Shown here piece by piece: positions 1 to 42,851 of a stretch of DNA of 42,851 bases. The DNA comes from an uncultured Prolixibacteraceae bacterium. GTDB lineage: Bacteria > Bacteroidota > Bacteroidia > Bacteroidales > Prolixibacteraceae. The position numbers were made by a program, and so were the translations under genes. Below the pieces are notes generated by a model. That model had not been told where the DNA came from and did no database searches. It saw nothing but the letters and a program-made list of their open reading frames with translations. How positions within the stretch are numbered: position 1 is the first letter of the stretch; each line of letters opens with the position of its first letter. The stretch lies in NCBI GenBank assembly GCA_903834475.1, contig CAILJH010000286.1, positions 1 to 42,851 on the forward strand, written 5' to 3'.

Positions 1-344
1 CAATTGCACATTTTGAATTTGAAGTGCCAAAATGGGAAGAAATATGTGACTATTTTATTTTTGCATTTCCTAATTATGAAAATGCGAAGTTTGATTTTAT
101 ACTCATTACGGAAACTGAATTGAGAAAACGAATCAATGACATGAATAAGAGATTCGTCAATAAAAAAAAGTTAAAACTTACTTTTTGGCTGATGCCAGAC
201 AATTGCATCTACGAAACATCAGATATTAGTGCCGAGGGCGAATGGTATTGGATGAGTAAAGGTGAGGGTGGTCGAATGATGGATGGCGAATCAAATGATT
301 TTACACAATATTTTAATAATTGGGGTATTTTAAATATTCTTTAG
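1..344 (+). CDS. 3' part of a gene of unknown function (cut by the window edge)
   Basis: An open frame runs from the first complete codon at base 3 to a TAG stop at 342-344, with no stop before the window edge, so this is the C-terminal ~113 residues of a longer protein. A GTG at 24 could serve as an internal start, but the frame continues upstream of it. The product is rich in aromatic and charged residues (for example FAFPNYENAKFDFILITE and GEWYWMSKGEGG) and has no membrane segment or signal peptide. I do not recognise a family. The DNA is visibly more AT-rich than the genes that follow, as is the gap after it, which may mean a different origin. No function is proposed. Confidence 0.55.
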   Translation, partial: IAHFEFEVPKWEEICDYFIFAFPNYENAKFDFILITETELRKRINDMNKRFVNKKKLKLTFWLMPDNCIYETSDISAEGEWYWMSKGEGGRMMDGESNDFTQYFNNWGILNIL

Positions 345-665
345 AAATGTACCTTTTAATAGCTATAAAAACAGATTATAAACATGTCGAAAAACACATA
401 AAAAGGTACATATTTAATATTAATATGATCAATATAGTTGTATTAATCTGTTTATTAAGTGGTTGTGAAATTGAAATTTTAAAGCTAACAGCCCTTTTCG
501 AGGCACAAAAATATAAAATTTTTGCTTTCTTTCCCGATTAGTGAATATTTCGTCTAAATTTGAGAATTAAGAATCAGAAAACTACTTTTGAATTCTATTC
601 AATGGGGTTAATCGTTGGTTATCTTGCTTTTTAATTTGTGGGTATAAGTATCTAATTGGGTTCAG
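345..665. other. AT-rich intergenic stretch, no convincing gene
   Basis: About 320 bases between the truncated gene and the regulator at 666. A 73-codon frame (320-541) overlaps the preceding gene and ends in low-complexity sequence, and I do not accept it. No hairpin with a U-run, repeat or RNA gene was found. The promoter of the 666 gene presumably lies near the right end, but no clear TAnnTTTG box could be assigned. Confidence 0.5.
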
Positions 666-3224
666 ATGAAAATGGGATTCCGATATATGTTTATTTTGAT
701 TTGCTTCTTATTATCGGGTTTGGCAGTGATGGCCAAAACCAATGATGACGTCCTGATGAAGCAATACGACGAAACAATTTTTGTTATCTCCAATTTCTCC
801 GGTGTCGATGCCAACCTCAATGAAACCCGCACAATTCAGGAACTTCTGGATGAAAACATTAACGGGTTCAGGTTTTACCTGGAATGGGAAAAACAGCAAA
901 GCTCGTTGATGATTAAAAAAGCTGATGGGTCATCCATTTCCTTCAAGCTTACCATCCAAGAAATTAAAAATTACCTGGATAAAAATCCAACCCGGATTTT
1001 CACGCTCTTTCTTGATTTTGGCACCAATGTAAACGAATTAGGTGATGTATTTCAGGAACTTGGCATCAATCCATACCTTTATACCTTCGATGCAAAAGAA
1101 GGCTGGCCTTCAATGGAATCAATGATAGAAGCGAACCATCGGTTGGTTGTTTTCTCTATGCAGGAACATAGAAACAGTCCTGAATGGTTGCATTACATTT
1201 GGAATCAAGCCGTTGAACCCTATTTTTCAATATGGGAAGCACCCGTTTTTAAAGGCGAGTTTCTGAAGGGCGATCCTAAAAACAGTTTACTGATTTATAA
1301 CGATTATAATTTTCCAAGAAGATCGGAAACCACCAAAAATGTCAAATACGACACAAACCAGAATCCTTACCTGATCGAGCACCTTAAGAATACATGGACC
1401 AATACCGGTAAAACCCCCAACTTTATTCTTCTTGACCGATACGAAGACTGGATTCTTGGAGTCCTGTCCTATGTTCGCGGCTTTAGAACAATTAAAGGAA
1501 CCGTTACCTTCAATACACAGGTGCTCAACTATGTAAACTGGGGGAAAATGGAGAGTCAGACCAGCGGAAAATACTGTTTCCCGGTTGGTCCGGGAGACAA
1601 CTTGGTTCTGTCGCCACATAGCCCGGGCTTTCGTTTTACTCCGGAAAGTATCACCTTTAATGAACCCAAACAAAATATAATTCAGCACTTTGTAGCTACT
1701 CAGCTTGATATTACTGAAAACCTTGAAGGTCATTACACCTTCGTTAAGGAATGTCGCGATTACAGCATCAACGGATTTAGCGGAAAATCGGTCAATGTGC
1801 AATTTACCACCGATTCAATCCGATCAACTGTTGCCTTGTTTGGAAAAAATAGTTACATCACTTTGCCCGGTGCTGAAGAATTTAAAATCCGCGATCATGA
1901 TTTCTCAGTTGCTTCATGGATAAAAATAAAGGAATATTTGCCCAATAAAAGAGACTACTGCATCATTGGTACCAAAAACAACTCCTACCAACAAGGCATT
2001 CACCTGCTGATTCGAGATAAAAAACCATACTTTGGCTTTTACAATAACGACTTACAGGGAAAAACCATACTTGAACCTGGCAGATGGTATCATCTCGTCT
2101 GGCGGTATAACAAGTTAAGCGGCGAACAAGCCATATTCCTGAATGGGAAACTGGATAACCGTTCTCTGGGGCATCCTGCTTACAAAGGGCGCGACAGCCT
2201 ATATATAGGTGTAGCCGGTTTTAATTGGGACTCAAACATGAATGGTGCGATCGACAATCTGAGTATCTGGTCGAGAGCTCTGGGCGAAGAAGAAATCTGG
2301 TCTTTAAATAAGGAAGTGATAGAAATTGTACCCATCAAAAATATCTTTATTCTATATCCGACTTTATCCTGGTCAGTAGTAATTGCTATTCTGGTGTCCG
2401 TCCTATTATTGATTTTGCTTCGACTAAAAAAGAAATTTAAAAAGAAACCGTCGGCGGCAGAAAAAATCAGGAATATCGATCGCGCAATTATCTTGAAGCC
2501 AGAGGCAAATTACATTCAACTTTTTGGAGATTTTAAAGTAATTGACAAGAATGGCCATGAAATTACCAGCCAGTTCACACCCAAACTGAAACAATTATTC
2601 CTGATTATTCTGGTCTATTCGAAACGCAACAAAAACGGTATTTCGACAAAGGAACTAACTGAAATCCTGTGGCATGGCCATTCTCCACAAAGTTCAAAAA
2701 ACAGTCGTGGTGTTACTGTCCGTAAACTGCGACTGATTCTCGAATCACTCGATTCAGTAGAGATCAATTTTCATGTTGATCGATGGGCAATGGCTTTTGG
2801 AGGTTCGGTTTACTGCGATTACGTGGAGTGTTTAAAGCTTCTGAAACGTGAAAAAATTCATGACACCGATTTCAACCTGAATTTCTATCATATCATTCAG
2901 GAGGGTGAACTTTTCAAAGGCGAATTGTATGACTGGCTCGACGATTTTAAAGGCTTTGTCGGGAATAACATTGTTGATATTCTCCTGAAGTTTATCAGTG
3001 AATTAACTATTGAACACGATAATGAGTTAATCCTGAAACTGACCGAACGCATCCTCGAAACAGATCCGGTAAATGATCAGGCCTTGGCATTTAAGCTGAA
3101 AGCTTTGGTCAAACAGAATAATTATAACCTTGCAAAATTTACTTTCGACCGATTTTGTTCACTTTATGCTGATATGTATGGAGAGAAATTTGCGCCAAAA
3201 TTTGATGAATTATTGGCTTCCTGA
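666..3224 (+). CDS. Membrane-spanning one-component regulator: degenerate PI-PLC-like domain, LamG, TM helix, SARP-type DNA-binding and BTAD-like domains
   Basis: 852 residues. Residues 1-23 form a signal peptide. Residues ~30-290 resemble the bacterial phosphatidylinositol-specific phospholipase C X domain: a segment on how the chain leads the polypeptide round the barrel, then FLDFGTNVNELGDVFQELG and a WPSMESMI...RLVVFSM block. The two catalytic histidines expected near the start of that fold are not visible, so it is probably not an active lipase. Residues ~370-550 look like a LamG/concanavalin jelly roll ending in GAIDNLSIWSRAL. One hydrophobic helix (~560-585) is followed by a basic stretch (RLKKKFKKKP). 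The cytoplasmic part opens with IQLFGDFKVIDKNGHEIT and a winged-helix region (~615-710) like SARP/OmpR-type domains, then a helical BTAD-like tail. I infer that an envelope signal is passed directly to DNA. The adjacent 3489-7830 genes are plausible targets, but this is untested. Confidence 0.75.
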   Translation: MKMGFRYMFILICFLLSGLAVMAKTNDDVLMKQYDETIFVISNFSGVDANLNETRTIQELLDENINGFRFYLEWEKQQSSLMIKKADGSSISFKLTIQEIKNYLDKNPTRIFTLFLDFGTNVNELGDVFQELGINPYLYTFDAKEGWPSMESMIEANHRLVVFSMQEHRNSPEWLHYIWNQAVEPYFSIWEAPVFKGEFLKGDPKNSLLIYNDYNFPRRSETTKNVKYDTNQNPYLIEHLKNTWTNTGKTPNFILLDRYEDWILGVLSYVRGFRTIKGTVTFNTQVLNYVNWGKMESQTSGKYCFPVGPGDNLVLSPHSPGFRFTPESITFNEPKQNIIQHFVATQLDITENLEGHYTFVKECRDYSINGFSGKSVNVQFTTDSIRSTVALFGKNSYITLPGAEEFKIRDHDFSVASWIKIKEYLPNKRDYCIIGTKNNSYQQGIHLLIRDKKPYFGFYNNDLQGKTILEPGRWYHLVWRYNKLSGEQAIFLNGKLDNRSLGHPAYKGRDSLYIGVAGFNWDSNMNGAIDNLSIWSRALGEEEIWSLNKEVIEIVPIKNIFILYPTLSWSVVIAILVSVLLLILLRLKKKFKKKPSAAEKIRNIDRAIILKPEANYIQLFGDFKVIDKNGHEITSQFTPKLKQLFLIILVYSKRNKNGISTKELTEILWHGHSPQSSKNSRGVTVRKLRLILESLDSVEINFHVDRWAMAFGGSVYCDYVECLKLLKREKIHDTDFNLNFYHIIQEGELFKGELYDWLDDFKGFVGNNIVDILLKFISELTIEHDNELILKLTERILETDPVNDQALAFKLKALVKQNNYNLAKFTFDRFCSLYADMYGEKFAPKFDELLAS

Positions 3225-3488
3225 AAAAAATGTTTTCAAACAGGGTTAATTGTTTTCTCTGGCAGGTCTTTTATCTAAATATCAGACACTTAAAAATTAT
3301 CGATTTATTTGCATTTGGCATTTAATAACCCAAATTTAACCTATCGTTAACCCAACTGTAAGCCTCAGCTAAAACACCGCTAACTGCACGTGGTTATGTT
3401 TATGTTTTGATTTTAATCGCGGACCGGAATCCGACCTTCCGGCCTTGTTGATGAAGATCAGTAAAAATTGATATATTCTGTTTGAAAA

Positions 3489-5012
3489 ATGAAGATTTGG
3501 GATTCTATTCGTTCGATATACAACGGTAAAAAAATTTTACTTTTAGTACTTGCAGGAATTTTTGCAGGTTTAATTTTTATGTTAGGCGAGAATAAAGCGG
3601 TAAAATACACTTCTTCGGATCAATATTGTGCATCATGCCATGTTCATCCTCATGCCGAACAAAGCTGGAAACTTTCGAAACATTACGACAACAAAAGCGG
3701 TGTTGTGGTTCATTGTGTAGAATGCCACCTTCCGCCTGAAGAACACGGAATGCTGTTAGCAAAAATAAAACACGGAGCTACAGATGTTTATGGAAAACTA
3801 TTCAAAGATTCCAGCGAATTCAACTGGCCAGCAAAGCGCAAACTCGAAAAAGCCAAAAAATTCACTTATGTGGAGTCGTGTGTTAAATGCCATCAAAATC
3901 TATTCCCCAAGACCTTAACTGTTGATGGCGAAAATGCCCATTTAAGTTTTCTGACCAGTAAAACAGAAGTTACCTGTTTGAATTGCCACCTTGATGCCGG
4001 CCATTTTGACCCAAATAACAAGCATGAGCACGACAAGAACTTTGGAGTAAATGCTACAATAAGCTCTAAAATTTATACCGACCCCACTCCAGTGACGAGT
4101 TTTACAAGTTTTACTGAAAAAATTCCCGGCACAAGCGTCAGCTTTGATCTGGTCGCCATTCCTGCCGGACAATTCCCGATGGGAAGTCCAAAGAACGAAT
4201 CCATGCGCAGATCCGATGAAGGACCAATGCATCCGGTAAAAATTAGACGTTTCTTTATGGCGAAAATTGAAGTGAGTTGGGAAGAATATCTGGAGTTTTT
4301 TAAAGCTACTTCTTCACAGGGCCGCAAGGAAGCTGAAAAGAATGAGAATGTTGATGCTATTTCAGGTCCGACACCGCCATGGGGAGCTCCAGATCAGGGA
4401 TGGGGAAAAGGAACCCGGCCGGCCATCACAATGACATGGAAAGCAGCTGATACCTATTGTAAATGGCTTTCGAAAGTTACAGGGAAAAGATACCGCCTTC
4501 CAACCGAAGCTGAATGGGAATATGCTGCTCGTGGTGGTACAAAAACTCCGTACTTTTTTGAAGGTGATGCCCGGAAATACACTTCCGATGGATTCTTTAA
4601 AAAACTCTTTGGTGCCGATACCACTACAATACAAACTTATGCGGCATACAAAGCAAACGGTCAGTCACAAACCTTGGAACCTGCTTCAGTGAAAGCAAAC
4701 CCATTCGGGCTGAAAAATATGTCGGGCAATGTGTATGAATTTTGTTCCGACTTTTATTCTCCAACAGCCTACCTGGCGTACAAAAAAGGAGCAGTCGACC
4801 CCAAAGGACCGAAGAAAGGTCAGGAACATGTGATCCGGGGAGGTTCATACAAAAGCGATGCAAAAGACCTGCGAAGCGCAGCCCGTGACTTTACCAAAAC
4901 GAAAGCCTGGTTGGTTACCGATCCGCAAATGCCAAAGAGCGTGTGGTGGTATTCTGACAGCAATGATGTCGGATTCAGGGTAGTATGTGAAGTAGATGAA
5001 AATATTAAATAG
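3489..5012 (+). CDS. NapC/NrfH-like tetraheme cytochrome fused to a formylglycine-generating-enzyme-like (SUMF1) domain
   Basis: 507 residues in two parts. Residues ~16-35 are a hydrophobic N-terminal anchor. Four CXXCH heme c sites follow: CASCH (C47), CVECH (C76), CVKCH (C131) and CLNCH (C163). This layout resembles the NapC/NrfH quinol-dehydrogenase family, which passes electrons from the membrane quinone pool to periplasmic partners. From ~215 to the end there is an FGE/SUMF1-like domain: FDLVAIPAGQFPMGSP, YRLPTEAEWEYAARGG, NPFGLKNMSGNVYEFCSD, IRGGSY and DVGFRVV. Many bacterial proteins with this fold are not true formylglycine-forming enzymes, and no sulfatase is in the window. The next gene starts 13 bases after the stop, so it is likely co-transcribed. 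The fusion suggests a redox-linked periplasmic protein, perhaps accepting electrons from the exported oxidoreductases downstream (inference). Confidence 0.85.
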   Translation: MKIWDSIRSIYNGKKILLLVLAGIFAGLIFMLGENKAVKYTSSDQYCASCHVHPHAEQSWKLSKHYDNKSGVVVHCVECHLPPEEHGMLLAKIKHGATDVYGKLFKDSSEFNWPAKRKLEKAKKFTYVESCVKCHQNLFPKTLTVDGENAHLSFLTSKTEVTCLNCHLDAGHFDPNNKHEHDKNFGVNATISSKIYTDPTPVTSFTSFTEKIPGTSVSFDLVAIPAGQFPMGSPKNESMRRSDEGPMHPVKIRRFFMAKIEVSWEEYLEFFKATSSQGRKEAEKNENVDAISGPTPPWGAPDQGWGKGTRPAITMTWKAADTYCKWLSKVTGKRYRLPTEAEWEYAARGGTKTPYFFEGDARKYTSDGFFKKLFGADTTTIQTYAAYKANGQSQTLEPASVKANPFGLKNMSGNVYEFCSDFYSPTAYLAYKKGAVDPKGPKKGQEHVIRGGSYKSDAKDLRSAARDFTKTKAWLVTDPQMPKSVWWYSDSNDVGFRVVCEVDENIK

Positions 5013-5025
5013 AAAATTTATCCCT

Positions 5026-6375
5026 ATGGAAAATAAAAATAGCGCCTTAAACCGAAGAAAATTTCTCGGATCGACAGCTCTGGCTGGCATCGGATTGTTG
5101 GGTGCCAGTGCTTTGATTTCGGGGTGTAAAGATGTAAAAGATTCCAAAGCTCTTGGATTGCCACCCATCCTGAAAGGTGCTCCCAAGGGTAAAAAATTAC
5201 GCGCCGGTCTGATCGGAGCTGGCAACAGGGGTACCGGAGCTGCGCTGAACTTCATCAGTAGCGGACCTGATTTGCACATTGTTGCCATTGCCGATGTTTT
5301 TCAGGATCGTGTTGACTCGTGCCGTGAACGCTTTTCCAAACTAAAAATGGATATTCCGGCCGAGAATTGTTTTACGGGTTTCGACGCCTATAAAAAACTG
5401 ATGGCACTGACTGATGTCGATGTTGTTATTTTGGCCACTCCACCGCAATTCAGGCCTGAACATTTTAAAGAAGCAGTGCTGCAGAACAAACATGTATTCA
5501 TGGAAAAACCGGTTGCGGTCGACCCGGTAGGAATCCGCTCGGTGATTGCAAGCTCAAAAAAAGCTGCCGCTATTGGACTAAATGTCGTTACAGGAACTCA
5601 GCGCCGGCATCAGGAAGATTACATTGAAACTTACAAACAGGTTGCCAACGGAGCGATTGGCAAACCCGTTTCGGCCAGGGCTTTCTGGAACCAGAACCAT
5701 GTTTGGTTTCGCAACCGTGAAGAAGGCTGGGACGATATGACGTACATGGTTCGCAACTGGAACAATTTCTGCTGGTTGTGTGGCGATCATATTCTGGACA
5801 CTCACGTTCATAACATTGATGTGATCAACTGGTTTTTGGGCAAACAGCCCGAAAGCGCGGTAGGGTATGGTGGCCGCGCACGACGTTTAACAGGCGATCA
5901 GTATGATTACTTCAGCATCGATTTTGATTACGGTGACGGAGTGTTCTCGCACAGCATGTGCCGGCAAATCGACAACTGCGCCAATGGTACAGGTGAATTT
6001 GTTATGGGAACCGAAGGTTATACGAACTGTGTAAACACCATATGGAACATGGACGGCTCGGTAAAATGGAAATTCGAATACGCGAAAGATGAAAATGGGC
6101 TTGAAATGAGTATGCCGAAAATTTCACCTTATATTCAGGAACACATGCATTTGGTTCACGCCATCCGGACTGGTGAATATGTCAATTACGGCGAAATTAC
6201 AGCCAATTCAACTCTTACCGCTATTATGGCGAGAACAGCGGCTTACACAGGCAGAAAAGTAACATGGGAAGAAATTTTTAAATCAGATATGGATCTCGGT
6301 CCTAAAGAAATCAAATTTGGTCCGGTTGATATGCAATTTGAGGTACCTGTACCGGGAACGGCACATAAGGCATAA
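5026..6375 (+). CDS. Exported Gfo/Idh/MocA family oxidoreductase, Tat-type lipoprotein signal
   Basis: 449 residues from the ATG at 5026. An ATG at 4996 in the same frame overlaps the previous gene by 17 bases and adds ten residues before the signal, so 5026 is preferred. The N-terminus carries a twin-arginine signal (NRRKFLGSTALAG) and a lipobox with cysteine 34 (LISGC). The Rossmann motif GAGNRGTGA lies at ~64 and the family's EKP motif at ~160 (HVFMEKPVAVDP). A later stretch, GDHILDTHVHNIDVINWF, supplies the conserved histidine region of the C-terminal domain. The family consists of NAD(P)-dependent sugar and polyol oxidoreductases. Tat export implies folding with the cofactor inside the cell before transport, as for glucose-fructose oxidoreductase. 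The substrate cannot be told from sequence. Confidence 0.88.
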   Translation: MENKNSALNRRKFLGSTALAGIGLLGASALISGCKDVKDSKALGLPPILKGAPKGKKLRAGLIGAGNRGTGAALNFISSGPDLHIVAIADVFQDRVDSCRERFSKLKMDIPAENCFTGFDAYKKLMALTDVDVVILATPPQFRPEHFKEAVLQNKHVFMEKPVAVDPVGIRSVIASSKKAAAIGLNVVTGTQRRHQEDYIETYKQVANGAIGKPVSARAFWNQNHVWFRNREEGWDDMTYMVRNWNNFCWLCGDHILDTHVHNIDVINWFLGKQPESAVGYGGRARRLTGDQYDYFSIDFDYGDGVFSHSMCRQIDNCANGTGEFVMGTEGYTNCVNTIWNMDGSVKWKFEYAKDENGLEMSMPKISPYIQEHMHLVHAIRTGEYVNYGEITANSTLTAIMARTAAYTGRKVTWEEIFKSDMDLGPKEIKFGPVDMQFEVPVPGTAHKA

Positions 6376-6516
6376 TGGCCTCCCCAAACCCCCACGCAGG
6401 AGAGGGCTTGTCGCAATACCAGAATTTTGAATTTATAGTATAAACTAATGATAGCCGATTCTTTCTCCCCTCCTTCGGAGGGGTCGGGGGAGGCTGGAGT
6501 TTCAAACTAAACTAAA
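6376..6516. repeat. G/C-rich intergenic element with inverted ends (MITE-like)
   Basis: The 141-base gap starts with GGCCTCCCCAAACCCCC (6377 on) and closes with TCCTTCGGAGGGGTCGGGG followed by GAGGC. The two ends are imperfect reverse complements of each other (GCCTCCCC...CCCC against GGGG...GGGGAGGC), and the right end also contains the small hairpin CCCCTCC-TTC-GGAGGGG. The middle is AT-rich. A related short copy lies at 14608-14643. C-rich and G-rich palindromic elements of this type recur between genes in many Bacteroidota genomes. Whether this one is mobile or only a structured RNA spacer cannot be told here. Confidence 0.6.
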
Positions 6517-7830
6517 ATGGACAATAAAAGCACACGCAGGAATTTTTTAAGAAACTCGCTTTCAGCAGTTGCAGGAGCGATTGTTTTGCCAAACATCATC
6601 CCCTCGTCAGCAATGGGAATGAGCGGTATTGTTCCGCCAAGCGACCGTATTGTTATGGGATCGATCGGAGTTGGATCTCAGGGATCCAGTAATATGAGGG
6701 ACTTTCTTGACTTCAAACAAGTTCAGTATGTTTCGATATGCGATTTGGATTCGAGTCATCTCGATAAGGCATCTGATCTGATAAATAAGAAATATGGAAA
6801 TAAAGACTGTCGTACCTACAAGGATTATCGCGAATTTCTCGAAAAAGAAAAAGTCGATGCGGTTTGTATTTCAGTTCCTGACCATTGGCATAGTATCGCC
6901 TACGTTTCTGCCGCAAACAAGAAACTGGCCATTTACGGAGAAAAGCCTCTGGCCAGAAGCATTGGCGAAGGTCAGCAAATTGTAAAGGCAGTTAAGAAAA
7001 ATAATATCGTCTGGCAAACCGGAAGCTGGCAACGGTCGAAAGCTAATTTCCATCAGGCAGCTGAATTGGTTTTTAATGGCCGCATAGGCAAAGTTGATCA
7101 TGTTGAAGTTGGATTACCCAATGGAAACAAAGGAATCGGTATGCCACCGGTAATTGCTGTACCTCCGGAACTCGACTGGGAATTCTGGTTAGGCTCGGCA
7201 CCTAAAGTACCTTACCGTGGCGTTTGTCATTGGAACTGGCGCTGGATTCTGGATTATTCAGGCGGACAGTTAACCGACTGGGCTGGTCACCACATCGATA
7301 TTGCCCAATGGGGTCTCGGACTTGACCGTACCGGTCCGGTGGAGATTTCAGGAGAAGGTGTTTACCCACCTTCCGGAGAATTATACAACGTTCCGACAGA
7401 ATATGACTTTACATGTAAATACAAAACGGGAGTGACCATGCGCGTAGCAAATGCAGCCCGACTGCCGATGGGCATGGGTGTTACCTGGTATGGCGCAAAC
7501 GGATGGATCCATGTTGATCGCGGTGATGTACTGACTGCATCAAAACCTGAACTGATTTCGGAAAAATTGGGTGACAATAAAAAAGCGCTGTACGAAAGCA
7601 CTGATCATTGGGGAAATTTTCTGGATTGTGTTCGCAGCAAAAAAGAAACCATTACGCCAGTTGAAGTGGCACATCGTGCCATATCGGTTGGTTTACTCGG
7701 CGAAATTGCCATGACCACCAAACAGACCATACATTGGGATCCGATTAAGGAAGAGATCGTCAACAATGCTGATGCCAGCAAAATGCTGATGAGATCTTTC
7801 CGTGCTCCCTGGAAAATTCCGGTAATTTAA
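6517..7830 (+). CDS. Exported Gfo/Idh/MocA family oxidoreductase, Tat signal
   Basis: 437 residues. The N-terminus has a twin-arginine signal (STRRNFLRNSLSAVAGAI) without a lipobox, so the product is probably a soluble periplasmic protein. GVGSQGSSN at ~51-59 is the Rossmann cofactor loop, and GEKPLARS at ~145 the EKP motif. YSGGQLTDWAGHHIDIAQWGLG matches the conserved C-terminal segment seen in many secreted members from Bacteroidota and Planctomycetes. It is separated from the preceding Gfo/Idh/MocA gene only by the 141-base repeat-bearing gap on the same strand. Together with the cytochrome/FGE fusion the pair could form a periplasmic sugar-modifying unit. The substrate and whether the two enzymes act in sequence are unknown. 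Confidence 0.88.
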   Translation: MDNKSTRRNFLRNSLSAVAGAIVLPNIIPSSAMGMSGIVPPSDRIVMGSIGVGSQGSSNMRDFLDFKQVQYVSICDLDSSHLDKASDLINKKYGNKDCRTYKDYREFLEKEKVDAVCISVPDHWHSIAYVSAANKKLAIYGEKPLARSIGEGQQIVKAVKKNNIVWQTGSWQRSKANFHQAAELVFNGRIGKVDHVEVGLPNGNKGIGMPPVIAVPPELDWEFWLGSAPKVPYRGVCHWNWRWILDYSGGQLTDWAGHHIDIAQWGLGLDRTGPVEISGEGVYPPSGELYNVPTEYDFTCKYKTGVTMRVANAARLPMGMGVTWYGANGWIHVDRGDVLTASKPELISEKLGDNKKALYESTDHWGNFLDCVRSKKETITPVEVAHRAISVGLLGEIAMTTKQTIHWDPIKEEIVNNADASKMLMRSFRAPWKIPVI

Positions 7831-7845
7831 TAGAACCCTAAACAC

Positions 7846-7883
7846 GAATCCTTACTTTTCATCCGAAAAACAGGGATTCTTTC
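7846..7883 (+). terminator. Possible intrinsic terminator after the oxidoreductase operon
   Basis: GAATCC (7846-7851) pairs with GGATTC (7874-7879), and inside the loop TTTTC pairs with GAAAA. Only a short T-run follows. It sits just after the stop at 7830. The structure is weak because of an internal loop. Confidence 0.35.
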
Positions 7884-8015
7884 CTAATACCAACTGAGAA
7901 ATGCCAGCAAAGGAATTTTTTTCCTGAACTGGCTTTCTTTTTTCAGCTTTGGTACTTGCTCTTAAATCAGTATCTTTAACGTCCTGTTATGCCTGATAAC
8001 TAAAAGTCCTGATCC

Positions 8016-8939
8016 ATGTTTTCACTGATAATTCCGGTTTATAACGAAGAAGGCCTGATCGTCGAACTGGCTGCCCGCTCGGTAAAAGCTCTTGAGTCGT
8101 TCACAACAAACTATGAGATTTTGTTTATAAACGACGGAAGTACAGATTCCACACTCCAAAAACTGATTGAAGTCCGAAAACATCATTCCAGAATAAAAAT
8201 TATCGATTTGTCAAAAAACTTCGGACACCAGGCAGCTTTCACCGCTGGATTGGAACTGGCCATGGGCAATTATGTGGCCATGATGGATGGCGATCTTCAG
8301 GATCCACCTGAATTACTTCCCGAAATGTACCGGATGATCAAAGAGGAAGGATATGACATTGTCAGCGGCAAACGAATTGGGAGAAAGGGAAGCCGGCTGA
8401 AAATCACGACCAATCTGTTTCATTTTTTCTTTAAGAAAATCGCCGGAATTGCAGAAATAGAGAATTCAGGAAACTTTTCGATGTTGAACCGCGCCGCAGT
8501 AAACGCATTGGTTCAGATGAAGGAATCAATCCGGTATCTGCCGGGAATGCGTTCGTTTATCGGGTTCAACCAAGGTCATATTGAATACGTTCGCGAGGCC
8601 CGCCTGGAAGGTGAACCAAAAATGACGCTTGGCAAATTGATTGTATTAGCAGCCGATGCCATCTTTTCATTCTCGAAGTTTCCGATTAAAGTTTGCCTTT
8701 TCTTAGGCACTTTTGGAACTATTATCTTTTTCTTCGCCGGATTATATGCCCTGATCGACAAAATGTTGGGGCATTCATTGTTTGGCTGGTCATCCACTGT
8801 TTTAAGTATCTATTTCCTGGGATCAATCCAGCTTGTTTTCCTGGGCGTGATGGGCGAATATGTTTACCGGATCTACAAGGAATCACAAAACCGGCCGATT
8901 TACCTCGTGAAGAAATTTTACGATGCCGAAACTGAATAA
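8016..8939 (+). CDS. GT2 family glycosyltransferase, polyprenyl-phosphate type (GtrB/ArnC/DPM1-like)
   Basis: 307 residues. The GT-A fold starts at once: SLIIPVYNEEG, then FINDGSTDST, and the metal-binding MMDGDLQDPPELL (residues ~90-100). Two C-terminal membrane helices (~230-255 and ~265-290) follow, ending in GEYVYRIYKESQNRP, a tail typical of the dolichyl/undecaprenyl-phosphate glycosyltransferases such as GtrB and ArnC. These enzymes load a sugar onto the lipid carrier on the cytoplasmic face. The stop overlaps the start of the next gene (TAATG), so the two are translationally coupled. The next protein looks like the matching periplasmic transferase. The sugar is not predictable. Confidence 0.88.
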   Translation: MFSLIIPVYNEEGLIVELAARSVKALESFTTNYEILFINDGSTDSTLQKLIEVRKHHSRIKIIDLSKNFGHQAAFTAGLELAMGNYVAMMDGDLQDPPELLPEMYRMIKEEGYDIVSGKRIGRKGSRLKITTNLFHFFFKKIAGIAEIENSGNFSMLNRAAVNALVQMKESIRYLPGMRSFIGFNQGHIEYVREARLEGEPKMTLGKLIVLAADAIFSFSKFPIKVCLFLGTFGTIIFFFAGLYALIDKMLGHSLFGWSSTVLSIYFLGSIQLVFLGVMGEYVYRIYKESQNRPIYLVKKFYDAETE

Positions 8940-11005
8940 TGACTGAAAAAACCCTGAAAATAATTTTCATTTTTCTGGCTGTGGTCCTGCTGTTTGCTAT
9001 GCTTTTGATCAGTCGGGATGCCGGCATCTCGGGCGATGAAGAGGTCCATTACAAGCATTCCGAAATGGTGTACAATTACTTCAGTTCGATGGGAAAGGAT
9101 CAGTCATCGCTCGATACGCCCAAAACCCACCTTCAGTATTATGGACAAACATTTGATAACCTGGTTACAGTTCTCGTCCACTGGTTTGGAATTGAAGATA
9201 TCTATGGTTTCAGGCATCTGATGTGCAGTTTTGCCGGCTGGTTAACCATTTTGGTAACTGCTTTGTTTGCCGCATATTTTTCGGGATACGGAGCCGCCAT
9301 TCTGGTTATCTTGCTGTTTGCTGTTTCACCGGGTTTTTTGGGTCATTCACAAAATAACCTGAAAGACATTCCCTTTGCGCTGGCATATATTTCAAGTATT
9401 TATTTTTCATTGAAACTTGTTTTTTCTGAAAAGAAACCTTCCAAACAAACGATTATTCTGCTGATTTTAAGCATTGCTTTTGCCATCGGAATCCGTGCCG
9501 GGGGAATTCTGGTCGTTTTTTATCTTGGTTTTTTCATGCTCCTGAAAACTATCTTAGATTGGGTCGAAAGTAAAGAACTGAATACAGAATTTCTCAAAAA
9601 GCAACTTTTGTTATTCTTCGGAATTTCGGTTGCCGGCTATTTGATTGGACTTCTCACCTGGCCCTACGCACTGCAAAATCCGATACTGAACCCATGGAAA
9701 TCATTTCAGGTAATGACACATTTTCCGACCACTGTCCGGCAAATATTTGAAGGCCGGTTCGAATGGTCTGATTTTCATCCCTGGTATTACCTGCCAAAAT
9801 ACATGGCTATTACCATACCATTGGTTGTATTTTCTGGAATAGCTGCCTTTCTGATTAATGCGCGAAAAAATTACACTACAAATCAACAGATTCAATTGCT
9901 GCTTCTGGGATTCACCATTTTGTTTCCGCTGATTTTTGTCCTTCTGAAACAGTCGAACCTATATGGTTCGTGGAGGCATTTTTTGTTTGTTTACCCCGGT
10001 ATCCTGCTCATTTCAGCCCTGGGAATTCATGCATTTCTGGTAAGATTTAAAAAACGGATCATCCGGATTCCTGCAATTTTGCTGCTGCTGATTTTGATTC
10101 TTCATCCGCTCCGGTTTATGGCGGCCAACCATCCGTATTATTACCTGTATTACAATCAGCTGACCGGCGGATTGAAAGGTGCCTACGGAAGTTACGAAAC
10201 TGATTACTATTACCATACGATGCGCCAAGGGTCCGAATGGCTTCAGGAATACCTGAAAAACAAACCGGATACCGGCAAGATAATCGTCGGCGGAAACTTC
10301 CCGAGCCAATGGTATTTCAGAAAAAATAACCGGGTAAAATTCGTGTATTTCCCTTACCAAGACCGCAGTAAGTGCGACTGGGATTATGCCATTATTGCCA
10401 ACAGCTACATTTCACCCTATCAGTTGAAAAACAAAATCTGGCCACCTGCAAATACAATTCACACGATTTTTGCTGATGGAATGCCGGTTTGTGCTGTCAT
10501 TGAACGGCTTACAAAGGATGATTTTCATGGAATCGAAGAGCTGAAAAAGGGCGATTACATTAAATCTGCGTTGCTTTTTCAAAATGCGTTACAAGTTGAT
10601 ATTCAAAATGAACTGATCTTTTATAAATTTGCCGAGTCTTTATCGGACGCCGGACAGGATGAACAAGCTGAACAGCAGCTTAAAAAATGCCTGGATATTA
10701 ATCCGGATTACGAACAGGCACTGGGTTTATTGGGCGATCTGGCATTGAAAAAAGGTACGGTGGAGGAAGCTGCCAGCTATTACCAAAAGGCAATTCAGGC
10801 CAACCGGAAGTATTTCGATGTTTATCCGAAACTGGCTGGAATATATGCTGAAACCAATGTTTCAAAGGCCCGTAAAGTACTTCGGGATTGCCTGAAATTG
10901 AATTCGAGGTACAAACCGGCACTCGAAGCTTTGGCAGAAACATACCGGAAAACGGATCCTGCAATTGCCCGGAAATATGATGAAATGATAGATAAATTAA
11001 AATAA
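8939..11005 (+). CDS. GT-C (GT39/ArnT-like) membrane glycosyltransferase with C-terminal TPR domain
   Basis: 688 residues. The first ~430 residues hold about ten hydrophobic helices. In the first external loop the sequence RDAGISGDEEVHYKHSEM carries the acidic pair expected of GT-C enzymes that use lipid-phosphate sugars. After a soluble segment (~430-530), residues ~535-688 are TPR-like repeats (for example ALLFQNALQVD, QLKKCLDINPDYEQALGLLG and ASYYQKAIQANRKYF). The coupled GT2 gene upstream would supply the lipid-linked sugar, and this enzyme would transfer it to a glycan or protein on the periplasmic side. The TPR tail may recruit a partner. The acceptor is unknown. Confidence 0.78.
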   Translation: MTEKTLKIIFIFLAVVLLFAMLLISRDAGISGDEEVHYKHSEMVYNYFSSMGKDQSSLDTPKTHLQYYGQTFDNLVTVLVHWFGIEDIYGFRHLMCSFAGWLTILVTALFAAYFSGYGAAILVILLFAVSPGFLGHSQNNLKDIPFALAYISSIYFSLKLVFSEKKPSKQTIILLILSIAFAIGIRAGGILVVFYLGFFMLLKTILDWVESKELNTEFLKKQLLLFFGISVAGYLIGLLTWPYALQNPILNPWKSFQVMTHFPTTVRQIFEGRFEWSDFHPWYYLPKYMAITIPLVVFSGIAAFLINARKNYTTNQQIQLLLLGFTILFPLIFVLLKQSNLYGSWRHFLFVYPGILLISALGIHAFLVRFKKRIIRIPAILLLLILILHPLRFMAANHPYYYLYYNQLTGGLKGAYGSYETDYYYHTMRQGSEWLQEYLKNKPDTGKIIVGGNFPSQWYFRKNNRVKFVYFPYQDRSKCDWDYAIIANSYISPYQLKNKIWPPANTIHTIFADGMPVCAVIERLTKDDFHGIEELKKGDYIKSALLFQNALQVDIQNELIFYKFAESLSDAGQDEQAEQQLKKCLDINPDYEQALGLLGDLALKKGTVEEAASYYQKAIQANRKYFDVYPKLAGIYAETNVSKARKVLRDCLKLNSRYKPALEALAETYRKTDPAIARKYDEMIDKLK

Positions 11006-11022
11006 CTCTTAAAATTTAAACA

Positions 11023-11277
11023 ATGAAAAAATTGATGATGTTGGCCCTTTTTGGCCTCTTGTTTATTGGCGGGATGACCAAATCCTACGCTCAGGGAGAT
11101 TCAGCAACGGTAGCTGAAGAACCAAAAGATACGATTTCGATCGACAATATGGATCCTAAGTTCTATGAAGAAGAAGCCCCAAAAGAATCGTCAAACACAA
11201 TGACCTACGCCATTATCGGTGGTATCGTGGTGATTGGCGGAGGAGCCTTCTATTTCATGAAAAAGAAAAAGAAATAA
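11023..11277 (+). CDS. Small signal-peptide protein with C-terminal membrane helix, unknown function
   Basis: 84 residues. The N-terminal signal peptide ends near SYAQ (residue ~24). A short acidic linker (EEPKDTISIDNMDPKFYEEEAPKE) follows, then a helix (NTMTYAIIGGIVVIGGGAFYFM) and the tail KKKKK. The tail should stay in the cytoplasm, giving a single-pass protein with an exposed acidic periplasmic stretch. It starts 17 bases after the glycosyltransferase gene, so it is probably the last gene of that operon. I recognise no family. Confidence 0.7.
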   Translation: MKKLMMLALFGLLFIGGMTKSYAQGDSATVAEEPKDTISIDNMDPKFYEEEAPKESSNTMTYAIIGGIVVIGGGAFYFMKKKKK

Positions 11278-11300
11278 GGAAAACCTTGAATAATCTGCAT

Positions 11301-11334
11301 AAAAAAAGCTCGCCGTTTCCGGAGAGCTTTTTTT
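11301..11334. terminator. Bidirectional intrinsic terminator
   Basis: AAAAAAAGCTC at 11301 and GAGCTTTTTTT at 11324 form the stem, enclosing an inner CCG/CGG pairing. It has an A-run on one side and a T-run on the other. It lies between the convergent small membrane protein and purine permease genes and suits both. Confidence 0.85.
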
Positions 11335-11350
11335 ATGGGTTCAAGTATCA

Positions 11351-12733
11351 TCAGGCCGCTTCCGTCAGGAACAGATAACGGACAATGACCAGTACAAAAA
11401 GCAGATACATCATCCAATGTACATTTTTGGCTTTGCCTGTGATAACCTTCAGCAAGGTATAGAAAATGATACCAGCTGCAACTCCGTTGGCGATGCTGTA
11501 TGTAAATGGCATCATGATGATACACATGAAAGCAGGAAAGCCTTCCGTGAAATCTTCAAAGTCAATATCCTTAATTGCTGAAACCATCAACAAACCTACA
11601 ATGATTAATGCGGGAGCAGTAGCAGCGTCTGGAATCAATCCTGCCAATGGAGCAAGAATCAGTGCAACCAGAAACAAAATCCCGGTGGTTACAGCGGTTA
11701 AACCGGTGCGACCTCCTTCACTGATACCAGCAGCACTTTCAACATAAGCAGTTACAGTACTGGTTCCCATCAAAGCTCCGAAAGAAACTCCGAATGCATC
11801 AACCAGCATGGCCTTTCCAATTTTCGGAGAATTGCCATCTTTATCAATCAGTCCAGCCTTGTTAGCTGTTCCAACAAGAGTTCCGAAAGTATCGAACAAT
11901 TCAACAAAGGTGAAAGTGAATACAACAGTCCAGATTCCCATGCTTAATGCACCTCTTATATCGAGTTCAAATACTGCAAGGTGTGAAAAATCAGGCAACG
12001 CGAAAGGTGAAAAACCTGCGGCAATTTTAGTCACGCCCATCGGAATTCCGATAATGGTGGTCACAATAATTCCAATAAGCAGAGAGCCTTTTACACGTAA
12101 AGCCATCATTGCGGCTGTAAGGCCAAGTCCGAGTAAGGTAAGTAACATGGCAGGATTCTTCAGGCTACCTAATCCAATATTCCATTCGAAGAAAAGCAAG
12201 CCTGCCTTTCCACCTGTTGCCTTTAAGGTATCCAGAGTTGGAGGAATCAAGTTGGTTGAAACTGCCATAATCTCAGACAATTTCAGTCCGATAATGGTAA
12301 TAAACAGTCCGATACCAACAGTAATCGCTACTTTCAGCGAACGTGGAACGGCAACAACCAGAATCTGCCGTACTTTGGTAATGGTCAGTAAAATAAAGAT
12401 TAAACCTGAGATGAAAACGGCACCAAGAGCCACTCTCCAGGGCATTCCAACGCCAGCCAAAGCAACGGTAGCAAAAAAGGCATTCAAGCCCATTCCCGGA
12501 GCCAAAGCGATTGGAAAATTAGCAACCAAACCCATGGCAATAGTTACAAAACCAGCGGCAATGGCGGTAGCAAAAAAGACAGCATTCTTATCCATTCCGG
12601 TAGCCGAAAGGATATTTGGGTTCAGGAACAGAATATAGGCCATCGTCATGAAGGTAGTGATACCTGCAACGATCTCGGTGCGTACAGTCGTTTTGTTCTC
12701 CTGCAGCTTGAAATATTTGGTTATAAATTCCAT
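11351..12733 (-). CDS. NCS2/AzgA family purine (hypoxanthine/guanine/adenine) permease
   Basis: 460 residues and about twelve to fourteen hydrophobic helices. Family hallmarks are EIVAGITTFMTMAYILFLNP near the N-terminus, ALAPGMGLNAFFA (~80) and TFVELFDTFGTLVGTANKAG (~275-295), which contains the conserved substrate-binding acidic residues of AzgA/PbuG/PbuO transporters, and TSTVTAYVESAAGISEGGRTG. These proteins import purine bases with protons across the inner membrane. It lies 11 bases downstream of the DUF5020 outer-membrane gene on the same strand, so the two probably form an operon covering both membranes. Which purine is preferred cannot be told. Confidence 0.9.
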   Translation of the reverse strand: MEFITKYFKLQENKTTVRTEIVAGITTFMTMAYILFLNPNILSATGMDKNAVFFATAIAAGFVTIAMGLVANFPIALAPGMGLNAFFATVALAGVGMPWRVALGAVFISGLIFILLTITKVRQILVVAVPRSLKVAITVGIGLFITIIGLKLSEIMAVSTNLIPPTLDTLKATGGKAGLLFFEWNIGLGSLKNPAMLLTLLGLGLTAAMMALRVKGSLLIGIIVTTIIGIPMGVTKIAAGFSPFALPDFSHLAVFELDIRGALSMGIWTVVFTFTFVELFDTFGTLVGTANKAGLIDKDGNSPKIGKAMLVDAFGVSFGALMGTSTVTAYVESAAGISEGGRTGLTAVTTGILFLVALILAPLAGLIPDAATAPALIIVGLLMVSAIKDIDFEDFTEGFPAFMCIIMMPFTYSIANGVAAGIIFYTLLKVITGKAKNVHWMMYLLFVLVIVRYLFLTEAA

Positions 12734-12744
12734 ATTTGTTTCGA

Positions 12745-13449
12745 TTAGAAAGTGTATTTAAGAGCTGCTGTTGGATTAATACGAAATCCTTTAGTAGGGT
12801 TTCCAGTAAAGTTGAAACCTAATTCCTGTTCAGTTCCAACAGAAAAGTTTTTATTGAAATTGTACCATAACTGAGGCTCAGAAAGGAATACATATTGGGT
12901 TTTTTCAGTTCCAAATACATTGTCTTCTTTCCAGAAATCAGCAAAACCATCGAACCTCATTTTTCCCTTCATGAAATTGACATACCATACACCGGTCAAC
13001 TGAAAGGAAGCACTGTTTTTTCCCTGTATCGTCTTGAACAAGGTCTGAATGGTATAACCACTTGAAAAGTCTTTGGCATTCTTTGAATATTCAAAACCTC
13101 CCAAAAAAGCGTTGTTGATCTGGTAAGCACCTCCGGCAGGTCCGGATTTCCATTGTCCAAAACCACCATTGTATTCTATATGAGCAGCAAATGGCGATTT
13201 GCCTATAGTAAAGGCACGGGCAATTTCCCAATAAGCCAGACTAACTCCTTTAACATCGCCGGCCTTACCATCTCCATAGTTCATGTCAATAAAAAAGAAT
13301 GTGTTACCGGTTTTGTCAGGCTTGAACATCTCAACAGTAGTAGTTAAAAAACCCCGGTCTTTCCCCATGTCGTAATGAGTTTGGAGGTTCTGTGCATAAG
13401 TGCCTGCACCAAGCAGGCTAACAAACAAAGCAAGGACTAATTTCTTCAT
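12745..13449 (-). CDS. DUF5020-type outer-membrane protein (Tsx-like nucleoside channel candidate)
   Basis: 234 residues with a signal peptide ending at TYAQ (~20). The mature part has alternating strands with aromatic residues (NTFFFIDMNYGDG, SLAYWEIARAF, FDGFADFWKED) and ends in ALKYTF, a C-terminal phenylalanine typical of outer-membrane beta barrels. The pattern fits DUF5020, which is related to the nucleoside-specific channel Tsx. The purine permease follows after 11 bases, which fits purine or nucleoside passage through the outer membrane. The family call rests on recall of the motif pattern; the barrel call is firmer than the substrate. Confidence 0.7.
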   Translation of the reverse strand: MKKLVLALFVSLLGAGTYAQNLQTHYDMGKDRGFLTTTVEMFKPDKTGNTFFFIDMNYGDGKAGDVKGVSLAYWEIARAFTIGKSPFAAHIEYNGGFGQWKSGPAGGAYQINNAFLGGFEYSKNAKDFSSGYTIQTLFKTIQGKNSASFQLTGVWYVNFMKGKMRFDGFADFWKEDNVFGTEKTQYVFLSEPQLWYNFNKNFSVGTEQELGFNFTGNPTKGFRINPTAALKYTF

Positions 13450-13561
13450 AGTTTAATATTTAAGTTGGATGTATAAAAGATTGCTAAAACTAACTAAAAG
13501 ATTGCTCCGTAAACTTTATTATGATCTCTGCAGGCCAATTGTTACTAACACTTTTCTAACA

Positions 13562-13583
13562 AATTCTAATTTGAATTAGAATT
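13562..13583. promoter_or_regulatory. Perfect 10-bp inverted repeat in a divergent promoter region
   Basis: AATTCTAATT-TG-AATTAGAATT: both arms match fully around a 2-base centre. It lies 113 bases upstream of the DUF5020 start and 141 bases upstream of the aldo/keto reductase start. The symmetry and place fit an operator for a dimeric repressor; the regulator is not in view. No U-run follows, so a terminator is unlikely. Confidence 0.5.
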
Positions 13584-13723
13584 GCCCGGCATTAGAAACG
13601 GACAAATCAAGAAATATTTGTATATCTTCAACCTCACAATTAGTAATAAGGATTGTGATATCCCGAAATAAAAGTCTCCGCTCTTTATAATAATTTTTTG
13701 TAACCCAATAGAAACCAGTTGCT

Positions 13724-14608
13724 ATGAAACCAATTTCAAGAAGACAGTTTATTCAAACCGGAATGATAGGTGCCGCAGCCGTATCGACCGGTTTTGCCAA
13801 TGTTGTTTATGCAAGTTCAGCCAGTTTGCAGATTGATCGGGTCAAACTGGGTAAAACCGGACTGGTTATTCCGCGTCTGGCACTCGGAACGGGTTCCCAT
13901 GGAGGAAATCAGTCCTCAGATATGACTCGCATGGGCGTTGAAAACTGGGTAAAAATAGCCCGGTACGCTCAGGAAAGAGGACTCACTTTTTATGATGCAG
14001 CCGATCTTTACGGATCGCATCAAAATGTAAAGGAAATCCTGAAAGAAGTACCCCGTGAAAAAGCCACCATACTTACTAAAATATGGACGCGTCCTGAAAA
14101 ATGGAATCAGGATACTCCGGTGAAAACGATCGACCGTTTCAGAAGAGAAACAGGTTCCGACTATTTTGATATCCTATTGTTGCATTGCATGACCAACGGG
14201 AAATGGCAGGAAGAACGGAAACCATACATCGAAGCCCTTTCAGAAGCCAAACAAAAAGGAATTGTGAAAACCATCGGACTCTCGTGTCACAGTTTCGATG
14301 CCTTGAAAATTGCAGCTGAAGATCCGTGGGTGGATGTAATCCTGGCCCGTATCAATCCGGAAGGTGTCATTATGGATGCAAGTCCGGAAGAAGTAATGGC
14401 CGTTCTCAAAAAAGCACACGACAACGGGAAAGGCATCATCGGAATGAAAATTTTTGGAGAAGGACGCTTTACCGAAGAAGCACAGCGTGAAAAATCGCTC
14501 CAATATGCCATCGGGAGCGGGAACATTGACTCCATGACCATCGGTGTGACAACCAAAGAACAGATTGATGAGAATGTGAACCGGATCATGCGAATTGTGA
14601 AAGGATAA
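13724..14608 (+). CDS. Exported aldo/keto reductase, Tat signal
   Basis: 294 residues. The N-terminus SRRQFIQTGMIGAAAVSTG is a twin-arginine signal, probably cleaved near residue 30. The domain then starts with LGKTGLVIPRLALGTG. The catalytic tetrad of the aldo/keto reductase family is visible: D91 and Y96 in DAADLYGSH, K119 in ILTKIW, and H154 in LLLHCM. The barrel is shorter than cytoplasmic members but the C-terminal cofactor region (SGNIDSMTIGVTTKEQI) is present. Secreted members are common in Bacteroidota and often sit with Gfo/Idh/MocA proteins. The carbonyl substrate is unknown. Confidence 0.85.
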   Translation: MKPISRRQFIQTGMIGAAAVSTGFANVVYASSASLQIDRVKLGKTGLVIPRLALGTGSHGGNQSSDMTRMGVENWVKIARYAQERGLTFYDAADLYGSHQNVKEILKEVPREKATILTKIWTRPEKWNQDTPVKTIDRFRRETGSDYFDILLLHCMTNGKWQEERKPYIEALSEAKQKGIVKTIGLSCHSFDALKIAAEDPWVDVILARINPEGVIMDASPEEVMAVLKKAHDNGKGIIGMKIFGEGRFTEEAQREKSLQYAIGSGNIDSMTIGVTTKEQIDENVNRIMRIVKG

Positions 14609-14643
14609 GGCCTCTCCCCAACCCTCTCCAAAGGAGAGGGAGA
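14608..14643. repeat. Short copy of the C/G-rich intergenic palindrome
   Basis: GGCCTCTCCCCAACCC leads into the hairpin CCCTCTCC-AAA-GGAGAGGG (14622-14640), directly after the aldo/keto reductase stop. It resembles the ends of the element at 6376-6516. The hairpin could double as a transcript 3' end, though no T-run follows. Confidence 0.6.
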
Positions 14644-14700
14644 TTTGCCAGTTGCAGCATTAAAGCAACATGAAGACCGAAACTTGAAACCAACAAACCT

Positions 14701-16341
14701 ATGCAACAAGACAAACTCATTGAACTATTTGCTCAATCTTTCAGGGATAACTGGTCGTTACCTGCATTTTCCGATTATCAGGGTTCCACTTGCACATATG
14801 GCGAAGCGGCGCAGATCATCAGGCAAATCCATTGTTGTTTTCGTGAAATCGGGCTCAAAAAAGGAGATAAGATTGCTCTTCTGGGAAGAAATTCTTCCAA
14901 TTGGGCCATCTCGTTTTTGGCGATTTCAGGCTATGGTGCAGTTTCGATACCGATCTTGCCCGATTTCAATCCGGAAGATATTACCCAGATTCTGAACCAT
15001 TCCGAATCGGTATTTTTGTTTGCTGCCGATAATTTATTTGACAAACTCGATCGAGAAAAGATTCCGGGAATCCGGGGAGTTATCAACCTGACTGATTTTT
15101 CAGCCCTTTCGTTTGTCAATCAGGAAGTAAAAGACCGCTGGAAGAAATATTTTACTGTTGAACATGCCGGTAAATCGAGTCCGGATAACTTTATTCTGGA
15201 AGAATTTCAGTCTGTAGAACTTGCAATTATTTCATACACCAGCGGAACTTCGGGATTCACAAAAGGAGTGATGATTCCGGCCCGAAGCCTGCTGTCGAAT
15301 GTTATTTATGCCCGTGAACACATGCCGTTGAAAGCAGGCGATCCGATCGTTTCCTTTTTGCCAATGGCCCATATTTTTGGTTTGCTTTTCGAATTTCTCT
15401 TCCCTGTTTCGGTCGGTTGTCATGTCACTTTCCTGACGAAGCCGCCTACTCCGCAAATCATCGTTAAAGCATTTCAGGAAGTGAAACCAAAGCTGATCCT
15501 TTCGGTTCCGCTGGTTATCGAAAAAATATACAAAAAGCGGATTCTTCCGGCCCTTGAAAAGCCTGTTGTAAAATTTCTTATGAAAGTGCCTGTCATCCAA
15601 ATCATCCTGCATAAAAAAGTATTGGCCAGTCTGGTCGAAACATTTGGTGGAAATTTCCATGAAATCGTGATTGGCGGTGCACCATTGAGCAAAGAAGTAG
15701 AACTTTTTTTCAGGAAAATAAAATTCCCGTTTACCATCGGTTACGGAATGACCGAATGCGGACCACTGATTTCGTATGAACCTTCCACAAGTTTTCGACC
15801 TTTGTCGGCCGGAAGATTGGTTGACCGCATGGAGGTTCGGATTGATTCAGTAGATCCATTCAGTCAGGTGGGCGAAATTTTGGTGAAAGGAGCCCATGTG
15901 ATGCTTGGCTATTATAAAAATGAAAAGGCAAGCACTGACGCGATCGACAGCGATGGCTGGCTGCATACAGGCGACCTGGGTATTATCGATGCCGACAATT
16001 TCATATATATCAAAGGCCGCAGCAAAAACATGTTGCTCGGGTCATCGGGTCAGAATATTTATCCGGAAGAAATGGAAGCCAGACTCAGCAACTATCCTTT
16101 TGTGCTGGAGTGCGTGATTACTGAACGCGAAGGCAAACTGGTCGCATTTGTATTTGCCGATCCTGAACAGCTTGACGCCGAAAAACCAGGTGAAAACCAC
16201 CTGAAGGAAATTATGGCTGAAAACCTTATTCAAGTCAACAAAGAACTCCCAAAATATGCTCAGCTAAGTTCAATCATTCTGGTTGACAAGGAATTTGAGA
16301 AAACCCCGAAACGAAACATCAAGCGGTATTTATACACATAG
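14701..16341 (+). CDS. AMP-forming long-chain acyl-CoA synthetase
   Basis: 546 residues. The ANL-superfamily motifs are all present in order: the P-loop YTSGTSGFTKGV (~178), PMAHIFGLLFE, GYGMTECGPLISYEP (~350), the hinge GWLHTGDLGIID (~420) and a C-terminal NMLLGSSGQNIYPEEME. The usual catalytic lysine near the end may be in EKTPKRNIKRYL. The enzyme would activate a fatty acid with ATP and join it to CoA. It lies 92 bases after the aldo/keto reductase on the same strand. Members of this subgroup act on medium or long chains, but the chain length cannot be read from the sequence. Confidence 0.88.
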   Translation: MQQDKLIELFAQSFRDNWSLPAFSDYQGSTCTYGEAAQIIRQIHCCFREIGLKKGDKIALLGRNSSNWAISFLAISGYGAVSIPILPDFNPEDITQILNHSESVFLFAADNLFDKLDREKIPGIRGVINLTDFSALSFVNQEVKDRWKKYFTVEHAGKSSPDNFILEEFQSVELAIISYTSGTSGFTKGVMIPARSLLSNVIYAREHMPLKAGDPIVSFLPMAHIFGLLFEFLFPVSVGCHVTFLTKPPTPQIIVKAFQEVKPKLILSVPLVIEKIYKKRILPALEKPVVKFLMKVPVIQIILHKKVLASLVETFGGNFHEIVIGGAPLSKEVELFFRKIKFPFTIGYGMTECGPLISYEPSTSFRPLSAGRLVDRMEVRIDSVDPFSQVGEILVKGAHVMLGYYKNEKASTDAIDSDGWLHTGDLGIIDADNFIYIKGRSKNMLLGSSGQNIYPEEMEARLSNYPFVLECVITEREGKLVAFVFADPEQLDAEKPGENHLKEIMAENLIQVNKELPKYAQLSSIILVDKEFEKTPKRNIKRYLYT

Positions 16342-16430
16342 AAAAAGGAAAAGAGGAAAGGAAAAGAGGGAAAATGATGTCAACCCCAAAGTTATAACTT
16401 GGGACCACTCTGATATGTCAGGAAATTAAA

Positions 16431-16533
16431 ATTGCCACCAAGTCGCCAAGACACTAAGTTGCACAAAACACTGAATATCTGCTACGTCATCTTGGTGAAT
16501 CCTTCGGGTTTTTGTGCCTTTGTGGCAGAAAAA
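16431..16533. repeat. Degenerate intergenic repeat of the GCCACNAAG...CTTTGTGGC type
   Basis: TTGCCACCAAGTCGCCAAGA (16431 on) and GTGCCTTTGTGGCAGA (near 16515) are imperfect reverse complements some 65 bases apart. Palindromes that read GCCACNAAGNCNCNAAG are scattered between genes in many bacterial genomes. This one separates the convergent acyl-CoA synthetase and beta-glucosidase genes. Confidence 0.5.
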
Positions 16534-16557
16534 GGCTTTCCGGAGCAGACTCTACCT

Positions 16558-17970
16558 TTATTTCAGAAAATCGCGGAACCAAAAACCGGAATCTTTGACT
16601 GTACGTTCCTGCGTTTCAAAATCGTTGTAAACCATACCAAATCTTGGCCGGAAACCTTCGGCCCATTCAAAATTGTCAATAAATGTCCAGGCAAAATAGC
16701 CTGTCACATTGACCCCTTCCTGTTTCGCCCTGAGAATATTTTGCAGGTATCGTTTGTAAAAGTTAATCCTTTGAGGATCATTTATTCGTCCGTTGATCAA
16801 CTGATCAGGAAAGGCTGCACCATTCTCGGTTACAATAATTTCTTTAACCGGATATTTGGCAAACTGCTTTATAATTTCATAAATCCCTTCAGGATATACC
16901 TCCCAGCCCATATCGGTTACTTCCGAATCGTCTTCCGGTTTGACCCGATTGGCCCAGATAAACGGGATCAGGGAAGGTTTTGCAACAACTCTGAAATAGT
17001 TCTGTATTCCGATGAAATCAAAATCAAACTTTACGTTTTCAATGTCCTCCGGGTGAATATGTTTTTCAATTTTCTTCAGTATGGGGAAATCCTGAACCGG
17101 ATAGCCCATCCCCAGCGACGGTTCGATAAACAGCCGGTTTAATACCACATCGAGCCTTTGGGCCGCGCGCTGATGACTTCCTGTCATCTTATGAGGCTCG
17201 GTGTATGAACATGACAATGCTGTACCAATGTGACTGTTTTCCACATTCCTTCTGATAATTCGCCCACCTTCAGCCTGACAAAGGTTCGCGTGATGAACAG
17301 AAGCCATGAATTTGTGGATTCCAGTACGGTTTGGAGCATGAATTCCAGAAAGATAACCTAATGTAGTGAAGCTTGCCGGTTCGTTGAGAACCATCCAGTG
17401 CCTGATCCGATCACCAAATCTCCGGGTGCATAAATCGGCATATTCTGAGAACCACCCAATCATTTCGCGATTGGTCCAACCACCCTTATCTTCAAGTGCC
17501 TGAGGCAAATCCCAGTGATACAGCACAGCCCATGGCTCGATGCCCAACTCCAGGCAGGTATCAATCATTCGATTGTAAAAGTCAATTCCTTTTTCATTGA
17601 TTCGTCCGGTGCCGTCCGGCAAAATCCGGGCCCACGAAAATGAAAACCGGAAATTTTTAAAATTCAGTTTTTTTAGGAGCTTCAGATCGTCTTCATACCG
17701 GTTGTAAAAGTCGATGGCAATTTTTCCATTCGATTTGTCTTTTATATGACTTTGCTTGCTTGTAAATCGATCCCAAACGGATTCTCCTTTCCCATCCGCG
17801 TCCGATGCACCTTCAATCTGGTATGCAGAAGTTGCGACACCCCAATAAAAGTCATCTCCAAAATCTCCTTTTGAAATTTCATGAGCTTCACTACTTACCG
17901 GCAGGATCGGTTTTAACTTCCATAATGCTGTAAGAACTGCCATTGTTTTAATAAATTCCAACCGAACCAT
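16558..17970 (-). CDS. GH1 family beta-glucosidase
   Basis: 470 residues. FYWGVATSAYQIEGASDADGK is the GH1 signature near the N-terminus. The acid/base is E197 in VLNEP and the nucleophile E382 in VTENGAAF. The C-terminal GYFAWTFIDNFEWAEGFRPRFG holds the aglycone/glucose-binding tryptophan segment. GH1 enzymes cleave beta-glucosides or galactosides with retention. The first ~30 residues (MVRLEFIKTMAVLTALWKL...) are an unusual extension for a GH1; it may be a poor signal peptide or the start may be at a later ATG. No transporter lies beside it. Confidence 0.9.
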   Translation of the reverse strand: MVRLEFIKTMAVLTALWKLKPILPVSSEAHEISKGDFGDDFYWGVATSAYQIEGASDADGKGESVWDRFTSKQSHIKDKSNGKIAIDFYNRYEDDLKLLKKLNFKNFRFSFSWARILPDGTGRINEKGIDFYNRMIDTCLELGIEPWAVLYHWDLPQALEDKGGWTNREMIGWFSEYADLCTRRFGDRIRHWMVLNEPASFTTLGYLSGIHAPNRTGIHKFMASVHHANLCQAEGGRIIRRNVENSHIGTALSCSYTEPHKMTGSHQRAAQRLDVVLNRLFIEPSLGMGYPVQDFPILKKIEKHIHPEDIENVKFDFDFIGIQNYFRVVAKPSLIPFIWANRVKPEDDSEVTDMGWEVYPEGIYEIIKQFAKYPVKEIIVTENGAAFPDQLINGRINDPQRINFYKRYLQNILRAKQEGVNVTGYFAWTFIDNFEWAEGFRPRFGMVYNDFETQERTVKDSGFWFRDFLK

Positions 17971-18202
17971 TATTACTTCTTATCTGGTGATTTTTGCCCG
18001 GCAAATTTATTATTTATCAGAAGATTCCTTCCAACTTACCTTAAAGAATTTTTTATGGATTCCTATCTTAGCTCAGTTCGATATGAAATTGAATCGTTAC
18101 TTAAAAGAAATTTAAAGCAATTATGAGAATTTAACCTCGGTCATTTTAGAATCTTTTGAATAAGGTTCAGCCAAATATTTTAGCATTGACCGGAGTGACC
18201 TT

Positions 18203-19294
18203 TCACATTTCTTCCAGAACTTCCTTGATTGCAATTAATAGGTTTTCAATGTCTTGCAGATACAACTGCCCGATATTTCCTATTCTGAAACAATTCGTAT
18301 CACTTAATTTTCCCTGGTAAATCACTTGCCCGCGCTGATGCAGGCTCTCATAGAATCGTGTAAAATCGAAGTTCAGATGTTCCGGAAACAGGAATGAAGT
18401 AATGATGTATCCCTGATCTTCCTTATTGAGATAAGTGCGTAATCCCAAAGCCTCTGTTCCTTCGATCAATCTTTGGTAATTTTGCTGATATCGTTCCGAA
18501 CGTTTTAAAATTCCGCCTTCTGCCTTCAACTCATCAATTGCTTTCCGGAAGGCAAGAATTGATTGAATAGGCGGGGTAAAACGAAACTGGTTATTCTTTT
18601 TCAAGTCAATCCACTGACTGTATAAATCAAGCGATACGGTTCGGGCTTGTCCGATGCAGGTTTCAAGAGTTTTGATTTTTGCAATGACAAATGAAAATCC
18701 GGGAACTCCCTCGATGCACTTGTTTGACGATGAAACCAAAAAGTCGATACCGAGCGCTTTCATATCAATCGGAACAGCACCAAAACTACTCATGGCATCT
18801 ACAATGAAGACTTTACCGTATTTTTTGGCAAGTAATCCGATTCCTTCAATATCGTTAAAAATTCCGGTAGTCGTTTCACAATGCACAATAGCAATGTGGG
18901 TTATCGTTTCATCTTTCAGCAAAACATTTTCAGCATCTTCCACTGGAGGAACAATATTCTCCCTGTAATTTAAAGTAGTGGTCCGAATCCCATAAACTTT
19001 AGCCATCTGGCCGATCCGGTCACCATAAGCACCGTTCGTTATCAGGAGCAAATGTCCGTCAGTTGGAATTACAGTTGAAATAACCGACTCTACACCAAAA
19101 GTGCCTGAGCCTTGCATCAGAACAGAATCGTATCCATCCTCCGGAGTTAATCCGGCAATAATGAGCAGTTCGGCACGAATTTCCTTCACAATTTCCAAAA
19201 ATTCCTTGTCGCGCGAACCCATATCATGCAACATGGCTTGTTTTACTGAAAGTTTGGTATTCAGAGGACCTGGAGTAAAAAGTTTATTATCCAT
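18203..19294 (-). CDS. phnW: 2-aminoethylphosphonate--pyruvate transaminase
   Basis: 363 residues, the usual length. It transfers the amino group of 2-aminoethylphosphonate (AEP) to pyruvate, giving phosphonoacetaldehyde and alanine. LFTPGPLNTK starts the chain, as in known PhnW. HCETTTG (~138) and VDAMSSFG (D166, which would bind the pyridine nitrogen of PLP) are conserved, and K192 in SSSNKCIEGVPGF is the Schiff-base lysine. It is the last gene of the block that runs from 29551 down. The gap of 136 bases to phnX is the largest within the phnX/phnW pair and its neighbour, and holds no visible terminator. The product feeds PhnX directly. Confidence 0.95.
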   Translation of the reverse strand: MDNKLFTPGPLNTKLSVKQAMLHDMGSRDKEFLEIVKEIRAELLIIAGLTPEDGYDSVLMQGSGTFGVESVISTVIPTDGHLLLITNGAYGDRIGQMAKVYGIRTTTLNYRENIVPPVEDAENVLLKDETITHIAIVHCETTTGIFNDIEGIGLLAKKYGKVFIVDAMSSFGAVPIDMKALGIDFLVSSSNKCIEGVPGFSFVIAKIKTLETCIGQARTVSLDLYSQWIDLKKNNQFRFTPPIQSILAFRKAIDELKAEGGILKRSERYQQNYQRLIEGTEALGLRTYLNKEDQGYIITSFLFPEHLNFDFTRFYESLHQRGQVIYQGKLSDTNCFRIGNIGQLYLQDIENLLIAIKEVLEEM

Positions 19295-19430
19295 TATTGG
19301 TATATTAATTTGGTTACAAATGAAAATTCAGGCTTCGGTTCTGTTAAATTTTCAGAGTAATAGCTTTGTTGATGCGTTTTTGCTGATTCGAATTTTTATC
19401 CCATCTATTTTATAGGAAAGACTCTTCGTT

Positions 19431-20309
19431 TTAAAAGAAAAGAGGGAAATAATTAAACCCTTGTTTCCCCTTTGTGAAACTGGGTTCAATGTTCCCATCG
19501 TTTGTAGCATTTGATTGAATTTGCTCATCAATTTCCTCTAAAATCCGCCAGCAATCCCATACTCCTTCAGTAACGAAATCCGCTCCGTTATTGGTCATTT
19601 TGCGATCTGCGAGTGCTATTTTATGAGCTATCCAAACAGGATCAGCACTTTCGGCTTCAGAAAGTGATAACCCCAGTTCATTTCCTGATTTGGTCAGTCC
19701 GATGGTCCACATTCCGGCATTTATTCCTTCCTGAATGTCGGCCACAGTATCGCCAATTTTTACCATATGACTGAGTGGAAAAACATTCATTTTTTCACAG
19801 TTCCGGTAAATCATCCATGGGGCAGGCCGTCCGGCAGAAACTTCCGAAGAATTTACAACCGAATCAGGAATAAGTCCTCTGGAAGTTGCTATTGGCAATA
19901 TATTTTTCATCATTTCGGCCACATAACCAGTTGTTGTCCCGACTTTAATTCCCTGATCCTTCAAACGATTAATCAATTCGACGGCTCCCGGAATGGGTTC
20001 GCTGTAATTCTTAACAATAGCTGCCAGCGCTGGCTCCAAATCGGAGTAAATAATATCAATATCATGTTCCGAAGGAATCCGTCCATACTCAGCAACCCAT
20101 TGTTTTTGAACTGTATCAAGCCTGAAAAGCGCGCGAACATGATCTTTCTTTGCCAAACCCATTGGTGAGCGGGCTTCTTCCATACTGATGAAAATATCTT
20201 TTTGGCGAAAAACTTCAATAAACACCTGAGCTGGGGCAATGCAGCCATAGTCGATAATTGTTCCGGCCCAATCAAAAATAACTGCTTTGATATTTTTTAA
20301 TTTTTTCAT
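19431..20309 (-). CDS. phnX: Phosphonoacetaldehyde hydrolase
   Basis: 292 residues. PhnX (HAD superfamily) splits the C-P bond of phosphonoacetaldehyde into acetaldehyde and phosphate, using a lysine Schiff base and an aspartate nucleophile. AVIFDWAGTIIDYG gives nucleophile D13, and PMGLAKKDHVRAL has K54 in the place of the Schiff-base lysine of the Bacillus enzyme. GTTTGYV is HAD motif II and KIGDTVADIQEGINAGMW the metal-binding motif. It is six bases downstream of the saccharopine-dehydrogenase-like gene. The ~20-residue C-terminal extension (NATNDGNIEPS... ) looks non-conserved. The acetaldehyde must be used by enzymes outside the window. Confidence 0.95.
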   Translation of the reverse strand: MKKLKNIKAVIFDWAGTIIDYGCIAPAQVFIEVFRQKDIFISMEEARSPMGLAKKDHVRALFRLDTVQKQWVAEYGRIPSEHDIDIIYSDLEPALAAIVKNYSEPIPGAVELINRLKDQGIKVGTTTGYVAEMMKNILPIATSRGLIPDSVVNSSEVSAGRPAPWMIYRNCEKMNVFPLSHMVKIGDTVADIQEGINAGMWTIGLTKSGNELGLSLSEAESADPVWIAHKIALADRKMTNNGADFVTEGVWDCWRILEEIDEQIQSNATNDGNIEPSFTKGKQGFNYFPLFF

Positions 20310-20315
20310 GACTTT

Positions 20316-21479
20316 TTAGTTTATAAGTTCTTCTTTTGATTGGATAAAAATCTGTCTTTTGGCTAATTCTTCAAAAAAGTTCGCCGGATCGAAAACAAAC
20401 TCCGGAAAGAGAGCGCCTTCACCTTTGTATTTTCCCTGCGCAATGAGCTGAGCTGCAATTCCCATGGGGATTCCCACATTTCGGGTATATGCCCGCAAAC
20501 CGGCCCATTCAGGAATAGTACCATCTGATGCAGGATGTGTGTGTGTTAAAGTCTGTCTGATCAGTTGTCCGTTTTTAATTCCTTCCACTTCAATATGGAG
20601 TGAATAGCCAAACAGATTGGTTGTTTTTCCTTTGTCCGATTTTTGCAGATACTCACCTACAGCTTCCATAATTCCAAATTCGCAACAATTTAAAGAAATT
20701 CTGGTGTTATTCAAAAAACCATAGTTGTAAAGCGCTTTGATGAGATCCATATTTTCCTGAGGCCAGGTTCCCCGAACTTCAATTAACTCAACCCCTTTGT
20801 TTTCAAGATATTTGGCAAGGGTGAATGTTTCTGAATGAGGAATGATGTATTGAATACTTTTACCGTAAGGTTGGGGTAATTCGATTTCACGCGGACGGGC
20901 AAAAGGTGGAACCTGAATAAACTGGCCATTTTCAAAAACTGTTCTTCCAGGTAATTTGGGGTCGTACTCGTAAATGGTTGTTTCGGTAATCGATCCTGAA
21001 AATGCAATCGGGCGATAAGCTCCGTGACTGACACGAACCGAGTTGACCTTTTCCATTGAATCGCAGGCCAAAACAGCCATCATATTGGTTGTTCCGGGAG
21101 TCATTCCGAAACCTGGAACCATCACTTTTCCGTTCGATTTAAAAATTTCGCTGAATTGATATTCCTCACCAAATCCGTTCAGGTTAATCCCATGACATCC
21201 GGCATGGGCAATACATTCAGTCGAATCAGCATTCAGCGAAATGGTCGTTCCATCAATAACCAGGTCATACTCCGAAAGTATGGCAATCGACTCCATTTTG
21301 TTTTTCACATCGATAAATGCAAAATCAACCTTGGGGTGATTGAGCCAATCGGCTGTTTCTTTTGCTGCTGCGACATTGAAATCGCCAATGGTTAACCGGT
21401 CGAAAGTTCCAAACTGTACCAGATCGAGTGCAGATTCCCTGCAAATTTTTCCAGCGCCTCCAAGTGCAAAGATTTTCAT
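20316..21479 (-). CDS. Saccharopine dehydrogenase-like NAD(P)-dependent oxidoreductase in the phosphonate operon
   Basis: 387 residues. MKIFALGGAGKICRESALDL is a Rossmann cofactor loop, and VIDGTTISLNADS and VMVPGFGMTPGTTNMMAV match the saccharopine reductase family, where the APG-like segment closes the active site. The C-terminal half has a long substrate domain. Members of this superfamily reduce or oxidise imines or secondary amines (saccharopine, carboxynorspermidine). It is six bases from phnX and so co-transcribed with it. No such enzyme is part of the standard AEP route (PhnW, PhnX), so it may act on an N-substituted or condensed aminophosphonate, or recycle the amino group. This is inference; the reaction is unknown. 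Confidence 0.82.
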   Translation of the reverse strand: MKIFALGGAGKICRESALDLVQFGTFDRLTIGDFNVAAAKETADWLNHPKVDFAFIDVKNKMESIAILSEYDLVIDGTTISLNADSTECIAHAGCHGINLNGFGEEYQFSEIFKSNGKVMVPGFGMTPGTTNMMAVLACDSMEKVNSVRVSHGAYRPIAFSGSITETTIYEYDPKLPGRTVFENGQFIQVPPFARPREIELPQPYGKSIQYIIPHSETFTLAKYLENKGVELIEVRGTWPQENMDLIKALYNYGFLNNTRISLNCCEFGIMEAVGEYLQKSDKGKTTNLFGYSLHIEVEGIKNGQLIRQTLTHTHPASDGTIPEWAGLRAYTRNVGIPMGIAAQLIAQGKYKGEGALFPEFVFDPANFFEELAKRQIFIQSKEELIN

Positions 21480-21522
21480 ACTATTCCTGGATTTAAGAAA
21501 ACGTTATTGAAGTAATTAATTA

Positions 21523-21558
21523 GATAAACCCTGACAGAAAAGACTGTCAGGGTTATCA
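21523..21558 (-). terminator. Long hairpin between susD and the enzyme genes (attenuator or processing site)
   Basis: The arms AACCCTGACAG (21527-21537) and CTGTCAGGGTT (21544-21554) are fully complementary around AAAAGA, and GATA/TATC extends the stem with one bulged base. On the minus strand it lies after the SusD stop and before the dehydrogenase gene. A strong U-run does not follow, so I read it as a partial terminator or an RNA 3'-end block setting more SusCD than enzyme mRNA. Confidence 0.65.
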
Positions 21559-21582
21559 TTTGAGGAATCTAAATGTTGCTGT

Positions 21583-23070
21583 TTATTTAATAATCCACAT
21601 TTCGGAATTGATGTCATCGGTCTGTGAACCAAACTGACTGCTCAGTGCGGCATTGTAATTGTCAGCATTAGTAGTTCGTTCAGAACTTGGATATTGCCAG
21701 CGTTTGGCAATACGGGCGCTGTTGGCAGTTCCAGGTCCGGTGAGGAATGTTGGCACTCCGGTACGACGGTTATTGTAGTATGCTTCCCAACCCGAATTCT
21801 GGAAAAATGCCAGATATTTCTGAGTAAGAATTTGTGTTAGTGCTGTTGCCGGAGTACTGCTGTATTTTACTGCACCCTGAGCATAATAAGAACTCCAGTT
21901 GGCGTCAACACTTGCTCCGTGGAAAGTCCATGAAGCTTGAATTCCTTTGGTATAATAATCTTCGGCATTTCCTGAAATCCAACCTCTGTTGATTGCTTCA
22001 GCAATGTTGAAACATAGTTCGGAATAACCAATCTGAATGCAAGGTTCACCAAAGTAAGAGCTGTAGTATTTGCTTTTGCTGATTGCTGAATATTCACCGT
22101 TCAACATTTTTGTCGACATATCATCCAAACTTTCGCCTGAACTTGCACCAACATATGCATTATAGTCAGAAGCAGTCAGGCCAGCTTTGATTTTTGCCGG
22201 AGCCGGATCAGCAACGATGAAGGTCCGGGGATCTTTCAGCGATACCAAGGTATTCAGATAAGTCGCCGACATGTTGTTACGTGTGGCAGTTTGTCCGTAA
22301 TTATCCTGATTGAGCGGATATTTATCGGTAGAACTGTTGTATGTAAACTTCAGATTGTCATCCAAAGATGTCATCACCGGATATTTGGACGGATTGCTCA
22401 CCACATCAGCAAACAGCTTTTTGATGTTCAAATCTGTATCAGCTTCTTTCTTGCTTAAGGTAATCAAGACCCTCAACTTGTAGGTATTAACTACTTTTTG
22501 CCATTTTGCAAGATCGTTTCCAAGCATAAAATCACCTGTCAGCGATTTGTCCAGACCATTAATAAGCAATTGCAAATCAGCATTTGATTCATCCAGCCAA
22601 ACTAAAGCCTGTTTGAAAACTGCCTTCTGCGAATCATACTTTGGTTTGGTGTTATCAAGGCTTTTTAATGCTTCAGTTAAGGGCACATCACCCAGACGCA
22701 TACTCATATCAACATAGAAATAGGCCTTCAGGAACTTTCCTAAAGCTGAATACGGATTGTTTGCAGGAAGTCCAACCCGTTTAGCTTCGGCATTCATCTG
22801 GTTCACGTTTTTCAACTGAGTGAAGTCGAAACTGGTTGTAGTCCAGTCGTATTGCTGATCGTTGTAATAGGCATAGTTACTGCACCAAAACTGATTCCAT
22901 CGTTGTTCGTCGCTCCAGGGCGAATTATATACGCTATACAAAACGTTCGTAAAAACCAGCGAAGGCGGAACTTCGCCAGGCCGATTCGGATCTTTTTCCA
23001 GCTCTGAGAATTTTTGGCAAGATGATAGCGCAACCGCGAATACCATCATAAGTATGATTATTTTTTTCAT
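21583..23070 (-). CDS. SusD/RagB-like outer-membrane lipoprotein
   Basis: About 495 residues from the ATG at 23070 (the frame opens at 23100, but MKKIIILMMVFAVALSSC starts a normal lipoprotein signal with the lipobox ALSSC). The rest is helical and matches the SusD-like group: FSELEKDPNRPGEVPPSLVFTNVLY after the lipobox, then NAYVGASSGESLDDMS and the C-terminal PSSERTTNADNYNAALSSQ. SusD proteins sit over the SusC barrel and capture substrate. The gene is three bases from the SusC stop at 23104 and downstream of it. Its binding specificity is not known, but the operon enzymes point to a phosphonate rather than a plain glycan. Confidence 0.9.
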   Translation of the reverse strand: MKKIIILMMVFAVALSSCQKFSELEKDPNRPGEVPPSLVFTNVLYSVYNSPWSDEQRWNQFWCSNYAYYNDQQYDWTTTSFDFTQLKNVNQMNAEAKRVGLPANNPYSALGKFLKAYFYVDMSMRLGDVPLTEALKSLDNTKPKYDSQKAVFKQALVWLDESNADLQLLINGLDKSLTGDFMLGNDLAKWQKVVNTYKLRVLITLSKKEADTDLNIKKLFADVVSNPSKYPVMTSLDDNLKFTYNSSTDKYPLNQDNYGQTATRNNMSATYLNTLVSLKDPRTFIVADPAPAKIKAGLTASDYNAYVGASSGESLDDMSTKMLNGEYSAISKSKYYSSYFGEPCIQIGYSELCFNIAEAINRGWISGNAEDYYTKGIQASWTFHGASVDANWSSYYAQGAVKYSSTPATALTQILTQKYLAFFQNSGWEAYYNNRRTGVPTFLTGPGTANSARIAKRWQYPSSERTTNADNYNAALSSQFGSQTDDINSEMWIIK

Positions 23071-23103
23071 CTTTTTCTGATTGAATGTTATTAATGACAT
23101 GGA

Positions 23104-26100
23104 TTAGAAAGAAATATTCAGGTTAAAACCATACCGACGGGTCGTTGGGGTTTGAAGCCCTGAAGATCCACTGTTTCCAGCATATTGCTCGATATCAATA
23201 TCGGTTCTTGCAGCAAAATACAACAGGTTTCTGCCGACAAACGAAATGTTGGCTTGTCTGATAAACGAATGGTTCAGGTATTTCTGCGGCAGGTTATAAG
23301 TCAAAACTACTTCGCGTAATTTCACAAACGACCGGCTGATGCGATCTGCTACATCAGTTCCGTAGTAACGGCTGATATAATCCTGAAGGTAAGTTGGGGT
23401 GGTATTGGTTGCAAATTGCAGTTTATCGTAATTGGTAACCTGTCCGTCAGAATTGTATGCAATTGGAACATTGTTGCTCACTACTACACCATCACCCACA
23501 TACGATTTAATTCCTTTGGTATCGTTTAAACGGGCAATGCCCATAGCTCCCAAAATGGTATTAATGTGTCTTCCACCCTGATATGTTTTCTTTTCAACAT
23601 AGTCAAGAATAGTTCCTCCAAATCGTCCGTCGAATTGAAATTTCAAGCTGACATTCTTGTAGGTCAGTGTGTTGTTGATTGCACCCGCCCAATCGGAATT
23701 CGTATTTCCGAGGAATTGGGCCACCGAGTTCCGGATCGGACGACCACTTGCATCGTTGATAATCTTGCCATCAGCGGTGTGAACAAAGTCGGAACCATAC
23801 ATTTTATCCATACGGTCACCAACTTTTAAATAGATGTTCAGGTTCTCAACTCCCGGATAAATTTCATTCAGGTATTGCTGATTCGTTGAATAATTGGCCG
23901 AAACATTCCAGCTGAAACCATTTTCTTTCCGGATTGGAGTGGCTGAAGCAGAAAGTTCTATCCCTTTTCGCTGAACTTTAATCCCATTAACCAATGCAGA
24001 ATTAAAACCTGTGGCACCCGAAATTGGAAGCGAGAATATCTGTGGTCCGTCAATGCTCGAGAAATAAGTCGCATCCAATAAAACCTTATTTTCAAACAGT
24101 CCAACGTCAGTCCCAACTTCCCAGGCTGAGCTGGAACTTGGCTTCAGGTTAGGATTTGAAATCGTGTTGGTATAGGATGCGGCCGGAATTCCCTGGATGA
24201 GGTTGATGTTGTATGACGATGAATTCTGGAAGGTTGGTCCGTCATAAGGAGAATTATAGCTTGCGCCATATCCGACAACACTGTAACCCAGCACCTGGTA
24301 TGTTGGTCCAATCGTCTTTGAAGTTAGTGCGCTACCCACGTTGGCATAAGAACCTCTGACTTTCCATGACTTTACATTTGGAATAGTAACCAGTTTTGAC
24401 AATTCAATACTGGTAGAAACCGACGGATAAAAATAAGAATTGTTGGCTGAAGGTAATGTGGAGTTCTTATCGCTACGTCCGGTTAATGACAAAGTCGCAA
24501 AATCGTCGTAAGTTAAGTCAGCAGTTGCATATGCACTCAACACCTGCATAGGCGCATAGTAGTCATACGATTTCACCGGATTCTTAGAGTTACTTAGATT
24601 GTACCAACCAGGAACATTCATGTAATCGGTAGTTGCGTAACTGCTTCTGAAGCTGTAGCTGCGAATGTTTCCACCGGCAGTTGCATGTAAGCTAAGTTTT
24701 GGAACCACATAACGATCGTACGATAGGAGGGCATCCGTATTGTTTTCGAACAAATTACGTTTGTCTTCACGGTAATCGCCTTCGCCTGCTTCACGACCAT
24801 ATGGATGGGCTGAAAAAGGCATCTTTTCTGAACGAAACATATCATACGATGTGACCGCTGTACGGAGTTGTAAATTCAGATAATTATTGAATTTGTAGTT
24901 TAACGAAGCATAGCCGTTCAGGTCGTTTTTTTCGTGACCCCGTAACCATTCGTACGACATGAAATAAGGGTTGTGGTAGCGCTGGTATTCCGCAAAAATC
25001 GATTGAACACCTTCTTTTCCAGGCTGCCAGTAATTACGCATGTCGTCAATATTCCAGTCGGCACCACCCCAGGTAGTAATGTTATAAATGATACTGTTCG
25101 GGCCATAATTTACGTCTGGAACATTTGGCGTAAATTGTCTGCTTGAGGATATGTTTGCATCAATGCGAAGCTTTTTCGAAATATTGTATCCGCCTGAAAG
25201 GTTAAAATTGGTCATGTTCAGCGAAGTATTTGGAACGATACCGTTTTGGTAACTGTACGAAGCTGAAAACCGAAGATCGTATTTTTCACCACTGGCTGAA
25301 ACGGCTAAGCTGTTCGTCGAAAGCAAGCCTGTTTCAAGGAACCTCTTCAGGTTATCTTTTCCGCGGGCAACCCAGGGAGTTCCGGTACGTGCTCCTGTTA
25401 CCGGATCTATCGGGCTGTCGTATTGCGGGATAAGCTGACCACTGAAACGTGGACCCCAAATATCGTAGTCGCCATCGTTCAAACCACCACCTTTACCATC
25501 AACAAAAGCGTATTGTCCGTGGTCGCCAGGACCATATTCGTCCTGCACTTTAGGAATCGCCAAAAACCCTTTTTCGGCCATAGTACTTGAATTGAATTCA
25601 ACAGAAAAACCGCGCACGTCTTTTGTGCCGCGTTTTGAAGTGATCTGTATAGCACCATATTGACCACGCGAACCATATAAGGCAGCTGCTGCAGGGCCTT
25701 TCAGTACAGTATAACTTTCAATATCATCAGGGTTGATGTTCCAGGTGTCGGTCTGAACCGGCACTCCGTCAACCACATATAATGGTGAGTAGCCACGAAG
25801 CAGAACTGTTGGTGCACCAAGCAATTCAGAAGAAGCTCCTACGGTCAGACCCGAAACTTTACCGGTTAGTGCATTGATTGCGTTGGGTTCCCTGGCCTTA
25901 ACCAGTTCACTGCCTTTTACATCCTGAACTGCAAAACCGATGGTACTTTTTTCCTTTTCGATCCCAAGGGCCGTAACAATAACTTCCCGGATTTCCTGCT
26001 TGGCATCTTCCAAAGTAATCTGAATCACTTTTTGGTTGCCAACAACAAGTTCAACTGTTTCGAAACCAACGTATGACACTACCAGAATGTCTTTTGGTTC

Positions 26101-26328
26101 AGCCTGAATAACATAGTGACCTTTTGCATCGGTCACAACACCATTGGTCGTTCCTTTTACCAAAATGGTTGCACTTGGAAGGCTTTCACCGGAATTGGCT
26201 CTTACCGTGCCTTCAATATTTGCCTTTTGGGCAAACACTGTTGCTCCTATCAGGAGAAACGTAATCATTAAAAAGATAAATTTTTGCATTTTAAAATGGT
26301 TAGAATTAATACTGTACTTTTTAGTCAT
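23104..26328 (-). CDS. SusC/RagA-like TonB-dependent outer-membrane transporter
   Basis: 1074 residues. After the signal (MQKFIFLMITFLLIGATVFAQ; this inner ATG at 26289 is an alternative start) comes a carboxypeptidase-regulatory-like domain (NIEGTVRANSGESLPSATILVKG), a plug domain with VDGVPVQTDTWNINPDDIES and VLKGPAAAALYGSRGQYGAI, and a barrel ending in RRYGFNLNISF. The segment EVIVTALGIEKE is typical of the TonB-box/plug region. It would import large or charged ligands with TonB energy. No inner-membrane phosphonate transporter is found nearby. The pair with SusD and the position directly ahead of phosphonate enzymes suggest it imports a phosphonate-bearing molecule (inference). Confidence 0.92.
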   Translation of the reverse strand: MTKKYSINSNHFKMQKFIFLMITFLLIGATVFAQKANIEGTVRANSGESLPSATILVKGTTNGVVTDAKGHYVIQAEPKDILVVSYVGFETVELVVGNQKVIQITLEDAKQEIREVIVTALGIEKEKSTIGFAVQDVKGSELVKAREPNAINALTGKVSGLTVGASSELLGAPTVLLRGYSPLYVVDGVPVQTDTWNINPDDIESYTVLKGPAAAALYGSRGQYGAIQITSKRGTKDVRGFSVEFNSSTMAEKGFLAIPKVQDEYGPGDHGQYAFVDGKGGGLNDGDYDIWGPRFSGQLIPQYDSPIDPVTGARTGTPWVARGKDNLKRFLETGLLSTNSLAVSASGEKYDLRFSASYSYQNGIVPNTSLNMTNFNLSGGYNISKKLRIDANISSSRQFTPNVPDVNYGPNSIIYNITTWGGADWNIDDMRNYWQPGKEGVQSIFAEYQRYHNPYFMSYEWLRGHEKNDLNGYASLNYKFNNYLNLQLRTAVTSYDMFRSEKMPFSAHPYGREAGEGDYREDKRNLFENNTDALLSYDRYVVPKLSLHATAGGNIRSYSFRSSYATTDYMNVPGWYNLSNSKNPVKSYDYYAPMQVLSAYATADLTYDDFATLSLTGRSDKNSTLPSANNSYFYPSVSTSIELSKLVTIPNVKSWKVRGSYANVGSALTSKTIGPTYQVLGYSVVGYGASYNSPYDGPTFQNSSSYNINLIQGIPAASYTNTISNPNLKPSSSSAWEVGTDVGLFENKVLLDATYFSSIDGPQIFSLPISGATGFNSALVNGIKVQRKGIELSASATPIRKENGFSWNVSANYSTNQQYLNEIYPGVENLNIYLKVGDRMDKMYGSDFVHTADGKIINDASGRPIRNSVAQFLGNTNSDWAGAINNTLTYKNVSLKFQFDGRFGGTILDYVEKKTYQGGRHINTILGAMGIARLNDTKGIKSYVGDGVVVSNNVPIAYNSDGQVTNYDKLQFATNTTPTYLQDYISRYYGTDVADRISRSFVKLREVVLTYNLPQKYLNHSFIRQANISFVGRNLLYFAARTDIDIEQYAGNSGSSGLQTPTTRRYGFNLNISF

Positions 26329-26405
26329 AGAAATGGCTGATCAAAGCTTTTTGTGCTTTAAATACCAGTAAAATCAAGAATTAAAATATTGTGGAACAGG
26401 GCTGA

Positions 26406-26945
26406 TTAAAACACCAGTATCACCCTTTTTGTGAAGAGATTGGTCAGCGAATTAATGTCTTTTGATTTTGAAATGGCTTTTTCAAAACTTTCGGTATCAA
26501 CAGTCAGAACATTAAACGCAACATCCAAAACTTTATTAAAATCAACTTCAGCCACTTCTAAAGAAACGTCTCCTTTCTTAACCGATTTTTTAAGGTGGTG
26601 TTCGATTTTTTGAACCGCATCATAAATTACCGGTTTCCGGATTACCGTTTTTGTTTGCGGATTTCCAGGAACGATTGGCACCTGGTAAGTATATTTTGCT
26701 TCAAGCAAATATATTTTTTTCGCAACCAGATCGCCGAATGCATGTTCACCGGCCATTTCCTTTGTAACCGAATTTAGTGCAAGTTCATTGTCAGAAGCCC
26801 TGAATTCAAAAGCCGGGCTGCTTGTGACATTTGACGCTGGTTTCCTTGAATCTTCGGGAAACGCTAATACCAGAGCATCCTGGGCAAATAATTTTCCTAC
26901 ACACAGTAAGAAAATGAACGCTATTAATTGTAAACTTTTTTTCAT
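26406..26945 (-). CDS. Small secreted protein of unknown function, in the phosphonate block
   Basis: 179 residues with a clear signal peptide (MKKSLQLIAFIFLLCVGKLFAQ). The mature part (~157 residues) contains ASNVTSSPAFEFRASDNELALN, an IVPGNPQTKTVIRKPVIYDAV segment and a lysine-rich, charged middle (KIEHHLKKSVKKGD), then ends in KRVILVF. No lipobox and no membrane helix are present. I recognise no family. It is on the same strand, between the PbfA-like gene and susC, with 77 bases to the susC start. It may be a surface or periplasmic accessory for the substrate, for example a binding protein, but nothing in the sequence proves this. Confidence 0.75.
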   Translation of the reverse strand: MKKSLQLIAFIFLLCVGKLFAQDALVLAFPEDSRKPASNVTSSPAFEFRASDNELALNSVTKEMAGEHAFGDLVAKKIYLLEAKYTYQVPIVPGNPQTKTVIRKPVIYDAVQKIEHHLKKSVKKGDVSLEVAEVDFNKVLDVAFNVLTVDTESFEKAISKSKDINSLTNLFTKRVILVF

Positions 26946-27098
26946 GTGGCAATGGTTCTTAATTTATTACAAAATTCTCATTTCAACATTACAGGATGAT
27001 TGAAGAAAAATTAATCTTCGAATAAGAATTGTGTTTTTTTATGACTTTTTATTAAAATTTTGTTTCTGGACTTTATTGCGGTATCTTTAATTTTAGTC

Positions 27099-28442
27099 CT
27101 ACTTCTGAAATGCAGAGGACAATATGGATATTGCAGCCAGTAAATCTTCACGGCTAATAGTTAATGCCGGCGAAAGCTGAATCACATTTCCCTGAGAAAC
27201 CTTAAAACTCAAACCACGCTTCATACATTGATACATGATTTGCTCGGCTTCAGCATTTGCTTTTTCTTTTGTTTCCCGATTTTTAACCAACTCAAGACCC
27301 CACAAAAGTCCTATACCACGAACATCTCCGATAATAGGAAATTGCTCTTTAAGCTTATTTAATTCATTTTTCATCCAGACACCATCTTCAACAACCTTTT
27401 GTAAAAGGCTTTCCCTTTCAATATAATTTATAGTTGCTAAAGCAGCCGTGCTGCCCAACGGACTTTTTTCGTGGGTGTAATGCCCCAGCGAAATATCTCC
27501 GGCCACATTATAGCTATCGCGCGCAATCATTGCTGCGAAAGGAATAATTCCACCGCCCAATCCTTTTCCAAGACAAAGGATATCAGGTTCTATCCCGAAA
27601 TTTTCGAATGCAAACATTTTTCCGGTGCGGCCAAAAGCAATTGGAATCTCGTCGAGAATTAGCAGAACATTGTGCTTTGTGCAAATTTCGCGTACCCGTT
27701 TCCAGTATGCCTGAGTTGGAATCTGTACATCGGTATTGCGCACGGTTTCTACCAGGAATGCACCAACATCACCTTCTTTTTCAATTACATATTCCAAATA
27801 TTCTGCATAATTTAACTGATCGTCCTCTGTATCACCAAAAACTCCAAAGTAAGTCGTAGGAGGCGGGATACAAATCGTTCCAGGCATCATTGGTCCCAAA
27901 TGCCTTTTAAATATCTCTTCTCCTCCTGCTGAAATTGCATCAAGTGAAGCGCCATGGAACGAATCCCAAAGGGAGACGATTTTGTGTTTCCCGGTAACCA
28001 CGCGAGCCAGCTTAATTGCCATGCCGATTGCAGATGTTCCTCCCGGTGCAAAAAGACTTCGGTTAAGGTCGCCCGGTAAAAGGCTGGCCAGTTTCTTCGC
28101 CAGATTAACTGCCGGTTGGTTGGTATATCTGCGGGGCGAAAACGATAAGCGGTTCATTTGTTCTGTAAGCTGGTTGATCACATAGTCGTTTCCGTAGCCC
28201 AGCTGGTGAACATTGTTTCCGTGGAAATCGAGCAAATGTTTTCCTGAAAGTGTGGTCATTCCACTGCCATCGCATCGATCAAGAACATCAAGGCAAGGAC
28301 TCGACATAGCCTGATGCAGGAAATAGCGCGAATCATCCTCCAGAATCTGCAGGGTTTGAGGATCGGTAATTTCCTGATTCCACTTCCGGCGTTCTTCTGA
28401 TACATTCACATCACCTTCAGTAACTAATTTGCTGGTATCCAT
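27099..28442 (-). CDS. pbfA: PbfA-like (R)-1-hydroxy-2-aminoethylphosphonate ammonia-lyase, class III aminotransferase fold
   Basis: 447 residues of the PLP fold-type I, class III aminotransferase family. The start TEGDVNVSEERRKWNQEI and YFLHQAMSSPCLDVL (~40-55) are like those of the phosphonate-linked group that includes PbfA. PLP contacts: GGTSAIG (~134), D264 in LILDEIP and the Schiff-base K293 in LGKGLGGGI. PbfA converts (R)-1-hydroxy-AEP into phosphonoacetaldehyde and ammonia, without an amino acceptor, so it widens the PhnW/PhnX route to hydroxylated AEP. Its presence with phnW and phnX supports the assignment. A true transaminase of another amine remains possible, as the family is diverse. 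Confidence 0.75.
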   Translation of the reverse strand: MDTSKLVTEGDVNVSEERRKWNQEITDPQTLQILEDDSRYFLHQAMSSPCLDVLDRCDGSGMTTLSGKHLLDFHGNNVHQLGYGNDYVINQLTEQMNRLSFSPRRYTNQPAVNLAKKLASLLPGDLNRSLFAPGGTSAIGMAIKLARVVTGKHKIVSLWDSFHGASLDAISAGGEEIFKRHLGPMMPGTICIPPPTTYFGVFGDTEDDQLNYAEYLEYVIEKEGDVGAFLVETVRNTDVQIPTQAYWKRVREICTKHNVLLILDEIPIAFGRTGKMFAFENFGIEPDILCLGKGLGGGIIPFAAMIARDSYNVAGDISLGHYTHEKSPLGSTAALATINYIERESLLQKVVEDGVWMKNELNKLKEQFPIIGDVRGIGLLWGLELVKNRETKEKANAEAEQIMYQCMKRGLSFKVSQGNVIQLSPALTISREDLLAAISILSSAFQK

Positions 28443-28459
28443 AGTTTTATTATTAGAAT

Positions 28460-28507
28460 AAATCGATTTTGAGGATCGATTTCGGAAAAATCGATTTAAG
28501 CGATTTT
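28460..28507 (-). promoter_or_regulatory. Iterated ATCGATTT motifs upstream of the PbfA-like gene
   Basis: ATCGATTT occurs at 28462-28469, 28475-28482 and 28490-28497, and a partial copy (GCGATTTT) at 28500. AAATCGAT (28460) and ATCGATTT (28475) also form an inverted repeat. The set lies 18-65 bases upstream of the start at 28442. Spacing of about 13-15 bases is close to but not one helical turn. It could be a regulator-binding array or a hairpin leader. Confidence 0.45.
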
Positions 28508-28540
28508 AAGTATTATTTCTGTATTTCCGCAATAGAAAGC

Positions 28541-29551
28541 TTAAAATAATGAGCTTGTATGCTTCAAAACTTCTCCGTTATCAACAACCGGACTGGGATT
28601 GGGATTGGTATTTCTTTGTTTCCAGTTGTAATGAACAAGCTGTGAATTGTAAGTGCCATCATCAAAAAGATCGATTATGGCATACATGGGTGGAAATTCC
28701 TGATATTTACCAAACCACCATGCTCCGCAGGCAGCTCCATTGCACAGGTAGTCGATGCCCAGGTAACTGGTTTTGTCCGCCAGATGAACATGTCCGCTGA
28801 TCGCCAGTTTGATGTTCGGATAATCTGAAAATAGGTTTTTTATTTTTCGAGCATCAACGTGCATCCAGGCTCCAGGAATGTTCCAGCTATCATTTTTATC
28901 GTTGTTTCCATCAAAGAATACCGCAGTTGAAATGATCGGTATGTGGGAAACGACACAAACAGGTGTTCCTGTTCCGGTCTGTTTCAAATCTTCTTCAAGC
29001 CATTCAAATTGTTCTTTGTCGAGTTTTGCTATATATGACTGGTGGTCGTCACTGCGATGAGAACTGTCGAGAAAAATGAAATGCCAGCCATTTTTGTCCA
29101 TACTGTAATAACGGTTTGGCATTCCCAGTTCTTTAACAGCCCAGTTTTTCCCGAAGAGCGGATCATTTTCAAGCTGCTTATCATTCATGCCCCAACCCCA
29201 AACATCGTGGTTACCAATACAACTGTAAAGTTCATAATTCAGTTTCGAACGGTAATATTCCTGCCATGAGTTCCATTGGGCTGCAGTATCTTCCTTGCTT
29301 CGTTTCAGCGATTCCATGATGTTGTCGCCGGAATTGATCACAAAGTCGGGTTTTTCATCCAACGCATGAATCTCTTCAAGCAGATTTCGGATGCCTCTTT
29401 CGGGAACCGGACCAGGATGAATATGCATGTCGGTCAGGTGAACAAAACGAAGTGAACGGGTGCTTGTTTTCTTTTCATTTGCCTGAAGGTTCAAGGTGCT
29501 GGCACCCATAATTCCAACTAATGATGTGGTTAGAAAATTTCGTCGTTTCAT
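28541..29551 (-). CDS. Tat-exported calcineurin-like metallophosphoesterase at the head of the phosphonate block
   Basis: 336 residues. MKRRNFLTTSLVGIMGAST is a twin-arginine signal. The metal-site motifs are complete: LTDMHIHPG (D-x-H), NSGDNIM (GD), IGNHDVWG (GNHD), VVSHIPI and AISGHVHLAD (GHxH). The fold suits phosphomonoesters or diesters. It lies 98 bases upstream of the PbfA-like gene on the same strand, so it may be the first gene of the block, though the motif array in that gap may mark a second promoter. If it belongs to the operon it could cleave a phosphonate ester in the periplasm before the enzyme steps (inference). Confidence 0.85.
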   Translation of the reverse strand: MKRRNFLTTSLVGIMGASTLNLQANEKKTSTRSLRFVHLTDMHIHPGPVPERGIRNLLEEIHALDEKPDFVINSGDNIMESLKRSKEDTAAQWNSWQEYYRSKLNYELYSCIGNHDVWGWGMNDKQLENDPLFGKNWAVKELGMPNRYYSMDKNGWHFIFLDSSHRSDDHQSYIAKLDKEQFEWLEEDLKQTGTGTPVCVVSHIPIISTAVFFDGNNDKNDSWNIPGAWMHVDARKIKNLFSDYPNIKLAISGHVHLADKTSYLGIDYLCNGAACGAWWFGKYQEFPPMYAIIDLFDDGTYNSQLVHYNWKQRNTNPNPSPVVDNGEVLKHTSSLF

Positions 29552-29890
29552 TGCGGAGAGGTTTGGTTTAATGAATTTTTCGTTGTGGATTAATCAGAAA
29601 TGACAAATACTTTGAATAGATATTGCTGCTTGAATTTTACTCATTCATAAACTAATCAAACTTATGTAAGCGGAAAGAAATGCACGTTAGGAGAGTGTTA
29701 CCAATAACTGGAATTTAGGTTATTAAATGACTAAACAATGATTACAGTAGATTGCAGTTTGGTTAATGCATGAAATCAAACTGCAATATATAAATCTGTC
29801 TTATCTTAAATTAGAATTATATTCAGGCGTAATAAGTTGATTTTTAATTTTTTATATCTAACTTTAGCTCAAATTTTAATACCTGAAAAA
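29552..29890. promoter_or_regulatory. Divergent promoter region of the metallophosphoesterase and the lysine-rich protein
   Basis: The region is 339 bases of AT-rich DNA without a gene. Rightward, TTG (29837-29839) and TAACTTTA (29859-29866) are 19 bases apart, near the Bacteroidota pattern TTG/TAnnTTTG, and place transcription start just before the ATG at 29891. Leftward, the minus strand has TAAGTTTG (29657-29664), an exact TAnnTTTG match, about 105 bases before the metallophosphoesterase start, but no clear -33 box. Confidence 0.45.
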
Positions 29891-30433
29891 ATGGAAGATT
29901 TAAACAAGAATGCAGAACCAGAAAAGGCGATTGAGAAACAAAATGATTTGAAAAAAGAGACTACTGAAAGCATTGTGTTAAATGCACCAAAAGTGGTAGC
30001 GAAAAGAATCCGGGTGAGGACAAAACCCAAGCCAGCAGCCGCAATTGTAACTGAAAGTATTCCGGTTGCTGCAGTTAAAATTAGTACACCTGTTGTTGAA
30101 ACGCCTAAAGCTGAAAAACAAACCAGCAAAAAAGTAAAAAAATCGGAAGAAAAAGTTATTGTCAAGAAATCTCCAAAAAAGAAAAAAACTGAAACAGAAC
30201 CGGCTGTTAATGCAGAGGCTGCGGTGGATTTGACTGTAGAAAATGAAAAAACTGATACTGTAAAAGTTATTAAAAAGGAAGCAAAAAAGGCTGAGAAAAA
30301 GGTTGACAAGCTGACGAAGAAAGTCAAAAAAGCGAAGAAGAAAGATGAAAAAAAGGAATTGAAAAAGAAATTAGAAAAAGCCATTAAAAAGCGTAAAATC
30401 AGTTTCAAGGACCTTAAAAAAGCCAAGGAATAA
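29891..30433 (+). CDS. Lysine/alanine-rich basic protein, histone H1-like
   Basis: About 180 residues from the ATG at 29891. The open frame extends upstream to a TTG at 29837, but the candidate promoter there makes 29891 the better start. The N-terminal part is mixed (MEDLNKNAEPEKAIEKQ), the middle has alanine/proline/valine spacers (TKPKPAAAIVTESIPVAAV), and the C-terminal half is runs of lysine with alanine and glutamate (KKAEKKVDKLTKKVKKAKKKD). The tail resembles lysine-rich, histone H1-like DNA-binding proteins such as chlamydial HctA or bacterial AlgP-type tails. It has no signal. Nucleic acid binding is likely from charge; the homologue class is not certain. Confidence 0.75.
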   Translation: MEDLNKNAEPEKAIEKQNDLKKETTESIVLNAPKVVAKRIRVRTKPKPAAAIVTESIPVAAVKISTPVVETPKAEKQTSKKVKKSEEKVIVKKSPKKKKTETEPAVNAEAAVDLTVENEKTDTVKVIKKEAKKAEKKVDKLTKKVKKAKKKDEKKELKKKLEKAIKKRKISFKDLKKAKE

Positions 30434-30475
30434 TTGACTAGCCTTTTTTATTGAAAACTAAATAGATAAGAATCC

Positions 30476-30520
30476 TAAACGAAACGGGAGTGTCTTACAA
30501 TGACACACCCGTTTCGCTTA
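30476..30520. terminator. Bidirectional hairpin terminator
   Basis: CGAAACGGGAGTGTC (30480-30494) pairs with GACACACCCGTTTCG (30502-30516) with one mismatch around TTACAAT. It sits between the convergent lysine-rich and metallophosphoesterase genes. The U-runs are short on both sides. Confidence 0.75.
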
Positions 30521-30573
30521 ACAATATTCATAAATTTCGGCCATGAACAATTTAATTAACGATCCTCACCATA

Positions 30574-31755
30574 CTAAAAGTGAATCGATGTTTTAGCACC
30601 CCAGACAATCGGCGTTTCAGGCTTTGATGGATTAGTATTCCACAAACACTGGCGAACGGTCATTAATTTGGTTACCGGATCCAAAGTAATGAGAAGAAAA
30701 GACATCTTCGTCTGATCCAAACTCGAAACCGCTCCTTTCATAGGTGAGTCTACCTCAATCGTTTTCAAGGTCGCATCCTGATCAGGACCTTTATATTCGT
30801 AGAAACGGCTTTCATGGGCATTCCCGTGGAAATAGACTTTTATATTTGGATGCGACTTCAGGAAGGTAACAAATTCACGTTGCTCAATTACGCTGGTATC
30901 TGCAACTGTTGAGCCATCCTTAAAAACATCGCTGAGCAAGTTTTCAAATTTGTCGGTCGTATTAATTTTATGAATACCGTTAGGATTACTAAAATGCTTC
31001 GATTCGACATTCGGTTCGTCGTGGGCAAATAATACCACCGGAGTCGATGCCTGAACCAGTTTTAAATCATTTTCCATCCAGTCCCTTTCTTTGGAGTCGG
31101 GCCAAATATTTACGAAAACGAAATGCACCCCGGCCACATTCTTTGAATAATGGATTTTATCGGTTGCGTAATTGTAGGTAGCCGAAGTTTTTTGACTTTC
31201 AGGAAACATGTAATTGTAAATCCCAAGCAAAGAACTATTGTCAGTAGGAATGCCGACGATTTTATAATGGCCGATTGCATTAGAAACATCATGGTTGCCG
31301 GGGAGCAGCCACAGTTCTGTTTTTTGATTCTTTCGGTTTATGGTGGTTAATCCATTGATATAAGTGGTCGTAAATTGCTCCCAGGATTTTGCGGCACTTT
31401 GAATACCAGGTTCGGAACGATTGGCAATATCACCGGTATTGATCAGGTAATCGATTTCGCCGACTGGCAATCCTGCGCATGCCCCACTGTCAATTGGTAA
31501 AGTCAGATTAGGCAAGGTGTTCATTTTATTCACCATAGCCTCGTTCACGGCAAAGGCTGTAACATTTGAATCGCCTCGAAAAGCACTTCGGGAGTATCCA
31601 AAATGTGAATCGGAGGTGAAGACAATCTGAACGGGATGATTCCGGTTAAAACTATCGCAACCAATTACAAAAAACAGGAATATCAGGAATATCGCCGTTT
31701 GTGATGTCCGGATTTTTATTTTTCGGATTCCTCTTTTGTGTATATTATACCTCAT
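30574..31755 (-). CDS. Lipoprotein metallophosphoesterase with altered metal motif
   Basis: 393 residues. After an N-terminal basic stretch (NIHKRGIRKIKIR) there is a membrane signal with lipobox FFVIGC. The calcineurin-like motifs are VFTSDSHFGYS (D-x-H), NTGDIANRS (GD), LLPGNHDVSN (GNHD) and FAHDEPN. The last motif, normally GHxH, reads GNAH here (VYFHGNAHESRF), so one of the two metal-binding histidines may be lost or shifted. Activity is therefore less certain than for its neighbours. The start overlaps the stop of the upstream metallophosphoesterase (ATGA), so the two are translated together. It is the last gene of the TonB operon. Confidence 0.82.
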   Translation of the reverse strand: MRYNIHKRGIRKIKIRTSQTAIFLIFLFFVIGCDSFNRNHPVQIVFTSDSHFGYSRSAFRGDSNVTAFAVNEAMVNKMNTLPNLTLPIDSGACAGLPVGEIDYLINTGDIANRSEPGIQSAAKSWEQFTTTYINGLTTINRKNQKTELWLLPGNHDVSNAIGHYKIVGIPTDNSSLLGIYNYMFPESQKTSATYNYATDKIHYSKNVAGVHFVFVNIWPDSKERDWMENDLKLVQASTPVVLFAHDEPNVESKHFSNPNGIHKINTTDKFENLLSDVFKDGSTVADTSVIEQREFVTFLKSHPNIKVYFHGNAHESRFYEYKGPDQDATLKTIEVDSPMKGAVSSLDQTKMSFLLITLDPVTKLMTVRQCLWNTNPSKPETPIVWGAKTSIHF

Positions 31756-32729
31756 AGCGTGATATTATATGGACGCTTATAGCTGTAAATAATATTTCCG
31801 CTGGTACCTACAAAGCTAACTCTAATGCTGTCAGCCTTTAGAGAAACAACGGAAAACGCAGGGTCAGATTGGCTAAATACTGACATTTCATTGGTGCTGC
31901 AAGGACGGGTTTCTCCTCCGGTGCCGGTAACAATATAATCAAGCTTTTTCCCTTTTTCATGCAAATGTTGCAAGTCATGATCGTGGCCGCAAAAGTAAAA
32001 TTGAGCATTGTATTTTTCGAGCAATGGTTTTACTTTTTGAATCATTTCCAAGGTGCTTCCGTGTTTCTTGCTGGCAGAATAAATCGGATGATGTCCGAAA
32101 ACAAGAATGCATTGTTCCTTAGAACTTGCCAGGACATCTTTCAACCATTTTATCTCTTTGGCGGTATCCTGTTTCACGACATCAGGATATCCTTCTTTTT
32201 TCCAGTATTCATTGACCAGCGGAGGAGTATCGAGAAAGATAAAACGCGCAGAAACTGATTCGCTTACCTTTCTGACAAAGGTGTAATAACGATCGGTCAA
32301 TCGCCAGCGACGGCTAATATTTGTATAATCAATTTCAGCCTGGGAATTGCCTTTGTAATCATGGTTTCCAAGAACCGGGAACCACTCTACCTGAAGAGAA
32401 TTCGATTTATACACATTTTCAAAATTGGCCATCCACAGCGGATCCTGAGTGGAAGCAACACCGCTCATCTGGAAATTATCGCCGCAACTCACCACAAATT
32501 TTGCATTGATGCTATCGGCTGTTTTTCCCATCTGATCGGCAACTTTAAGTTGAGAGCCATAACTATTCCAACCCCAGTCGCTAACAATCAGAAAGTTAAA
32601 GGCCTTTTCAAATGTTTTGGAAGTAACTACTTCCACTGGTTTTATTACCGGGGGTTTTGGAACTGGTGTACATGACGCTAAAAGGATTACCGACATGAGT
32701 AAACCTGAATTAATAATATTCATTTTCAT
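31752..32729 (-). CDS. Purple-acid-phosphatase-like lipoprotein phosphatase (ACP5/TRAP type)
   Basis: 325 residues with the lipobox VILLASC. The motifs resemble purple acid phosphatases of the small, ACP5-like group: VSDWGWN, SCGDNFQMSGV, VLGNHDYKGN, VFGHHPIYS and FCGHDHDLQHL. In this family the enzyme holds two metal ions and releases phosphate from organic phosphomonoesters. It has close paralogues at 38492 and at the right window edge, which share the C-terminal motif (CSTNEMSVFSQSDPAFSVVS against CATNELSLFSKSASAFSAVT at 42711). It is between the YncE-like gene and the second metallophosphoesterase. A surface phosphatase feeding the TonB receptor is likely. Confidence 0.88.
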   Translation of the reverse strand: MKMNIINSGLLMSVILLASCTPVPKPPVIKPVEVVTSKTFEKAFNFLIVSDWGWNSYGSQLKVADQMGKTADSINAKFVVSCGDNFQMSGVASTQDPLWMANFENVYKSNSLQVEWFPVLGNHDYKGNSQAEIDYTNISRRWRLTDRYYTFVRKVSESVSARFIFLDTPPLVNEYWKKEGYPDVVKQDTAKEIKWLKDVLASSKEQCILVFGHHPIYSASKKHGSTLEMIQKVKPLLEKYNAQFYFCGHDHDLQHLHEKGKKLDYIVTGTGGETRPCSTNEMSVFSQSDPAFSVVSLKADSIRVSFVGTSGNIIYSYKRPYNITL

Positions 32730-32776
32730 TAGATCTGTTTTATTTTATTGGAAATTGGTGAATCGAGTTAAAGAAG

Positions 32777-32820
32777 AAACACCCATGGCTGAAGCTTGTG
32801 TTTCAAGACCATGGGTGTTT
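32777..32820 (-). terminator. Hairpin terminator after the YncE-like gene
   Basis: AAACACCCATGG (32777-32788) and CCATGGGTGTTT (32809-32820) pair over 12 bases with a 20-base loop. It lies between the YncE-like stop at 32852 and the next start at 32729, so it may lower expression of the phosphatases. The minus-strand U-run is short. Confidence 0.65.
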
Positions 32821-32851
32821 TATCTATATTCTCCGGACTATTTGGCTGGAT

Positions 32852-33865
32852 TTAAAGAGGCGCAATATCAATTACTACAAATGTACCAGGAATTAACTTG
32901 GACTTGGCGGTACCGGTTTGAGCTTCAAAATCGGCAGAGGTCGCGTAAATGTGATGAGTTTGTTTATTCAGTGTAATCGTTTTTGCTCCTTTTTGAGTCT
33001 TGATGGTTTCAGAAACGACAAATGAGTCTTTGCTGACTTCTTTCACAACCGTAACGGTACCTTCACCATTCGAAGTATATACACATTTGAGGGCTGGGTC
33101 GAAAGCTGCACCATCACATTTTTCGCCAATAGGCAAAGTTGTGATCACTTTTCCGGTTTCAGAATCCAGTACAATCAGGAGTTTATTGGCACAAGCGCTG
33201 AATAAGCGGTGTGTTTCATTATCGAGGGCCAAACCTGTAGGTTCTGTTCCTGGAGCAATCGGCCACACTTTTTCAACTTTGTACGAGGTCGCATTGATAA
33301 CTGCAACACTGCTGGCACTTTCCAGATTCACATAAATCTTCCCTTTTCCATCCGTCGCTGCTGCTTCAGGATTTCCGGTAAGATCAATGGTTGCAACGAT
33401 TTCATTGGTCTCAGCATTCATGACCGATACATTATTGGAATGTCCATTGAATACAAAAACCTTTTTACTGAACGAATCAAAAAGAATCGCATCGGGACTT
33501 TTACCTGTTACCTCGATCTTTTTAGTGACTGCAAATGTTTTCGTATCGAAGATTGTAACCAAATTATCATTTTTAGTCGTGATGAACCCTTTATTCAGAG
33601 CCGGAGCGATGGCAATTCCATGAACACCATCAAGACCTGTTATTTTTCCGACAACCTTTCCATTCGACTGATCAACAACCTGAACCATAGTTCCATGTGA
33701 TACATATACTCGGCTTGAAGTGTCGTCCGAAAACAGATAATCCCATTTTTCGTCACCCTCAAGTTTGAATTTGTTTGCAATTTTATATCCTTCTTTGGCA
33801 ATATTTTGTGAATAAACAAACCCAGCGGTCAACAAAAGGATTAATACTACGGTAATTTTTTTCAT
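32852..33865 (-). CDS. Secreted YncE-like (YVTN repeat) beta-propeller protein
   Basis: 337 residues with a signal peptide (KITVVLILLLTAGFVYSQ). The rest is a series of about 40-residue repeats with the pattern of YVTN/YncE propellers: VVDQSNGKVVGKITGLDGVHGIAIAP, IFDTKTFAVTKKIEVTG, VMNAETNEIVATIDL, VLDSETGKVITTLPIGEKC. These seven-bladed proteins bind ligands or other proteins in the periplasm; no enzymatic residues can be identified. It follows the beta-helix lipoprotein after 24 bases and is in the TonB operon. It may hold or present a substrate of the receptor, but the ligand is unknown. Confidence 0.85.
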   Translation of the reverse strand: MKKITVVLILLLTAGFVYSQNIAKEGYKIANKFKLEGDEKWDYLFSDDTSSRVYVSHGTMVQVVDQSNGKVVGKITGLDGVHGIAIAPALNKGFITTKNDNLVTIFDTKTFAVTKKIEVTGKSPDAILFDSFSKKVFVFNGHSNNVSVMNAETNEIVATIDLTGNPEAAATDGKGKIYVNLESASSVAVINATSYKVEKVWPIAPGTEPTGLALDNETHRLFSACANKLLIVLDSETGKVITTLPIGEKCDGAAFDPALKCVYTSNGEGTVTVVKEVSKDSFVVSETIKTQKGAKTITLNKQTHHIYATSADFEAQTGTAKSKLIPGTFVVIDIAPL

Positions 33866-33889
33866 GAGTGTCTTGTATAAAAATTTAAA

Positions 33890-35167
33890 TTACTGAACTG
33901 GTTTGGTGGTCGGTAGATGTTTATTTCCGGTTCCATCGCTCGGATAGGCTCCCAAGTCACGATTCAAAGGCATTGCGCTGCCAACTGAATAAAAAGGAAC
34001 AGAAGCGCTTGTTGTACCGGTCCCGATAGCCGGCGAACCCGCTTTTAAAGAAGGAATGGTATTGTCAACCAAACAACCGGTGACATCCTTGTCCCAGTTG
34101 GTAAATACAGTTCCGCAAGGAGTAAGACCTGCAGCAATTTTATCGCTTGATTGCAGAGTTCCAGCAGAACCAATAACATAAGGCATATTGGTGAATGTAT
34201 CAACTTTTGCATCATACATGTAAAGGAGGTTGTTGGAGTATTTGCAATTATTTACATCGGCTTTCGTGCTGATATTGATCCCATTACGGCATCCTACAAT
34301 CACATTGTTGTAAACCGTCGCGGCTGCGAACTGGTCAATCAGGATAGCCGACGAAAGCTCACCTACTTTTCTCCAGTTGCCATTGACAATGGTATTGTTA
34401 TAAATGTTCCATTTGGTTTGAGGCGTTAAAACTTTCTTGCCGGTATTCAGTTTGATTCCGCTGTTTGAAGAACTCCAAATATAGTTGTAGGCAATGTCGC
34501 CATGGGCTCCGGCTTTGATGTTAAATAAATCACCATCAGGACCACCTAAGCGTTGCATCACATTTCTTTTGATACTGCAGGTAATATTTCCGGCTAAATG
34601 GACGCCATCATCAATGCCACCAAACATCCAGTTGTCTTCAAAAATAATTTTAGCTCCTGCATCGTAACTCTGGCTGCCTTCCACATCGAAACTTGCCTGG
34701 GCGCTTCCGGTTGCATCTGGACCACCGGTGTAGTTGATATGTGTGAATTTTATACTTACATACTTTGCAGTCGAATCAACCAGAATTCCACCCCAATAAC
34801 CTGTTAAACCAAGATTGGCATAGGCTGTGGAAGGATCTTTAACCGATATGGTAATGGGTTTTGCTTCTGTTCCATTACATATCAATGTCCCTGCCATTTC
34901 GATCCGGTAATTTCCGGTGGCAAGAATCTTAACCCCTGGCGAAACGCCAAAGGAATCCTTTGGATTAACAATCATATCACCATCCAGATAGTAGGTCGAA
35001 TCCTGTTTCAGACTGCCTTTCAAAGTGCCTTTTAAATGAGCGCTTTTAATGTATGAACCGGCAGGCGGCGGAGTGTTTGTACTCGATACTAAGTCAGAAC
35101 CCTTCTGACAAGCAAAAAACGACATGGCAATTAAGCCAGTACATAAATAGGAAATAAGATTTTTCAT
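33890..35167 (-). CDS. Right-handed parallel beta-helix lipoprotein
   Basis: 425 residues with the lipobox MSFFACQ. A glycine/asparagine-rich series of short strands (IKRNVMQRLGG, IAYNYIWSSSNSGIKLN, WNIYNNTIVNG, VYNNVIVGCRNGINIS) gives the repeating N-N-V/I pattern of right-handed beta helices. No polysaccharide lyase or hydrolase catalytic set is evident. It occupies the position after a TonB receptor where a SusD protein would usually be, 26 bases downstream of it, and may bind the substrate at the cell surface in place of SusD. The end (YPSDGTGNKHLPTTKPVQ) has no sorting-domain pattern. Confidence 0.82.
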   Translation of the reverse strand: MKNLISYLCTGLIAMSFFACQKGSDLVSSTNTPPPAGSYIKSAHLKGTLKGSLKQDSTYYLDGDMIVNPKDSFGVSPGVKILATGNYRIEMAGTLICNGTEAKPITISVKDPSTAYANLGLTGYWGGILVDSTAKYVSIKFTHINYTGGPDATGSAQASFDVEGSQSYDAGAKIIFEDNWMFGGIDDGVHLAGNITCSIKRNVMQRLGGPDGDLFNIKAGAHGDIAYNYIWSSSNSGIKLNTGKKVLTPQTKWNIYNNTIVNGNWRKVGELSSAILIDQFAAATVYNNVIVGCRNGINISTKADVNNCKYSNNLLYMYDAKVDTFTNMPYVIGSAGTLQSSDKIAAGLTPCGTVFTNWDKDVTGCLVDNTIPSLKAGSPAIGTGTTSASVPFYSVGSAMPLNRDLGAYPSDGTGNKHLPTTKPVQ

Positions 35168-35193
35168 ACTCGTAAAAATTAATTGATAAATGG

Positions 35194-37881
35194 TTAAATG
35201 GAATATTTTATGCCGATGTAAAAACTTTGGTAGTTATATGATTTCTCAACCAGGGTATGGTCGTCTTTGATGTAGCGTTCGATTGGGCTGTTCAAAATAT
35301 TTGAAGCCTTTGCATTAACAAATAACTTTTTCCCTATCTTTTGTTCTATTGAAAAACCCAGGTTATTGTAATTGGCCTGATAGATGTCTTTCCCGTAAGC
35401 ATCGCTTGGTGTCAATAAATTGTAGCCTTGCATCGTATAGGTCAGACTTGATTTCAGACCCCAGTGCTGATTGCGATACGAAACTGCAAGATTGAACAGG
35501 TGCGGCGATTGGCCGACCAATGGCCGTGTTTCAATTTTTGTAATCGTATTCTGGTATGCATTATCGACAATGACAAAATAGTGCTTGGGTACATCAACTG
35601 CCGAATGGGTATAGGTATAATTGCTGGTAAAACCAATATTGCCAAAGTATTTCATGGCCACCAGTTCCAATCCGTAATTGGTACAATTGGCAATGTTCTG
35701 GAATGACTTGCTTTCGCTGCCCGATTTCACAATTTCTTCAATCGCATTGTTTATCTTTTTGTAGAATACTCCAGCGGTAATAACTTCTTCTTGTTTTGGA
35801 TAAATTTCGTAACGCAGGTCAACACTATTCCCGGTGGCGTGCTGCAAATTTGGATTTCCACTTTGAGATCCTGCACGAGGATCGGAATACGGTATAATTT
35901 CGGTATATCCCTGCCTGTTGATGGCCTGATAAAGCGAGAATCGAAGGTTTTGCCGGTCGGTGATTTTGTAAGTCAAATGCAAGCTGGGTAAAATATCAAA
36001 ATAGTTGAGCGTAGCGCTTGCAACCGGAAACTGCAGATTATTCTGATTGTGCTCGTTGGTCATATAGGTGAACTCTGCCCTAACCCCGGTGAGCACTTGC
36101 AGTTTCCCAAATGAAGCAGTAACCATACCATAAGCAGCCTCCACATTTTCCCATGCCCTGTAATTTCCCGGATTTAAGTAAGCGTTTCCTTTTTGTTGCT
36201 GATCGTTCCGGCTATTTGAGAGAGGAACTGTCAGTAGGTCGGGATTCGCATAGTTGGCATAATCGGAGGTTGGATCAAAAAAGTACTCATTGGCATAATT
36301 TTGCCTGAATTTTCTCCGGGCCATTCCGCCTGTTTTAAACTCAAAATCGTGATCAAAAAGATGGGTTTTGTATATGATATTCACGTTTGCAGATACGTTT
36401 TCATCCTTATTCCATTGCCAGTTCCGTGTGACCGGTCTTGAATAATTGAGGGTGGCCGGGCTATTTGTACCCAGTTTTGCCAGGACAATACTGGCAAAAT
36501 CGGGTGAGCTGGAATTCGCCCTGGCGTATAAAATGGTCCAGTCAATATGAAGTTTGTCCGACAATTTGTGCTCACCTATTAAGGTGGTGGTTGATAGACC
36601 TGAAAGGTCTGTCTGTGTTTGAGTTTCGATCGGTCGGATGTTTTGTCCGCCGTTTTCGGCCTGTCGGTCGGAGAATTCCCTGACCCGTAATTCCGTGCTT
36701 TGAAACAAGGAACTAAATAAGGAGATTTGGTTGTCCTTGTTGAACTGGTAATCCAGTTTAATGTAACCGCCGTATTTGCTTTGACCTTTGCTGAAAGCCT
36801 GATGTTCCCAATATTCTGCCACATTTTTGTTCGTATTCGGATCTGATATGTAACTGGTATAATCATAGGTATTTGCCTGCGAAGTTTTTTGAGCACTCAA
36901 AGCGAATAATACTCCCAGTTTTTTGTTGAAAAACCGGTCTCCGCCTGAAAAATTGAAAAGAAAATCAGGAGAGGCCTTTTTAGGTTCAACGACCAGGTTT
37001 TTCCGGGGAAATTCTGATTCCCGGGCCAGGTAATCCGGTCCGTGTATCGCACTAAAATCTTTAGAAGCCACGGTACTATTGTCGAAAGTCAGGAAGTCGT
37101 GATTGGTGTAATACATGTTGTATCCTGAACCACCTTCCACTTTAAAAAACCGGTGATCGGAGGCTTGTTTCATTTTTATATTGACGGTACCACCCAATGC
37201 GTCGCCTTCTACATCAGGAGTTAACGATTTTACCACTTCAATACGTTCGACCATATCCGAACCAATCATGTCAAGAGATGCTGCACGGCCTGATGAGCTG
37301 GTGCTTGGCATGGCTATCCCATTCAGCATCGCGCTGTTGTACCGTGGAGGCATGCCCCTGATCACCACCTGAGCGTTGCTGCCAGTGCTGTTTTTAATCA
37401 TCGAAACCCCTGACACCCGCTGAAGAACATCGGCAACATTCAAATCGGGCAGCGATTCAATCGCCTTTGCACTGACTACATTGATGACCTGGTTGGAATT
37501 CCGTTCTGAATTCCTGGCGCTGATATCGGTACTTTTATCCGTTTGCATCACAATATCTACCTGACCCAATTCTTCACTTTCCTGAGAAAGTTTGAAATTG
37601 AGGATCGGATTATCTCCTGTCTGAATCGTTAATTGGCTTTCAGCCTTATGATAGCCGATGTATTTGCAGACAACCTCGTAATCTCCCCTTGGTACATTTT
37701 TGAAAAAATACGTTCCATCTAAACCCGATACGGCCTGAAGTTTTAACTCCTTTACGGTTACGGTGGCACCTACCAATATTTCTCCGGTTTTGGCATCATT
37801 GACTTTACCTTTTAGCACGGCTGAAAAAATAGGGCTGGAAAAAGAAGATAGGATAAGAAGACAAACAAGAATGCGCTGCAT
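35194..37881 (-). CDS. TonB-dependent receptor with carboxypeptidase-regulatory-like N-terminal domain
   Basis: 895 residues. After the signal (RILVCLLILSSFSSPIFS) comes a carboxypeptidase-regulatory-like domain (VLKGKVNDAKTGEILVGATVTV) to ~115, then a plug (VISAKAIESLPDLNVADVLQRVSGVS, VIRGMPPRYNSAMLNGI, VEVVKSLTPDVEGDALGGTVNIK as near forms) and a barrel finishing with SFYIGIKYSI. The plug is like receptors for small ligands rather than SusC/RagA. It heads an operon with a beta-helix lipoprotein, propeller and two phosphatases, so it probably takes up a phosphorus-containing or phosphatase-released compound. The 131-bp element upstream is shared with the lone phosphatase at 38492. Confidence 0.9.
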   Translation of the reverse strand: MQRILVCLLILSSFSSPIFSAVLKGKVNDAKTGEILVGATVTVKELKLQAVSGLDGTYFFKNVPRGDYEVVCKYIGYHKAESQLTIQTGDNPILNFKLSQESEELGQVDIVMQTDKSTDISARNSERNSNQVINVVSAKAIESLPDLNVADVLQRVSGVSMIKNSTGSNAQVVIRGMPPRYNSAMLNGIAMPSTSSSGRAASLDMIGSDMVERIEVVKSLTPDVEGDALGGTVNIKMKQASDHRFFKVEGGSGYNMYYTNHDFLTFDNSTVASKDFSAIHGPDYLARESEFPRKNLVVEPKKASPDFLFNFSGGDRFFNKKLGVLFALSAQKTSQANTYDYTSYISDPNTNKNVAEYWEHQAFSKGQSKYGGYIKLDYQFNKDNQISLFSSLFQSTELRVREFSDRQAENGGQNIRPIETQTQTDLSGLSTTTLIGEHKLSDKLHIDWTILYARANSSSPDFASIVLAKLGTNSPATLNYSRPVTRNWQWNKDENVSANVNIIYKTHLFDHDFEFKTGGMARRKFRQNYANEYFFDPTSDYANYANPDLLTVPLSNSRNDQQQKGNAYLNPGNYRAWENVEAAYGMVTASFGKLQVLTGVRAEFTYMTNEHNQNNLQFPVASATLNYFDILPSLHLTYKITDRQNLRFSLYQAINRQGYTEIIPYSDPRAGSQSGNPNLQHATGNSVDLRYEIYPKQEEVITAGVFYKKINNAIEEIVKSGSESKSFQNIANCTNYGLELVAMKYFGNIGFTSNYTYTHSAVDVPKHYFVIVDNAYQNTITKIETRPLVGQSPHLFNLAVSYRNQHWGLKSSLTYTMQGYNLLTPSDAYGKDIYQANYNNLGFSIEQKIGKKLFVNAKASNILNSPIERYIKDDHTLVEKSYNYQSFYIGIKYSI

Positions 37882-38024
37882 ATGGATTTATATAAAGTAA
37901 AATACATGATTTTGCTGTTCGGCAGCTGAACATCTGTTGTATTTAATTCGAAAAACTGGGAATAAAAACACAAGATGTCCCAAGACGATGAGTCAAATCA
38001 GAGTACAATGTTAGGTTCAATCCC

Positions 38025-38155
38025 GGGAGTCGTCAATGGGTACTTTAACTGAAAGCGGGTAGCTAAAATCACTATCAACAGTAAAATTTGTGTGGAGCCT
38101 TGTATTTCAAAGACTTTGGAATTCAAAAAGATAGGACTTTAATTGAGAATTAATA
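38025..38155 (-). promoter_or_regulatory. Copy A of a 131-bp upstream element (ahead of the TonB operon)
   Basis: It aligns without gaps to 39497-39627. The best block, on the plus strand, is GGAGTCnnCAATGGGnACTTT followed by AnnTGAAAnCnGnTAG; another is TCAAAnnCTTTG, then AAAGATAG and GAATTAATA. It ends 144 bases before the receptor start at 37881. Likely a shared promoter or regulator-binding region. Confidence 0.6.
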
Positions 38156-38320
38156 ATTGCAATAAAAAATTAACAAATGCTTGATGGTTTAGCAACAAAA
38201 CACCTTTGAAGATCATTACTGAATGGGATAGAATTGAGGATTATGGTTAGTGAAATTCATTAAATTGAGTAAACTATTCTATATTTGACTTCAGCTATTG
38301 ACGATCTGATAAATCAGGAG

Positions 38321-38358
38321 AAGAAAAATCCGGAATGCCAAAAATCAGCATCCCGGAT
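38321..38358 (-). terminator. Intrinsic terminator for the phosphatase at 38492
   Basis: On the minus strand ATCCGGGATGC pairs with GCATTCCGGAT (one G-U) around TGATTTTTG, followed by TTTTTCTT. It starts 21 bases after the end of the possible T9SS tail, which suggests that the tail is within the same transcript. Confidence 0.8.
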
Positions 38359-38378
38359 ATCCTCGGTCTATAAACAGC

Positions 38379-38501
38379 TTATTGCTTCAGGAATGATTTG
38401 GACGTATTACAATTGTCATTTTGAAGGAACCTAAAATACAATCCGCCTTTCAATTGATCAATAGCAAGGGAATTACCCACAGGAACATTTCTTATTTTTT
38501 T
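38379..38501 (-). other. Hidden T9SS-sorting-domain-like tail, one frame off the phosphatase end
   Basis: In the -1 frame relative to the phosphatase, directly from its last codons, the minus strand reads KKIRNVPVGNSLAIDQLKGG then LYFRFLQNDNCNTSKSFLKQ and a stop at 38379. The pattern IDQLKGGLYF...KSFLKQ matches the end of T9SS type A sorting domains (ID-x-L-xx-G-x-YF...K-x-hydrophobic-K). The frame change falls on a run of seven A (38495-38501, minus strand), in the heptamer A AAA AAA just before the TAA. Either one A was lost, or ribosomes slip here, or the base is misread. Confidence 0.6.
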
Positions 38502-39439
38502 AAGATGTACCTATATATCGTTTCTCCCTGATGATCAATAAAGGAGAAAGTGAAGTTCTTCTTTGTAACAGAACAAAGCGTAAAGCCCGGGTTTGGATTG
38601 CAAAAAAGGGTCCCATCTGTACTATTTACATTTCTGGACTGAGAAGCTGAAGAATTGACAATATAATTCACCATTTTACCTTTTGGTTTTATGTGCTGAA
38701 AATTATGAATGTGACCACAGATATAAATATCTGCTTTTCTGTTCTCAATGATTGTTCCTACTCTTTTTTGCATATCGAGGCGCTCAACTTCTGCCTTTTC
38801 GGTATCTGCATAAACAGGGTGGTGTCCTATGACGATCTTCCACCGATCATTTGAAGAAACCAGAGTCGAGTCTATCCATTTAAGCTCTTTTTCCATATCT
38901 TGTTTTCCTGCATCGGAGTAGCTGCCGTCTGTCCGGTATTTATCGATGATGGGAGCCGTATCAATAAATACAAACAAACACTTATTTTTTTTACCCGCGC
39001 CGATGGTTCTCTCAATCGAATAATATCGTGCTGGCGCTTTCCAGCGTCCGGATACTTTTGAATAGTCTAAAATTGCTTGCACACTTCCATGATATTCATG
39101 ATTCCCAGAAACAACATACCAAGGGATATTCATCAATGAAGAAGCTGTATAAATATTTTCAAATTTATCCTTCCATTCACTATCAAAAGTGCTTTTCACA
39201 CCGTCGTCGTGAATTGGATCTCCGGCGACGGCGATAAGGTTTATCCTGTTGAATTTTGCTTCTTCACCCATAAGTGTTGCAATATTTTTTTGCTCAGAAA
39301 CTCCTCGTCTCCCCATATCATTGGCAACCATAAAATTCAACGCATTCGAAGGTAACTTTTCGGGAGTAATTAATATTTGAGCATTTACCGAAGAAATCAA
39401 CAAAAACAACATCAAAAAAGCACTTAAAATTTGTTTCAT
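38492..39439 (-). CDS. Secreted purple-acid-phosphatase-like metallophosphoesterase
   Basis: About 315 residues from the ATG at 39439 (a GTG at 39457 in frame is less likely). The signal is MKQILSAFLMLFLLISSVNAQ without a lipobox. Motifs: VANDMGRRG, VAGDPIHDDGV, VSGNHEYHGS, VIGHHPVYAD and ICGHIHNFQHI. Two positions differ from the paralogue at 31752: GDN reads GDP, and GNHD reads GNHE. The main histidine and asparagine ligands remain, so activity is possible but metal or substrate preference may differ. The normal end is YRYILKK, similar in place to its paralogues. A T9SS-like tail follows one frame off. The upstream element 39497-39627 is shared with the TonB operon. Confidence 0.87.
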   Translation of the reverse strand: MKQILSAFLMLFLLISSVNAQILITPEKLPSNALNFMVANDMGRRGVSEQKNIATLMGEEAKFNRINLIAVAGDPIHDDGVKSTFDSEWKDKFENIYTASSLMNIPWYVVSGNHEYHGSVQAILDYSKVSGRWKAPARYYSIERTIGAGKKNKCLFVFIDTAPIIDKYRTDGSYSDAGKQDMEKELKWIDSTLVSSNDRWKIVIGHHPVYADTEKAEVERLDMQKRVGTIIENRKADIYICGHIHNFQHIKPKGKMVNYIVNSSASQSRNVNSTDGTLFCNPNPGFTLCSVTKKNFTFSFIDHQGETIYRYILKK

Positions 39440-39496
39440 AAACACTAATTTAGACACCAGTTAATAAATACATCCTACAAGGATAGAGTGAATATC

Positions 39497-39627
39497 AGGA
39501 GTCTGCAATGGGCACTTTAGTTGAAATCAGATAGTCATTTTCACTATGGGCGGCACAATACACGTTAAACATTGTCAGTCAAATGCTTTGAAATACAGAA
39601 AGATAGAGGTGTAACTGGAAATTAATA
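39497..39627 (-). promoter_or_regulatory. Copy B of the 131-bp upstream element (ahead of the phosphatase)
   Basis: It matches 38025-38155 over its whole length without gaps; the strongest match is at the left end (AGGAGTCTGCAATGGGCACT). It ends 57 bases before the phosphatase start and about 100 bases before the response-regulator start on the other strand, so it could control both directions. Confidence 0.6.
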
Positions 39628-39729
39628 TCTGAAATATTTTCTTAATAGATGATTAATCGTTAATTAATCATTTACCCTTGATGATCATAGTGTATTCGTA
39701 TAAATTTGAGGTTCAATAAAACGGAGATT

Positions 39730-40383
39730 TTGGACAAGCAAATCAAACGAATTATTATCGCCGACGACCATGCTGTCGTTCGCACCGGATTACAACTCAT
39801 CCTTGAAGAAACCGATAATGTGCGTATCTGTGGTGAAGCGTCGAACGGATTTGAATTGATTGAGAAACTCAGGCACATGAAGTATGATCTGGTCATTTTG
39901 GATATTTCGATGCCTGGGAAAGATACCCTGGACCTGATCAAAGAGATTCAATCGAACCAGACAGGGATACCGGTGGTTATCTTTACCATGAATCCAGATG
40001 AAGTTTACGCATTGCGAATGCTGCGAAACGGAGCCTCAGCATACATCAACAAAGAAACTGATCCTGAGCAGATCATAGAAATACTAAGAATAGTTCTTTC
40101 CGGAAGAAAATATTTCAGCCAGCAGCAAAGCGCAATGCTGGCCGAACTGGTGATTGAGCCCGAAAAGAATGTCAGTTCACCACTGCACGAAACACTTTCT
40201 GACCGCGAATTTCAGGTGTTCTTCCTGCTCGCTTCTGGTATAAAGAAATCTGAAATTGCCAACAAGCTTTCCATCAGTAAACATACCATCGGAAACCATC
40301 GGAGTAATATTATGCACAAGATGAACCTGGCTGCCAATTCCGAATTTACCCGGTACGCCATTCGACATGGAATTGTGAAATGA
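39730..40383 (+). CDS. NarL/FixJ-family response regulator (receiver plus LuxR-type HTH)
   Basis: About 217 residues. The start is taken at the TTG at 39730, as ACGGAG precedes it closely and the product then begins like other regulators (DKQIKRIIIADDHAVVR); a TTG at 39706 would add eight residues. The receiver has the acidic pair DD at 12-13, phospho-acceptor D58 in LVILDISMPG, T86 and K108 (INKE). The HTH domain (~155-217) has LSDREFQVFFLLASGIKKSEIANKL and SKHTIGNHRSNIMHKM. Its stop overlaps the kinase start (ATGA), so the two form a two-component pair. It may act on the nearby shared element, not proven. Confidence 0.92.
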   Translation: MDKQIKRIIIADDHAVVRTGLQLILEETDNVRICGEASNGFELIEKLRHMKYDLVILDISMPGKDTLDLIKEIQSNQTGIPVVIFTMNPDEVYALRMLRNGASAYINKETDPEQIIEILRIVLSGRKYFSQQQSAMLAELVIEPEKNVSSPLHETLSDREFQVFFLLASGIKKSEIANKLSISKHTIGNHRSNIMHKMNLAANSEFTRYAIRHGIVK

Positions 40384-42677
40384 AGAAGGCCTGGCAAATC
40401 GCTCTGGCTTTAATTCTTTCGTCCCACTGGTTATTCTTCACTTCCTCCTGTCAAAAACCCTCGGTCGAAATCCAAAAAGCTCAAACCATTTCTGAAATTG
40501 GAAAACTGCTGTCAGCTACCAATGACACAGGCCCGGTCTCTACTGATCGTGCCATAGAGTCTGCTCATAAAGCCGTATCGATGGCCAAAAGCATACAAAA
40601 CGACAGCTTGCTCATTCGGTCGTGGCTGGTACTTGGAGACAATTTCCGTCTTCAGGGCGAAAATGACGAAGCATTCGATTTTTTTCAGGATGCACTGGAC
40701 CTTTCCAAAAAATCAGGATTCGAACGTGGAAAATGTCAGTCTTTAATCGAAACAGGAACTATTTATTATATCCGCGGTCTGTTTGATCAATCAAGCGAGC
40801 TATTTCATAAGGCACTGGAAATAGCACAAAAAAAGAAATATCCCGATCTCGAAGCAAATGCCTTAAATCAAATTGGCAAATACCTGCACACCACCGGACA
40901 TTTTGAAGAATCTGTTATTTATTATCAGCGAGCCATTGCCATTTATAAATCGTTGGGGAACAGTCAGCAATCGGTATCTGTCTTATTAAGTCTTGGAAAA
41001 ACCTATAACAATGATGGCAACTTTTACATGGCTTTAAAGTTTTATTTGGATGCGTTTACTGCATATAAAAAAGCAAATGACTTTGGGAATTTGGCTGATG
41101 TCTGTAACCATCTGGGAACTGTTTATCTGTCTCTAAACCAGCCAGACAAATCGATGGAGTATCACCGTAAAGCCATGAATTACCGCTTAATTCTGAATAC
41201 ACCTGAAGGATTGGCTAATTCGTATAACAACATTGGAAAAGTTTTCCTGACGAAGAATCAGCTTGACAGCGCTCAGCTATATTTTTCGAAAGCTTTGTTC
41301 AACTGCGAACAAATCGGGTACATCAAGGGAAAAGTAAAAGCCCTTACCAATATGGGAAAAGTCGAAACCCTCCGGGCCAATTTTCCATCTGCTGAACGCT
41401 ATTTGCTGCAATCAATCAGCATTGCCAGAAACTCCGGCTATGTTGCAGGTATTGCTGAAGCTTCGCTCGAATTGGGCAATGCATATCTGGGCTTACACAA
41501 ATCAGATTCAGCCAGACAGTTTTTTCAACTCTCTCTTGAAAAAGCAAAACTGACAAACCTGGTTCAGCTCGATCATGACGGCTATTGGGGTTTATACCAA
41601 TGTTCACTCATCGAAAAAGACTTTAAAAAATCACTGGAATATTACACCCTTTTCGCTCAAACGGAAAAAGAGCTCATGCAGGCGAGAGAAAATCAGCGAT
41701 TGGCAGAATTACGAATCTCATTTGAGACAGAAACGAAAGAAAAAGACAATGAAATGTTACGAAAATACATTGAATTCCAGAAAATGTCCATCCTTCGAAA
41801 GGACGCATTTATGTGGATTTTCATCGCTGCATTAGGTTTAACAGTGGCATTTTCAGCTATGTTTTATTTTCGTTTCGAAAACAAGAAAAAGGCCAACCGA
41901 AAGCTTGAACTACTCAACCATCAGGTCACCATACAAAATCAGGAACTGGAGAAATTAAACAAAGAGCTTGAAATTGCCAACCGTGAAAAGGACAAGGTAT
42001 TTTCGATCATTACCCACGAACTTCGCAACCCACTTTTCTGGTTTAAAAATTTAACCGAAATGCTCTCATTGAAATACAGTACAATGCCGCCCGAGAAAGT
42101 TCAGAAAACCCTGAACGCCCTCGACGAATCAGCCAAAAATGCATTTCACCTGATGGACAATTTGCTGCATTGGTCACGGTCACGTCTGAACCGGATCACC
42201 CCCGTAATCTCGGAACATTCGATGGAGAAACTGGTCTCCGAATCTTCACGGATGTACGAGACCATCCTGAAACAAAAAAACATACAACTAATCACCAATC
42301 TTTCCGGAGATTCATTTATCAGGGCCGACGCTGATCTCTTTATGTGTGTGGTCCGTAACCTGGTTTCAAATGCAATCAAATTTACTCCGGAAAACGGAAC
42401 CATCGAGATCAACTCCGATCGTGAACGGCAGCATTATGTCATTTCAGTATGCGATTCGGGTATCGGTATAGACGAGAAATACAAAAAGTCGATCTTCAAT
42501 TCCGAAGTGAATTCTATATCGGTGGGATTATTGAGCGAAAAAGGTTCGGGATTTGGGTTGAAACTGTGCAAGGAGTTTGTAAAAATGAACCGTGGAAAGA
42601 TTTGGATTGAAGATAATTCAGATGGAGGATCATGCTTTTGCTTTACTGTGCCATCTGCAAACCTCATTAATCTTTAG
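40380..42677 (+). CDS. TPR-containing sensor histidine kinase
   Basis: 765 residues. The N-terminus is a signal peptide with a lipobox-like SSCQ (~24). Residues ~50-440 are about nine TPR-type repeats (for example AFDFFQDALDLSKKSGFERG, SSELFHKALEIAQKK, AQLYFSKALFNCEQIG), placed in the periplasm. A membrane helix (~475-497) is followed by a coiled coil and then the kinase: H546 in FSIITHELRNPLFWFKNL, N664 in VVRNLVSNAIKF, CDSGIGIDEKYKKSIF and GSGFGLKLCKEFV. No receiver domain is attached. It overlaps the response regulator by four bases. The periplasmic TPR may sense a partner protein or an envelope state; the signal is unknown. Confidence 0.93.
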   Translation: MKKAWQIALALILSSHWLFFTSSCQKPSVEIQKAQTISEIGKLLSATNDTGPVSTDRAIESAHKAVSMAKSIQNDSLLIRSWLVLGDNFRLQGENDEAFDFFQDALDLSKKSGFERGKCQSLIETGTIYYIRGLFDQSSELFHKALEIAQKKKYPDLEANALNQIGKYLHTTGHFEESVIYYQRAIAIYKSLGNSQQSVSVLLSLGKTYNNDGNFYMALKFYLDAFTAYKKANDFGNLADVCNHLGTVYLSLNQPDKSMEYHRKAMNYRLILNTPEGLANSYNNIGKVFLTKNQLDSAQLYFSKALFNCEQIGYIKGKVKALTNMGKVETLRANFPSAERYLLQSISIARNSGYVAGIAEASLELGNAYLGLHKSDSARQFFQLSLEKAKLTNLVQLDHDGYWGLYQCSLIEKDFKKSLEYYTLFAQTEKELMQARENQRLAELRISFETETKEKDNEMLRKYIEFQKMSILRKDAFMWIFIAALGLTVAFSAMFYFRFENKKKANRKLELLNHQVTIQNQELEKLNKELEIANREKDKVFSIITHELRNPLFWFKNLTEMLSLKYSTMPPEKVQKTLNALDESAKNAFHLMDNLLHWSRSRLNRITPVISEHSMEKLVSESSRMYETILKQKNIQLITNLSGDSFIRADADLFMCVVRNLVSNAIKFTPENGTIEINSDRERQHYVISVCDSGIGIDEKYKKSIFNSEVNSISVGLLSEKGSGFGLKLCKEFVKMNRGKIWIEDNSDGGSCFCFTVPSANLINL

Positions 42678-42710
42678 GAAATGATTGTTTTTTAAAGTCT
42701 TAAAACTGGT

Positions 42711-42851
42711 TTATTTGAACGATCGCTCAAAGCTATATTCCGTTTGTCCATTGATGTTAACAAAGGCATATCTTACGCTGTCGCCATGGAAAGTAACAGC
42801 CGAAAAGGCTGAAGCCGACTTGCTGAAAAGTGACAATTCATTGGTGGCACA
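42711..42851 (-). CDS. C-terminal end of another purple-acid-phosphatase-like protein (cut by the window edge)
   Basis: The last 46 codons and a TAA (minus-strand stop at 42711) read CATNELSLFSKSASAFSAVT then FHGDSVRYAFVNINGQTEYS and FERSFK. This aligns with the C-terminus of the phosphatase at 31752 (CSTNEMSVFSQSDPAFSVVS) and the one at 38492. The gene continues beyond 42851. It is convergent with the kinase gene, with a 33-base gap. Confidence 0.75.
   Translation of the reverse strand, partial: CATNELSLFSKSASAFSAVTFHGDSVRYAFVNINGQTEYSFERSFK

Follow-up and report, generated by a model that had tools for sequence, protein, structure and literature searches.

A probable SusCD-type phosphonate utilisation locus in an uncultured Prolixibacteraceae bacterium

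Genes and organization of the locus

The window, meaning the whole 42,851-nt stretch of DNA analysed here, belongs to contig CAILJH010000286.1 of assembly GCA_903834475.1, from an uncultured Prolixibacteraceae bacterium (Bacteroidota; Bacteroidales). Positions 18203-29551 of its minus strand carry eight intact open reading frames without internal stops. The first to be transcribed encodes a secreted metallophosphoesterase and is followed by the genes for PbfA, for a secreted protein of 179 aa, for SusC and SusD, for a saccharopine-dehydrogenase-like enzyme and, at the end of the run, for PhnX and PhnW (Table 1). The original prediction had named the same eight genes in this order; every frame proved intact where it had placed it, and PhnW, PhnX, PbfA and SusC score above curated cut-offs.

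Table 1. Positions and profile matches of the eight genes, listed in the order of transcription.
Gene product	Positions	Strand	Profile evidence
MPE1, secreted calcineurin-like metallophosphoesterase (gene 1 of the run)	28541..29551	-	PF00149, 54 bits
PbfA	27099..28442	-	NF049939, 710.5 bits (cut-off 525)
Secreted 179-aa protein, unnamed family	26406..26945	-	No Pfam/NCBIfam match at E 0.001
SusC/RagA TonB-dependent outer-membrane transporter	23104..26328	-	TIGR04056, 490 bits (cut-off 368)
SusD-like surface lipoprotein (SusD-like_2)	21583..23100	-	PF12771, 222 bits (above cut-off)
Saccharopine-dehydrogenase-like NAD(P) enzyme	20316..21479	-	PF16653, 53 bits; PF03435, 43 bits
PhnX, phosphonoacetaldehyde hydrolase	19431..20309	-	TIGR01422, 318 bits (cut-off 220)
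PhnW, 2-aminoethylphosphonate-pyruvate transaminase	18203..19294	-	NF010006, 466 bits (cut-off 296); TIGR02326, 450 bits (cut-off 400.8)

The intergenic gaps, again in the order of transcription, measure 98, 153, 77, 3, 103, 6 and 136 nt, and the nearest same-strand gene upstream of the run lies 1022 nt away. All six terminator-like sites on the minus strand fall within genes. Judged from this layout, the eight genes likely form a single transcript; no stronger grading is given, since the scan for terminator-like sites, taken overall, does no better than chance. Both the promoter and the terminator scans of the window returned fewer hits than the shuffled mean, and a Bacteroidota-type promoter pattern has its single match at 39187, within another gene. 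Compared with Rfam, the window gave no family above threshold.

With phnW and phnX together, each above its curated cut-off, the locus holds the PhnWX hydrolytic pathway, and the adjacent SusC/RagA and SusD genes, 3 nt apart, form a SusCD pair. SusD carries Cys28 within a lipobox-like stretch. The eight genes include no glycosidase, and the locus does not qualify as a polysaccharide utilisation locus. In the window, phnW is followed 232 nt downstream by a GH1 gene; among the labelled loci, GH1 occurs elsewhere only in genome G021, the closest relative, whose loci L044 and L101 are one contig. The window's own cluster contains neither an inner-membrane permease nor a recognised regulator.

Linkage of the SusCD pair to phosphonate genes

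Nineteen genomes of the family contain the SusD at 76% or above, and phnW or phnX is adjacent in 16 of them; the contig concerned also carries pbfA in 13 of these 16. Conversely, all 16 PhnX-bearing family genomes also hold a SusD at this level. A genome scan placed a phosphonate gene in 56 of 80 related SusCD loci (54 of 80 under stricter labels that omit the FAD oxidoreductase and the alcohol dehydrogenase). The phylum sample, 391 other Bacteroidota genomes drawn evenly, gave phosphonate linkage for 14 of 19 SusD relatives, or 14 of 16 at 43% identity and above; the stricter labels retain all 14. Recurrence of the pair beside phnW or phnX across species, on which the original prediction had been staked, is therefore seen in the family, in the scan and in the phylum sample. 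The controls gave no such linkage: a phosphonate gene was seen in 0 of 40 other SusCD stretches, drawn from eight genomes in which the pair is present, and likewise in 0 of 14 distant SusCD relatives. The association is far above chance (56/80 versus 0/40).

In a quick SusD tree, a clade of 81 rows is split from 53 outgroup rows with an SH-aLRT of 99. Residues conserved specifically in the clade include Arg274, Tyr76, Tyr79, Trp168 and Asn276. The loci of this clade carry two catabolic toolkits: PhnW/PhnX/PbfA in 22 loci, and Phn-HD and/or an FAD oxidoreductase, to which a PhnX-like hydrolase is often added, in 35; both occur together in only one locus. Since a single SusD clade is accompanied by two largely different toolkits, the linkage points to function. 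Gene order is shuffled among the relatives, yet the small protein, SusC and SusD are kept together.

The linkage is not universal. No phosphonate gene is visible in 24 of the 80 related loci, some of which are short contigs, and seven Dyadobacter loci lack one despite nine or more ORFs of context. Three of the 19 family genomes with the SusD (G010, G041 and G026) contain an orphan SusCD. The Dyadobacter relatives and the orphan pairs, together with the broad Pfam family to which SusD belongs and the glycosidase gene that follows phnW, would suit a pair that imports an unrelated glycan or peptide, with the phosphonate genes adjacent by chance or shared descent. However, chance neighbourhood is made unlikely by the empty controls and the 14 of 19 in the phylum sample; the 56 of 80 in the genome scan, the two different toolkits, the shuffled gene order and the restriction of GH1 elsewhere to the closest relative likewise speak against an unrelated ligand, which is very improbable. 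Import of phosphonates by the SusCD pair, as originally predicted, is well founded because the clade is repeatedly linked to phosphonate catabolism. The reverse dependence does not hold: one family PhnX copy (contig C344 of G021) has no SusCD, and each of the three PhnX loci from the phylum sample is without this one; the pathway can thus do without the pair.

Phosphoesterases, permeases and the nature of the ligand

MPE1 begins with an RR-type signal sequence, as read from its residues, and has no sequence relative in the PDB at E 0.01. Its relatives at 54-55% adjoin more distant SusCD loci. Four of these distant loci (L089-L091 and L093) combine MPE1 with a PHP phosphodiesterase, lack phosphonate genes and look like phosphodiester loci. 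Phosphoesterases of several families are present in 44 of the 80 related loci, versus 5 of 40 controls under the same label set. They are also found in 7 of the 14 distant, phosphonate-free SusCD loci and are thus not specific to phosphonates. The prediction that a periplasmic esterase acts on an esterified substrate is partly supported: the recurrence fits it, but not as a trait peculiar to phosphonate loci.

These counts bear on two readings of what is imported. The pair may take up a macromolecule or an amphiphile that bears a phosphonate (a phosphonoglycan fragment or a deacylated phosphonolipid, for example) and is trimmed by the periplasmic esterase before catabolism. Large ligands are the usual cargo of SusCD pairs, and the recurring phosphoesterases and the resemblance of L089-L091 and L093 to phosphodiester loci fit such a substrate; however, 36 of the 80 loci are without any tested phosphoesterase type, and this reading is held at somewhat under even odds. 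As far as the genes indicate, a large phosphonolipid or phosphonoglycan would be a plausible ligand. Alternatively, the pair may import free small aminophosphonates, as Bacteroidota use TonB-dependent transporters for scarce nutrients, including small ones. The cytoplasmic enzymes use free aminophosphonates, the clusters of relatives hold permeases related to carriers of small organophosphates, and 18 of the 56 phosphonate-linked loci have no tested phosphoesterase. Against this stands the distribution of phosphoesterases, found in 38 of 56 phosphonate-linked loci but 6 of 24 unlinked ones, and import of the free compounds is likewise a tentative reading, a little short of an even chance.

Two kinds of permease recur. 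Ten of the 140 family genomes have a GlpT-like MFS permease (at least 77% identity), each time next to phnW; this permease matches GlpT (1pw4) at E 3e-42. DUF5690 has the predicted fold of an MFS transporter. No sequence homology joins it to the GlpT-like permease (hhalign probability 3.5% over 57 columns), and its profile matched no PDB chain at E 1; because of these searches, DUF5690 is called MFS-like on its predicted fold only. DUF5690 or the GlpT-like permease accounts for 40 locus labels in the 80 related loci (31 + 9), versus 0 of 40 controls. The window's genome, which is 66% complete, has a DUF5690 gene on another contig, and no GlpT-like permease was found in it. The earlier remark that small-molecule transporters are missing from the locus therefore holds for the window's cluster but not for those of its relatives. 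Given these permeases, SusCD need not replace such a transporter; it would act at the other membrane. Permeases and phosphoesterases in the relatives are as expected for the uptake of free or esterified aminophosphonates.

The saccharopine-dehydrogenase-like enzyme

Nine of the 140 family genomes carry the gene for this enzyme, and all nine have at least one contig on which it adjoins a phosphonate gene; in the 391 genomes of the phylum sample it was not found at E 1e-40. It matched no curated equivalog above cut-off (NF043000, 20.9 bits against a cut-off of 800), and its PDB sequence relatives are 4ina, 4rl6 and 8deb (E 3e-13 to 2e-7). PbfF, a 2-amino-1-hydroxyethylphosphonate racemase, is likewise of the NAD type, and its gene neighbours pbfA in phosphonate clusters; however, it is reported to be related to D-lactate dehydrogenase and to occur only in some Alphaproteobacteria (PMC12366243), whereas the window's enzyme belongs to the saccharopine dehydrogenase family. 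Identity with PbfF was ruled out, the domains being of saccharopine dehydrogenase only and not of the D-2-hydroxyacid-dehydrogenase type. The enzyme is a candidate ancillary aminophosphonate enzyme. None of the open-licence PubMed Central matches listed for phosphonate or aminoethylphosphonate with saccharopine dehydrogenase contains the enzyme name.

Proposed route and relation to known systems

Natural organic phosphorus includes phosphonates. The locus is best read as a SusCD-type phosphonate utilisation locus with an aminophosphonate route from surface to cytoplasm (probability about 0.8). Going by protein families and linkage, SusD would pick up an aminophosphonate from outside the cell, whether as the free compound or within a small ester or conjugate, and SusC would move it over the outer membrane. 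In the periplasm, the secreted metallophosphoesterase may release the aminophosphonate from an ester-linked partner, a role that PHP-type, NPP-like or beta-propeller phosphoesterases may fill in relatives. The inner membrane would be crossed via a permease of the kinds present in relatives, GlpT-like MFS or MFS-like DUF5690. In the cytoplasm, PhnW would convert 2-aminoethylphosphonate, and the lyase PbfA (R)-1-hydroxy-2-aminoethylphosphonate, to phosphonoacetaldehyde, which PhnX would split into acetaldehyde and phosphate; these reactions are established for the three families recognised here. A tentative role for the saccharopine-dehydrogenase-like enzyme, and the most likely one, would be to supply this pathway from one more phosphonate, amino- or N-substituted.

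A bolder, joint reading makes one SusCD clade, which spans four or more orders of Bacteroidota, an outer-membrane importer dedicated to ester-linked aminophosphonates (phosphonolipid head groups, phosphonoglycan parts). Its partners would be secreted phosphoesterases that can replace one another, either of two toolkits for C-P cleavage, and an MFS permease of the GlpT-like or DUF5690 type; the saccharopine-dehydrogenase-like enzyme would represent a class of aminophosphonate dehydrogenases that has gone unrecognised and would provide PhnX with phosphonoacetaldehyde. Taken as a whole, this is doubtful.

The PusCD loci of Flavobacterium (PUSI-PUSIV), SusCD pairs with phosphomono- and diesterases (PMC8115612), are a published precedent for the window's locus, in which, as in its relatives, SusCD is co-localised with a phosphoesterase and phosphonate enzymes. 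However, PusCD was defined by expression at low phosphate; PUSI and PUSII contain phosphodiesterases or PhoA, and the description available makes no mention of phnWX or pbfA (PMC8115612). PusD is reported to be polyphyletic (PMC8115612). The enzymes of the hydrolytic PhnW-PhnX pathway with PbfA are the same in the window, above curated cut-offs. Published 2-aminoethylphosphonate clusters typically include transporter and regulator genes (PMC12366243, in the part available), whereas the only transporter in the window's cluster is the outer-membrane SusCD, and no regulator is recognised. AepXVW, AepP and AepSTU similarly tie aminoethylphosphonate uptake to breakdown (PMC8316502, in the part available), but the permeases recognised in the window's relatives are GlpT-like or DUF5690, and SusCD serves the outer membrane.

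On outer-membrane phosphonate uptake in Bacteroidota, the passages found in print offer little beyond one sentence on the Flavobacterium PusCD clusters. In open-licence PubMed Central, nothing was found that links SusD with phosphonate and phosphonatase, which is not a claim of absence from print; of the matches listed, none for phosphonate, phnX and SusD contained SusD, and none for phosphonolipid, TonB and Bacteroidota contained phosphonolipid. With a SusD clade that can be recognised and used to predict phosphonate uptake, phosphonate use could be read from genomes and metagenomes. Whether environmental phosphonate is free or ester-bound would become directly testable in cultured strains of Spirosoma, Terrimonas or Aquirufa, genera with relatives that carry the phosphonate-linked pair. 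The analysis also supplies candidates: DUF5690 for the inner-membrane step, a new ancillary enzyme and the small secreted neighbour of SusC.

The small secreted protein

The 179-aa protein has no Pfam or NCBIfam match over cut-off even at E 5, and its model has no PDB fold match at E 0.001; with neither family nor fold match, no function is claimed for it. The model is mostly helical (mean pLDDT 84), and a Pro-Gly pair is invariant across 23 aligned relatives. The protein adjoins SusC in 21 of 21 places among the 80 related loci and in 5 of 5 among the 14 distant ones.

The eight-gene locus

All eight genes of the locus are open reading frames on one strand, and these frames, together with profile matches to families, bear out every name that the original prediction had given them. 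PhnW, PhnX, PbfA and SusC pass curated NCBIfam cut-offs, SusD matches the SusD-like_2 family, and the first gene product, the secreted metallophosphoesterase MPE1, matches the calcineurin-like phosphoesterases. Listed in the direction of transcription, the genes encode the phosphoesterase, PbfA, the small protein, SusC, SusD, the saccharopine-dehydrogenase-like enzyme, PhnX and PhnW; intergenic gaps are 3 to 153 nt, and a GH1 gene lies 232 nt past phnW. Pfam and NCBIfam profile searches gave no named family for the 179-aa secreted protein.

Features of the window and their coordinates
Feature	Position	Strand	Remarks
Eight-gene SusCD/phosphonate locus	18203-29551	minus	
Lysine-rich ORF	29837-30433	plus	between eight-gene locus and next gene upstream; no family assigned
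Three metallophosphoesterases with YncE-like beta-propeller, 425-aa secreted protein and TonB-dependent receptor	30574-39457	minus	sequence and Pfam
Response regulator and histidine kinase	39706-42677	plus	adjoin the 30574-39457 run

Recurrence within Prolixibacteraceae

The window's genome is 66% complete; among its relatives with record titles, the nearest are Prolixibacteraceae MAGs. Among 140 genomes of this family, close relatives of its SusD (76-85% identity) occur in 18 others, the next match being at most 39% identical. In 16 of these 19 genomes the contig with the close SusD has phnW or phnX next to it, and in 13 of the 16 it has pbfA as well; in three (G010, G041, G026) the SusCD pair is an orphan, which counts against the association. 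PhnX was found in 16 family genomes, all among the 19, and SusCD adjoins it at 15 of 17 places; at one more place the contig breaks off, and the last, a second copy in G021, has no SusCD. PbfA (E 1e-100) occupies 24 places in 22 family genomes. At 15 of these, the window counted, the cluster contains SusC and/or SusD of the window's clade; two (L035, L042) have SusCD from another clade, three (L031, L046, L047) have no recognised SusCD, and four (L041, L043, L048, L050) lie at contig ends. Gene order differs among the family genomes, but the small protein, SusC and SusD are kept together as a unit. In the closest relative, L031 (G021:C344) is a second phosphonate cluster, composed of PbfA, PhnX and a short piece of PhnW and followed by a candidate sodium-solute-symporter-like protein.

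Recurrence across Bacteroidota

A phylum scan (one genome per species, with eleven aligned close SusD sequences as the query) yielded 117 SusD relatives. The analysis took the best 80 of these, some from genomes shared with the family search. Their titles include Prolixibacteraceae, Spirosoma, Fibrisoma, Dyadobacter, Terrimonas, Flavihumibacter, Aquirufa and Mucilaginibacter, and four of these taxa represent four orders according to NCBI (Marinilabiliales, Cytophagales, Chitinophagales, Sphingobacteriales). ORFs were labelled by their best blastp match (>60 bits) to reference proteins, the phosphonate labels being PhnW, PhnX, PbfA, PhnX-like hydrolase (TIGR03351 type), Phn-HD oxygenase (TIGR03276 type), TIGR03364-type FAD oxidoreductase and HpnZ-type dehydrogenase. 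When compared with NCBIfam, some references fall under the cut-off of their best model (Phn-HD, 191 bits against 214.6; PhnX-like, 179 and 185 against 218.9), and labels derived from them denote family resemblances, not certified functions.

At least one phosphonate label was present in 56 of these best 80 loci: 19/23 with SusD identity of at least 70%, 11/15 at 53-70% and 26/42 below 53%. With the FAD and dehydrogenase labels dropped, 54/80 loci were linked, and 47/65 among those with at least nine ORFs. An evenly drawn phylum sample of 392 genomes (SusD relatives taken at E 1e-80) contained a relative in 19 genomes besides the window's, some possibly also among the 80; phosphonate genes were found at 14 of these 19 loci (14/16 at 43% identity or more, 0/3 at 36-40%), and stricter labels returned the identical 14. 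The expectation that SusCD would recur beside phosphonate genes in other genomes is upheld by both scan and sample.

Control stretches around other SusD-like_2 genes were picked by hand from eight of nine genomes. Across the nine, 95 SusD-like_2 places were listed; excluding 20 in the Dyadobacter genome and 8 of the SusCD pair itself left 67, from which 40 stretches, a few containing two places, were drawn. None of the 40 contained phosphonate genes (56/80 against 0/40; Fisher's test, p 2e-15, a rough guide only, as the loci are related), nor did any of 14 family loci with SusD at 34-39% identity. A quick SusD tree (n=134) split 81 clade members from 53 others (SH-aLRT 99), although the branches of the outgroup sequences are long and their own placement is unsure. 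With seven short loci scored as unknown, the no-phosphonate label changed 12 times on this tree, against a shuffled mean of 44.9.

However, seven Dyadobacter loci have the SusCD pair and no phosphonate genes, and in the phylum sample none of the three PhnX loci from beyond Prolixibacteraceae had window-type SusCD. The SusCD setting is conserved in these Dyadobacter loci (L139, L140, L142, L144, L145, L148, L150), with proteins containing cupredoxin and 3-keto-disaccharide-hydrolase domains in place of the phosphonate genes.

Two catabolic toolkits

PhnW, PhnX or PbfA occurs in 22 of the 80 loci and Phn-HD or the FAD oxidoreductase in 35, of which 26 also have a PhnX-like hydrolase; the two groups meet only in L146. 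Since a single SusD clade is found with different enzymes for the same compound class, substrate class is indicated as the shared factor. Published PusCD loci are a direct precedent for the general idea of a SusCD importer for phosphonates; Flavobacterium PusCD is compared here with the window's SusD clade by its published description (PMC8115612). Accounts of the ancillary phosphonate enzymes PbfA-PbfD and PbfF are given in PMC10590968 and PMC12366243. The present analysis adds a defined SusD clade with controlled phosphonate linkage across several orders, and the tie of two toolkits, permeases and the dehydrogenase to that clade.

The window's dehydrogenase has both saccharopine dehydrogenase domains and reaches no curated functional model in NCBIfam. 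It occurs in nine of the 140 family genomes, eight of which (window included) have it within a cluster with pbfA or phnX. The ninth, G037, has the gene flanked by PhnW and a regulator, with DUF5690 and a PhnX-like hydrolase also adjacent and PbfA absent from the stretch; G093 has an additional fragment on a short contig without phosphonate genes. Across the 80 loci, the dehydrogenase (5) and FAD oxidoreductases (30) never occur together, a weak hint that the former may provide an alternative amine-oxidising step. Its identity with PbfF was ruled out, as PbfF is reported to be of the D-lactate dehydrogenase kind (PMC12366243).

Candidate inner-membrane permeases

DUF5690 was labelled in 31/80 loci and a GlpT-like MFS permease in 9/80, and neither occurred in the 40 control stretches. 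Within the family, a GlpT-related protein with at least 77% identity to the query lies beside phnW in 10/140 genomes; three further family matches are at 36-37%. The search showed one of the ten to carry an in-frame stop. A structure model of DUF5690 (mean pLDDT 88.7) matches MFS transporters, among them G6PT1, sialin and GlpT (TM-scores about 0.57-0.67), and profile comparison did not join DUF5690 to the GlpT-like family. The window's own cluster contains neither permease; its genome has a DUF5690 gene on another contig, with no labelled phosphonate genes nearby.

Phosphoesterases

Labelled phosphoesterase types were present in 44/80 loci against 5/40 controls, and in 38/56 phosphonate-linked loci against 6/24 others. 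They also occur in 7/14 distant SusCD loci and are not specific to phosphonate loci. MPE1 was found in 3/23 loci with SusD identity of at least 70%. Four loci (L089, L090, L091, L093) have SusD at 35-37%, MPE1 and a PHP phosphodiesterase at 54-55% and no phosphonate genes; from their gene content, they look like phosphodiester counterparts of the phosphonate SusCD loci.

The metallophosphoesterase run upstream of the locus, on the same strand, is possibly a second phosphorus-scavenging run; its 425-aa secreted protein had no Pfam match. A weakly similar set of receptor, 425-aa protein and phosphoesterase lies beside phosphonate SusCD in L113 and L122.
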